Assembly: GCF_004321985.1 (NCBI RefSeq)
Contig: NZ_SCQN01000017.1
Span: 1 to 40,847, forward strand
Origin: Castellaniella sp.
GTDB taxonomy: Bacteria > Pseudomonadota > Gammaproteobacteria > Burkholderiales > Burkholderiaceae_B
DNA: 40,847 bases
Direction of reading: 5' to 3'
The notes under the pieces are model-generated. The model saw nothing but the letters and a program-made list of their open reading frames with translations, was not told the DNA's origin and ran no database searches. A program made the translations under genes and the position numbers. How positions within the stretch are numbered: position 1 is the first letter of the stretch; every line of letters begins with the position of its first letter. Shown here one piece after another: positions 1 through 40,847 of the stretch.

Positions 1-557
1 TGCAGCATGAGCTCGATCATTTTGCTCGCGCCGCGCACCTTGAGCCCCTTGACGTCGGCCGGAACCACGACGGCCTTGTCGCGCGATGCGACGCCGCCCG
101 CCTGCCAGATCCAGCTGACGATCACGACGCCGTGGTCTTCGAGATACTTTTCCAGCCACTTCCCGATGGGGGCGGATTCCCAGTTGTAGCCCTGCTTGTA
201 GTTCTTGATGAGCGCCGGCATGAGCGTCAGGTTCGTGGCTGGCAGCTTGCCGCCGGAATAGGCGAGCGGGTAGACCGCCATGTCCAGCGATCCGTTCGAC
301 ATGGCTTCGAACTGCTGGTTGGCCTTGAAGAGCGAGGCGCCCGGGTAGATCTGGAACTTGACGGCGCCGTTCGTACGCTTTTCGACTTCGGCCGCAAACT
401 TGCGGGCGACTTGATCGCGGAAGTCCGTATTGGCCGGAAACTGGTGCGAGATCTTGAGTGTCACGGGTGCCGCAACTGCCGGTACCGTGGGGAGCATCGA
501 CGCACAGACGCCGATTGCTGCGGACAGGATCAGCCCGCGAAATATCGCCTTTTTCAT
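1..557 (-). CDS. TRAP transporter substrate-binding protein, DctP family (3' end outside window)
   Basis: This is the N-terminal 185 residues of a periplasmic solute-binding protein that would feed a DctQ/DctM permease. Reading the minus strand from the ATG at 557 gives a signal peptide (MKKAIFRG, a hydrophobic stretch, then AVAA before PVTLKISHQFP). Typical DctP features follow: a QVARKFAAEVEKRTNG helix, the FQIYPGASLFKANQQFEAMSNGSLDMAVYPLAY core, and a later VKGLKVRG segment that precedes the substrate-binding Arg region. The ribosome binding site AAGGAGAC lies just upstream of the ATG. The gene runs off the left edge, so its permease partners and substrate cannot be seen. It is distinct from the complete DctP near 32.6 kb. 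The family call is secure; the ligand is unknown. Confidence 0.93.
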   Translation of the reverse strand, partial: MKKAIFRGLILSAAIGVCASMLPTVPAVAAPVTLKISHQFPANTDFRDQVARKFAAEVEKRTNGAVKFQIYPGASLFKANQQFEAMSNGSLDMAVYPLAYSGGKLPATNLTLMPALIKNYKQGYNWESAPIGKWLEKYLEDHGVVIVSWIWQAGGVASRDKAVVVPADVKGLKVRGASKMIELML

Positions 558-658
558 AACGTCTCCTTTGGTTCTTTAGTTATTTATTTCTTTGATCCTT
601 CGGGCCGTTGGCCTTCCGGACTCTTTCTGCAGCGGCTGTGGTCTCCGCCATTTTGATG

Positions 659-685
659 TTTGTGCGATCTTATGGACAGCACAAA
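659..685. promoter_or_regulatory. Inverted repeat TTTGTGC-N13-GCACAAA, operator candidate upstream of the TRAP gene
   Basis: Two exact 7-bp arms (659-665 and 679-685) have starts 20 bp apart, about two helical turns, and lie about 100 bp upstream of the DctP start at 557. The spacing suits a dimeric regulator. I cannot name the regulator and no regulator gene is adjacent in the window. The rest of the 558-865 gap is AT-richer and holds no convincing gene and no clear sigma-70 promoter by eye. Confidence 0.35.
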
Positions 686-865
686 GGTTACATTCTGCTG
701 GCTATTAGATTACAAACACCTGACAACTTACCTTTATTCTTTTATTGCCTGTGGCGGAATTCGCCTGACTGCCCAGACGATCGGCGGCACATCTCGAATC
801 CGGGCCGTTCAGCTCAACTACCTGGACCGTGCTTCTGTGGTCGGCGTGATTGAATCAGCAGTCGG

Positions 866-2215
866 TCACACTTCACTGCCCGTCTTCAGCTTCTTTTCGT
901 GTTTCGCCTGGTACATGGCCTGGTCGGCATGTTTGAGCATCTGTTGTGCTGTTTCGCCATGCTCGGGGTAATGCGCAATCCCGATGCTGGGCACGATGCT
1001 CAGCGTGTGGCCGTCGAGAGTGAACGGTCGGCTCATTGCGTCGTGGATTTTCGCCGCCACCACTGCGGCTTGGCCGGGTTCCAGTACACGCTGCAGGAGC
1101 ACCACGAATTCATCGCCGCCAATACGCGCCACTGTATCCGACTCACGCACACACCGCTTCAGGCGGCTGGCGACCTCTTGCAGCAACAGGTCGCCCACAC
1201 TATGGCCCAGGGTGTCATTGACCGGCTTGAATCGGTCCAGATCGAGATAGAGCACCGACAGCCGCTCGTGTTCCCGCCGCGCCATTGACAGAGCCGTCTT
1301 GAGTCGGTCGTACAGCAGCCCACGGTTGGGCAGCCCAGTGAGTTGATCGTATTGCGCCATGTGCTGAAGCCGGGCCTGCATTCGCTGGCCCTCTATGGCG
1401 GTGGCGATCTGGGTAGAGATGAACTGCAGCAACTCCTGATCCTTCTGGTTGTAGCGCACACCGCCCGGGTAGCTCTTCAGCACCAGCACGCCAATGGTGC
1501 CGTGATGCGATTTGAGCGGGACACCCAGTTGGCAGAGCGGCTTCGGGCCGACATGGATGCCCGGCTCGTCCGTGGTTTCCGTTGCCGGTGACAGCAGGAG
1601 CGGCTGGCCGCTTTGCAGGATCCTCGCGTACAGTGTCCCGGCCATTGGTTCATAGGGATCGGGCTTGCGGTCGTACTTGTCTGCGTGGTATGGGAAGCTC
1701 AGTAATCCCGTGCTCTTATCGTATAGTGCGACGGAAAAATTGTCCGCCGGAAGCAGGGTACCGACGATCTGATGGATGCGCCGAATCAGTGTGAGCAGGT
1801 CCTCGACTCCTTGAGAAGCTTCAGAGATCGCATAGAGCGAGGTCTGAATCGACTCGGCATGCTTGCGTTCAGTAATGTCGCGCGCCACGCCGATCCGGAC
1901 CTGGTCAGTCGGCGACCAGCGTGTTGCCCACATGAGATGGACGATCTGCCCGTCCTTGCGCAGATAGCGATTCTCGAAGTGGAGTTGAGGGTGGCCGGCC
2001 ATGATCTCGCCCACCGATTGTCGAGTTCGTTCGCGATCCTCCGGCAGCATGATGTCGAACATATTCATTCCGACCATTTCTTCAGGGGTATACCCGAAGA
2101 TGCGTTCGCATGCGGCGCTGGCGAACACGACACGTGCGTCGATGTCGACTGCAAACACCGCGTCTATGAGCAGATCGATGAAGTTGGCGTCGGGCGTGTA
2201 AGTTTTTTTCCGCAT
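866..2215 (-). CDS. PAS-GAF-GGDEF diguanylate cyclase
   Basis: This 449-residue protein is probably cytoplasmic, since no signal peptide or membrane segment is visible. Its domain order is a PAS domain with PAC motif (about 10-118, ending GVARDITERKHAE), a GAF domain (about 130-275), then a GGDEF domain (about 285-445). The active-site motif is an intact GGDEF at 366-370. An inhibitory I-site RESD sits at 357-360, the standard five residues upstream, so product-feedback-inhibited synthesis of cyclic di-GMP from GTP is expected. There is no EAL domain. The signals bound by PAS and GAF are unknown. The gene stands alone on the minus strand, and relic IS-type repeats lie directly upstream in its promoter region. 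Confidence 0.93.
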   Translation of the reverse strand: MRKKTYTPDANFIDLLIDAVFAVDIDARVVFASAACERIFGYTPEEMVGMNMFDIMLPEDRERTRQSVGEIMAGHPQLHFENRYLRKDGQIVHLMWATRWSPTDQVRIGVARDITERKHAESIQTSLYAISEASQGVEDLLTLIRRIHQIVGTLLPADNFSVALYDKSTGLLSFPYHADKYDRKPDPYEPMAGTLYARILQSGQPLLLSPATETTDEPGIHVGPKPLCQLGVPLKSHHGTIGVLVLKSYPGGVRYNQKDQELLQFISTQIATAIEGQRMQARLQHMAQYDQLTGLPNRGLLYDRLKTALSMARREHERLSVLYLDLDRFKPVNDTLGHSVGDLLLQEVASRLKRCVRESDTVARIGGDEFVVLLQRVLEPGQAAVVAAKIHDAMSRPFTLDGHTLSIVPSIGIAHYPEHGETAQQMLKHADQAMYQAKHEKKLKTGSEV

Positions 2216-2237
2216 GGGAAATCTTGGACCGTACCGT

Positions 2238-2305
2238 CAAGCATACTGTGGCCGTAGATTAAAGCATACGCTGGGATGACCGATGATGCGGAACTGTGGC
2301 CGCCA
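2238..2305. repeat. Relic of IS-type multiple terminal repeats (copy A)
   Basis: On the minus strand this stretch reads CAGCGTATGCTTTAAT, then CGGCCACAGTATGCTT, with a further CGGCCACAG upstream. The same blocks (TATGCTTTAA alternating with CGGCCAC) recur in the same orientation near 38.9 kb and nowhere else that I noticed. Tandem short repeats at an element end are typical of IS21-family insertion sequences, but no transposase of that family is nearby, so this would be a remnant. It overlaps the region where the promoter of the GGDEF gene should lie. Confidence 0.5.
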
Positions 2306-2389
2306 CGGCAAGGGGACTGAACCGGAGAGCCGCCTGCGGATTTACACTAGCTTGGCGGACGCTGTCCCTTTCGTCCTGAGGGTGCTTTC

Positions 2390-3073
2390 ATGAAACGTGC
2401 TTCATTTGGTCGCTTGCTGCCCAGAGTCGTCCTCTGGGCTTTTTCTACTGCTGTGGTGGCTACCGCAGGTCCTGTGCAGGCAGCGTCGGCGCCTGCGGCA
2501 GAGACTACGGCGGGTTCGCAGGCCGACGGCACTTCGGCGACCCCGCAGGTGCAGGCGCTCTGGGAGCAGGTCACTCATTCGAAGTACATCATCCAGGGGG
2601 CTAGCGACAGCACAAAGAAGGCAACCCTCTATGCTTTTTTTGACCCCAACTGCATCTTTTGTCATCTGAGTTGGAAGCTCTCGCGCCACTACTACCAAGA
2701 AGGCTTGCAGGTGCGGTGGATTCCAGTTGCCTTCCTCATGACGGACAGCGCGCCCAAGGCGGCTTGGGTGTTGCTGAGCGCCGATCCTTCCCAGGCGCTA
2801 GCCGAGGGTGAGGAGGGATGGAAGGGGCTGGAAGATGGGGGCGGAGCCTTCAAGCAAGGCCCTGTGACTGCAGAGATCCAGAAGACTCTGGCTCGCAACA
2901 AGAAACTGTTCATCGATCTGGGGCTGACCGGAACGCCGGGCTTCGTCTACAAGGACCCGGTGGGGATCGTTCACACCGCGTCGGGTGTCTCGAGCAAGCA
3001 TATGTTTGCGAATATGGCAGGTCTTCCTGCTGTGCCGGTGGATGATCCCGATCTGGAACGCATTCCCAATTAG
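2390..3073 (+). CDS. DsbG/DsbC-like periplasmic thiol:disulfide interchange protein
   Basis: This 227-residue exported protein has the thioredoxin fold. A signal peptide is visible (basic start, hydrophobic residues about 13-26, VQAAS cleavage region). An alanine-rich linker is followed by YIIQGASD and the active site DPNCIFCH, with Cys88 and Cys91. GLTGTPGFVYKD near the C-terminus supplies the cis-proline loop. The pattern matches the catalytic domain of DsbG-type isomerases. However, the N-terminal dimerisation domain of DsbC/DsbG (about 60 residues) seems to be absent: only a low-complexity linker lies between the signal peptide and the catalytic domain. It could therefore act as a monomeric oxidase or reductase. 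The start follows a GAGGG ribosome binding site. The gene stands alone. Confidence 0.85.
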   Translation: MKRASFGRLLPRVVLWAFSTAVVATAGPVQAASAPAAETTAGSQADGTSATPQVQALWEQVTHSKYIIQGASDSTKKATLYAFFDPNCIFCHLSWKLSRHYYQEGLQVRWIPVAFLMTDSAPKAAWVLLSADPSQALAEGEEGWKGLEDGGGAFKQGPVTAEIQKTLARNKKLFIDLGLTGTPGFVYKDPVGIVHTASGVSSKHMFANMAGLPAVPVDDPDLERIPN

Positions 3074-3119
3074 CGGGATTCTGATTTTTGATGGCAGGAC
3101 TTCGATCTCTGGCGCACCC

Positions 3120-3908
3120 TCACAGCCAGGGGGCCAGAGTCTTGTCGGCGACGTCGGCCCAGCCCTGATTGGCTGTCGGATTGGCCGGGCTGGGGTGCAG
3201 CAGATAGGCTGTGGGCACATTGCTGCGGCCCGTGTCTGTAATGATCTGCGCGCGGCTGTGGGCAAAGCGGCCGATGCCCACCACCGCGCGTGGCCTGATT
3301 GCGTGGATGACGGCGCCCAGCGCTGCATCACAGATGCCGAATAACGGCTCGCGTTCGGCTTTGTGCAATTGTTCCGGGACCAGGTTGCGGTTATTGCGCA
3401 GAAACAGCAAGGGGCAGTAATTCCAGACAAAGATGTCCTGAAAGAATCGGTCGGGGCTGTGAAAGCGTCGCTGCGCCCAGCCCCAGAAGCGATCCCCGCT
3501 GCCTTCGCTGCGGTGGCAGGCAAAGCCGGTGATCGGGTACTTGTCGTGTTGATCCGGTAGCGGGCCGCCCAGGGGTTCTTCGATCTTCAGCCAGTCGCGT
3601 GCCACGGAGACCTCGCCAAAGGGAACCCCGGTCTGGGCCATGCCCCAAGGACCAGGATTCATTCCGACCAGCAGGATCCGACCCTTCCGGCTGCCATATC
3701 GCTGCAAGTATTCGCGGTGTGCCGACCACATGTAGATCAGCGGGTTGTAGACGTGGCTGGCGCTGGGAAATGCCAGCACCTGCAGGCTGCCCGCCAATAC
3801 GCGCGCGATGGCTGTGCTGGTGTTGTCCGAGTCGGAGTCGGATCTTGAGTGCTCTTCTGTATGTAGAGATGAACTTGTAGTTGAAATGCGAGGATCAGAC
3901 CGATCCAT
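3120..3908 (-). CDS. SMUG1-type single-strand-selective uracil-DNA glycosylase
   Basis: This 262-residue cytoplasmic base-excision repair enzyme would remove uracil and oxidised pyrimidines from DNA. The family 3 signature is clear. Motif 1 is GMNPGPWGMAQTGVPFG, with the catalytic-type Asn at about residue 84. Motif 2 is HPSPANPTANQGW, with His238. VWNYCPLLFL and GIGRFAH lie between them. The first 35 residues are Ser/Asp-rich and not part of the fold. Its ATG overlaps the end of the upstream P-type ATPase gene (TGACATG, one base between stop and start), so translation is probably coupled. SMUG1 proteins are best known from vertebrates and are patchily distributed in bacteria. Confidence 0.92.
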   Translation of the reverse strand: MDRSDPRISTTSSSLHTEEHSRSDSDSDNTSTAIARVLAGSLQVLAFPSASHVYNPLIYMWSAHREYLQRYGSRKGRILLVGMNPGPWGMAQTGVPFGEVSVARDWLKIEEPLGGPLPDQHDKYPITGFACHRSEGSGDRFWGWAQRRFHSPDRFFQDIFVWNYCPLLFLRNNRNLVPEQLHKAEREPLFGICDAALGAVIHAIRPRAVVGIGRFAHSRAQIITDTGRSNVPTAYLLHPSPANPTANQGWADVADKTLAPWL

Positions 3909-3909
3909 G

Positions 3910-6492
3910 TCATTGACTCCCGATTTTGCGGTACGTAAAAGATGCGCCTGATGACGCGGCTCGTGCCATCAGGGGCTTGCAGCCTTCGAGTATCAGAAGC
4001 AGTCCGACACCCAGGCCCAAGGCCAGGAGCATGTCGTTTCGGGTAATCGAGCCGAACATCAGGAGTGCCTGGGCTTGTGGCAGTAACAAAACCAGTCCGG
4101 CCACGCAGGCCACCGCGATCACAACATACCCCAGGGCGGCATTCTTGCGAAGGAAAGCATCGCGTAGCGATGCCTGAAAAGAGCGATTCACCAGGATCAG
4201 CGCCACGAACTGGGCCACCAAGCCGAAAAAGACCAGGGCCCGGACTTCAACCTCTGGTGCGCCCGCCCAGGTTTTTGTAAGAAAAACGGCTCCCAGCATT
4301 GTGAAGGCAACAGTGCCCTGCATGATGCTCCAGACCAGCATGGGGGCTGAGAACATACGTTCAGCCGGGGCACGTGGTGCTCGCTCCATGACGTCGTCCT
4401 CCGCACGTTCGGCTTCGAACACGAGCGCACAGACCGGGTCGATCACCATTTCGAGCAGGGCAATATGAATCGGCCCCAACAGGATGGGCAGGCCGAAGAA
4501 CAGCGGTAGAAGGGCCAGCCCGGCAATCGGTATATGGACGGCGAAAATAAATGCCATGGCCTTGCGGATATTGTCGTAGATTCTCCGCCCCAGCCGGGCG
4601 GACTGGACGATTGCCGCAAAATCATCGTTGAGCAGCACCAATGCGGAGGCCTCACGCGCGACATCCGTCCCCCGTCCGCCCATTGCAATGCCGATATGCG
4701 CTGCTTTGAGTGATGGCGCGTCGTTGACACCGTCACCGGTCATCGCAACGACCTCACCGCATGCCTTGAATACCTGGACGATTCGCAGTTTCTGCTGGGG
4801 CATGATCCGCGCGAATACCGTGACCCTCTTCAATCGTTCGGCGAGCTGCTCGTCGTCGAGAGCTTCCAGATCGCTTCCTGTCAGTACCTCTCCATCTTTG
4901 ATGCCGGCTTGTGAGGCGATCGATCGAGCTGTGGCGGCATAGTCGCCTGTGATCATCACAACTCGGATCCCGGCCCGGCGGCATTCGGCGATGGCGCCCG
5001 GCACACTGGCGCGTAGCGGGTCGGCCAATCCGACCAAACCGGTGAGTGTATAGCGATAGCCCAGTTGTGAATCCGCCCACTGGCGGTCAGGCGCCGTTGA
5101 CGTCGCTACTGCCAGCACGCGTATTCCGCGCGTGGCCATCTCCTCGACGGCTTTCAGTACTTTTTGTGTTGCGTCAGTCGACAGGTGGCATAGGCGGATG
5201 ATCGATTCTGGTGCCCCTTTGGCGCAGATGGTCAGTTCCTGGCCGTTATCCCAAATGTTCGACATTGCCAGCAGATCAGGTCTCAATCCATAGCTGTGGA
5301 TTGGCAGGGTGCCGGAGGATTCGGTGTGTGCGAAAGTATCGCGGGCGTTGTGAAGTGCGACCTCCATGGGGTCGGATGGATGAGGAGCGCTGGCCAGTGC
5401 TGCTGTTTCGATGAGCTTGCGGCAATCATCGGAGACGGGCTTTCCATGTTCGAGTATGACTGCCTCGCCCAGCGGGAGCCAGACTTGCGCAAGCGCCATA
5501 CGGTTTTCCGTGAGTGTGCCTGTCTTGTCGGTGCAAAGCACCGTTGCCGAGCCTAGCGTCTCGATCGCTGCCGCACGTCGGGTCAATACGCCGACTTTTC
5601 CTATCCGCCAGGCGCCCATCGCCAAGAATACAGCCAGCACGACAGGAAATTCTTCAGGAAGCAGTGACATGCCGACGGCGATCCCAGCCAGCATTGCTTC
5701 CAGCCATTCACCGTGCAACAGCCCGTAAAGCGCCACGACCAGACATGCTACCAAGATGCCTCCGACCGCACACCAGGTAACGATCCGAGTGATTTCGCGC
5801 CGTAGGCGGGGAGCTTCGACGTCCAATCCCGTCAGCGACTGGCCGATTTTGCCGATTTCAGTGCGTGCGCCGGTGGCCACGACGCAGGCGACTCCGCTGC
5901 CGCGGATGACGAGTGAGCCTGAGTAGACATACGGCTGGCCTTCGCCGCCCGGGTGCAGTCCCACGGATTCGCCGGGTGGTTCGGTTGGCGAAGCACTGGC
6001 CACCTTGCCGACAGGCAATGACTCTCCAGTCAGTAGCGATTCGTCGACTTGCAGGTCGGCTGCGTCGATGAGGATTGCATCAGCGGCAATCCGGTCGCCC
6101 TCTTGCAGTACCAGCAGGTCGCCTCGCACGACCTCCCGGCCGGCAATGCGTACTCGCGCACCCTCGCGAATGACGAGGGCGCGGGGTGAAGATAGATCGC
6201 GTAATGCTTCGAGGGCCCGTTCGGAACGGGTTTCCTGAACGGCCGTGATGACGATCGAGAAAAGGGCAAAGATGAGAAGGATGAACGCTTCGGTGCGGTC
6301 GCCAAGGAGCAGATAGACGAATCCGCCCGCCAGCAGCAGCATAAGCATCGGTTCGCGCAGGACGTCCAGCACGATGCGAAATACCGAGCGCTTGCCGGCT
6401 TGGGGTAATTCATTGGGGCCTTCAAGGCGTAACCGCGTACTCGCCAAGTCAGTGGTCAGGCCATGATGCTGAGTGTCACCGGCTGTTCTCAT
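3910..6492 (-). CDS. Cation-translocating P-type ATPase (P2-like)
   Basis: This 860-residue inner-membrane ion pump carries every P-type hallmark: actuator TGES at about 155-158, PEEFP in TM4 (about 279-283), phosphorylation site DKTGTLT with Asp322, and hinge MTGDGVNDAP. A six-helix C-terminal domain follows, beginning after IRKAMAFIFAVHIPIAG. There is no heavy-metal CPC motif and no N-terminal CxxC domain, so it belongs with the P2 (Ca2+/Na+/Mn2+-like) pumps. PEEFP replaces the usual PEGLP or PEGLPA, which leaves the transported ion uncertain. It is the first gene of a unit with the uracil-DNA glycosylase. Its position in a stress block with a second, MgtA-type ATPase resembles low-oxygen loci of other Burkholderiales. 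Confidence 0.92.
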   Translation of the reverse strand: MRTAGDTQHHGLTTDLASTRLRLEGPNELPQAGKRSVFRIVLDVLREPMLMLLLAGGFVYLLLGDRTEAFILLIFALFSIVITAVQETRSERALEALRDLSSPRALVIREGARVRIAGREVVRGDLLVLQEGDRIAADAILIDAADLQVDESLLTGESLPVGKVASASPTEPPGESVGLHPGGEGQPYVYSGSLVIRGSGVACVVATGARTEIGKIGQSLTGLDVEAPRLRREITRIVTWCAVGGILVACLVVALYGLLHGEWLEAMLAGIAVGMSLLPEEFPVVLAVFLAMGAWRIGKVGVLTRRAAAIETLGSATVLCTDKTGTLTENRMALAQVWLPLGEAVILEHGKPVSDDCRKLIETAALASAPHPSDPMEVALHNARDTFAHTESSGTLPIHSYGLRPDLLAMSNIWDNGQELTICAKGAPESIIRLCHLSTDATQKVLKAVEEMATRGIRVLAVATSTAPDRQWADSQLGYRYTLTGLVGLADPLRASVPGAIAECRRAGIRVVMITGDYAATARSIASQAGIKDGEVLTGSDLEALDDEQLAERLKRVTVFARIMPQQKLRIVQVFKACGEVVAMTGDGVNDAPSLKAAHIGIAMGGRGTDVAREASALVLLNDDFAAIVQSARLGRRIYDNIRKAMAFIFAVHIPIAGLALLPLFFGLPILLGPIHIALLEMVIDPVCALVFEAERAEDDVMERAPRAPAERMFSAPMLVWSIMQGTVAFTMLGAVFLTKTWAGAPEVEVRALVFFGLVAQFVALILVNRSFQASLRDAFLRKNAALGYVVIAVACVAGLVLLLPQAQALLMFGSITRNDMLLALGLGVGLLLILEGCKPLMARAASSGASFTYRKIGSQ

Positions 6493-6851
6493 GCTTCGTG
6501 AGTCCTTTTTGGCAACTCTATCAGAGCGACTGGTGGAGAATTCTGGAATGGCATCATCAACCGGGTCTGACGATATCGACGGAGATCTCCACTTTCAGTG
6601 GACAGGAAGCTGACCTTCAGTCTGGACAATAGCCCTTGGATGCATGCTACTACGGCAGTCGCCTTTTGGACGGTCCCTGGGACAGACCTTGGCGGCGGCG
6701 AAGACAATTTTCCTGATGGGGAGCACCAGGAAATGTAGAATGGGGCCGTCAAACCCAGAAGGGTCGGCATACAGTTGCGCACCACAGCCCATGATCACTG
6801 GGGAGGGCACGCACAAGAAACCTGGACTCATGTCGATCGTCGACCAAGACA
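6493..6851. other. Divergent intergenic region between ATPase and MBL nuclease genes
   Basis: This roughly 360-bp spacer must hold the promoters of both divergent genes. I found no TTGA-N6-(T/G)CAA site of the kind seen upstream of neighbouring operons, and no terminator or RNA gene. The open frames in it have no recognisable content. Confidence 0.5.
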
Positions 6852-8216
6852 ATGACTACGTTATCGCTGACCTGCCTGGGTGCCGCGGGCACCGTCACCG
6901 GATCCAAGCATCTGTTGACTCACGACAAGACCCGCATCTTGGTCGATTGCGGCTTGTTTCAGGGGTTGGCGAACCTGCGTGAGCTCAACTGGGAGCGCTT
7001 GCCTGTTGAGCCGCGTCACATCGACGCAGTCGTGCTGACCCATGGGCATCTGGATCATTGCGGCTATCTGCCACGGCTGGCGCTCGATGGTTTCTCCGGT
7101 CCAATTTACGCTACCCCGGCCACTTGCGACGTGGCTGCCCTGATCCTGCGCGATAGCGCGTTCCTCCAGGAGAAGGACGCTGATTTCGCCAACCGCAAGG
7201 GTTTCAGCAAGCACCATCCGGCACTGCCGCTCTACGGACCCGCCGATGCCGAACATGCGATCCGGCTGTTCACTGCGACTGCACTCCATCGCGAGCAGAC
7301 GCTGGCGGGGGAGGCGAGGCTCCTGTTGCGCCGTACGGGCCACATCCTTGGCGCTGCCAGCGCCCAGATCGACATCGGCGGGAAACGCATCGTATTCTCG
7401 GGTGATCTGGGCCGCTACGATGATTATGTGATGCACGATCCTGAGCCCGTGCCAGAAGCGGACTATATCGTGATCGAGTCCACCTACGGTGATCGCCTGC
7501 ATGCGTCCACCGATCCAGTGGAGGCATTGGGCGCCGTCATCGACCGCACGGTCAAACGTGGTGGCACGGTGGTGGTGCCCGCTTTCGCTGTCGGTCGTGC
7601 CCAGCTGTTGATCTATAGCATGTGGCTGCTGCGCCGGTCTGGAAAGCTGCGGAACATCCCGGTCTACTTGGACAGCCCGATGGCAACCAGCGCCAGCGAA
7701 CTGATGCACGCTTACCCCGATGACCACAAGCTGCCGACAGGGGAATACGAGGCCGCCTGCGCTGAGGTCATCTGCACGCGCGATGTCCAGGAGTCGAAGG
7801 CGTTGTCTGCCAGCCGCTATCCCAAAGTGATCATTTCCGCCAGCGGCATGGCGACAGGTGGGCGTGTATTGCATCACATCGCGGCATTTGCCCCGGACCA
7901 CCACAACACGCTGTTGTTCAGCGGCTTTCAAGCCGCCGGGACGCGCGGCCGCAAACTGCTGCAGGGGGCGCGGGAGACCAAGATCCACGGGCAGTGGATT
8001 CCCGTGAACGCCGAAGTCACCGAATTGCCGTCGTTGTCCGCGCATGCCGATAGTGCAGATCTCATGCGTTGGCTGTCTGGCTTTCAGAAGCCACCCCGGC
8101 GTGTATTCATTGTTCATGGGGAACCTGACGCTTCCGAGGCGCTGCGCGAACGTATTCGGCGCGACCTCGGTTGGGAGGCTATCGCGCCGCGCCAGGATCA
8201 GGTGTGCTTGTTGTGA
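6852..8216 (+). CDS. MBL-fold / beta-CASP metallo-ribonuclease
   Basis: This 454-residue cytoplasmic protein belongs to the CPSF/RNase J-like metallo-beta-lactamase superfamily. Metal-binding motif 2 is THGHLDHCGYLP (His64, His66, Asp68, His69). Later motifs are SGDLGRYD and the beta-CASP markers ESTYGDR, VVPAFAVGRAQ, PVYLDSPMA and ISASGMATGGRVLHH, and a final SLSAHADS and VFIVHGEP. Such proteins act as zinc-dependent endo- or exonucleases on RNA. In bacteria this short form is often found next to low-oxygen stress genes. It is encoded opposite to the surrounding genes. The ribosome binding site is weak. The physiological RNA target is unknown. Confidence 0.93.
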   Translation: MTTLSLTCLGAAGTVTGSKHLLTHDKTRILVDCGLFQGLANLRELNWERLPVEPRHIDAVVLTHGHLDHCGYLPRLALDGFSGPIYATPATCDVAALILRDSAFLQEKDADFANRKGFSKHHPALPLYGPADAEHAIRLFTATALHREQTLAGEARLLLRRTGHILGAASAQIDIGGKRIVFSGDLGRYDDYVMHDPEPVPEADYIVIESTYGDRLHASTDPVEALGAVIDRTVKRGGTVVVPAFAVGRAQLLIYSMWLLRRSGKLRNIPVYLDSPMATSASELMHAYPDDHKLPTGEYEAACAEVICTRDVQESKALSASRYPKVIISASGMATGGRVLHHIAAFAPDHHNTLLFSGFQAAGTRGRKLLQGARETKIHGQWIPVNAEVTELPSLSAHADSADLMRWLSGFQKPPRRVFIVHGEPDASEALRERIRRDLGWEAIAPRQDQVCLL

Positions 8217-8308
8217 TATGGAACCGAGCGGGAACGGGCGCGTCGGCCCGGTCGCCGAGAATTGAGTAGAGGCTGCCGGTCGCCGGTTCTCCCCACTCTT
8301 TTATCAGC

Positions 8309-8707
8309 CTATTCCATACGCTCGCTTCCATCCCCCGCCGATGGCGCCGTTCGCCTGCTCTCACAGTCTGCGCACCGGACAGAGGCCGGTAGTGCAAGGA
8401 GCCGCGCACGCATGATTGGCCTGCCGCAATCCATACAGATTCCGTACCGGCCCTCGCTCATCCTGGATTCGGCCTCCTCGATTGAACGCAATTGTTCTTC
8501 ATCAATTGCGATCTCCGAGCGTCGTAGTTCCTCGATCCTGGTGATCTCTGATACATCGGAGCCGAACCCTCCTTCGGCCTCCCGGGCTTCGTGTGCCGCT
8601 TGGATGTCGGCCTCGGCAGTCCGGATTTCGTCCATCAGCCGGGCCCTTGTCTGGACAAGCAGGATGTGCAGTTCCTGAATATCGCTGCTGGAAAGATGCT
8701 TCGTCAT
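8309..8707 (-). CDS. DksA/TraR-family zinc-finger protein
   Basis: This 132-residue protein of the DksA/TraR family would bind RNA polymerase through its secondary channel. An N-terminal coiled coil (about 8-85, rich in Glu/Arg/Ala) is followed by a four-cysteine zinc finger with C91-x2-C94 and C112-x2-C115 (CMDCGRPI ... RCADC). The coiled-coil tip lacks the obvious DxxDxA of classical DksA, so it is probably a paralogue rather than DksA itself. It lies about 50 bp downstream of hsp20 on the same strand and is probably cotranscribed with it, placing it under the FNR-like box at 9342-9355. Confidence 0.9.
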   Translation of the reverse strand: MTKHLSSSDIQELHILLVQTRARLMDEIRTAEADIQAAHEAREAEGGFGSDVSEITRIEELRRSEIAIDEEQLRSIEEAESRMSEGRYGICMDCGRPIMRARLLALPASVRCADCESRRTAPSAGDGSERME

Positions 8708-8759
8708 TTCTCAACCATCTTTATGAGGAAGGCAGGGATGGCGCCGTCAGGCCATGCCG

Positions 8760-9212
8760 TCAGCCGATTGGAAGCAGTTTCCTGCCGCTATTTCCCGACC
8801 TCTTGGGTAAGGACAATTCCAGCACACCGTCAGAATATTTGGCGGTGGACTTTGAATCGTCAATCTCATGCGCCAAGGTGAAGCTGCGGGATTGGACGCC
8901 AAAATAACGCTCCCGACGTACGACTGATTCACCGTCTTTCTTCTCGGTCTCGTGCTTCGCCTCGGCGGAGATGGTTACCTGGTTGCCCTCGATGGCGACC
9001 TTGACGTCTTCCTTCTTTACGCCAGGTAGCTCTGCCTTTACGGTATAGCTCTGATCTGTCTCGGAGACATCCATCTTGATAAGTGGTTCGGCTTCAAAAT
9101 TACCGAATACCGGTCGTACGCGGAGATCCCTCAAAAGATCTTCGAAGTTCCGCAATGGCAAGAAATTGGCAATTTCGTTGAAAGGATCAAGCTGCATCAG
9201 ATTGTTGGCCAT
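8760..9212 (-). CDS. Hsp20 / alpha-crystallin family small heat-shock protein
   Basis: This is a 150-residue holdase chaperone of the cytoplasm. The alpha-crystallin domain spans about 43-145: PLIKMDVSETDQSYTVKAEL, then PGVKKEDVKVAIEGN, then a YFGVQSRSFTLAHEID segment and the A-x-Y-x-DGVLELSLPK strand. I chose the ATG at 9212 (MANNLMQLDPF), because the GTG four codons upstream has no better ribosome binding site. A perfect 12-bp inverted repeat (9265-9291) and an FNR/FixK-type site (9342-9355) lie in the leader and promoter region. This suggests oxygen-linked rather than purely heat control. It is followed by the DksA/TraR-like gene. Confidence 0.95.
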   Translation of the reverse strand: MANNLMQLDPFNEIANFLPLRNFEDLLRDLRVRPVFGNFEAEPLIKMDVSETDQSYTVKAELPGVKKEDVKVAIEGNQVTISAEAKHETEKKDGESVVRRERYFGVQSRSFTLAHEIDDSKSTAKYSDGVLELSLPKRSGNSGRKLLPIG

Positions 9213-9264
9213 GATTGATCTCACAAAGAAAAATCTCGAATTTCGCCGTCTTCCATCGAATGAA

Positions 9265-9291
9265 CATAAGCGCCAAATGTTGGCGCTTATG
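9265..9291. promoter_or_regulatory. Perfect 12-bp inverted repeat with 3-nt loop in the hsp20 leader
   Basis: The arms 9265-9276 (CATAAGCGCCAA) and 9280-9291 are exactly complementary with only three bases between them. The repeat lies about 55-80 bases upstream of the hsp20 start and 50 bp downstream of the FNR-like box. It is not followed by a T-run on either strand, so it is not a standard terminator. It could be a hairpin in the hsp20 leader RNA or a repressor operator. Confidence 0.6.
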
Positions 9292-9341
9292 TCTGGAACG
9301 CGGCGCGTACAATCATGTTATTCCTGCGAAAGCAGCGGCAG

Positions 9342-9355
9342 TTGACAAATATCAA
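9342..9355 (-). promoter_or_regulatory. FNR/FixK-type binding site upstream of hsp20
   Basis: The minus strand reads TTGATATTTGTCAA, matching TTGAT-N4-ATCAA in nine of ten conserved positions and TTGA-N6-(T/G)CAA fully. It lies 130 bp upstream of the Hsp20 start codon, leaving room for a transcript leader that contains the inverted repeat. Confidence 0.75.
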
Positions 9356-9451
9356 AAATCTGTCTTTCTTCAAGGCAAGGTCAGGAAATTTCGAGTCGGG
9401 CCCCGACTGAACAATCTGCTGTGTGGCCGGAATCACTGGAGCACAAGGGCA

Positions 9452-10507
9452 TCAGGCATTGCTGATGATGACTTTCAGGGCATTCTCCGAGGCCGCATTG
9501 CCGAACACCTCGTAGGCCCTCAAGATCTGATCGAGTTTGAAGTGGTGGGTAATCAGGGCCTCGGGCATCAACTGCTTCGACTCGACCGTTTTAAGCAGCA
9601 TTGGCGTCGTATTGGTGTTGACCAAACCGGTGGTCAGGGTGATGTTCTGAATCCACAGCTTCTGGAGCTCAAGTTCGACACCTTTTCCGTGAACGCCGAT
9701 ATTGGCTATATGCCCGCCGGGGCGGACTATCCGCTGACATATATTGAAAGTCTGTGGTATTCCAACCGCTTCGATCGCAACATCAACTCCGTCCTTTGTT
9801 TGTGCGAGAATCGCTTTGACGGCGTCGCCGTCGGCGCTATTCACGACATCCGTTGCACCGAACTTTCTGGCGGTATCCAGTCGGAAATGGTCTGTGTCCA
9901 CCATGATGATCTTGCCGGGCGAATAAAGTTTGGCGGTCAATAATGCAGCCATCCCTATTGGGCCGGCCCCGATGATGGCAACCACATCCCCGGGTTTTAC
10001 GGCACCGCTGAGAACGCCTATTTCAAAGCCTGTGGGAAAGATATCGCTGAGCATGACGAGCGCCTCCTCGTCCTTCCCGGCTGCGATGGGGTATAAGCTA
10101 TTGTCGGCGTGTGGGATTCTTACATACTCCGCCTGCGTTCCATCGATCAGGTGTCCAAGTATCCAGCCCCCATCCTCGCAATGGGCGTACATTTGCCTTT
10201 TGCAATACCCGCATCGCCCGCAGGAAGTGATGCATGAAATGAGTACGTGGTCAGATTTTTTGAAGCCGCGGACGGCACTACCGACCTCTTCGATAATTCC
10301 GACCCCCTCGTGACCCAGTATCCTTCCACTGCCAACGGCAGGCACATCACCCTTGAGAATGTGCAGATCGGTGCCGCAAATGGTGGTCTTGGTGATCTTT
10401 ACGAGTGCGTCGGTCGGATGCAGGATTTCTGGAGTGGGAACCGTTTCCCATGCTATTTTTCCTGGGCCGAGGTAGACAAGTGCCTTCATGGTGGGTTGGC
10501 GGGCCAT
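9452..10507 (-). CDS. Zinc-dependent alcohol dehydrogenase (medium-chain family)
   Basis: This 351-residue cytoplasmic NAD(P)-dependent oxidoreductase would interconvert alcohols and aldehydes or ketones. Catalytic zinc ligands are Cys44 (TTICGTDLH) and His66-Glu67 (GHEGVG). Structural zinc ligands are Cys96, Cys99, Cys102 and Cys110. The Rossmann motif is GAGPIG near residue 181, and VDTDHFRLDTARKFGA follows, with an acidic residue that favours NAD. The start ATG follows an AGGGAG ribosome binding site. An FNR-like site lies 75 bp upstream, which fits a fermentative role under low oxygen. The exact substrate (ethanol or a secondary alcohol) cannot be read from the sequence. Confidence 0.94.
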   Translation of the reverse strand: MARQPTMKALVYLGPGKIAWETVPTPEILHPTDALVKITKTTICGTDLHILKGDVPAVGSGRILGHEGVGIIEEVGSAVRGFKKSDHVLISCITSCGRCGYCKRQMYAHCEDGGWILGHLIDGTQAEYVRIPHADNSLYPIAAGKDEEALVMLSDIFPTGFEIGVLSGAVKPGDVVAIIGAGPIGMAALLTAKLYSPGKIIMVDTDHFRLDTARKFGATDVVNSADGDAVKAILAQTKDGVDVAIEAVGIPQTFNICQRIVRPGGHIANIGVHGKGVELELQKLWIQNITLTTGLVNTNTTPMLLKTVESKQLMPEALITHHFKLDQILRAYEVFGNAASENALKVIISNA

Positions 10508-10581
10508 ATCGATCTCCCTGGTGTCGTTCGGTATTGTTCCGTGGCAGTGTCTAAAGATTAGATGAACGATAGGGGGCGATG

Positions 10582-10595
10582 TTGACGATGATCAA
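10582..10595 (-). promoter_or_regulatory. FNR/FixK-type binding site upstream of the alcohol dehydrogenase
   Basis: The minus strand reads TTGATCATCGTCAA, nine of ten conserved bases of TTGAT-N4-ATCAA. The site sits in the 120-bp gap between mgtA and adh, 75 bp upstream of the adh start, a good distance for activation. Confidence 0.78.
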
Positions 10596-10627
10596 ATAGG
10601 TGTGGAATAGGTCGTATGTTGCGCGAC

Positions 10628-13198
10628 TCAGATCCGCTCGGGAGCAAGCCTGGAACGGTAGAAGCAAGCCTTTACGACTTGAGCCATCGCCAGATACAGG
10701 GATACCAGGATGACCAGAGCCAGAAAGTAGCGCCAAGGCAGTGCGGTAAAGCCGAAGAGCTCAGCTAGCGGCGAAAAAGGAATGGCTGCGGCGGCGAGAA
10801 GGATGCTGATCGCCGCGAGCCACAGCGCCGGGTGCGGGCGGCTGAGAAAAGGATTGCCTCTTGTTCGAATGACAAAAATCACGAGAATCTGTGTTGCCAA
10901 AGACTCGATGAACCAGCCAGTCTGGAAGAGACTCTCGTCGGCTTTCAGGACCGTCAATAGCAGATAGAACGTCGCAAAATCGAACAATGAGCTGACTGGG
11001 CCGAGCACCATCATGAAATTGCGCAGCAATTTGATATCCCAATGCTGCGGAGTGGCGATTTCGACTGCATCGACCTCATCGAGAGGAATTACTGTTTCCG
11101 ATAGATCATACAGGATGTTATTAAGCAGTACTTGGGTTGGGAGCATGGGCAGGAAGGGCAGGAACAATGCAGCGCCAGCCATGCTGAACATATTGCCGAA
11201 GTTTGAACTGGTACCCATCATGATGTACTTGCGAATATTCGCAAAGGTTCTGCGTCCTTCGGTGACGCCAAACTCGAGCATGGATAAATCGTGCTTCAGC
11301 ATGATAAGGTCTGCCGAAGCCTTGGCTACATCGACGGCCGTATCCACCGAGATGCTGACATCGGCGCTGTGCAGTGCTGGGGCGTCGTTGATCCCGTCTG
11401 CCATGAATCCGACCACATGGCCTCGTTTCTGTAAAGCGAGGATCAGCCGATTTTTCTGTATGGGGCTGACACGACAAAATAGATTGGCGGATTCTACCTG
11501 GAGAAGCAAGGCGTGATCGTCCAGTTTGGCGATCTGATTTCCCATCAGCATGCCGGTCACCGAGACACCCAGCTCCTTGCAGACGTGTTGTGCGACGAGT
11601 TCGCTGTCTCCAGTCAGGATCTTCACCGCAATCCCCCTGCTCGACAGGTTGCGAATTGCCTCGCCAGCGTCTTTTTTAGGGGGATCCAGGAATGCGGCGT
11701 AGCCGGCGAATATAAGGTCATTTTCGTCGGCGATTGTCGCGTCGACAGTATCGATCGGCACCTTCTTCCACGCAACTCCCAGTACACGATGGCCAGCCTC
11801 GCTGAGCCTGTTCAGCGTTTGCCGTGCGAGGGCAAGAGATTCGTCTGACCAGGGTATTTCCTGTGATCCGGTACCCTCGTAGCAACCGCAGTGTGCCAGC
11901 ATGTCTTCGGGAGCACCTTTCACGATCAGGAAATTATCATCCGAATGCCGTAGCAGTACGGACAATCGCCGTCGCTGGAAATCGAATGGGACCTCGTCGA
12001 GCTTGTTCCATTCGGTGATGTCCATTGATTCATGAGCAAGGATGGCGTCTTCCAGAGGAGTATGTACCCCTGCTTCAAAGCGGCTGTTGAGGTAGGCCAG
12101 CTCCAATACATGGCCATTGTCCTGTCCGGTGATATCAACGTGGCAAGCCAGGCTGATATTCGCCTCGGTAAGCGTGCCTGTCTTGTCGGTGCACAGGGTG
12201 TCCATGGCACCAAGATTCTGCATGGCGGATAACCGCTTTACGATGACCCCGTGTTTGGCAAGCCGCAGTGCGCCGCGTGACAGTGTGACGGTCACCACCA
12301 TGGGCAATAATTCTGGCGTCAGCCCGACGGCCAGAGCCAAGGAAAAGAGAAACGACTCGAGCCACTGACGGTTGGCGAGTCCATTGGCCAGAAGCACGAA
12401 CAGCACCAGCGAGAGAGTGATGCGCAAAATCAGATAACCGAAGCGGCGTATCCCCTCATCAAACGCCGTCGGAGGGTGGTCCTCGGAAATGATGTCACCC
12501 ACCATACCTAGCTGGGTGTGTTCTCCCGTCTTGACTATCAGTACCGACCCGATTCCAGAAAGAACACTTGATCCCATGAAAACGGCATTTGCGGCACAGT
12601 CCAGGGCGTCTTCATTGGGGATGGCATCCGCATGCTTTTCGGCCGGGAACGACTCGCCGGTCAATGCCGCCTGCTGAATAAACAGATCCGTCGCACTGAG
12701 CACCAACCCATCAGCGGGAACCAGGCTACCAGCCGACAGGCCGATCACGTCGCCGGGTACCAGGTTTTCGGCCGGCATTTCTTGGTCAATGCCGTCGCGC
12801 CGAACGGTCACTGTCAAGGCCACAGACTTTCGCAGTTTTTCGGCTGCCATCTCAGCCCTGTGCTCCTGCAGATAGTCGAACGTGACACTCAGTACAACCA
12901 TGGTCGCAATAATGCTGGCGCTCGTGGCGTCGCCCACCACGGCGGATACTCCTCCCGCAACCAGAAGCAGCAAAACCAATGGATTACGCAAACGGCCCAG
13001 GATTTCGAAAAATGGGCTCCTGTGCACGGGTGCGCTTAATCGGTTCGGACCATATATACGCAAGCGTCGTTGCGCTTCTGCGTTGGTCAGGCCGTCTGAA
13101 GAGGAACTCAACTCGTCCTGTGTGGATGCAAGCCTCCACCATGCGCCAGAGAGTGGTCCGGATTCGGAGGCCGCTGCTTTTGCATTTTTATTGAACAT
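10628..13198 (-). CDS. mgtA: Magnesium-translocating P-type ATPase, MgtA/MgtB type
   Basis: This 856-residue inner-membrane P3B ATPase would import Mg2+. It has TGES at about 180-183, phosphorylation site CTDKTGTLTE with Asp338, and the MgtA-specific hinge GFMADGINDAPALHSADVSIS. The C-terminal membrane part contains the characteristic GTSSNFGNMFSM and LLNNILYDLSET segments. The start is ten bases downstream of the stop of the acyl-CoA synthetase/GNAT gene, so the two form an operon, probably driven from the site at 15965-15978. No Mg2+-sensing leader is visible directly upstream, which fits operon control rather than classical magnesium starvation control. It is the second P-type ATPase of this stress block. 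Confidence 0.94.
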   Translation of the reverse strand: MFNKNAKAAASESGPLSGAWWRLASTQDELSSSSDGLTNAEAQRRLRIYGPNRLSAPVHRSPFFEILGRLRNPLVLLLLVAGGVSAVVGDATSASIIATMVVLSVTFDYLQEHRAEMAAEKLRKSVALTVTVRRDGIDQEMPAENLVPGDVIGLSAGSLVPADGLVLSATDLFIQQAALTGESFPAEKHADAIPNEDALDCAANAVFMGSSVLSGIGSVLIVKTGEHTQLGMVGDIISEDHPPTAFDEGIRRFGYLILRITLSLVLFVLLANGLANRQWLESFLFSLALAVGLTPELLPMVVTVTLSRGALRLAKHGVIVKRLSAMQNLGAMDTLCTDKTGTLTEANISLACHVDITGQDNGHVLELAYLNSRFEAGVHTPLEDAILAHESMDITEWNKLDEVPFDFQRRRLSVLLRHSDDNFLIVKGAPEDMLAHCGCYEGTGSQEIPWSDESLALARQTLNRLSEAGHRVLGVAWKKVPIDTVDATIADENDLIFAGYAAFLDPPKKDAGEAIRNLSSRGIAVKILTGDSELVAQHVCKELGVSVTGMLMGNQIAKLDDHALLLQVESANLFCRVSPIQKNRLILALQKRGHVVGFMADGINDAPALHSADVSISVDTAVDVAKASADLIMLKHDLSMLEFGVTEGRRTFANIRKYIMMGTSSNFGNMFSMAGAALFLPFLPMLPTQVLLNNILYDLSETVIPLDEVDAVEIATPQHWDIKLLRNFMMVLGPVSSLFDFATFYLLLTVLKADESLFQTGWFIESLATQILVIFVIRTRGNPFLSRPHPALWLAAISILLAAAAIPFSPLAELFGFTALPWRYFLALVILVSLYLAMAQVVKACFYRSRLAPERI

Positions 13199-13208
13199 CA
13201 GTATGCCG

Positions 13209-15896
13209 TCAGGTACAACGGTCGGTATTCAGTTTCAGATGAATGTCGATCAGACCATCGCGAGGCGCGGACAGCGCAAAACCGAATTTCCTGGCCAGGC
13301 CAAGCATGCGAAAATTGTCAACCAGAACAGTACCGACCATGCAGGCCGTGTCGCGCTCACGACAATAGCGAATGGCCTTGGATAGCAACTTTGAACCCAG
13401 GCCGCTGGATTTCAGCGCTGAACTCACTGCGAGTCCCACTTCCGCCTGCTGATTATCAGGGTCAAAAATCAGTCGCACTTCGCCCACGATCACTTCGCTC
13501 TCGGATCCGCCCTGACTGACTGCCACTAGTGTCATTTCCCTGCTGTAGTCAATTTGGGTGACTCTTGCCAGTTCGGATTGAGCCAGCTGGCGTACTGCGC
13601 AAAAGAAGCGATTATGGGCGTCCTCCGCATTCAGAGTCTGCAGAAAAAACTGGTACGATCGTGCGTCAGATGGGAGAATCGGGCGCAATAAGAGCGGACC
13701 TGTCCCGTGCTCCAGCATTTCCTCGAGCTCTTTAGGGTAAGGCCGAATGGCCAGGCGATCGGTCCCTTGCAATAGGGATGGTGCAACCCTTATTCGCGCG
13801 TCAAGCGCCATCACCCCGTTCTCATCCAGCAATAGCGGGTTGATGTCCAGCTCGACCATCTCCGGAATATCCACGATCAATTGAGAAAGTGCGACCATCG
13901 TCCGATATAGATTCGGCAAATCGGCTGCAGGGTGATTCCGGTAACCCTGCAGCAACTTGAATACGCGTGTACGGGCTGCCAGATCTTCGGCGAGAGCCAT
14001 GTTCAAAGGAGGCAGACTTACCGAGCGGTCGTTGATCACTTGTGTGGCAACGCCTCCTTGGCCGAATAAAACGATCGGGCCGAATGTCTGGTCTTCAGCC
14101 ATGCCCAGAATCAGTTCGTGCGCGTCGGGCCGATTGATCATGGCCTGGACGGTGAAGCCGGTAAGCCGAGCGTCGGGGCGACTCTGGCTCACCTGAGACA
14201 CCATGTTCCTTGCGGCTATGCGAACGTGCTCTACGGATTCCAGGTTGAGAGCGACTCCGCCGACATCGGACTTATGAGTGATATCTGGAGAAAGGATCTT
14301 CAGGGCGACGGGAAATCCGATTTGCTGTGCGAGGACCGCTGCGACCTCGATTGTGGATGCGACTCGAGTTTCAACCACCGGAATGCCGTAGGCTGCCAGT
14401 ACCGATTTGGCTTCCGCCTCGTCCAGCAAGCTGCGCTGATCCGCAAGGGCTTTTTCTACGATCCTTCTTACCTGCTCGGTATCGACCGTCAGACCTACGG
14501 GCCGTGAAGGAGGTGTCTCAAGCAATAACTCCTGATTCCTTCGGTAGGCCAGCAGGTACAAGAAGGCCTGCACGGCTTCCTCGGGGGTCTGATAGGTGGG
14601 TATGCCGGCTCGGCTGAAGACCTGCCTGGCAGCCGAGACCCCCAGTCCACCGAGCCAGCATCCAAAGGTATTGCGCGGTGAGGCGGCAATTAGCGGTGCG
14701 CATTCTCGGGCGATTTCTTCGCTTTGCACGATTGCCGTGGGAGCATGCATGAAAAGCAGGGAATCGGATCCTCCATCACCCAATAGGACAGACAGTGTCT
14801 CGTGGTAACGCTCGACGGGCGCGTCGCCTATGATGTCGATCGGGTTTGCCTTGGACCAGGTAGACGGTAGTATGGCGTCAAGTTTTCGTCTTGTGTCGTC
14901 TGTCAAGGCGACCAGTTCCTCTCCGGCGAGGCTCAAAGCGTCGGCCGCCATGACTCCGGGGCCTCCACCATTGGTCATAATGATCAGTTTATCCCCGCGC
15001 AGAGGTTTCGCGCGTGATAAGGTTTCTATTGCACTGAATAAATCCTGCGTTGTATTGACCCGCAGCATGCCTGCCCGCCTGATTGCCGCGTCGAATACGA
15101 TATCCGATCCGGCCATGGCCCCTGTATGCGATGTCGCCGCTGCGGCTCCTGCTGCCGATCGCCCCGCCTTGACGACTATGACGGGCTTATTGCGGGCGGC
15201 CGCACGGGCGGCCGACATGAATTTGCGCGCATGCTTGATGGATTCAATGTACAGAAGGATGCTTCTGGTGTCCGGGTCGCTGGCGAGGTAATCCAGTATG
15301 TCCCCGAAATCGATGTCGGCGCTATTGCCGATCGAAATGAATTTTGAGAAGCCGATGGTATTTTCTGCCGCCCAATCCAACACCGCTGTCGTCAGGGCCC
15401 CAGACTGCGAGACGAAGGCGATCTTTCCGGGCGATGCGGTGGACTCGGCGAAACTGGCATTAAGTCCAAGACCGGGAATGATCAGTCCTATGCAATTGGG
15501 CCCCAGGATCCTCAGTAGATGAGGCTGCGCTGCTTCCAGCATGGCTCGCTGGGCATCCACCCCATTTCCGGTGCAATCCGCCTCCAGCCCCGCCGTCAGC
15601 ACGATTGCAGCTTTGGTGCCCAGGTGTCCTAGCTGTTTGATCAAATCGGGTACAGTGGCAGGCGGAGTGCATACGATCGCCAGATCGGGAACGGTGGGCA
15701 GTGCTGAGAGGTCGTGAAAGGCGGGAAGGCCGGCAATGCGCTCGTGCTTTGGGTTTACCGGCAGGATAGGTCCTCCGAAGCCGCCTCGTATCAGATTGAG
15801 CATCACTATCGATCCCACGCTATGGGGGCGATCCGTGGCGCCTATGACGGCGATGGAACGGGGGCGGAACAGATAATCTAGATTGCGTATGGTCAT
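13209..15896 (-). CDS. ADP-forming acyl-CoA synthetase fused to GNAT acetyltransferase (Pat/YfiQ-like)
   Basis: This 895-residue cytoplasmic protein has four parts in order: a CoA-binding Rossmann domain (LFRPRSIAVIGATD), succinyl-CoA-ligase-like domains (CIGLIIPGLGLNASFA, SQSGALTTAVLDWA), an ATP-grasp domain (VALKILSPDITHKSDVGGV, LILGMAEDQTFGP), and a C-terminal GNAT domain. The GNAT domain has the acetyl-CoA loop region SSGLGSKLLSKAI. This is the architecture of the lysine acetyltransferase Pat/YfiQ. The segment SHTGAMAGSD retains a histidine at the place where ADP-forming synthetases carry their phosphohistidine, so ligase activity is possible. I use the ATG beginning MTIRNL; a TTG lies six codons upstream. 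The gene lies between the FNR-like regulator gene and mgtA, with an FNR-type site just upstream. Confidence 0.9.
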   Translation of the reverse strand: MTIRNLDYLFRPRSIAVIGATDRPHSVGSIVMLNLIRGGFGGPILPVNPKHERIAGLPAFHDLSALPTVPDLAIVCTPPATVPDLIKQLGHLGTKAAIVLTAGLEADCTGNGVDAQRAMLEAAQPHLLRILGPNCIGLIIPGLGLNASFAESTASPGKIAFVSQSGALTTAVLDWAAENTIGFSKFISIGNSADIDFGDILDYLASDPDTRSILLYIESIKHARKFMSAARAAARNKPVIVVKAGRSAAGAAAATSHTGAMAGSDIVFDAAIRRAGMLRVNTTQDLFSAIETLSRAKPLRGDKLIIMTNGGGPGVMAADALSLAGEELVALTDDTRRKLDAILPSTWSKANPIDIIGDAPVERYHETLSVLLGDGGSDSLLFMHAPTAIVQSEEIARECAPLIAASPRNTFGCWLGGLGVSAARQVFSRAGIPTYQTPEEAVQAFLYLLAYRRNQELLLETPPSRPVGLTVDTEQVRRIVEKALADQRSLLDEAEAKSVLAAYGIPVVETRVASTIEVAAVLAQQIGFPVALKILSPDITHKSDVGGVALNLESVEHVRIAARNMVSQVSQSRPDARLTGFTVQAMINRPDAHELILGMAEDQTFGPIVLFGQGGVATQVINDRSVSLPPLNMALAEDLAARTRVFKLLQGYRNHPAADLPNLYRTMVALSQLIVDIPEMVELDINPLLLDENGVMALDARIRVAPSLLQGTDRLAIRPYPKELEEMLEHGTGPLLLRPILPSDARSYQFFLQTLNAEDAHNRFFCAVRQLAQSELARVTQIDYSREMTLVAVSQGGSESEVIVGEVRLIFDPDNQQAEVGLAVSSALKSSGLGSKLLSKAIRYCRERDTACMVGTVLVDNFRMLGLARKFGFALSAPRDGLIDIHLKLNTDRCT

Positions 15897-15964
15897 TATG
15901 AATATCTGTTGCAATCTGGGTTATTCGTAGTCTTTCCAGCGTACTCCGGAGGCCAGCGGATGTA

Positions 15965-15978
15965 TTGCGCAATATCAA
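15965..15978 (-). promoter_or_regulatory. FixK-type binding site upstream of the acs/GNAT-mgtA operon
   Basis: The minus strand reads TTGATATTGCGCAA, an exact match to the FixK-style consensus TTGA-N6-(T/G)CAA with a perfect TTGAT half-site. It lies between the stop of the regulator gene (16001) and the start of the synthetase gene, about 70 bp upstream of the latter. Confidence 0.62.
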
Positions 15979-16000
15979 GTTTCCAGAACAGAAGCTGGAA

Positions 16001-16762
16001 TCACTCAGAAGTGCCTCGATGTAACAAGGGCTGGCCGTCGCCGCACAGGTCAACCAGACGATCGGCACGCAGAATGCGCACTTCCTTGCCTCGCACGGCA
16101 AGAATGTCTTTTGCCTGCATACGGCTGAACTCGCGGCTAACCGTCTCAAGTGTCAGGCCAAGATAGCTGGCCAGATCACGACGAGACATCGGCAGCGTCA
16201 GATTGAGCGGATCTCGGGACAACCGATCACAGCGGCTGGCAAAACTGCGAAGGAACATGGCAAGTCGCACTTGTGCCAGTGTCTTGCCCATGATGATCAG
16301 ATGCTCCAGATTGGTGTCAGCCCACCTGCTGACCATTTGTTGCAGCTGCTGATGCAGGATAGGGAATTTTTCCAAAATTGGCTGCAGGCGTGCATGCGGA
16401 ATTGCCCAGATGTTGGAAGACTCCAGGGCCTCCGCCGTACCGAGGTAGAAATCCTTACCCAAACCGCCGATGCCCACGATCTCGCCAGGCAGATGGAAAC
16501 CAAGCACCTGCTCTCCGCCAGCGGGGTCCGCTACAGACGTCTTCAGTGATCCGGATCGCACGATATATAGAGCGCGGGAGGGATCGCCTTGATGGAATAC
16601 TGCCTCGCGGTGCTCGTACAGGCGCTTGTCGCCTATGAGTGGATCCAGCTGGTCCAAGTCTGTGGCGCCAATGCTGGTGGGCAAGCGGACTTGGCTGAGC
16701 GCAAATGACGTGTAACTATGCCGCAGCGAATCGACATCCGCAATAATGATTCCGAAGTCCAC
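16001..16762 (-). CDS. Crp/Fnr-family regulator lacking the Fe-S cysteines
   Basis: This 253-residue protein resembles E. coli FNR along its length. It has a cyclic-nucleotide-like effector domain (GEQVLGFHLPGEIVGIGGLG), a dimer helix, and an HTH at about 195-225 reading MSRRDLASYLGLTLETVSREF. ETVSR is the FNR-type recognition helix, where Glu and Arg read TTGAT half-sites. The N-terminal cysteine cluster is missing: SQVRLP stands where FNR has SQLCIP, and NIWAIP where it has the internal cysteine. Only two cysteines remain, in other places. The GTG at 16762 is chosen because GGAGG lies six bases upstream and the length then matches FNR; an upstream ATG would add 25 unrelated residues. It should sense something other than oxygen by an Fe-S cluster, such as NO via heme as in DNR, or be controlled by its own transcription, as FixK is. 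Confidence 0.92.
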   Translation of the reverse strand: MDFGIIIADVDSLRHSYTSFALSQVRLPTSIGATDLDQLDPLIGDKRLYEHREAVFHQGDPSRALYIVRSGSLKTSVADPAGGEQVLGFHLPGEIVGIGGLGKDFYLGTAEALESSNIWAIPHARLQPILEKFPILHQQLQQMVSRWADTNLEHLIIMGKTLAQVRLAMFLRSFASRCDRLSRDPLNLTLPMSRRDLASYLGLTLETVSREFSRMQAKDILAVRGKEVRILRADRLVDLCGDGQPLLHRGTSE

Positions 16763-17198
16763 GGGTACCCTCCAGCGCCGCAGCGAATGCCCAAGCAATA
16801 CTAGAGATCGTACTTGGCTTCCATCTAGCCACGGCAAAACTTAGTGACGCCATCGGCCTGCCTGAACGTCACTCGAATTGTAGTCACTTTCCGAGGCTGA
16901 TCAAGGTCGGTTAGAGCCAGTTGGCATCCTTCCGGAGCTACCGGTATCGCAGTCCACCATGAGCCCGATTTTCCTCCGGGTGCGGCCAGGGCAGCGGCAC
17001 CTGTCGGTCTTGCCGCAGCGCATGCAGCCGCTATCTAGCGTCCTCGAATCTGATGCATCTCAATTTTCACCCGTTGATCCAGCACTATGCTTCATCAATG
17101 GAACGCCTGACTAGGCTGAAGACTACACGACTTCGCGCTGCGCAGGATGATAGGCATCCTGCCCGTAGGGTCTGTGACTTACGAGGCTGAGAACACGC
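16763..17198. other. Intergenic region between the FNR-like regulator and the kinase fusion
   Basis: This 436-bp gap serves divergent genes. It contains a perfect 8-bp inverted repeat with a 5-bp loop (GCAGGATG at 17142-17149, CATCCTGC at 17155-17162), about 40 bp upstream of the plus-strand gene. No FNR-type site, RNA gene or convincing ORF was seen. Confidence 0.5.
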
Positions 17199-18737
17199 AT
17201 GGTGACCCAGGATCAGCACGCCGTCCTCGCATTTTTGACGAACCCGCTCAGCCATGGCGATGCGGCGCTGAATATTCACACGACAGAAACGCACCTGTCT
17301 GTAATTATTTTCGTTGGTTCGCGGGTTTTCAAACTGAAGCGTGCCGTGCGTCTGCCGTATGTGGATTTCTCGACACCGCAGCGCCGGTTGGAGGCATGTC
17401 ACCGAGAATTGGCCTTGAATCGGCGCACTGCACCGCAGCTTTATGTCGCCGTTCGGCAAATCACCCGCGAGGCGGATGGTCGCCTGGTATTTGACGGCCC
17501 AGGCGAGCTTTTCGATGCAGTAGTTGAGATGGTTCGCTTCGACGAGGATGCTTTATTCGACAGGCTGGCGGTGCGGGGTCAGCTGACCCCGATCGTACTG
17601 ACCGAGCTCGCCGGCATCATCGCCCGGTTTCATGCGGAGGCTGCCATTGATCGTCACGGTGGCGGTGCGGATCGGATAGCCGCGGTGCTGACTACGAACG
17701 AAGAATCGCTGACCGTCAGCGGCATCTTCCTCCCTGCAACAATCGCGACACTCACCACGAATCTATGGCGAGCTTTCGACGAGCATGTTGCACTCTTGAA
17801 TGCGCGCGCACGAGAGGGCAAAGTACGGCGCTGTCATGGAGATCTCCATCTGCGCAACATCTGTCTGGTGCAAGGCGTTCCAACCTTGTTCGACTGCGTC
17901 GAATTTGATGAGGCGCTGGGCACAGTTGACGTGCTGTACGATCTGGCTTTCCTGCTCATGGATCTGTGGCATCTCGGCCTGGCGTCTGATGCCAATCTCG
18001 TTTTTAACCGTTACCTGGATGAGCGCAACGAGGTGGACGGCTTGTCGCTGCTCCCATTTTTCATGGCAGTGCGGGCGTCGATCCGTGCCCACGTCACTGC
18101 CCAGCTAGCGTCGCAGGCGACTGGACAACAGCGAGATGACCTTGCGGCCGAGGCAGAGTCCTACGCGGCCCTGGCGCTTCGCTTGCTGGCTCCGGTGTCG
18201 GTACGGTTGGTGGCTATCGGTGGCCTGAGCGGCACAGGCAAGTCAACCGTGGCAGCAGCCATTGCGCACACAATCGGACCTGCGCCCGGTGCGCGCGTCG
18301 TGGCCAGTGATCGTATCCGCAAGCGCTGCTATGGTGTGTCGGCACAGACCCGTCTTCCAGCGCAAGCCTATCACCTTGCGGTGTCGCAACGAGTCTACGC
18401 GGCCCTGGCTCGAAACGTACGAGTGGTTCTGTCGGCTGGTCATGGCGCGGTAGCGGATGCGGTGTATGACCGTGCCGACGAGCGAGATCGGATCGAACGC
18501 ATCGCGCTGGAGACCGGTGTTCCCTTTACCGGCATCTGGCTGTACGCCCAGCCGGCACAGCTGTTTTCGCGGGTTGATCAGCGCTCTGGCGACCCGTCCG
18601 ACGCGACAGCCGAGGTCGTCCGCGAACAGCTCGCGCGCGACTGCGGGCGGCTTGCCTGGCTGCAGATTGACGCGAGTAGCACCGTTGCGGCCGCTGCGGC
18701 ACACATTGCCCAGGTGTTGGCGGTTCCTGATACCTGA
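17199..18737 (+). CDS. Aminoglycoside-phosphotransferase-like domain fused to P-loop kinase
   Basis: This 512-residue cytoplasmic protein has two catalytic modules. The N-terminal part (about 1-320) has an APH/choline-kinase-like fold: VFKLKRAVRLPYVDF around the ATP lysine, Brenner motif RCHGDLHLRNIC, then LFDCVEFDEALGTVDVLYDLAFL supplying the metal-binding Asp. The C-terminal part (about 335-505) is a P-loop kinase with Walker A GGLSGTGKST and a VVASDRIRKRCYG segment typical of gluconate-kinase-like and AAA_33 proteins. The family is widespread and its substrate is unknown. An antibiotic-resistance role is unlikely. It is convergent with rluE (22-bp gap) and follows the low-oxygen block, where such fusions are often found. 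Confidence 0.87.
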   Translation: MVTQDQHAVLAFLTNPLSHGDAALNIHTTETHLSVIIFVGSRVFKLKRAVRLPYVDFSTPQRRLEACHRELALNRRTAPQLYVAVRQITREADGRLVFDGPGELFDAVVEMVRFDEDALFDRLAVRGQLTPIVLTELAGIIARFHAEAAIDRHGGGADRIAAVLTTNEESLTVSGIFLPATIATLTTNLWRAFDEHVALLNARAREGKVRRCHGDLHLRNICLVQGVPTLFDCVEFDEALGTVDVLYDLAFLLMDLWHLGLASDANLVFNRYLDERNEVDGLSLLPFFMAVRASIRAHVTAQLASQATGQQRDDLAAEAESYAALALRLLAPVSVRLVAIGGLSGTGKSTVAAAIAHTIGPAPGARVVASDRIRKRCYGVSAQTRLPAQAYHLAVSQRVYAALARNVRVVLSAGHGAVADAVYDRADERDRIERIALETGVPFTGIWLYAQPAQLFSRVDQRSGDPSDATAEVVREQLARDCGRLAWLQIDASSTVAAAAAHIAQVLAVPDT

Positions 18738-18759
18738 GTTCAGGTCGGCCCGAGCGCTG

Positions 18760-19416
18760 CTAGGCCACGTCGCGCCACTGGCCGGGAGGCAGTTCATCCA
18801 GGCTCCAGGGCCCGATGCGAATTCTGACCAGGCGCAGCGTAGGCAACCCCACGGCGGCCGTCATGTGGCGCACCTGGCGGTTGCGGCCTTCGTGGATCGT
18901 CACTTCCAGCCAGGCGGTTGGGATATTTTTGCGGAAACGCACTGGTGGGTCGCGCGGCCATAGCGGAGGTTCTGCGATGGTCTTCACCTGTGCCGGCAGT
19001 GTAGGGCCGTCCTTCAGTATCACCCCCGCGCGCAGGCGTTGCAGCTGGGCTTCGTCCGGCTCTCCTTCCACCTGCACCCAGTACGTTTTCGCCATCTTGT
19101 GCTGGGGGTCGGCAATGCGCGCCTGCAGGCGTCCGTCGTTGGTCAGCAGAAGCAGGCCTTCGCTGTCGCGGTCCAGCCGCCCAGCCGGGTAGACGTCCGG
19201 TACATCCACGAAATCTTTCAGCGTGGCGCGCCCCTGGTCGTCTGTGAACTGCGTCAGCACGCCGAAAGGTTTGTTGAGGATCAGCAGCCGAGGCTGCGTG
19301 GGCGGCGCCTTGGTGGCACGGTGGGGACGGATGGGCCTGTGGCGGCCAGGTGGCGCGGAATAGGGCATGGGGTGTCCAGGGCTGGAAGTGTGCGTTCGGG
19401 GCAACCACCGCATCAT
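18760..19416 (-). CDS. rluE: 23S rRNA pseudouridine(2457) synthase RluE
   Basis: This 218-residue enzyme of the RsuA/RluE family isomerises a uridine of 23S r[20 protein letters not shown] opens the catalytic domain. [17 protein letters not shown] holds the catalytic Asp82. [11 protein letters not shown] and [22 protein letters not shown] complete the family pattern. There is no S4 domain, as in RluE. About 40 basic/proline-rich residues precede the domain, and the start is uncertain: ATGs at 19416 and 16 codons further in are both possible, and neither has a strong ribosome binding site. Confidence 0.9.
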
Positions 19417-19550
19417 CGCACCAGTTGACCAGACTTGGGACAGCTTTTTTTATCGGTGGTCCTGCCGTCAGCGACGATTTCATGTCTGAGCGACCCAGCC
19501 AGCATCAACCAGAACGGAAATCGCGCGGCTGCTGGTCGCGCCCCTGAGGA

Positions 19551-19605
19551 TATGTACTTTGCATCTAGGGTTAACCCGTACATAATTCGGTATTCTGATT
19601 AGAAT
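19551..19605. promoter_or_regulatory. Nested palindromes upstream of the MmgE/PrpD operon
   Basis: TATGTAC (19551-19557) pairs with GTACATA (19578-19584). The perfect palindrome GGGTTAACCC (19568-19577) lies inside that repeat, and a further repeat ATTCT-N4-AGAAT follows at 19592-19605. They end 80 bp upstream of the MmgE/PrpD start codon, where a promoter and operator are expected. No regulator gene is adjacent. Confidence 0.45.
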
Positions 19606-19684
19606 GAGAAGCGTTACGAATCATCAAGTCGATTTCAACGCTTGCCTTCGGGGCGCTGCGCTGCAAATCGGCAGGGAGAACCAG

Positions 19685-21088
19685 ATGACAGAAGCCAGAA
19701 CGGAGGTCCAACGTCTTGCCGGGTTTGCCGCGCAGGCAAAGCTCGAAGACCTGAGCCCTGAGGCGCTCGAGCAGCTCAAGATTCGAGTGCTGGATACGGT
19801 GGGCGTGGCCATCGGGGCGCTGGATGCGCCGCCGATCGTCGCCATTCGTTCGCTGATCGACGAGCTTGGCGGCAAGCCCGCCTGCACCCTGGTGGGCGGC
19901 GGCCGCACGAGCCCGGAGCTCGCGGCATTCTTCACGAGCGCGCTCAGCCGCTACCTCGACTTCATGGATGCTTACATCGCCCCGGGCGAGACGAATCATC
20001 CGTCAGACAACCTCGGGGCCGTGCTTGCCGCGGCAGAAAGCGCAGGGGCCTCGGGGGCGGAGCTGCTCGTAGCGCTTGCCGTGGCCTACCAGGTGCACAC
20101 GCGGCTGTCCGATGTGGCGCCGGTGCGCGCGCGTGGCTTCGACCACACGACGCAGGGCAATTTCGCGGCAGCCGTGGCGGCGGCGCGCGCGATGGGGCTG
20201 CCGCAGGCGCAGATTGCGAATGCCGCGGCCATTGCCGGGACGGCCAATGTGGCGCTGCGCGTGACGCGCACCGGTGTGCTCAGCAACTGGAAGGGCCTCG
20301 CCTACGCACACGTCTCCAAGGAAGCCGTCTTCGCGGCGCATCTGGCGGCCCATGGAATCACCGGGCCGGAGGCGGTTTTCGAAGGCAACAAGGGTTTCAA
20401 GGAGACGGTTTCCGGCCCGTTCACGATTGACTGGCAGGCTGAGGACCTCGAGCGCGTACGTCAGACCATCGTCAAGAAGCACAACGCCGAAATCCACTCG
20501 CAGTCGGCGCTGGATGCAGCGCAAGAGATTCGCGCCTCGAACGCCTTCCATGTCGAGGCAATCGACCGCGTGCGGCTACGCACCTTCCAGGTGGCCTATT
20601 CAATCATCGGCGGCGGTGAAGAGGGCGACAAGCGTAGCGTCCAGACCAAGGAGGACGCCGATCATTCCCTGCCGTGGATGCTGGCGGTCGTCCTGCTGGA
20701 TGGCAAGCTCACGCCTGCGCAATACACGGCGGCGCGCATCAGTGCGCACGACGTGCAGGCGCTCATGCAGCGCATCACCATCACCCCCGATGCGGCGCTC
20801 TCGGCGCAGTTCCCGCAGCACATGCCTGCGGAACTGGAGATCGTCCTGCGGGATGGCACGACGCTGCAGGCCTCGCGCAAGGCCTATCGCGGGTTCTACA
20901 CCGATCCGCTCGACTGGGGCGAAGCGCGCACCAAGTTCGACGAGCTCGCGGCGCCTTTCGCCGATCAGGCGCTGCGCGACGAGCTCGCGGAAATCATCCA
21001 CCACCTCGAGCGGCATCGCAGCGTGGATCTGACGGCAGCTCTTGCCCGTGTCAGTCGCACGCGCAAGGGCGCCGACCTTCATTCGTAG
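19685..21088 (+). CDS. MmgE/PrpD family dehydratase or decarboxylase-like protein
   Basis: This 467-residue protein belongs to the family of 2-methylcitrate dehydratase and cis-aconitate decarboxylase. The pattern begins VLDTVGVAIGALDAPPI, followed by SRYLDFMDAYIAPGETNHPSDNLGAVLAAAE, and includes GFDHTTQGNFAAAVAAARAMGLP, IAGTANVALRVTR and LSNWKGLAYAHVSKEAVFAAHLAAHGITGPEAVFEG. I chose the ATG at 19685 (MTEARTEVQ), preceded by AGGGAGAA, rather than the upstream in-frame ATG. It is the first gene of a three-gene unit with a ComA-like protein (13-bp gap) and an NDH-2-like flavoprotein. No other prp genes are present, so propionate catabolism is unlikely. The substrate is probably a hydroxy- or unsaturated carboxylate. 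Confidence 0.9.
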   Translation: MTEARTEVQRLAGFAAQAKLEDLSPEALEQLKIRVLDTVGVAIGALDAPPIVAIRSLIDELGGKPACTLVGGGRTSPELAAFFTSALSRYLDFMDAYIAPGETNHPSDNLGAVLAAAESAGASGAELLVALAVAYQVHTRLSDVAPVRARGFDHTTQGNFAAAVAAARAMGLPQAQIANAAAIAGTANVALRVTRTGVLSNWKGLAYAHVSKEAVFAAHLAAHGITGPEAVFEGNKGFKETVSGPFTIDWQAEDLERVRQTIVKKHNAEIHSQSALDAAQEIRASNAFHVEAIDRVRLRTFQVAYSIIGGGEEGDKRSVQTKEDADHSLPWMLAVVLLDGKLTPAQYTAARISAHDVQALMQRITITPDAALSAQFPQHMPAELEIVLRDGTTLQASRKAYRGFYTDPLDWGEARTKFDELAAPFADQALRDELAEIIHHLERHRSVDLTAALARVSRTRKGADLHS

Positions 21089-21101
21089 CAAGGAGAAAGC
21101 A

Positions 21102-21947
21102 ATGGCTGACATGACTGCACACGATGTTTCGTTCAATTTCGTGCCGCGCGCCTGGCGCCCGGCCAAACCCCGCACCTTCGGCATTACCGAAGTGCGCGCA
21201 CCGTACTATGCTACCTTTGGCACGCGTCACCTGATGGACGTCTTCGAGGCGGCCGGGCAGTGGATCGATGGCATCAAGTGGGCGGGGGGTTCGTTTTCGC
21301 TCATGCCGCGCCAACAGGTGAAGGCGATGAATGACGTCGCTCACGCCAATGGCGCGTATGTGTCTTCCGGCGGCTGGATCGAAACCGTCCTGCGCTATGG
21401 TGATGCGGCGGTCGATCAGTACTTGGCGGAGGCCAAGGACGTGGGCTTCGATGTCATCGAGGTTTCCACCGGCTTCATCATGGTGCCCACCAGCGGGCTC
21501 GAGCGCCTGGTGAAGCGCGTTGTCGCCGCAGGCCTGAAGGCGAAGCCAGAACTGGGCATTCAGATCGGCTCCGGCGGGGATTCGGGCGAAGCCGAGCTTG
21601 CCGCCGAGGCGAAGAAAGACATCGGCGACCTCATTGACCGGGGCAAGCGCGCCCTCGATGCCGGCGCCTCCATCATCATGATCGAGTCCGAGGGCATCAC
21701 CGAGAATGTTGTGCAATGGAATACCGCGGCGGCCGCAGCCATCATCAACGGGCTGGGCATCGAAAACGTCATGTTCGAAGCGGCTGACGGGCCGGTTTTC
21801 GAGTGGTACATCAAGAACTACGGGAACGAGGTGAACCTTTTCGTCGACCATAGCCAGATCCTGCAACTCGAGGCGTTGCGCCAGAACATCTGGGGCAACA
21901 AGAGCACCTGGGGGCGCGTGATCAACCCGGCTCCCGCCAGGGGCTGA
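21102..21947 (+). CDS. ComA-like (phosphosulfolactate synthase family) TIM-barrel protein
   Basis: This 281-residue protein belongs to the ComA/Hsa32 family. Archaeal ComA adds sulfite to phosphoenolpyruvate on the way to coenzyme M, while plant Hsa32 has a heat-tolerance role. Matching segments are QWIDGIKWAGGSF, the DVGFDVIEVSTGF block, LDAGASIIMIESEGI, ENVMFEAADGPVFEWYIKNYGNEVNLFVDHSQILQLEALR and STWGRV. Ribosome binding site AAGGAG. No other coenzyme M biosynthesis gene is nearby and Betaproteobacteria are not known to make it by this route. The protein may therefore do a related carboxylate or sulfonate reaction linked to the MmgE/PrpD partner. Confidence 0.88.
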   Translation: MADMTAHDVSFNFVPRAWRPAKPRTFGITEVRAPYYATFGTRHLMDVFEAAGQWIDGIKWAGGSFSLMPRQQVKAMNDVAHANGAYVSSGGWIETVLRYGDAAVDQYLAEAKDVGFDVIEVSTGFIMVPTSGLERLVKRVVAAGLKAKPELGIQIGSGGDSGEAELAAEAKKDIGDLIDRGKRALDAGASIIMIESEGITENVVQWNTAAAAAIINGLGIENVMFEAADGPVFEWYIKNYGNEVNLFVDHSQILQLEALRQNIWGNKSTWGRVINPAPARG

Positions 21948-21960
21948 CAGCCGTGGCGTG

Positions 21961-23358
21961 ATGGACTTTAGAGACACCCTCCCGCACGTCGTCATTCTGG
22001 GCGGCGGCTTCGGCGGCCTCTGGGCGGCCCGCGCACTGGCCCGTGCGTCGGTGCGCATTACGCTCGTGGACCGCTCGAACCATCACGTCTTCCAGCCGCT
22101 GCTCTATCAGGTGGCCGGCGCGGGGCTGTCGGGCACCGACATCGCCGCGCCGCTGCGCCACATCCTGCGGCGGCAGCGTAATGTCACGGTCTGGATGGAT
22201 GAGGTGAGCGGCATCGATGTGGCACATCGGCGTGTGTTCGCAGGGCAACGCGAGCTGACCTACGATTGGCTGGTGGTGGCGACCGGGTCGTTGCCCACGT
22301 GGTTTGGCCACGCCCAGTGGGCGCGACATGCTCCTGGCCTGAAGACGCTGGACGATGCACTGGTGATTCGGCGTCGCCTCCTGTCCGCTTTTGAGGCGGC
22401 TGAGCGCGAGCCCGATCCCGTGCAACGTGCACGCTGGCTTTCCTTCGTGATCGTGGGTGGCGGCCCCACGGGCGTGGAGCTCGCCGGTACACTCCTGGAA
22501 ATCGCGCGTCACACGCTGCCGCGTGAGTTCCGCAAGGCGCATCCCGGAGAAGCGGCCGTGCATCTCATCGAGGCCGGCAAACGGCTGCTGCCCGCCATGC
22601 CCGAGCGCCTGTCCGCGCTGGCGCGCGCAAAGCTCGAACAGATGGGCGCCTGTGTCCACCTGGACACGGCCGTGAGCGACGTGAGCGCGGCCGGCGTGCA
22701 GACGGCGCACGGCGCCATTTCGGCACGCACCGTGCTTTGGGCAGCCGGCACGGTCGCCTCGCCGCTTGGCCGGGACCTTGCTGTGGGCCGGGATTTTTCT
22801 ACCGTCCTCGATCGTGCGGGGAGGGTCCGTGTGCAACCGGACTTGTCACTGCCCGGCCACCCCGAGGTCTTCGTCGTGGGCGACCTGGCGCTTTGCGAGT
22901 CCGACGGGCGGCGCGTGCCGGGCGTGGCACCCGCGGCCAAGCAAATGGGGCGCCATGCCGGGCGGGCCATCCGTGCACGGCTGGCTGGCAGGGTACCGCC
23001 TGCGTTCCGCTACCATGATGACGGCACACTCGCGAGCATCAGCCGGGCTTCGGCCGTGGTCCGGCTGCGCGGCCTGCAGCTTCACGGACTACCGGGCTGG
23101 CTCTTCTGGTTGTTTGCCCATGTCTTCTTCCTGATCGGCTTTCGCAATCGCCTGGCGGTCCTGTGGAACTGGGCCTGGTCTTATTTCACCTGGCAGCGCA
23201 ACGCGCGGATCATCGTGGGACCTGATCCGCCGGCGGAGAGTGCACCACCGCCGGCGTCAGGAAGTTTACTTGCCCTGGATGAAATCCATGATCGGCGGGA
23301 AAGTGAACGCGAATCCGATGATGAGCAGCACGAACGAGATAATGCTGACGTTTCGTAG
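21961..23358 (+). CDS. Type II NADH dehydrogenase-like flavoprotein
   Basis: This 465-residue FAD enzyme of the NDH-2 family passes electrons from NAD(P)H to quinone at the membrane without pumping protons. The FAD site is VVILGGGFGGLWAARAL, and HHVFQPLLYQVA is the NDH-2 hallmark. The NAD site is VIVGGGPTGVELAG. EVFVVGDLA and VAPAAKQMGRHAGRAI follow. A hydrophobic stretch (LPGWLFWLFAHVFFLIGF) near the C-terminus serves as membrane anchor. The last 31 codons lie antisense to the end of the convergent membrane-protein gene and encode a hydrophilic tail unlike the family, so the natural end may have been lost or extended. It is the third gene of the MmgE/PrpD unit. Confidence 0.92.
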   Translation: MDFRDTLPHVVILGGGFGGLWAARALARASVRITLVDRSNHHVFQPLLYQVAGAGLSGTDIAAPLRHILRRQRNVTVWMDEVSGIDVAHRRVFAGQRELTYDWLVVATGSLPTWFGHAQWARHAPGLKTLDDALVIRRRLLSAFEAAEREPDPVQRARWLSFVIVGGGPTGVELAGTLLEIARHTLPREFRKAHPGEAAVHLIEAGKRLLPAMPERLSALARAKLEQMGACVHLDTAVSDVSAAGVQTAHGAISARTVLWAAGTVASPLGRDLAVGRDFSTVLDRAGRVRVQPDLSLPGHPEVFVVGDLALCESDGRRVPGVAPAAKQMGRHAGRAIRARLAGRVPPAFRYHDDGTLASISRASAVVRLRGLQLHGLPGWLFWLFAHVFFLIGFRNRLAVLWNWAWSYFTWQRNARIIVGPDPPAESAPPPASGSLLALDEIHDRRESERESDDEQHERDNADVS

Positions 23359-23619
23359 GTTCACATCGGCCTCTGCCCAGCGTCTGGACAAGATCGCCCA
23401 CGCCACCAGCCAGACGACGATGGCGCCGGTTGAAACGCCCGATAGGGTGCCAGTCGGGTTGTAGATGTTGAAGAAATTGCCGACACTCTTGAACGCGTCT
23501 CCCAGCAGGGAGAAGATACCCATCGCTGCGCAGCCGATACCCGCCGCCAACAAGGCGGCAGCACCGGGGCCGTTACGGAGTTGGCCGATTTCGTTGTTTG
23601 TGGTGTTCGTCATCATCAT
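23266..23619 (-). CDS. Small three-helix membrane protein of unknown function
   Basis: I do not recognise the family. The 117-residue product has three likely membrane segments: AALLAAGIGCAAMGIFSLLG (about 21-40), GAIVVWLVAWAILS (about 65-80) and VSIISFVLLIIGFAFTFPP (about 91-110). A soluble loop FKSVGNFFNIYNPTG lies between the first two. GGAGA precedes a run of three ATGs, so the exact start is uncertain by two codons. It overlaps the end of the upstream membrane-protein gene, so the two are translated together and probably form one complex. Its 3' end overlaps the convergent NDH-2 gene by 93 bp. Confidence 0.75.
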   Translation of the reverse strand: MMMTNTTNNEIGQLRNGPGAAALLAAGIGCAAMGIFSLLGDAFKSVGNFFNIYNPTGTLSGVSTGAIVVWLVAWAILSRRWAEADVNLRNVSIISFVLLIIGFAFTFPPIMDFIQGK

Positions 23620-24182
23620 TCTCCGTTCATCAAATGGATGTTTTGGCCGCCGCGCACGGGGGCAAACTTATTGAGGAAGGCACCGAATGCTCCGGCGGCC
23701 CCTGTGGCGATGAATGCCGCGATGACGAAGACCAGAACGGCCTTACGCAAGCCGGCGAACTTGGCCAGGCTGGTGCCGTATTTGCCATAGATGTAAGCGA
23801 CCATCGTCATCGCAATAGGAGCGATCCAGGCAACGTGCTCCTTCCACTCCATTCCAAAATCGTGCCAGCCCGAGGTGCTGGGACTCGACAGCAATAGTTG
23901 TCGAGGGAAACCCGAAAGGTCGGTCGTGCCGGTGGGGGCGATGGCGCGGTACCAGGGGTAGACGATATAGGCTCCAGAAAATACCGTCAGCCATGCCAGC
24001 ACAACCATGCCGACAAGGTACACCCGCATCAACGTCTGCGAGTTGCGGTCGACAGAACCAACGGGGCCGCCGGCCGTCGAGCGATAGAACTCCGCGATGG
24101 CGCCACTGAAGGCCAGCATGAACAGAGCGCCAAAACCCATGCCGTGCAAGACGGTGAGGAGGTCTCGAAATGACATTTCCAT
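23616..24182 (-). CDS. Four-helix membrane protein with intramembrane histidines, unknown function
   Basis: I do not recognise the family. The 188-residue product has four predicted helices: TM1 about 8-30 (LTVLHGMGFGALFMLAFSGA), TM2 about 52-75 (RVYLVGMVVLAWLTVFSGAY), TM3 about 116-133 (VAWIAPIAMTMVAYIYG) and TM4 about 147-170. His13 lies in TM1. The segment SGWHDFGMEWKEH at the start of TM3 carries two more histidines, so a b-type heme or metal site is conceivable; that is inference only. The start follows AAGGAGAAG. A FixK-type site lies 226 bp upstream. It is cotranscribed with the smaller membrane protein and may be a low-oxygen respiratory or transport module. Confidence 0.78.
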   Translation of the reverse strand: MEMSFRDLLTVLHGMGFGALFMLAFSGAIAEFYRSTAGGPVGSVDRNSQTLMRVYLVGMVVLAWLTVFSGAYIVYPWYRAIAPTGTTDLSGFPRQLLLSSPSTSGWHDFGMEWKEHVAWIAPIAMTMVAYIYGKYGTSLAKFAGLRKAVLVFVIAAFIATGAAGAFGAFLNKFAPVRGGQNIHLMNGE

Positions 24183-24713
24183 GATGACTTCTCCTTCTTG
24201 GTTAATACGCCAATTGATAGACTAGTAGAACCAGATACGGTTCTTCGCGTCGGCGTCTTACTGTCGTGGTTCAGATGAGAACAAGACGTGATTGTGTTTG
24301 CCGATGTTGTATAAACCTCCCATGCATGCACTTCAGTGCGGCACTGCTGTCGAATTTGTTTTCCGAATTCGATAATGAAAAGAATAATGCTGCGCACCAA
24401 CGCGATGTTGCGTTAGATCAACTTATCGAGTTGTCGGCGCCGTCGGTTTTGATGATGCGCCAGTAACGGAAACATTCCGACGGGTTAAAGTATTCGAGGA
24501 CCAGCGAATCATTACGGCACATCATTTTTCGTATGGCACTTATTTCGATAACGGCGAAAAGGCCTTCGTGGCGGAGAGGCTTCGAGCCTGGTCGGCCTGG
24601 CGGTCCCCGTCATGCGCTGGCGAGCTGGTCAGAGACGTATTCAAGATGGCCTGCGGGCCGAAAAAGAAGCTGCACACGCTGCAGAGGTGAGCGTGCCTCT
24701 GCACAAGACAGCG
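24183..24713. other. Intergenic region upstream of the membrane-protein pair
   Basis: This 531-bp gap lies between the membrane-protein unit and the end of the peptidase gene. It holds the FixK-type site at 24408-24421. An open plus-strand frame runs from about 24397 to 24690 but has no start codon and no recognisable product. No terminator or RNA gene was found. Confidence 0.5.
24408..24421 (-). promoter_or_regulatory. FixK-type binding site upstream of the membrane-protein pair
   Basis: The minus strand reads TTGATCTAACGCAA, the same TTGAT-N4-CGCAA form as the site upstream of the acyl-CoA synthetase gene. It fits TTGA-N6-(T/G)CAA exactly. It is far (226 bp) from the start codon, so a leader of nearly 200 nt or another arrangement is needed. 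Confidence 0.55.
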
Positions 24714-25115
24714 CTACAGCCAGCGCTTGACTGCGACCCCGCTGATGCGCGACGCCGGCACGAAGGGCTGCGTCCAGACGCGCGAGTCGGTTGATTCCCG
24801 CAGGTTGTCGCCAACGACGAAGTAGTGGCCGTCCGGGACGCGCCATCTGCACACATGCGCCCCGGCAACCCGCGGACAGTCGTCCCACGGACAATCGTTG
24901 ACATATAGGCGCCCGGCTTCGAGTTCGACGACATCGCCTGGCCCGGCGGCGATCCGCTTGACGTACAGAGCGCCAGGCACGGTCGCGGTGAGCACGACGA
25001 CGTCGCCGACAGCGACGCGCCGACCCGCTGGGCGCGTCAGCAGTATCTGACCGGCGTGCAGCGTCGGCTGCATCGAGCGGCCGTGGATACGGACCAGGGG
25101 GATCCAGCGCGCCAT
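24714..25115 (-). CDS. S26-family signal peptidase without membrane anchor (SodX-like)
   Basis: This 133-residue serine protease of the signal peptidase I clan has box B HGRSMQPTLHAGQ with nucleophile Ser14, VGDVVVL, general base Lys53 in LYVKRIAAGPGD, and box E VVGDNLRESTDSRVW. Only 13 residues precede the catalytic serine and there is no membrane helix, unlike LepB. This resembles the soluble peptidase SodX, which trims the nickel superoxide dismutase precursor. The ATG at 25115 overlaps the upstream stop (TGACATG), so translation is coupled. A longer in-frame reading upstream is only the out-of-frame shadow of the partner gene's His-rich tail. The neighbour is its likely substrate. Confidence 0.88.
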   Translation of the reverse strand: MARWIPLVRIHGRSMQPTLHAGQILLTRPAGRRVAVGDVVVLTATVPGALYVKRIAAGPGDVVELEAGRLYVNDCPWDDCPRVAGAHVCRWRVPDGHYFVVGDNLRESTDSRVWTQPFVPASRISGVAVKRWL

Positions 25116-25116
25116 G

Positions 25117-25740
25117 TCAACGGTGGGCGTCGTGCGAGTGATGGGCGTGGGCTTCGGCGTTAGCCTGATGGGAGTGCTGGCCGTGTGCAGCGTGGCCGTG
25201 CGCGTGGTCCTCACCCTCGGCATACTTGAAGAAGCTCACGTAAGCGGCCACATAGTCCCGCGCGGCGGCGACGTCATTGATGTCGAAGCCCTTCTTGCCC
25301 AAGGCCACTGCGAAGCGACGGTGCAATTCGTCGCGGCGCTCGGCTGGCGCCAGCGCGAGCACATCGCGGTCGTCGCCGACCTCGAGCGCCCGGTCGGCCG
25401 CCACGACGATGGGATCGATACTGGTGCCGGCTGGCTGGATACCGGTGAACCCGACGCCCTCGCCCATGCGGTGCAGCCGGACCAGGGTCTCGAGAAACAG
25501 CCGGTCGGCGACCTCGGCAGCATCCGCGCCGAGCTTGCGCACCACCAGCGACTTGGCGAAGACCTCGGCCAACTCGATCTCGCCATCGGGCTGGATCCAC
25601 TTGAGGGCGTAGTTGATGTTGCCGGTCTCGAGTGCGCGGCGCCCGTCAACGACAGCAGGGCCGTCGGCGGTGTCGCAATGGGCCTCGGCGGTGGGAACGA
25701 CCGCCTCGACGAGCGATCGCAACAAGGTAGTCATGGACAT
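25117..25740 (-). CDS. HCD-motif protein (DUF6448-like) with short leader and His-rich tail
   Basis: This 207-residue protein has a leader of about 20 residues (MSMTTLLRSL, then VEAVVPTAEA), followed by HCDTADGPAVVDG. The predicted mature protein would start with His-Cys-Asp, and that cysteine is the only one in the protein. The core (about 45-170, with RALETGNINYALKW and GFTGIQPAGTSIDP) is helical and resembles what I know as DUF6448. The last 30 residues hold 11 histidines, a probable metal-binding tail. Nickel superoxide dismutase also starts HCD after a trimmed leader and is paired with a peptidase, but its second nickel cysteine (HCDLPCG) is missing here. The ATG at 25740 has AAAGGG upstream. 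A FixK-like site lies 61 bp upstream of the start. Confidence 0.82.
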   Translation of the reverse strand: MSMTTLLRSLVEAVVPTAEAHCDTADGPAVVDGRRALETGNINYALKWIQPDGEIELAEVFAKSLVVRKLGADAAEVADRLFLETLVRLHRMGEGVGFTGIQPAGTSIDPIVVAADRALEVGDDRDVLALAPAERRDELHRRFAVALGKKGFDINDVAAARDYVAAYVSFFKYAEGEDHAHGHAAHGQHSHQANAEAHAHHSHDAHR

Positions 25741-25800
25741 CGTCTGCACCCTTTCGAGAAGATGATGCGATCAGGCTAGCACGGCGCAGCCACGCCACCT

Positions 25801-25814
25801 TTGACGTTGCTCAA
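25801..25814 (-). promoter_or_regulatory. FixK-type binding site upstream of the HCD-protein/peptidase pair
   Basis: The minus strand reads TTGAGCAACGTCAA, an exact fit to TTGA-N6-(T/G)CAA and one mismatch in each half from TTGAT-N4-ATCAA. It is 61 bp upstream of the start codon, close to ideal for class II activation with a short leader. Confidence 0.6.
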
Positions 25815-25877
25815 TTCGTCGCGGCCGCATCCGTCTTGGCGCGACTCCACCACTATCGCACCCATTCCTTCGTATCC

Positions 25878-26717
25878 TCAGGATGCGCTGGTGAGGCGTA
25901 TCGACTTTGCGATGACGACCCTGACCTTTCTTGCGTCGAGGTCGTGGGCCCAGTCGCCACGCTCAGGTAACGCGTCTGTCACGACGCCATGAGCCTGTGA
26001 TGCATGACCGACCTTGAACATGGCAGTCCGGCCGAACTTGCTGTGATCGGCAACGATGAACGCCTTCTCGGATGATCCGAGGATAGCCTGCGTTGTCGGT
26101 TCTTCATCCATCGAGAAATCCAGTATGTCGCCAGTCTTCGATATGGCGACCACACCCAGTATGGAAAAATCCAGTGAGAAGTGTCGGATGAATGTGGCTG
26201 TGCTGGTGCCAAGGATGGCGCCGTCTGCCTTCCTGACCGTGCCACTGGCTACGATTGTCTCGATGGAATCGCAGTGTCGGAAAATTTCTACGACATTCAG
26301 GTTGTTGGTCACAACCTTCATGTTTCGATTCTTGGTCAGACGTCTTGCCACAGCTTCGACTGTGGTGCCTATATCCAGGAATACGGACGTGCCGTCGGGT
26401 ACTTCCTTGGCGACGGTGGCGGCAATAGCCTCTTTCTCGGCCGATAGCGCACCGACCCTGGCCTCGTAGGGCGGGTTTTCGATACTGGACCCGAATACAG
26501 CGCCGCCGTGGAACCTGGAAAGGATGCCGCAGCGGCAGAGGTGATTTATATCGCGACGGATAGTCTGTGTGGTGACGCCCAAGTCTCGTGCCAAGGCGTC
26601 AATCATCACGAAGCCGTGCTTTCTGGCGAGCTGTACGATGACTCGCTGTCTGGGGAGCGACGATGTTCGGGTGTCCGCCCCTTGCCAGACCTCATTCGAT
26701 TGGAGTGTGTGGTTCAT
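25878..26717 (-). CDS. DeoR/GlpR-family sugar-phosphate-responsive regulator
   Basis: This 279-residue transcription regulator has an N-terminal winged HTH at about 22-75, RQRVIVQLARKHGFVMIDALARDLGVTTQTIRRDINHLCRCG, with the family TIRRDI helix and RFHGGA wing. The C-terminal DeoRC effector domain includes VFLDIGTTVEAVARRL, VVTNNLNVVEIF and SEKAFIVADHSKFGR, the last being the phosphosugar-binding signature. It overlaps the kinase gene by four bases and closes the aldolase-kinase-regulator operon. It probably represses its own operon through the tandem repeats at 29034-29070, with a phosphorylated sugar or sugar acid as inducer. Base use here is less GC-rich at third positions than in the neighbouring MmgE/PrpD operon. 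Confidence 0.93.
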   Translation of the reverse strand: MNHTLQSNEVWQGADTRTSSLPRQRVIVQLARKHGFVMIDALARDLGVTTQTIRRDINHLCRCGILSRFHGGAVFGSSIENPPYEARVGALSAEKEAIAATVAKEVPDGTSVFLDIGTTVEAVARRLTKNRNMKVVTNNLNVVEIFRHCDSIETIVASGTVRKADGAILGTSTATFIRHFSLDFSILGVVAISKTGDILDFSMDEEPTTQAILGSSEKAFIVADHSKFGRTAMFKVGHASQAHGVVTDALPERGDWAHDLDARKVRVVIAKSIRLTSAS

Positions 26718-28165
26718 GCGGCGGTCTCGTCCGTACCTTTGAATGTAGGGAGCAGTGCGGTAATCGCCTGTGTGTAGCGCCGGAAATTTTGCTCGTATAT
26801 ATGATGATTTTGAGGGTCAGGTGTGAATATCCTGTCTGGCTTCAGAAAGAATGCGTTGGCGTCTTCATCGGGTCGCCAGACTTTGAGGGCGTGCCCCGCG
26901 ATGATGCAAAGCCCGATGGTCGTGAGCTCGGTTTCACTGTATCGAATCAACTCCCGCCCCAGGACGTCAGACTTTATTTGTGCAAGTGTGTTGCTTCTGG
27001 CCAGGCCGCCGGCCAAGCGAATGCTGCCAATCTTTGCGCCACACTCGGATAAGGTCTCAGTGATATGACATAGTGAAAACGCGATGCCCTCGTATATCGC
27101 ACGGGCCAGATGATTGCGGTTGCTTTGGTCCAGGCTCAACCCCAAGATCGCACCGGTCGCGAACGGGTTCCATAAGGGCGTGCGTTCACCGGCCATGTAG
27201 GGCAGGAAGATTGGGCTTCTGGTTGTGGGCTGTGTGCTGGCCACGAGGGCATCCATGGCTTCGAAGCTGTCTGCCAAAAGCTCTTTTCGCGCCCACTCGA
27301 GGATGCCACCGGACGAAGCATTTGAACCTCGGGCCAGGAATTTGTCGCGGCCAAATGGTACAGAATAGACTCGCCTCTTCTCGTCTATCAGCACAGACGC
27401 TGACACCACGCCGAAGGACGTCACGGTGCCGGAAATATCCAGGCCGGCACCAGTTTCATGAATACCGCCGCCAATGTATGCACATTTGCTGTCGAACGTT
27501 GCGCTGATGACGGGCACGGCTGGTAGTTGGAACCGGTCGCACAGGGCGGGCCTGAGCGCACCGATGACAGCCCCGATGGCAGTAGTGCGACCAAAAAGGG
27601 CTTCTGGGACTTGCAATTGCTGGCGCACTTCGGAGTTGTAGAGTCGTAACGCGGTGTAGGTATTGATCGTTGAAATACCGGTCAGATACTCATTGAGCCA
27701 GCCGGTAGCGTCCAGCAGGCGGTGCGTTCGTGCGCAGAGGGCAGGCTGGTCACGCAAGCGAAGCCAATGCGGAAGGGGATCGGCGATCGTCGTTCGCAGG
27801 CCGTAGGGATTTGAACCAGAGCAGGTCCGTACCGCCTGCTCGACGGGTTCGATATGACGGGCTGTTCGATGATCGGGGTACATGAGGGCGGGCGTCAGCG
27901 CACGGCCAGCCGAATCTACCGCAATGTAGCCTGCGAGAGGTGCCGCGACTGCCAAGGCATCAGGCGCGAGCCCGGTACGACCCAGTTCGCCAAGCGCCTC
28001 ACCCAGAAGTGTTGCCCATTCTTCGGGCGATTGCTCATAGATGGGGCCGTTTATCCGTGATTGAACCGCATGGGACCAACGCCATAGTGCTTCTCCGTGG
28101 CTGTTGACCACGGAAATTCGCAGGCTCTGCGTGCCAAGGTCAATGGCGGCGAAAGAGACAGACAC
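26714..28165 (-). CDS. FGGY-family carbohydrate kinase
   Basis: This 483-residue ATP-dependent sugar or polyol kinase begins with the ATPase-fold motif AAIDLGTQSLRISVVN. It contains YEQSPEEWATLL and PLPHWLRLRDQP, the signature-like LDISGTVTSFG, FLPYMAGERTPLWNP, and the C-terminal ATP-binding segment IRLAGGLARSNTLAQIKSDVLGREL. This pattern is closest to xylulokinase- or erythritol-kinase-like members, but the substrate cannot be fixed by eye. It lies between the HpcH/HpaI aldolase gene (32-bp gap) and the DeoR regulator gene (4-bp overlap). This suggests phosphorylation of a sugar or sugar acid whose backbone is then split by the aldolase, or the reverse order. Confidence 0.92.
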   Translation of the reverse strand: MSVSFAAIDLGTQSLRISVVNSHGEALWRWSHAVQSRINGPIYEQSPEEWATLLGEALGELGRTGLAPDALAVAAPLAGYIAVDSAGRALTPALMYPDHRTARHIEPVEQAVRTCSGSNPYGLRTTIADPLPHWLRLRDQPALCARTHRLLDATGWLNEYLTGISTINTYTALRLYNSEVRQQLQVPEALFGRTTAIGAVIGALRPALCDRFQLPAVPVISATFDSKCAYIGGGIHETGAGLDISGTVTSFGVVSASVLIDEKRRVYSVPFGRDKFLARGSNASSGGILEWARKELLADSFEAMDALVASTQPTTRSPIFLPYMAGERTPLWNPFATGAILGLSLDQSNRNHLARAIYEGIAFSLCHITETLSECGAKIGSIRLAGGLARSNTLAQIKSDVLGRELIRYSETELTTIGLCIIAGHALKVWRPDEDANAFFLKPDRIFTPDPQNHHIYEQNFRRYTQAITALLPTFKGTDETAA

Positions 28166-28197
28166 CAGCCTGTTCCTTTGATGATTTCCTGTGAAAG

Positions 28198-28971
28198 TCA
28201 GGCGTGGAAAGGTTCAAAAGGCACCTCCGCAAGCAATGCCGCATTGGAACGCATGGACGATATGACGGCCCCTCGGTCGGAGCCCATGGCGATGAATGCG
28301 TATCCCATTGAGGCATAGTGCTTGGCCTGTTCAGAGTTGCGAACCAGAATGCCTGCCGCTTTTCCATGTTTGGCTGCGGCCTTTGCAACTTTCCTGATGG
28401 CTGCGTCAAACCGAGCGTCGTCCGGGTTGACGGATAAATCGATACTGAGATCGAAAGGCCCGACGAAAAGCACACTGATGCCATCGATCGCTGCGATCTC
28501 ATCGACGTTTTCCACTGCTTTTCGCGACTCGATCTGCGCAACGATGGCCAGCTCTTTGCTTTCGGTATCCAGGTAGGCTCTGTAGTCGGACCCGTAGCCG
28601 CTGGCTCGCGTCGTCTGCGCGATGCCCCTGGGTGATCCGGGTCCGACGCGCACCATGTCGACAATTTGTCTGGCGAGATCTGGAGTGGACACGTTGGGAA
28701 TCATCAGGCCAGCCGGGCCCATATCCAAGATGCGCTTGAAGACCGCCAGTTCGACCGCGGGAACGCGGACGATGACTTTGCTTTTGGACGAACCAAGAGC
28801 CTGAATCTGGTGCATCAAGTCGTTGTCACTTCCGCAGCCGTGTTCCATATCGATGAGCAACCAATCGTAGCCAGACCGGCCTGCTATTTCTGCTGTAATA
28901 GCCGAACCCAGGCTGAGCCAGGCGCCGCTGACCAACCTGTTTTGCAAAGCGCCCTGTTGGATCCAAGTCAT
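28198..28971 (-). CDS. HpcH/HpaI-family class II aldolase
   Basis: This 257-residue metal-dependent pyruvate aldolase is related to 2-keto-3-deoxyrhamnonate and 4-hydroxy-2-oxoheptanedioate aldolases. YDWLLIDMEHG holds catalytic His44. VIVRVP holds the pyruvate-binding Arg69. MIPNVST, AQIESRKAVENVDEIAAIDGISVLFVGPFDLSIDL (metal Glu and Asp) and a C-terminal GYAFIAMGSDRG follow. It should split a 2-keto-3-deoxy acid to pyruvate plus an aldehyde. It is the first gene of the operon with the FGGY kinase and DeoR regulator. The start is chosen at MTWIQQGALQNRL; its ribosome binding site is weak. Confidence 0.92.
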   Translation of the reverse strand: MTWIQQGALQNRLVSGAWLSLGSAITAEIAGRSGYDWLLIDMEHGCGSDNDLMHQIQALGSSKSKVIVRVPAVELAVFKRILDMGPAGLMIPNVSTPDLARQIVDMVRVGPGSPRGIAQTTRASGYGSDYRAYLDTESKELAIVAQIESRKAVENVDEIAAIDGISVLFVGPFDLSIDLSVNPDDARFDAAIRKVAKAAAKHGKAAGILVRNSEQAKHYASMGYAFIAMGSDRGAVISSMRSNAALLAEVPFEPFHA

Positions 28972-29033
28972 CTAAAGGTCTCGCTTTAGTAGCGGTGCAG
29001 ATCGTTGAAAATGCACCTTATCGGCACCGACGG

Positions 29034-29070
29034 ATTGATTATTTGTGAACATTATTGATCGTAAATGAAC
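29034..29070 (-). promoter_or_regulatory. Tandem direct repeat GTTCA-N6-ATCAAT, probable DeoR operator
   Basis: On the minus strand the 17-mers GTTCATTTACGATCAAT (29070-29054) and GTTCACAAATAATCAAT (29050-29034) share all eleven non-spacer bases and repeat with a period of 20 bp. They lie 63-99 bp upstream of the aldolase gene. DeoR/GlpR-type repressors bind tandem repeats of this sort. Within the 28972-29224 gap no other feature stood out. Confidence 0.62.
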
Positions 29071-29224
29071 GGTAAGGTTACGACAATTCAGGAAGATCCC
29101 TAGGAAACCCCAAGCTAGATCCTGGTAACTTCAGTCTTTCCGACTGACGTGGCGCTGCAGGTATTGGCGGTGCGCCAGTCCCTTGCGGATCAGCGAGTTG
29201 TGGATTTTTTGTCGGGATTTCAGA

Positions 29225-30175
29225 ATGAACACACGAGCCCTTGGAAAAACCGGCCTGAACATCACGCCCTTGGTGTTCGGTGGAAACGTATTCGGCTGGA
29301 CGGCCGATGAGTCCACTTCCTTTCAACTGCTTGATGCGCTGACAGACTCCGGGTTGAACGCCGTCGATACGGCCGACAGCTATTCGCGCTGGGTCAGTGG
29401 CCATCAGGGCGGAGAGTCTGAAACCCTCATCGGCCGTTGGCTGCAACGCCATCCGGGCAAGCGCGACCAGCTGGTGCTGATCACCAAAGTCGGATCGGAC
29501 CTGGGGCCGATGAAGAAGGGCTTGTCGAGGCGTTGGATCACCGCAGCCGTCGAAGACTCGTTGCGTCGACTCCGTACCGACTACATCGATCTGTACCTGT
29601 CACACTGGCCGGATCCGGACACCCCCTACGAAGAGACCCTGAGCGCCTACCAGATGCTGCTCAAGGCGGGCAAGATCCGCGCGATTGGCGCTTCCAACCT
29701 GGACGCGGGCCAGCTGACACAAGCGCTGGACGTGGCCAAGGCACACGGCCTGCCGCGCTATGACGTGTTGCAGCCCGAGTACAACCTGTACGACCGATCC
29801 AAATTCGACGGCGCCTTGCGCGATCTGACCACGCGCGAGAACATTGGCGTCATCACCTATTACAGCCTGGCGTCGGGCTTTCTGTCGGGCAAATACCGCT
29901 CTCGGGCCGATCTGAACAAAAGCCCGCGTGGTCAGGGCATCGCCAAGTACCTGAACGAGCGCGGCGAGCGCATTCTGGCGGCGTTGGATCAGGTCTCCGA
30001 TGCGCAACACGCCAAACCCGCTGAAGTGGCGCTGGCCTGGATCATGGCGCAAGACGGGATCACGGCGCCCATTGCCAGTGCCACGAGTCTGGACCAATTG
30101 CAGAGTCTGGTGCGCGCCACCCAATTGACGTTGACCGCCGAGCAGCGGGACGTGCTCGAAGAGGCCAGCCGTTGA
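29225..30175 (+). CDS. Aldo/keto reductase
   Basis: This 316-residue NADPH-dependent (beta/alpha)8 oxidoreductase opens with LGKTGLNITPLVFGGNVFGW, and the catalytic tetrad is complete: Asp48 and Tyr53 (VDTADSY), Lys88 (LITKVG) and His127 (YLSHWPDPDTP). EYNLYDR, the late ITYYSLASGFLSGKYR and a C-terminal IMAQDGITAPIASATS cofactor segment fit the family. The ATG at 29225 starts directly at the conserved region, and an upstream in-frame ATG was rejected. The 3' end overlaps the arfB start by four bases. The substrate is unknown. Confidence 0.92.
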   Translation: MNTRALGKTGLNITPLVFGGNVFGWTADESTSFQLLDALTDSGLNAVDTADSYSRWVSGHQGGESETLIGRWLQRHPGKRDQLVLITKVGSDLGPMKKGLSRRWITAAVEDSLRRLRTDYIDLYLSHWPDPDTPYEETLSAYQMLLKAGKIRAIGASNLDAGQLTQALDVAKAHGLPRYDVLQPEYNLYDRSKFDGALRDLTTRENIGVITYYSLASGFLSGKYRSRADLNKSPRGQGIAKYLNERGERILAALDQVSDAQHAKPAEVALAWIMAQDGITAPIASATSLDQLQSLVRATQLTLTAEQRDVLEEASR

Positions 30176-30579
30176 GTCCATACCGCTATCGGGTTCGTGA
30201 ATCCGAAGTCGAATTCACGGCCATCCGGTCCCAAGGCGCGGGCGGCCAGAACGTCAACAAAGTTTCCAGCGCCGTCCACCTGCGCTTCGATATCCGGGCT
30301 TCCTCACTGCCCGAGCCCGTCCGTGAACGCCTGCTTGCCCTTGGTGATCGTCGGATCGGGGCCACGGGGATGGTCGTCATCAAGGCGCAATCCAGTCGCA
30401 GTCAGGCGCAGAACCGGATGGAAGCGCTGGCACGCCTGCAGGATCTGATCGATCGTGTCAGCGACACCCCAGCTGTCCGGCGCCCCACGCGACCGACGCA
30501 GGGTGCACGCCGGCGCCGCCTGCAAGCCAAAGCCGAGCGCAGCGCCATCAAACAATTGCGTGCCAAGGTCGCGGAGTGA
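30172..30579 (+). CDS. arfB: Alternative ribosome-rescue factor ArfB (peptidyl-tRNA hydrolase)
   Basis: This 135-residue protein rescues stalled ribosomes without tmRNA by hydrolysing peptidyl-tRNA and inserting its basic tail in the mRNA channel. GAGGQNVNKVSSAVHLRFD holds the catalytic GGQ at 24-26. The C-terminal tail (TRPTQGARRRRLQAKAERSAIKQLRAK) is strongly basic, as required. The size matches E. coli ArfB (140 residues). Translation appears to start at a TTG that overlaps the stop of the aldo/keto reductase (TTGA), an unusual and probably weak coupled start that would keep expression low. Confidence 0.93.
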   Translation: MSPYRYRVRESEVEFTAIRSQGAGGQNVNKVSSAVHLRFDIRASSLPEPVRERLLALGDRRIGATGMVVIKAQSSRSQAQNRMEALARLQDLIDRVSDTPAVRRPTRPTQGARRRRLQAKAERSAIKQLRAKVAE

Positions 30580-30602
30580 GTCGAAGCGCGATACTCGAAC
30601 CA

Positions 30603-30920
30603 TCAGCGGTGGACGGCCAGCCAGATCGTAGGACCATCCGGAGCCGTCGAATCGACACGATGTCTGAGGCCCGATGGGATCCAGTAGTGGTCACCCGGTT
30701 CCAGCGTGATGAGGGTCTCGCGGCCCTCAACCTCGAGCGTGGCCGAGCCTTGCAAGACGATGACCCATTCGTCTTCGTCCTGTTCGTACCAGAAGCCAGG
30801 TGGGCTTTCCTGCCCGTGAGACACGATGCGCTCGATGCGCAGGCCTGGGACGTCCAGAAGATCGTCGAACGCTTCACAGCTTGTGTCAGCGGGCATGGCA
30901 GCAAAGAGGTTCTTGAGCAT
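30603..30920 (-). CDS. Small cupin-domain protein
   Basis: This 105-residue single-domain cupin carries the two motifs WYEQDEDEWVIVLQGSATLEVEG and LEPGDHYWIPSGLRHRVDS. The histidines of motif 1 are replaced by Glu/Asp, with one His kept in motif 2 (LRHRV), so metal binding may be altered. It lies alone and convergent to arfB. Small cupins of this type are metal or ligand binding proteins of varied roles; no function can be assigned. Confidence 0.85.
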   Translation of the reverse strand: MLKNLFAAMPADTSCEAFDDLLDVPGLRIERIVSHGQESPPGFWYEQDEDEWVIVLQGSATLEVEGRETLITLEPGDHYWIPSGLRHRVDSTAPDGPTIWLAVHR

Positions 30921-31041
30921 GTTGGCTCCCTTTTCTGAGTGAGCTGCCCGATGCGCGTGCCTATTCCTGCGACGTTAGTGACAGCCAGACGGATAGGCCA
31001 CACAATAGCGCCTAAAAACATAAAACATAAAAGGAGACACC

Positions 31042-32457
31042 ATGACGCTGTCCGGAGATTCACCTGACTGGTCCATCACGCAGCAATCGGAAGCGCTGGC
31101 TTCCGGCCATCTTTCCGCCGTCGAACTGATCGGGGCGTACCTCGAGCGCATCGACGCGCTGGATGGAAAGCTGCATGCTTACGTAGAGGTCTACGCGACA
31201 GAAGCTCGTCTCGCAGCCGAGGCAGCGGACAAGGCAAGACGCTCCGGCCATGCGCTAGGCCCGCTGCACGGCATCCCGATTGCCCTCAAGGACCTTGCCG
31301 ACATTGAAGGCCGCATCACCACCGGCGGTTGTGCCCTATGGAAGAATCGCCGCTCGAAAGTCACTGCAACACTGGTCAGACGCCTGATCGCACAAGGCAT
31401 GATCGTGCTGGGCAAGACCCACATGGTGGAATTCGCCTTTGGCGGCTGGGGCACCAACACTGGCATGGGCACGCCCTGGAATCCCTGGGACCTGCAGCAG
31501 GCGCGCACTCCAGGAGGGTCCAGCAGCGGCTCGGGTGTGGCGGTGGCGGCCAGGTTGGCGCCCTGGGCTCTGGGTACGGACACCGGTGGCTCGGTTCGCC
31601 TGCCTGCATCCTTGTGCGGCATCACCGGCCTGAAGACCTCGGCGGGACGCATCAGCAACTACGGCGTGCTGCCGCTGAGCCAGACGCTGGACACGCCGGG
31701 CCCCATGGGAGCTACTGCCAAGGACGTGGCGCAGTTGTATCTGGTGATGCAAGGTCCGGATCCGTTGGATCGCCGTACCCTGGGATTGCCGCCGGAACTG
31801 ACGCTGCGCACCCTGCACAAGGGCGTCGCCGGCCTGCGGCTGGCCCGCATGCCCGACAGCGAACGCGAAGGCGTCTCATCGCCTGTTCTCGCCGCCTATG
31901 ATCGATCGCTGGACGAGCTCTCCCGCCTCGGGGCGGAAATCGTGTCCTTGAGGCTCCCGGTCAGCTTCTCTGACGTGGCAGCCCTTAACGGCCGCATCAT
32001 GGCGGCGGAAAGCTATGCGCTGCTGGCCGATACCGTCGACGACGTCGATCTTGCGCTGGATGAAGACGTGCGACCGCGCATACTGGCGGGGCGCGGCATC
32101 ACCGCGTACGACTATCTGAGGGCGCTCGCACGGCGCAACCAGATGATCGACGAGTTCGACCATGCATTGGCTGAAGTCGATGCGCTACTGACCCCCACCA
32201 CGGCGACCACGGCGATCCCGCTGACGCAGGTCGACCAGGGAAATGCGCCTTCCCGTTTCACGCGGTTCGCCAATTTCCTGGATCTATGCGCCATCGCCAT
32301 GCCCAACGGCGCTGATGAAAACGGGTTGCCGACATCGCTGCACGTCATGTGCCGGCGCTACGACGAGGCCATGGCGCTGCGTATCGGTTGCGCCTATCAG
32401 AAGGCAACGGACTGGCATATGCGCCGCCCGGTGCTCGACACCCACTTCGCACACTGA
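31042..32457 (+). CDS. Amidase signature family enzyme
   Basis: This 471-residue hydrolase has the Ser-cisSer-Lys triad of the family: Lys83 in IPIALKDLADI, the serine cluster TPGGSSSGSGVAVAA with the cis-Ser near 160, and the nucleophile Ser184 in GTDTGGSVRLPAS. It resembles GatA-like and Atz-type amidases but, with no gatB or gatC nearby, it should act on small amides rather than tRNA. The start follows AAGGAGACACC. It is the first gene of an operon with a complete TRAP transporter, a DUF2848 protein and an aldo/keto reductase. An imported amide, ureide or carbamoyl compound is a likely substrate. Confidence 0.92.
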   Translation: MTLSGDSPDWSITQQSEALASGHLSAVELIGAYLERIDALDGKLHAYVEVYATEARLAAEAADKARRSGHALGPLHGIPIALKDLADIEGRITTGGCALWKNRRSKVTATLVRRLIAQGMIVLGKTHMVEFAFGGWGTNTGMGTPWNPWDLQQARTPGGSSSGSGVAVAARLAPWALGTDTGGSVRLPASLCGITGLKTSAGRISNYGVLPLSQTLDTPGPMGATAKDVAQLYLVMQGPDPLDRRTLGLPPELTLRTLHKGVAGLRLARMPDSEREGVSSPVLAAYDRSLDELSRLGAEIVSLRLPVSFSDVAALNGRIMAAESYALLADTVDDVDLALDEDVRPRILAGRGITAYDYLRALARRNQMIDEFDHALAEVDALLTPTTATTAIPLTQVDQGNAPSRFTRFANFLDLCAIAMPNGADENGLPTSLHVMCRRYDEAMALRIGCAYQKATDWHMRRPVLDTHFAH

Positions 32458-32469
32458 ATCAACATATAC

Positions 32470-32496
32470 GGCGGCGTCACAATGCATCTTGCCGCC
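32470..32496 (+). other. GGCGGC/GCCGCC hairpin between amidase and dctP
   Basis: A 6-bp stem with a 15-nt loop lies 12 bp after the amidase stop. There is no T-run, so it is more likely an mRNA-processing or stabilising element than a terminator. Confidence 0.35.
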
Positions 32497-32576
32497 TCTG
32501 GCCCCCCCTGCTCCAAGGGGAATCATCGACGGGATCCGTGCACCTGCATCGGCCCACTTCGGAAGGAGACTCGCAT

Positions 32577-33626
32577 ATGAAGAAACATATCGCCCTTGCT
32601 GCACTGGCCGCCACATTGCTGATGAGCGGTAATGCCATGTCCAAGGAAGAATTGCCGAAGACCCATGTTCAGGTCGTCGGCTACCTGAGCAACGTTCCCG
32701 CCTACCTGCAATTCGAAAAACCGTTCTGGACCGAGACCATTCCTCGACTGTCCGACGGTCGGGTGACGGCGGACATCAAGAGTTTCGATGAAATGGGGCT
32801 GAAGGGGCCCGAGATCCTGCGCCTGATGTCCAATGGCGTCATCGAATTCGGTACCGCCACGCTCTCCTATTTCGCGAGCGACAACCCCGTCAACGAGGCC
32901 GTCGACCTGGCCGGTATGGCGCCCTCCGTCCAGGAGGAGCGCACGATCGTCGACACCTTCAAGCCGGTCTACGAGCGCCGCCTGCTCAAGCAAGGTATCA
33001 GGCTGATGGGCATCGGCACCAACGCGGCACAGGTCATCTTCTGCAACTCGCCCATCAAGGGCCTGGCCGGGCTGAAAGGCAAGAAGGTGCGCACCAGCAG
33101 CCGTACGCAAGCAGACTTCGTCGAAGCCCTGGGGGGATCGAGCGTCAACATGGCGTTTGCTGAAGTCGTGCCGGCACTGCAGACCAAGGTCCTGGATTGT
33201 GCGATCACAGGCTCGCTGTCGGGATTCACCGCCAAATGGTACGAAGTTTCGAACTACCTGCTCGAGCTCCCCATCAACTGGAATCCCATCATCTACGCTG
33301 TCAATCTGAAGGCCTGGGACAAGATCGATCCCAAGGTGCAGGCCTTCATCCAGACGAACATGAGCAAGATGATCGACAGCATCTGGGATGACGCGGCACG
33401 TCAGACACAAGAGGGCTACGACTGCAACACCGGGGCGGCTGCCTGCAAGGCCAAGGTCAAAGGCAAGATGACGCTTGTGGTGCCCACCGACGCCGACAAG
33501 AAACTGCTGGCCAAGCTCACCAAGGACGACGTGGTACCCAAGTGGGCCAAACGCTGCTCGAAGGACTGCGTCGCCGATTTCAACGAGACCATCGGCAAGA
33601 AACTCGGCATCACCGCCAGCAAGTAA
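32577..33626 (+). CDS. TRAP transporter substrate-binding protein, DctP family
   Basis: This 349-residue periplasmic protein has a signal peptide (MKKHIALAALAATLLMSGNA). It is followed by HVQVVGYLSNVPAYLQFEKPFW and the DctP landmarks KVRTSSRTQADFVEALGGSSVNMAFAEVVPALQTKVLDCAITG, where the arginine would bind the ligand carboxylate. ANTLG-like and GNxT motifs of C4-dicarboxylate binders are absent, so the ligand is probably another organic acid. Four cysteines near the C-terminus (DCNTGAAACKAK and RCSKDCVAD) could form periplasmic disulfides, an unusual addition. The ATG follows GGAAGGAG. Two hairpins in the gap to dctQ may keep this message abundant. Confidence 0.93.
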   Translation: MKKHIALAALAATLLMSGNAMSKEELPKTHVQVVGYLSNVPAYLQFEKPFWTETIPRLSDGRVTADIKSFDEMGLKGPEILRLMSNGVIEFGTATLSYFASDNPVNEAVDLAGMAPSVQEERTIVDTFKPVYERRLLKQGIRLMGIGTNAAQVIFCNSPIKGLAGLKGKKVRTSSRTQADFVEALGGSSVNMAFAEVVPALQTKVLDCAITGSLSGFTAKWYEVSNYLLELPINWNPIIYAVNLKAWDKIDPKVQAFIQTNMSKMIDSIWDDAARQTQEGYDCNTGAAACKAKVKGKMTLVVPTDADKKLLAKLTKDDVVPKWAKRCSKDCVADFNETIGKKLGITASK

Positions 33627-33634
33627 TCCTGGCA

Positions 33635-33688
33635 GCAGACGGTGGTCTGCACTCACCGCCCAGGCTGACCTGCACCGGCTTTGCCGGT
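33635..33688 (+). other. Two short stem-loops between dctP and dctQ
   Basis: GCAGAC-GGTG-GTCTGC (33635-33650) and ACCGGC-TTT-GCCGGT (33674-33688) are perfect 6-bp hairpins in the 93-bp gap. Neither has a T-run. Such structures behind binding-protein genes often protect the upstream transcript so that the binding protein exceeds the permease. Confidence 0.45.
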
Positions 33689-33719
33689 CGCGGGCCAGCG
33701 GCACATGAAGGATCCTCAT

Positions 33720-34349
33720 ATGCTGTCCATGGCACCTGTCCCATCAACGAAAGTGCTCGAGCGGATCTGGCACTGGGTCGAAAAACTGTCTCGAATCGCC
33801 GTGTGGGTGGGGGGCGCGCTGATGATCGCGAGCGTCTTCCTGATCTGCATCGACGTGGTGACGCGCAAGTTCTTTGAATTGAGCACCAACGGCTCGAACG
33901 AACTGTCAGGCTACGCGTTCGCCATCAGCACGTCCTGGGCACTGGGTTTCACCATGCTGCAACGGGTCAACGTCCGGGTGGACGTCCTGTACCGTCTGTT
34001 GCCGGTCAGGGTGACGGCGCTGCTTGACTGGCTTGCCGTCGTGGTCATGGGTATTTTCGTCGGCTACCTGAGCTACTACGGGGTGCAGGTGGCGCAAACC
34101 TCCTGGGTGCGCGATGCGGCCGCCAACACCACATTGGGCACTCCGCTGTGGATTCCGCAAAGCCTGTGGGCCGTCGGGCTGCTCTGGATGAGCGTGGTGC
34201 TGGTGCTCATGCTCATCAGAGCCTCGGTCGCTCTGGTGACGGGCAACATCCCGCTGGTGAAGACGCTGGCCGGACAACGCTCCTCGGAAGAAGAGGCCAA
34301 GGAAGAAGCAGAGGCCGGTGAGCGCCTCGTCAAGGGAGACGCAGCATGA
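33720..34349 (+). CDS. TRAP transporter small permease, DctQ family
   Basis: This 209-residue inner-membrane protein has four helices: GGALMIASVFLICIDVVTRKFF, SGYAFAISTSWALGFTML, LLDWLAVVVMGIFVGYLSYYG and SLWAVGLLWMSVVLVLMLI. It pairs with DctM and passes substrate from the DctP protein by sodium symport. I chose the ATG at 33720 with GAAGGA seven bases upstream; an ATG at 33681 would add 13 residues. A charged Glu/Lys tail ends the protein. The 3' end overlaps dctM by four bases. Confidence 0.92.
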   Translation: MLSMAPVPSTKVLERIWHWVEKLSRIAVWVGGALMIASVFLICIDVVTRKFFELSTNGSNELSGYAFAISTSWALGFTMLQRVNVRVDVLYRLLPVRVTALLDWLAVVVMGIFVGYLSYYGVQVAQTSWVRDAAANTTLGTPLWIPQSLWAVGLLWMSVVLVLMLIRASVALVTGNIPLVKTLAGQRSSEEEAKEEAEAGERLVKGDAA

Positions 34350-35635
34350 TCGCGACTATGCTGATTGCCCTGCTGGTTCTCATCGGCCTGAGCATCCCGG
34401 TCGGAGCCGCCCTCGGGGTGCTGGGCCTGATCGGCGACAAACTTTTTTCCATGTTGCCACTCTCCCGTGCCATCGGCGAGATCTCCTGGAACACCAGCAA
34501 TGAATTTCTGCTGGTGGCCATTCCGCTGTTCATCCTGCTGGGCGAGATCCTGCTGCGCACTGGTTTCGCCGAGCGCATGTACGATGCCATGACCCTGTGG
34601 CTGTCGTGGTTGCCGGGGGGCCTGATGCACGCAAACATCGGGGCCTGTGCACTATTCGCAGCCACTTCCGGCTCCAGTGTCGCCACCGCGGCGACCGTGG
34701 GCACTGTGGCCCTGCCGCAAATCAAGCGACATGGCTACAACGAGTCGCTGTTTCTTGGCAGTATCGCGGCGGGCGGCACCTTGGGCATCCTCATCCCGCC
34801 CTCCATCAATCTGATCCTCTATGGCGTCCTGACCAACACCTCGGTTCCCCAGCTCTACCTGGCCGGTTTCATCCCAGGGATACTGCTTGCCGCCCTGTTC
34901 ATGCTCACCATCGGGATCGCCTGCTCGCTTCGTCCCGCCTGGGGCGGCCATCGCGTCAAAGCCAGCTGGCGGAGGCGTTTCCGCAGCCTGGTCGACCTGT
35001 TGCCGCCGCTGGGCTTGTTTCTTCTGGTGGTCGGGTCCATCTATGCCGGACTGGCCACCGCCACCGAAGCAGCTGCGCTAGGGGTGTTGGGGGCGCTGGT
35101 CCTAGCTGCGTTTTCGCGGCGTCTGACGCTGTCGATGCTGCGCGATTCCGTCGAAGGGACCATGCGCACCACAGCCATGATCATGCTGATCGTGATCGGC
35201 GCCGCGTTCCTCAGCTTCGTCATGTCGTCCACGGGGTTGACCGACTCGTTGACCAACGCGGTCATCGCGCTACACCTGTCCCAGGGCTGGATGCTGCTGA
35301 TCGTCGTGATTTTTTATCTGATTCTGGGCTGCCTGATGGAAACCCTGTCGATGATGATCACGACCATTCCGATCATCGCCCCCATCATGATCGCCATGGG
35401 GTTCGATCCTGTGTGGCTGGGCATCGTCATCATCGTGCTGGTCGAAACGGCGCTCATCACACCCCCCGTGGGGATGAACCTGTTCGTGGTGCATAGCTTG
35501 CGCGAAACGGGCTCGATGAACGATGTGATCGTGGGCAGTCTGCCGTTTGTCATCGCATTGCTTGTGATCATCGGCCTGCTGGCCCTCTTTCCGTCGATCG
35601 CGATGTGGCTGCCCCACATGGTCAACGTGAGCTGA
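34346..35635 (+). CDS. TRAP transporter large permease, DctM family
   Basis: This 429-residue inner-membrane permease would form the sodium-coupled channel of the TRAP system. About 12 helices are visible. Family landmarks include LFILLGEILLRTGFAERMYDAM, ATSGSSVATAATVGTVALPQIKRHGYNESLFLGSIAAGGTLGILIPPSINLILYG, and IIVLVETALITPPVGMNLFVVHSL near the end. It overlaps dctQ by four bases. The complete DctP-DctQ-DctM set serves the surrounding amidase/DUF2848 operon. Confidence 0.95.
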   Translation: MIATMLIALLVLIGLSIPVGAALGVLGLIGDKLFSMLPLSRAIGEISWNTSNEFLLVAIPLFILLGEILLRTGFAERMYDAMTLWLSWLPGGLMHANIGACALFAATSGSSVATAATVGTVALPQIKRHGYNESLFLGSIAAGGTLGILIPPSINLILYGVLTNTSVPQLYLAGFIPGILLAALFMLTIGIACSLRPAWGGHRVKASWRRRFRSLVDLLPPLGLFLLVVGSIYAGLATATEAAALGVLGALVLAAFSRRLTLSMLRDSVEGTMRTTAMIMLIVIGAAFLSFVMSSTGLTDSLTNAVIALHLSQGWMLLIVVIFYLILGCLMETLSMMITTIPIIAPIMIAMGFDPVWLGIVIIVLVETALITPPVGMNLFVVHSLRETGSMNDVIVGSLPFVIALLVIIGLLALFPSIAMWLPHMVNVS

Positions 35636-35674
35636 CGTCGCTTTTCCCCTTAACCTTCATCCCGGAACATTGCC

Positions 35675-36361
35675 ATGATTCTTTCCTTCACTCTTGATGC
35701 AAACGGATCATCGACGCCGATCACCACCGATATCCACACCCTGATCATCGCTGGCTGGTCGGGCAGAGATACCGCAGCCATCGAACACCACATCAAAGAA
35801 CTGGCGGAACTCGGCATCAAACCGCCGAGCGCACTCCCGCTTTACTATCGGGTTTCGCCCCATCAATTGACGCAGGACTCGCAGATCCAGGTGGTGGGGG
35901 ATTCGACCTCGGGCGAAGTCGAGGCGTTCATTTTCCCGATCGACGGGGAGCTCTACGTTACCGTGGCATCTGACCATACCGACCGCAAGCTCGAGGCCTA
36001 TAGCATCGCGCTGTCCAAGCAAATCTGCTCCAAACCCATAGGCGGCGCGGCATGGCGCATGGCAGACGTCCAGGACCACTGGGACGATCTCGTGCTTCGC
36101 TCCTACATCGAAGAGGGTGGCCATCAGGTACTGTACCAAGAGGGGTCGCTCGCATCGCTGCGCTCACCGGGCAACTTGATTGCCGGCCTGACGGCGGGCG
36201 CAACCACACTGCCTGATCACACGGCCATGTCCTGCGGCACGGTCGGAGCGATCGGCGGCATCCGGCCGTCGGCCTCTTTTTCCATGGAGCTCTTTGATCC
36301 CAGGTTGAATCGCTGCCTCAGCCACCATTACCGGATCCAGTGCCTGCCTGAAATCGCCTGA
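35675..36361 (+). CDS. DUF2848 family protein (FAH-like fold)
   Basis: This 228-residue cytoplasmic protein of the DUF2848 family is distantly related to fumarylacetoacetate hydrolases. TLIIAGWSGRDTAAIEHHIKELAELGI, PLYYRVSPHQLTQDSQIQVVG, FIFPIDGELYVTVASDHTDRKLEAYSIALSKQICSKP and VLYQEGSLASLRSP are the family blocks. It lies 39 bp after dctM. Members are often found beside amidases and TRAP or ABC transporters and are presumed to handle a product of the imported compound. The reaction is not known. Confidence 0.88.
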   Translation: MILSFTLDANGSSTPITTDIHTLIIAGWSGRDTAAIEHHIKELAELGIKPPSALPLYYRVSPHQLTQDSQIQVVGDSTSGEVEAFIFPIDGELYVTVASDHTDRKLEAYSIALSKQICSKPIGGAAWRMADVQDHWDDLVLRSYIEEGGHQVLYQEGSLASLRSPGNLIAGLTAGATTLPDHTAMSCGTVGAIGGIRPSASFSMELFDPRLNRCLSHHYRIQCLPEIA

Positions 36362-36405
36362 GCCCCAGGGCCTGTTCACACCACATGACACGGAATGTCG
36401 GCAAC

Positions 36406-37386
36406 ATGAAATACCAACATCTGGGGCGCTCAGGGCTGGAAGTCTCGCGCCTGTGTCTCGGCTGCCTGAGTTTCGGCATGCCCTCGAAATCCCACCCCTG
36501 GACACTCAACGAAGAACAGAGCCGTCCCATCATCCGGCAGGCCATCGAATCGGGCATCAATTTTTTCGATACTGCCAACGTCTACTCGGCGGGAGGCAGC
36601 GAACAGATCCTGGGCAAGGCGCTGCGCGATTTCGCACGTCGCGACGAAGTCGTCATCGCTACCAAGGTCTACAACCGAATGCGCGAGGGTCCCAACGGCG
36701 CTGGGCTGTCACGCAAAGCCATTATGTCGGAGATCGATGCCAGTCTGAGCCGCCTGGGAACCGATTATGTGGATCTCTACCAGATCCACCGCTGGGATCC
36801 GGACACCCCGATCGAAGAAACGCTGGAGGCACTGCACGACGTCGTAAAGTCGGGGAAGGCACGTTACCTGGGCGCTTCATCCATGTTCGCCTGGCAGCTC
36901 TGCAAGGCGCTCTACCTGGCTCGCGAGCACAACTGGACGCGGTTCATCTCGATGCAGAACCATCTCAACCTGCTCTACCGCGAAGAAGAACGCGAAATGC
37001 TGGGCCTGTGCCTCTCTGAAGAGGTGGGCGTCGTGCCGTGGAGTCCCCTTGCGCGCGGCAGGCTGGCCCGTCCCTGGGGCGACAAGGCCACGCCACGGGC
37101 GACACAGGATGCTTACGGTGAGGTGTTGTACGCGGCCACCGAGGCGTCGGATCGCAAGGTGGTCGACACGCTCGAACAGGTGGCCACCGAGCGCGGCATC
37201 CCACAGGCCCAGGTGGCCCTGGCGTGGCTGCTACATAAGTCGGGGGTCGTGGCTCCCATCGTGGGGGCATCCAAAATCGGACATCTGACCGACGCGATCG
37301 CCGCGCTCGAAGTGACGCTCGACGAACAGGAGATCGCTCGGCTGGAAGCGCCCTATGTTCCTCATCCTCTGAGCGGACTGGCCTGA
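36406..37386 (+). CDS. Aldo/keto reductase
   Basis: This 326-residue NADPH-dependent oxidoreductase starts at the conserved MKYQHLGRSGLEVSRLCLGCLSFG. The catalytic tetrad is complete: Asp55 and Tyr60 (FFDTANVYSAGGSE), Lys87 (IATKVYN) and His128 (LYQIHRWDPDTPIEETL). VVPWSPLARGRLARPWGDK and the cofactor segment VVAPIVGASKIGHLTDAIAALE follow. An in-frame ATG seven codons upstream was set aside. It ends the amidase-TRAP-DUF2848 operon and could reduce an aldehyde released in that pathway. It is only distantly related to the reductase at 29.2 kb. Confidence 0.92.
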   Translation: MKYQHLGRSGLEVSRLCLGCLSFGMPSKSHPWTLNEEQSRPIIRQAIESGINFFDTANVYSAGGSEQILGKALRDFARRDEVVIATKVYNRMREGPNGAGLSRKAIMSEIDASLSRLGTDYVDLYQIHRWDPDTPIEETLEALHDVVKSGKARYLGASSMFAWQLCKALYLAREHNWTRFISMQNHLNLLYREEEREMLGLCLSEEVGVVPWSPLARGRLARPWGDKATPRATQDAYGEVLYAATEASDRKVVDTLEQVATERGIPQAQVALAWLLHKSGVVAPIVGASKIGHLTDAIAALEVTLDEQEIARLEAPYVPHPLSGLA

Positions 37387-37390
37387 CTTT

Positions 37391-37525
37391 GAAAACGGGG
37401 GGATTACCCTTGATGTGATGATCGTCATGTTGGGTGGCGGTACGAAAGCTACACAGAATCGTGATGTCAAGCGGGCTAAGGAATTGGCACGCGCCCTCCG
37501 AAACAATCGGGAGAACCCGTCATGA
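37391..37525 (+). pseudogene. C-terminal remnant of a RelE/HigB-type toxin gene
   Basis: The frame ending at 37525 reads IVMLGGGTKATQNRDVKRAKELAR, the typical C-terminus of the addiction-module killer family (LLGGGTK-x-Q-x-DI-x-x-A). Only about 40 residues remain; the N-terminal two thirds are gone, replaced by the end of the aldo/keto reductase gene. Its stop overlaps the next ATG (ATGA), the normal toxin-antitoxin gene arrangement. Confidence 0.65.
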
Positions 37526-37656
37526 GCACTATCCAAATTTCTGATTGGGGGTTTGGCTTGTTGTTCAGCCTGAACATACCGTTGACGCTCATGCATAACC
37601 CCCCTCACCTTGAATCGCCCCAGGATTGGCGGGGGCTCCAAGCCTTGAGAGAATAG
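37522..37656 (+). pseudogene. Remnant of the partner antitoxin gene
   Basis: The ATG overlaps the stop of the toxin remnant. The product starts MSTIQISDWGFG, like the N-terminus of the matching antitoxins, but stops after 44 residues without an HTH domain. It is probably a broken antitoxin and may not be expressed. Confidence 0.4.
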
Positions 37657-37737
37657 TTGACGCCGACCAGGCAGGCGGCGAGCATCGGCCACATGATGGC
37701 GCTAACCTGGCACTTCTGATGGCCGCCGTGCTACGGT

Positions 37738-37788
37738 GAGAGTCCGTGCGGGTGGACGCCGGTCAGCAGATCGGGAAGCAAACCTCTC
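37738..37788 (+). other. Possible structured leader of the TrhA gene
   Basis: GAGA (37738-37741) can pair with TCTC (37785-37788). This would enclose GTCC/GGAC (37742-37757) and CCG/CGG (37759-37774) hairpins, a small three-way junction ending 15 bases before the start codon. The stems are short and could be chance. It matches no riboswitch class that I know. Confidence 0.2.
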
Positions 37789-37803
37789 CGGGGGGCAGGC
37801 CAG

Positions 37804-38418
37804 ATGGTATACGGTGAGCGTTTCAACAGCATTTCTCACCTGGTCGGTGCGGTGTTGGCCGTCATTGGCATGGTGTTGCTTATCGTATTGGGGGCGCGGG
37901 CCGGTGACCCCTGGAAGGTCGTCAGTTTCAGCGTCTATGGCACCATGCTGCTGTGCCTGTATCTGGCTTCCACGCTTTATCACAGCCTCCAGGGTCGAGC
38001 CCGCCGGGTCTGGTGCAAGTTCGACCACTGCTCCATTTACTTGTTGATCGCCGGCAGCTATACCCCATTCACGCTGGTCAGTTTGCGCGGTCCGTGGGGC
38101 TGGTCGTTGTTCGGTACGGTCTGGGGACTCGCGCTGGTTGGCATCATCCAGGAAATCTGGATCGCTCACGGCAAACGGCTCTTGTCGCTGGCGCTGTATG
38201 TCCTCATGGGCTGGTTGGCGGCCATCGCAGCACCGCCCTTGCTGCAGGCGCTGGGCCGGGGCTTTCTGTGGCTCGCCGGCGGCGGCGTGGTGTATACCGC
38301 CGGGATTCTCTTTTATATGAATGACCATCGCTGGCGGCACGCGCATGGCATCTGGCATCTATTCGTACTGGTTGCAAGCGCCCTGCAGTACGTAGCCGTG
38401 CTCGGCTACGTAGCCTGA
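37804..38418 (+). CDS. trhA: Hemolysin III / TrhA family membrane homeostasis protein
   Basis: This 204-residue inner-membrane protein of the PAQR/HlyIII family has seven helices. The family pattern is intact: ERFNSISHLVGAVLAVIGM at the N-terminus, STLYHSLQGRARRVWCKFDHCSIYLLIAGSYTPFTLV in the middle with metal-binding His and Asp, and a final HAHGIWHLFVLVASALQYVA with two histidines. These residues form the zinc hydrolase-like site of PAQR proteins. Bacterial members tune membrane lipid energetics rather than lyse cells. The gene stands alone between toxin remnants and mobile-element debris. Confidence 0.93.
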   Translation: MVYGERFNSISHLVGAVLAVIGMVLLIVLGARAGDPWKVVSFSVYGTMLLCLYLASTLYHSLQGRARRVWCKFDHCSIYLLIAGSYTPFTLVSLRGPWGWSLFGTVWGLALVGIIQEIWIAHGKRLLSLALYVLMGWLAAIAAPPLLQALGRGFLWLAGGGVVYTAGILFYMNDHRWRHAHGIWHLFVLVASALQYVAVLGYVA

Positions 38419-38681
38419 GCGCGCTCTCGACTCGCGCGGGCGAAGAACGCGGCGAGCCTCTTGCGTGCATTGGCGCGCAGATCGGCCCAGAATAGGGCGA
38501 TGTTGAATACGTGATAGTTGCCTGTATCGCACATGCCGCCGTCATCAAAGAGGCCAGTTGGCAGTGGTGTCGGGGTCACGAGCGTGTAGCCATCTTCGGT
38601 GCGGGCGCTAACGAGATGCGGCATCACGCGCGAAAAATACGTGCCTGCCAGGGTACACGAACTCATGGGGTTCGGATTCAT
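38406..38681 (-). CDS. Orphan small protein of unknown function
   Basis: I do not recognise this ORF. The ATG at 38681 gives a 91-residue product: MNPNPMSSCTLAGTYFSRV, then a central segment with TPTPLPTGLFDDGGMCDTGN and a C-terminal helix with LFWADLRANARKRLAAFFARA. In-frame codons continue upstream as GKRLIILLAGDDI and could start at a TTG (38699). Its start overlaps the stop of another small ORF (ATGA), which suggests a real coupled pair or one gene broken by a frameshift. The 3' end overlaps trhA by 13 bp. It lies in a zone of mobile-element debris. Confidence 0.4.
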   Translation of the reverse strand: MNPNPMSSCTLAGTYFSRVMPHLVSARTEDGYTLVTPTPLPTGLFDDGGMCDTGNYHVFNIALFWADLRANARKRLAAFFARASRERAQAT

Positions 38682-38839
38682 GATGTCGTCCCCCGCCAAA
38701 AGAATGATGAGCCGCTTGCCAGACGGGGTTTCAGGCCGTCGGCGATGAGGTCAGCGAGTTTTTCAGCTTCCTTCCACCTGGTCGTGCGGCGCGTGGCGTC
38801 GAAGTCGTGGGTATGAACTAAAGCGCGCAGCACTGGCAT
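38678..38839 (-). CDS. Orphan 53-residue ORF, possible gene fragment
   Basis: The product begins MPVLRALVHTHDFDATRRTT and continues with a helical RWKEAEKLADLIADGLKPRL segment. It was not recognised. It overlaps the next small ORF by ATGA. It starts about 40 bp from the IS-type repeat relic, so it may be what is left of a larger operon cut by a past insertion. Confidence 0.35.
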   Translation of the reverse strand: MPVLRALVHTHDFDATRRTTRWKEAEKLADLIADGLKPRLASGSSFFWRGTTS

Positions 38840-38880
38840 TGGCTGTCCGGGCCCCTAGTGGGCGGTTGGAAACGGCTTTG

Positions 38881-38937
38881 CCGTGTTAAAGCATACAGTG
38901 GCCGAACGTCACGAATTAAAGCATAAGCTGTCCGAAG
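38881..38937. repeat. Relic of IS-type multiple terminal repeats (copy B)
   Basis: On the minus strand the order is CGGACAGCTTATGCTTTAAT, then CGGCCACTGTATGCTTTAAC, the same blocks and orientation as copy A near 2.25 kb, but with 30 rather than 23 bp between the TATGCTT units. No transposase of the expected IS21-like type is adjacent. The surrounding 38840-39056 stretch holds no other recognisable gene. Confidence 0.5.
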
Positions 38938-39056
38938 GTTCAGGCATGAAATTTTCCTGTTAGATGAAGGGCGTTTTTGGGTTCGACCTATGAAGCGCCT
39001 GGTTGGATCGTCTTGCCAGGCGGATGTCTCCCGCCAAGTGGCCCTAAAAACTCAGC

Positions 39057-39622
39057 CTACTTCATGAATTCGCCGAAGGAGTTCTCTTCGACCTCGTTGG
39101 TGGTCACCGGCGCCAGTCCCTGTTCCAGATTGGAGAGGATGTCGATGAGTTTTTCGCTATCGATCAGCTTGATGGGCGGCGCTCCGCCCCGATTTGCTTC
39201 ACGACGTGCCTCGGCTATAAACGTGCCTGTGGTGATGATGATGCCTTTGCCTGCCCGCCCGACCATCGCTCCCTGGAAACTGGGAAGATTGCAACCCAGC
39301 ATCTGAAAATCTCGTGGGCTTGTCTGTAGGTCAAGGTAGTGGTGCGCCCGCGCTCCGTCAGGCTCCAGACGCCGCGCTGGGATGAGTCCAGCAGGCCCTC
39401 TCGGGGGAGATAGAACCTTGCCCATGCTGCCTGGTTTTTGAAGTTGGGCTATCCGGAGGATGTCAGTCCGTTCAGCACGTCGTTGGAGATATGCTTGTCG
39501 GCTGCAATTTGCTCGGTGACTTCCTCTGGCGATCCTGATCCGCCAGGCTTGCTCAGCGCATCAAACAGCGGCCCGAACCAACTGACGAATTGAGTCTCCC
39601 CGGCCCGAGTGTGATCGCCCAT
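39057..39622 (-). pseudogene. mrr: Broken mrr-type restriction endonuclease gene
   Basis: The N-terminal part starts at ATG 39622 (MGDHTRAGETQFVSWFGPLFDAL) and matches the Mrr N-terminal winged-helix domain. It is interrupted by an in-frame TAG at 39449-39451, where related proteins have Gln after PSG. The same frame continues NQAAWARFYLPREGLLDSS and RGVWSLTERGRTTTLTYRQA, then is lost near 39310. The C-terminal part resumes in another frame as FQGAMVGRAGKGIIITTGTFIAEARREAN and ends DILSNLEQGLAP. The catalytic middle (PD-D/ExK region) is missing. The gene is therefore dead through a stop codon, a frame change and a deletion. Intact Mrr cleaves foreign methylated DNA. Confidence 0.8.
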
Positions 39623-39826
39623 CGCGTGTCCCCATATCCTGATCTGATCATGATCGCATTTGATTACTTTTAAGTCTTTGGTCAAGTTCGGCCCTTGATC
39701 GGAGCCTACGGCTTCCGGTGTCGGATTGGGGCAGATATGATAGGTAGGTGAATTCGGCCGGAGCCACTATGAACGATTGTAATGACCCAGTGAAAATCTG
39801 CTCAGGTGATAATCGAGGAAATCACC

Positions 39827-40141
39827 ATGAGTACAACGATGGAAGACGAGATCAAACGCTGGATGGCCAAGCGCAAAAGCGCTTTGGTGCTAGACATCAT
39901 CCAGGGCAAGACCACGGTATCGGAGGCAAGTCGCTCCTACGACCTGGGTCCCTCGGAGGTTGAGAACTGGATCGACGACGCCAAGCGGGGCATGGAGAAT
40001 GCCCTTCGGGCCAAGCCAGAAGATATCCGAGAGCAGTACGAACGTCAGCTCAAGGATCTTCAAGAGGCTTACGGTGAAGCGATGTTGGAGCTGCGTGCCA
40101 GAAAAAAATTGCAGTCCCTGTTGGGCGAGGAAGAGAAATGA
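39827..40141 (+). CDS. IS3-family transposase OrfA
   Basis: This is a 104-residue DNA-binding subunit. An HTH of the transposase_8 type lies at about 15-50 (RKSALVLDIIQGKTTVSEASRSYDLGPSEVENWIDDAKRG), followed by a coiled coil / leucine zipper (EQYERQLKDLQEAYGEAMLELRARKKLQSLL) for multimerisation with OrfAB. The ATG at 39827 is chosen over an upstream in-frame start because the family begins MSTTMEDEI. Its stop overlaps the orfB start (ATGA), and an A7 run lies 30 bp upstream of the overlap. Confidence 0.9.
   Translation: MSTTMEDEIKRWMAKRKSALVLDIIQGKTTVSEASRSYDLGPSEVENWIDDAKRGMENALRAKPEDIREQYERQLKDLQEAYGEAMLELRARKKLQSLLGEEEK
40102..40108 (+). other. A7 slippery site for programmed -1 frameshift
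   Basis: Seven A residues occur in the OrfA zipper codons AGA-AAA-AAA. OrfB lies in the -1 frame relative to OrfA, and that frame is open from this run to the orfB ATG. Slippage here would make the OrfAB fusion transposase typical of IS3 elements. Confidence 0.65.
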
Positions 40142-40847
40142 TCGAGGCGATCCGCCAGGGACTGAAAGCAGACGGGTACTCCGTCTCGATCGCCAAGCTG
40201 TGCCAGTGGTTCAACATCCCCCGGCGCACGGTGTACTACAAGCCAAGCAAGTCTGCGCCGAAGGTCGATGCGAAGTTTGCCGAGCCCATCAAGGCCATGA
40301 TCGAAGAGTCGCCGTCCTTTGGCTACCGGACAGTGGCGCACCTACTGGGCCTGAACAAGAACACGGTGCAGCGTATTTTCCAGCTCAAGGGCTGGCAGGC
40401 GAAGAAGCGTGCCGTCGGGTTCAGGCCTCGCATCGAGGCGCTTCCGTCGGTAGCAACCGCGCCTAATGAGCGCTGGTCCACGGATCTGTGCCGAATCTGG
40501 GCAGGCCGCGACGGTTGGGCCACGCTGGCGCTGGTGATTGATTGCCACACGCGCGAACTGCTGGGTTGGCATCTGTCGCGCAGTGGCAAGGCCACCACTG
40601 CCAGCAGTGCGCTAGAGCAAGCCCTGATCACCCGGTTTGGAACCCTGGGTCGTGTGCCTGAGCCGTTCTTGCTTCGATCGGACAACGGGTTGGTTTTTAC
40701 CTCTCGCAGCTACACAGCATTGGTGCGCAGCTACGGCCTGCGTCAGGAGTTCATCACGCCGCATTGCCCGCAGCAGAACGGCATGGTCGAACGGGTCATC
40801 AGAACGCTTAAAGAACAATGTGCTCATCGGCACCGCTTCGAATCCAT
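40138..40847 (+). CDS. IS3-family transposase OrfB, DDE integrase (3' end outside window)
   Basis: This is the first 236 residues of the catalytic subunit. An HTH_21-like segment (IPRRTVYYKPS and IEESPSFGYRTVAHLLGLNKNTVQRIFQLKGW) precedes the rve integrase core. The core acidic residues are visible: first Asp in NERWSTDLCRIW, second in LLRSDNGLVFTSRSY, and Glu in QQNGMVERVIRTLKEQC with the K/R seven residues later. The catalytic triad is therefore intact within the window. The sequence reaches the right edge before the stop codon. Confidence 0.92.
   Translation, partial: MIEAIRQGLKADGYSVSIAKLCQWFNIPRRTVYYKPSKSAPKVDAKFAEPIKAMIEESPSFGYRTVAHLLGLNKNTVQRIFQLKGWQAKKRAVGFRPRIEALPSVATAPNERWSTDLCRIWAGRDGWATLALVIDCHTRELLGWHLSRSGKATTASSALEQALITRFGTLGRVPEPFLLRSDNGLVFTSRSYTALVRSYGLRQEFITPHCPQQNGMVERVIRTLKEQCAHRHRFES

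Follow-up and report, generated by a model that had tools for sequence, protein, structure and literature searches.

The locus raises the question of whether a small protein of the DUF6448 family is matured by the peptidase encoded directly behind it, and of what such a cut would expose. The window, i.e. the whole stretch of DNA that was analysed, comprises 40,847 nucleotides of a Castellaniella sp. contig (NZ_SCQN01000017.1) and carries both genes on its minus strand, with one base between the DUF6448 stop codon and the peptidase ATG. From sequence comparison we favour, with moderate confidence, a substrate and its dedicated maturation protease that would expose His-Cys-Asp (HCD) in the cytoplasm under low-oxygen or nitric oxide control. 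The peptidase would cut the DUF6448 leader on the cytoplasmic side to leave a protein beginning His1-Cys2-Asp3. The freed N-terminus, which by the predicted model would pack beside the HRxxEG segment, would form a site with His70, Glu74 and Glu155, most likely for a transition metal; the His-rich tail might supply metal to this site, and a regulator of the FNR/DNR type would turn expression on when oxygen is low or nitric oxide is present.

The gene pair and its relatives

The features of the locus are as follows.

25117–25740, minus strand: DUF6448 gene (PF20046), 207-residue precursor; ATG at 25740, stop ending at 25117
25749–25754, minus strand: Shine–Dalgarno-like AAAGGG ahead of the ATG at 25740, read from the sequence
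25681–25740, minus strand: codons of the 20-residue amphipathic non-Sec leader, with A-E-A at its end
25672–25680, minus strand: codons of His1-Cys2-Asp3, the predicted mature N-terminus
25459–25473, minus strand: codons of the HRxxEG motif (His70-Arg71-x-x-Glu74), which does not vary over the 82 aligned rows
25120–25239, minus strand: His-rich tail (11 of the final 40 residues are His), modelled with low confidence
24714–25115, minus strand: anchorless S26 peptidase gene, 133 residues; ATG at 25115, stop ending at 24714
25074–25076, minus strand: codon of catalytic Ser14 of the peptidase, invariant in 36/36 and 25/25 linked peptidases
24957–24959, minus strand: codon of catalytic Lys53 of the peptidase, invariant in 36/36 and 25/25 linked peptidases
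25801–25814, no strand assigned: FNR/FixK/DNR-type box TTGA-N6-TCAA, some 60 bases ahead of the DUF6448 start codon

Other candidate starts for the DUF6448 gene are GTG 25749 and ATG 25734. The initial annotation had described the pair by its leader, HCD, single cysteine, 11-His tail, Ser14/Lys53 and missing anchor, and this description was accurate. An Rfam search of the window returned no match. Two adjoining small membrane proteins, with no Pfam match above cut-off, are encoded at 23266–24182.

The window protein is a full member of DUF6448 (173.9 bits against a cut-off of 27, E = 2.6e-51, profile positions 1–147 of 147). Its leader is followed by HCDTADGP, in which the cysteine is the only one of the whole protein, and the A-x-A cleavage-like site sits directly ahead of HCD. 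A literature search found DUF6448, PF20046 and TIGR02754 in no paper, and no published function for DUF6448.

The peptidase was matched by PF10502 (93.4 bits against a cut-off of 22.9, E = 1.9e-26) and by TIGR02227 (sigpep_I; 87.2 bits against 47). Its model has the complete fold of a type I signal peptidase (pLDDT 93), and Foldseek gave 24 PDB matches at E ≤ 0.001, including SpsB, SipA and LepB; among the matches listed, all are type I signal peptidases or their homologue SipA. Shared with LepB/SipS are the fold, the Ser/Lys dyad and the A-x-A pocket implied by the sites. The window peptidase has no membrane helix, so it lacks the anchor of an ordinary secretory signal peptidase. Unlike those enzymes, the linked peptidases are either anchorless or carry an anchor with the opposite charge pattern, and each has one co-encoded candidate substrate. 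The genome of the window encodes one further PF10502 protein, a full, normal LepB.

Relatives were collected in one scan of 84,980 species genomes, which gave 552, and the best 80 of these were kept as named loci; the ranking follows their similarity to an alignment headed by the window protein, and shares among them are not prevalence. L001, L007 and L050 are duplicates, and L008 and L009 lie below the cut-off. The nearest 80 span Actinomycetota, Burkholderiales and other Pseudomonadota, Bacillota, Bacteroidota, Chloroflexota and more. By genome DUF6448 is rare, being found above cut-off in 6/369, 3/394, 5/399, 2/199, 2/198, 7/178 and 2/180, in samples that include the genomes on which they were centred.

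At 38 of the 80 named loci (37/79 without the duplicate L050) the next gene downstream, on the same strand, encodes an S26 protein; it usually overlaps the DUF6448 gene or starts within a few tens of bases of it. The two partners diverge in step (Mantel r = 0.73, with 0/5000 permutations as high, n = 36). The pair of DUF6448 and S26 is real and widespread. A search for DUF6448-like proteins beside anchorless S26 peptidases had been proposed in the initial annotation, and 23 of the 38 linked pairs examined have an anchorless peptidase. A dedicated S26 peptidase, co-encoded and co-inherited with its candidate substrate, is supported by the linkage, by the Mantel correlation and by the complete anchor concordance of the 38 pairs given below. 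Cleavage of the leader by the linked peptidase is likely on these sequence grounds.

Leader types, anchors and the side of the membrane

Leader starts were picked by a script using a Shine–Dalgarno score. It retained a frame only if both HCD and the H-x-x-x-E-G motif were present, and the presence of HCD in 93/93 rows is thus circular; the same motif filter removed L059 (Sec-type leader, ordinary anchor). Among the 93 distinct rows there are 44 Sec-type leaders (positive n-region, hydrophobic core, A-x-A), two of them with a linked S26 gene; 18 inverted membrane-helix leaders, with no positive charge before the helix and Arg/Lys after it (13 linked); 23 short amphipathic leaders, the window's included (23/23 linked); five long leaders, in which a helix is followed by a cut-like site; and three leaderless proteins, to which five further leaderless members (MPP-HCD) were added later. 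L081_77 and L085_81 were moved by eye to the long-leader type for these type counts, whereas the tree, moment and charge tests used them under their earlier type. The long-leader proteins (L003, L004, L078, L081 and L085) combine a membrane helix with another hydrophobic stretch immediately ahead of HCD, and in L078 and L081 the long-leader copy stands in tandem with a Sec-type copy. In L112 and L113, Sec-type members lie on enterobacterial and Marinobacter plasmids, beside a two-component/AraC set and phosphonate/phosphite genes.

In a tree of the mature domain, for which the leaders were not used and from which L065 is absent (broken frame), the inverted and amphipathic types group together as a single clade of 41 rows (SH-aLRT 97). 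Amphipathic leaders arose at least two times (three changes, two of them forced by supported branches), and no Sec-type row falls within the clade that holds the window protein. The statement that the leader is not a good Sec signal is upheld for the window protein and its clade. The initial annotation had named Sec leaders without a linked peptidase as evidence against its proposal: these are found family-wide, in 42 of the 44 Sec-type rows (n = 93), and none occurs in the window's clade.

The same 42 rows speak for an improbable alternative, in which the linked S26 gene is a spare signal peptidase that lies by chance beside an exported DUF6448 protein and LepB cuts the latter; pairs in Neobacillus and Tetragenococcus, with a Sec-type leader beside a gene of ordinary LepB-like topology, also agree with it. 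Against it, the leaders of the window's clade are non-Sec, their peptidases are anchorless or reversed in charge, and the anchors of substrate and peptidase are concordant throughout the 38 pairs. A membrane-helix leader goes with an anchored peptidase in 15/15 and an amphipathic leader with an anchorless one in 23/23 (Fisher 6.5e-11, a value naive to shared descent). Only two to three independent anchor switches underlie this pattern, so that the paired sign test (p = 0.5) cannot reach significance. Leader class IIb was defined as linked with a hydropathy below 1.9 and the anchor class by how long the N-terminus is; two pairs, L020 and L034, were classed by hand, and without both the concordance is 14/14 and 22/22. 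L034 has a frame break in the peptidase. In L020, a pair of the inverted type, both the leader and the peptidase contain in-frame stops, from decay or sequencing errors. A pair found afterwards, L151, also fits.

The peptidase tree places two soluble groups of 13 and nine rows (each SH-aLRT 99) among the anchored peptidases; the 'soluble' label of the L065 row in it is wrong (broken frame). When 35 linked peptidases, without L064 and L114 of normal topology, were tested for forming a single clade, the AU p was 0.25. Five inverted-type leaders have no adjacent S26 gene (L026, L052, L056, L087, which ends at its contig, and L111), and the best S26 matches in the L026 and L052 genomes resemble ordinary LepB. 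The L056 genome holds an unlinked S26 gene (L090), at a contig edge, which is nearest to the linked group on the peptidase tree.

The side of the membrane taken by a membrane helix can be read from its flanking charge (the positive-inside rule). Across the leader, the charge on the C-side minus that on the N-side ranges from 0 to +3 for 17 leaders of the inverted type and from −6 to 0 for 43 of the Sec type (p = 1.8e-9), with L022, L024 and L079 omitted because their script start lies too far downstream. For the peptidase anchor this difference is 0 to +5 in 13 linked peptidases versus −7 to +1 in 17 unlinked LepB-like ones (p = 2.4e-5). Thirteen of the 15 anchored pairs have a peptidase anchor with no positive charge on its N-side, opposite to ordinary LepB. 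By these charge patterns and the positive-inside rule both partners in the window's clade should face the cytoplasm. Outside that clade, both partners have the ordinary orientation in the pairs of Neobacillus (L064 and likewise L059) and of Tetragenococcus (L114). The predicted orientation of the partners agrees in every pair examined, as a protease and its substrate require. A cytoplasmic location of the window pair is likely, as judged from these predictions.

For 14 of the 23 amphipathic leaders the hydrophobic moment exceeds that of 90% of shuffles, versus 0/18 and 1/46 in the comparison groups, and these leaders look as if they were derived from a membrane helix. The high moment of the type IIb leaders, together with the membrane-helix leaders of the sister groups, would also suit a membrane-binding amphipathic helix from which the peptidase releases the protein at the inner face in a regulated manner, the N-terminus itself being unimportant. 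We consider this unlikely: A-x-A stands exactly ahead of HCD, and HCD is retained in leaderless members too. Release alone is insufficient because it would not keep HCD at the cut. The leaderless members form an actinobacterial MPP-HCD clade of eight loci (L099–L101, L147, L149 and L152–L154), in which HCD stays two residues from the N-terminus once Met is removed. On account of this clade the idea that leader removal frees an N-terminal His was dropped as a family-wide rule. Actinotalea ferrariae has a leaderless MPP-HCD copy and, elsewhere in its genome, a copy with leader and peptidase.

For the window pair, maturation by the linked peptidase remains our preferred reading, and a wider one can be put forward tentatively. 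A branch of signal peptidase I may have flipped its orientation, along with the leader of its single substrate, so that both moved from the periplasmic side of the membrane to the cytoplasmic one, the membrane helix then being lost in both partners at least two times; an otherwise periplasmic family of HCD metalloproteins would in this way be matured into a cytoplasmic low-oxygen/NO enzyme with a new metal centre. If true, this would be a second, separately evolved enzyme of the signal-peptidase type that exposes His-Cys-Asp inside the cell, and SodN/SodX would become a single instance of a general strategy. The periplasmic, inverted anchored, soluble and leaderless forms would make up a natural series of a protein and its protease changing compartment together, and DUF6448, a family found in many phyla, would gain its first testable function.

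The mature protein and nickel superoxide dismutase

The residues H1, C2, D3, G7, P8, W28, H70, R71, E74, G75, G80, Y147 and E155 are invariant in the 82-row alignment; in the larger row set three leaderless rows carry His at 155. Position 6 varies among relatives (D, G, E or N) and is Asp in the window protein. HCD is present in 27 of 29 distinct places above the family-profile cut-off, the other two (L155 and L157) being fragments; 23 of the 27 were read, and L146, L148, L150 and L156 were equated by position with L013, L034, L025 and L055. The conservation of HCD, on which the initial annotation depended, was thereby confirmed. The last 40 residues contain on average 6.9–7.7 His in the S26-linked groups versus 3.8 in the Sec types.

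The predicted model of the mature protein is very confident to residue 150 (block means 96–98) and all helical. Its only strand or bridge residues are 4 and 82, which would tuck the N-terminus beside the segment after HRxxEG. At E ≤ 0.001 Foldseek found 0/69 matches for this model among solved structures and 0/64 in a viral structure library. A PDB sequence search with the window protein returned just a designed repeat protein (E = 0.0012).

From residue conservation alone a metal site is the natural reading of the mature protein, and we give it about even chances; nickel in particular is an improbable choice of metal. A thiol/redox or sensing site without a metal centre, formed by a single cysteine near the N-terminus beside His and Glu, is less probable but deserves weight. 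There is one invariant cysteine across the rows, in most of them the sole one, and the neighbouring genes include stress genes rather than metal-insertion genes, which would suit such a site. The invariant His1, Asp3, His70 and Glu74, on the other hand, look like metal ligands, and the His-rich tail, richer in the S26-linked groups, looks like a metal supply.

The closest known parallel is SodN/SodX. SodX matures nickel superoxide dismutase (NiSOD; PMC8346466, PMC3919588). Both systems have a small protein with a short non-Sec leader and A-x-A ahead of His-Cys-Asp, and a cognate anchorless peptidase of the S26 clan encoded alongside. Unlike SodN, DUF6448 has no Cys6 and a different predicted fold, its linked peptidase is larger with an ordinary signal-peptidase fold, and its relatives include membrane-anchored, apparently inverted pairs and FNR-type boxes. 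The kinship with SodX suggested by the initial annotation found no support: the window peptidase scores 28.9 bits against the SodX model TIGR02754, below the equivalog cut-off of 63.25, and two SodX proteins from genomes holding both systems take another place in the tree than the linked peptidases, a separation that is moderately supported (88 and 82). The pair is best described as one that would work like SodN/SodX while standing outside that family.

That DUF6448 is itself a distant NiSOD minus one hook cysteine is very improbable. NiSODs of the same genomes do share HCD after A-x-A and have similar short leaders, but no NiSOD appeared in the PDB sequence search or among the best 50 of the 69 Foldseek matches, Cys6 is absent, and neither Pfam nor NCBIfam gives the window protein a Sod_Ni match at E ≤ 1. 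The earlier verdict that this is not a nickel superoxide dismutase agrees with the missing profile match and with Asp in place of the second nickel cysteine at position 6. Homology to NiSOD was rejected as a candidate, there being neither a PDB sequence match nor a fold match. A role of the S26 protein as a peptidase for NiSOD was likewise rejected: no Sod_Ni (PF09055) was found in the genome of the window, where the controls of the search came out empty, and the identical search gave a match in four of the 37 genomes with linked pairs, so that it is able to detect NiSOD.

Control and gene neighbourhood

The FixK-like site noted earlier upstream of the pair stood up to comparison. Of the 87 upstream regions taken from relatives, 23 contain TTGA-N6-TCAA versus 1.7 expected (shuffles: mean 0.5, maximum 3), and other spacings from 2 to 11 gave 0 or 1 match each in the same 87 regions. 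All but one of the 23 box-bearing regions (22/23) belong to the window's clade, with the box at a similar distance. By type, boxes were found for 16/23 amphipathic, 6/18 inverted, 4/44 Sec, 0/5 long and 0/3 leaderless members. The window contains three such boxes versus 0.39 expected by chance. Low-oxygen/NO control of the window pair by a regulator of the FNR/DNR type is, on this pattern of sites, quite probable. The other two boxes of the window (9342–9355 and 10582–10595) lie upstream of an Hsp20 gene (8763–9224) and a zinc alcohol dehydrogenase gene (9455–10507), respectively.

Neighbour clusters were named by Pfam/NCBIfam from one representative each. A Crp/Fnr gene is near in 20 of 85 loci, at most four genes away in 19 of them and eight genes away in the window. 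Genes for hemerythrin-domain proteins, including RIC/ScdA, are near in 11 of the 85 loci, and a norB-like gene in six, all of these beside Sec-type or long-leader members and none beside a member of the window's type.

The block at 3913–18734 of the window resembles a low-oxygen stress island, with two P-type cation ATPases, a beta-CASP nuclease, the Hsp20 and alcohol dehydrogenase genes, a CoA ligase fused to GNAT and a Crp/Fnr regulator at 16004–16837. The DUF6448 homologue on Sinorhizobium pSymA (L110) has a similar ligase, a Crp/Fnr gene and a universal stress gene nearby.
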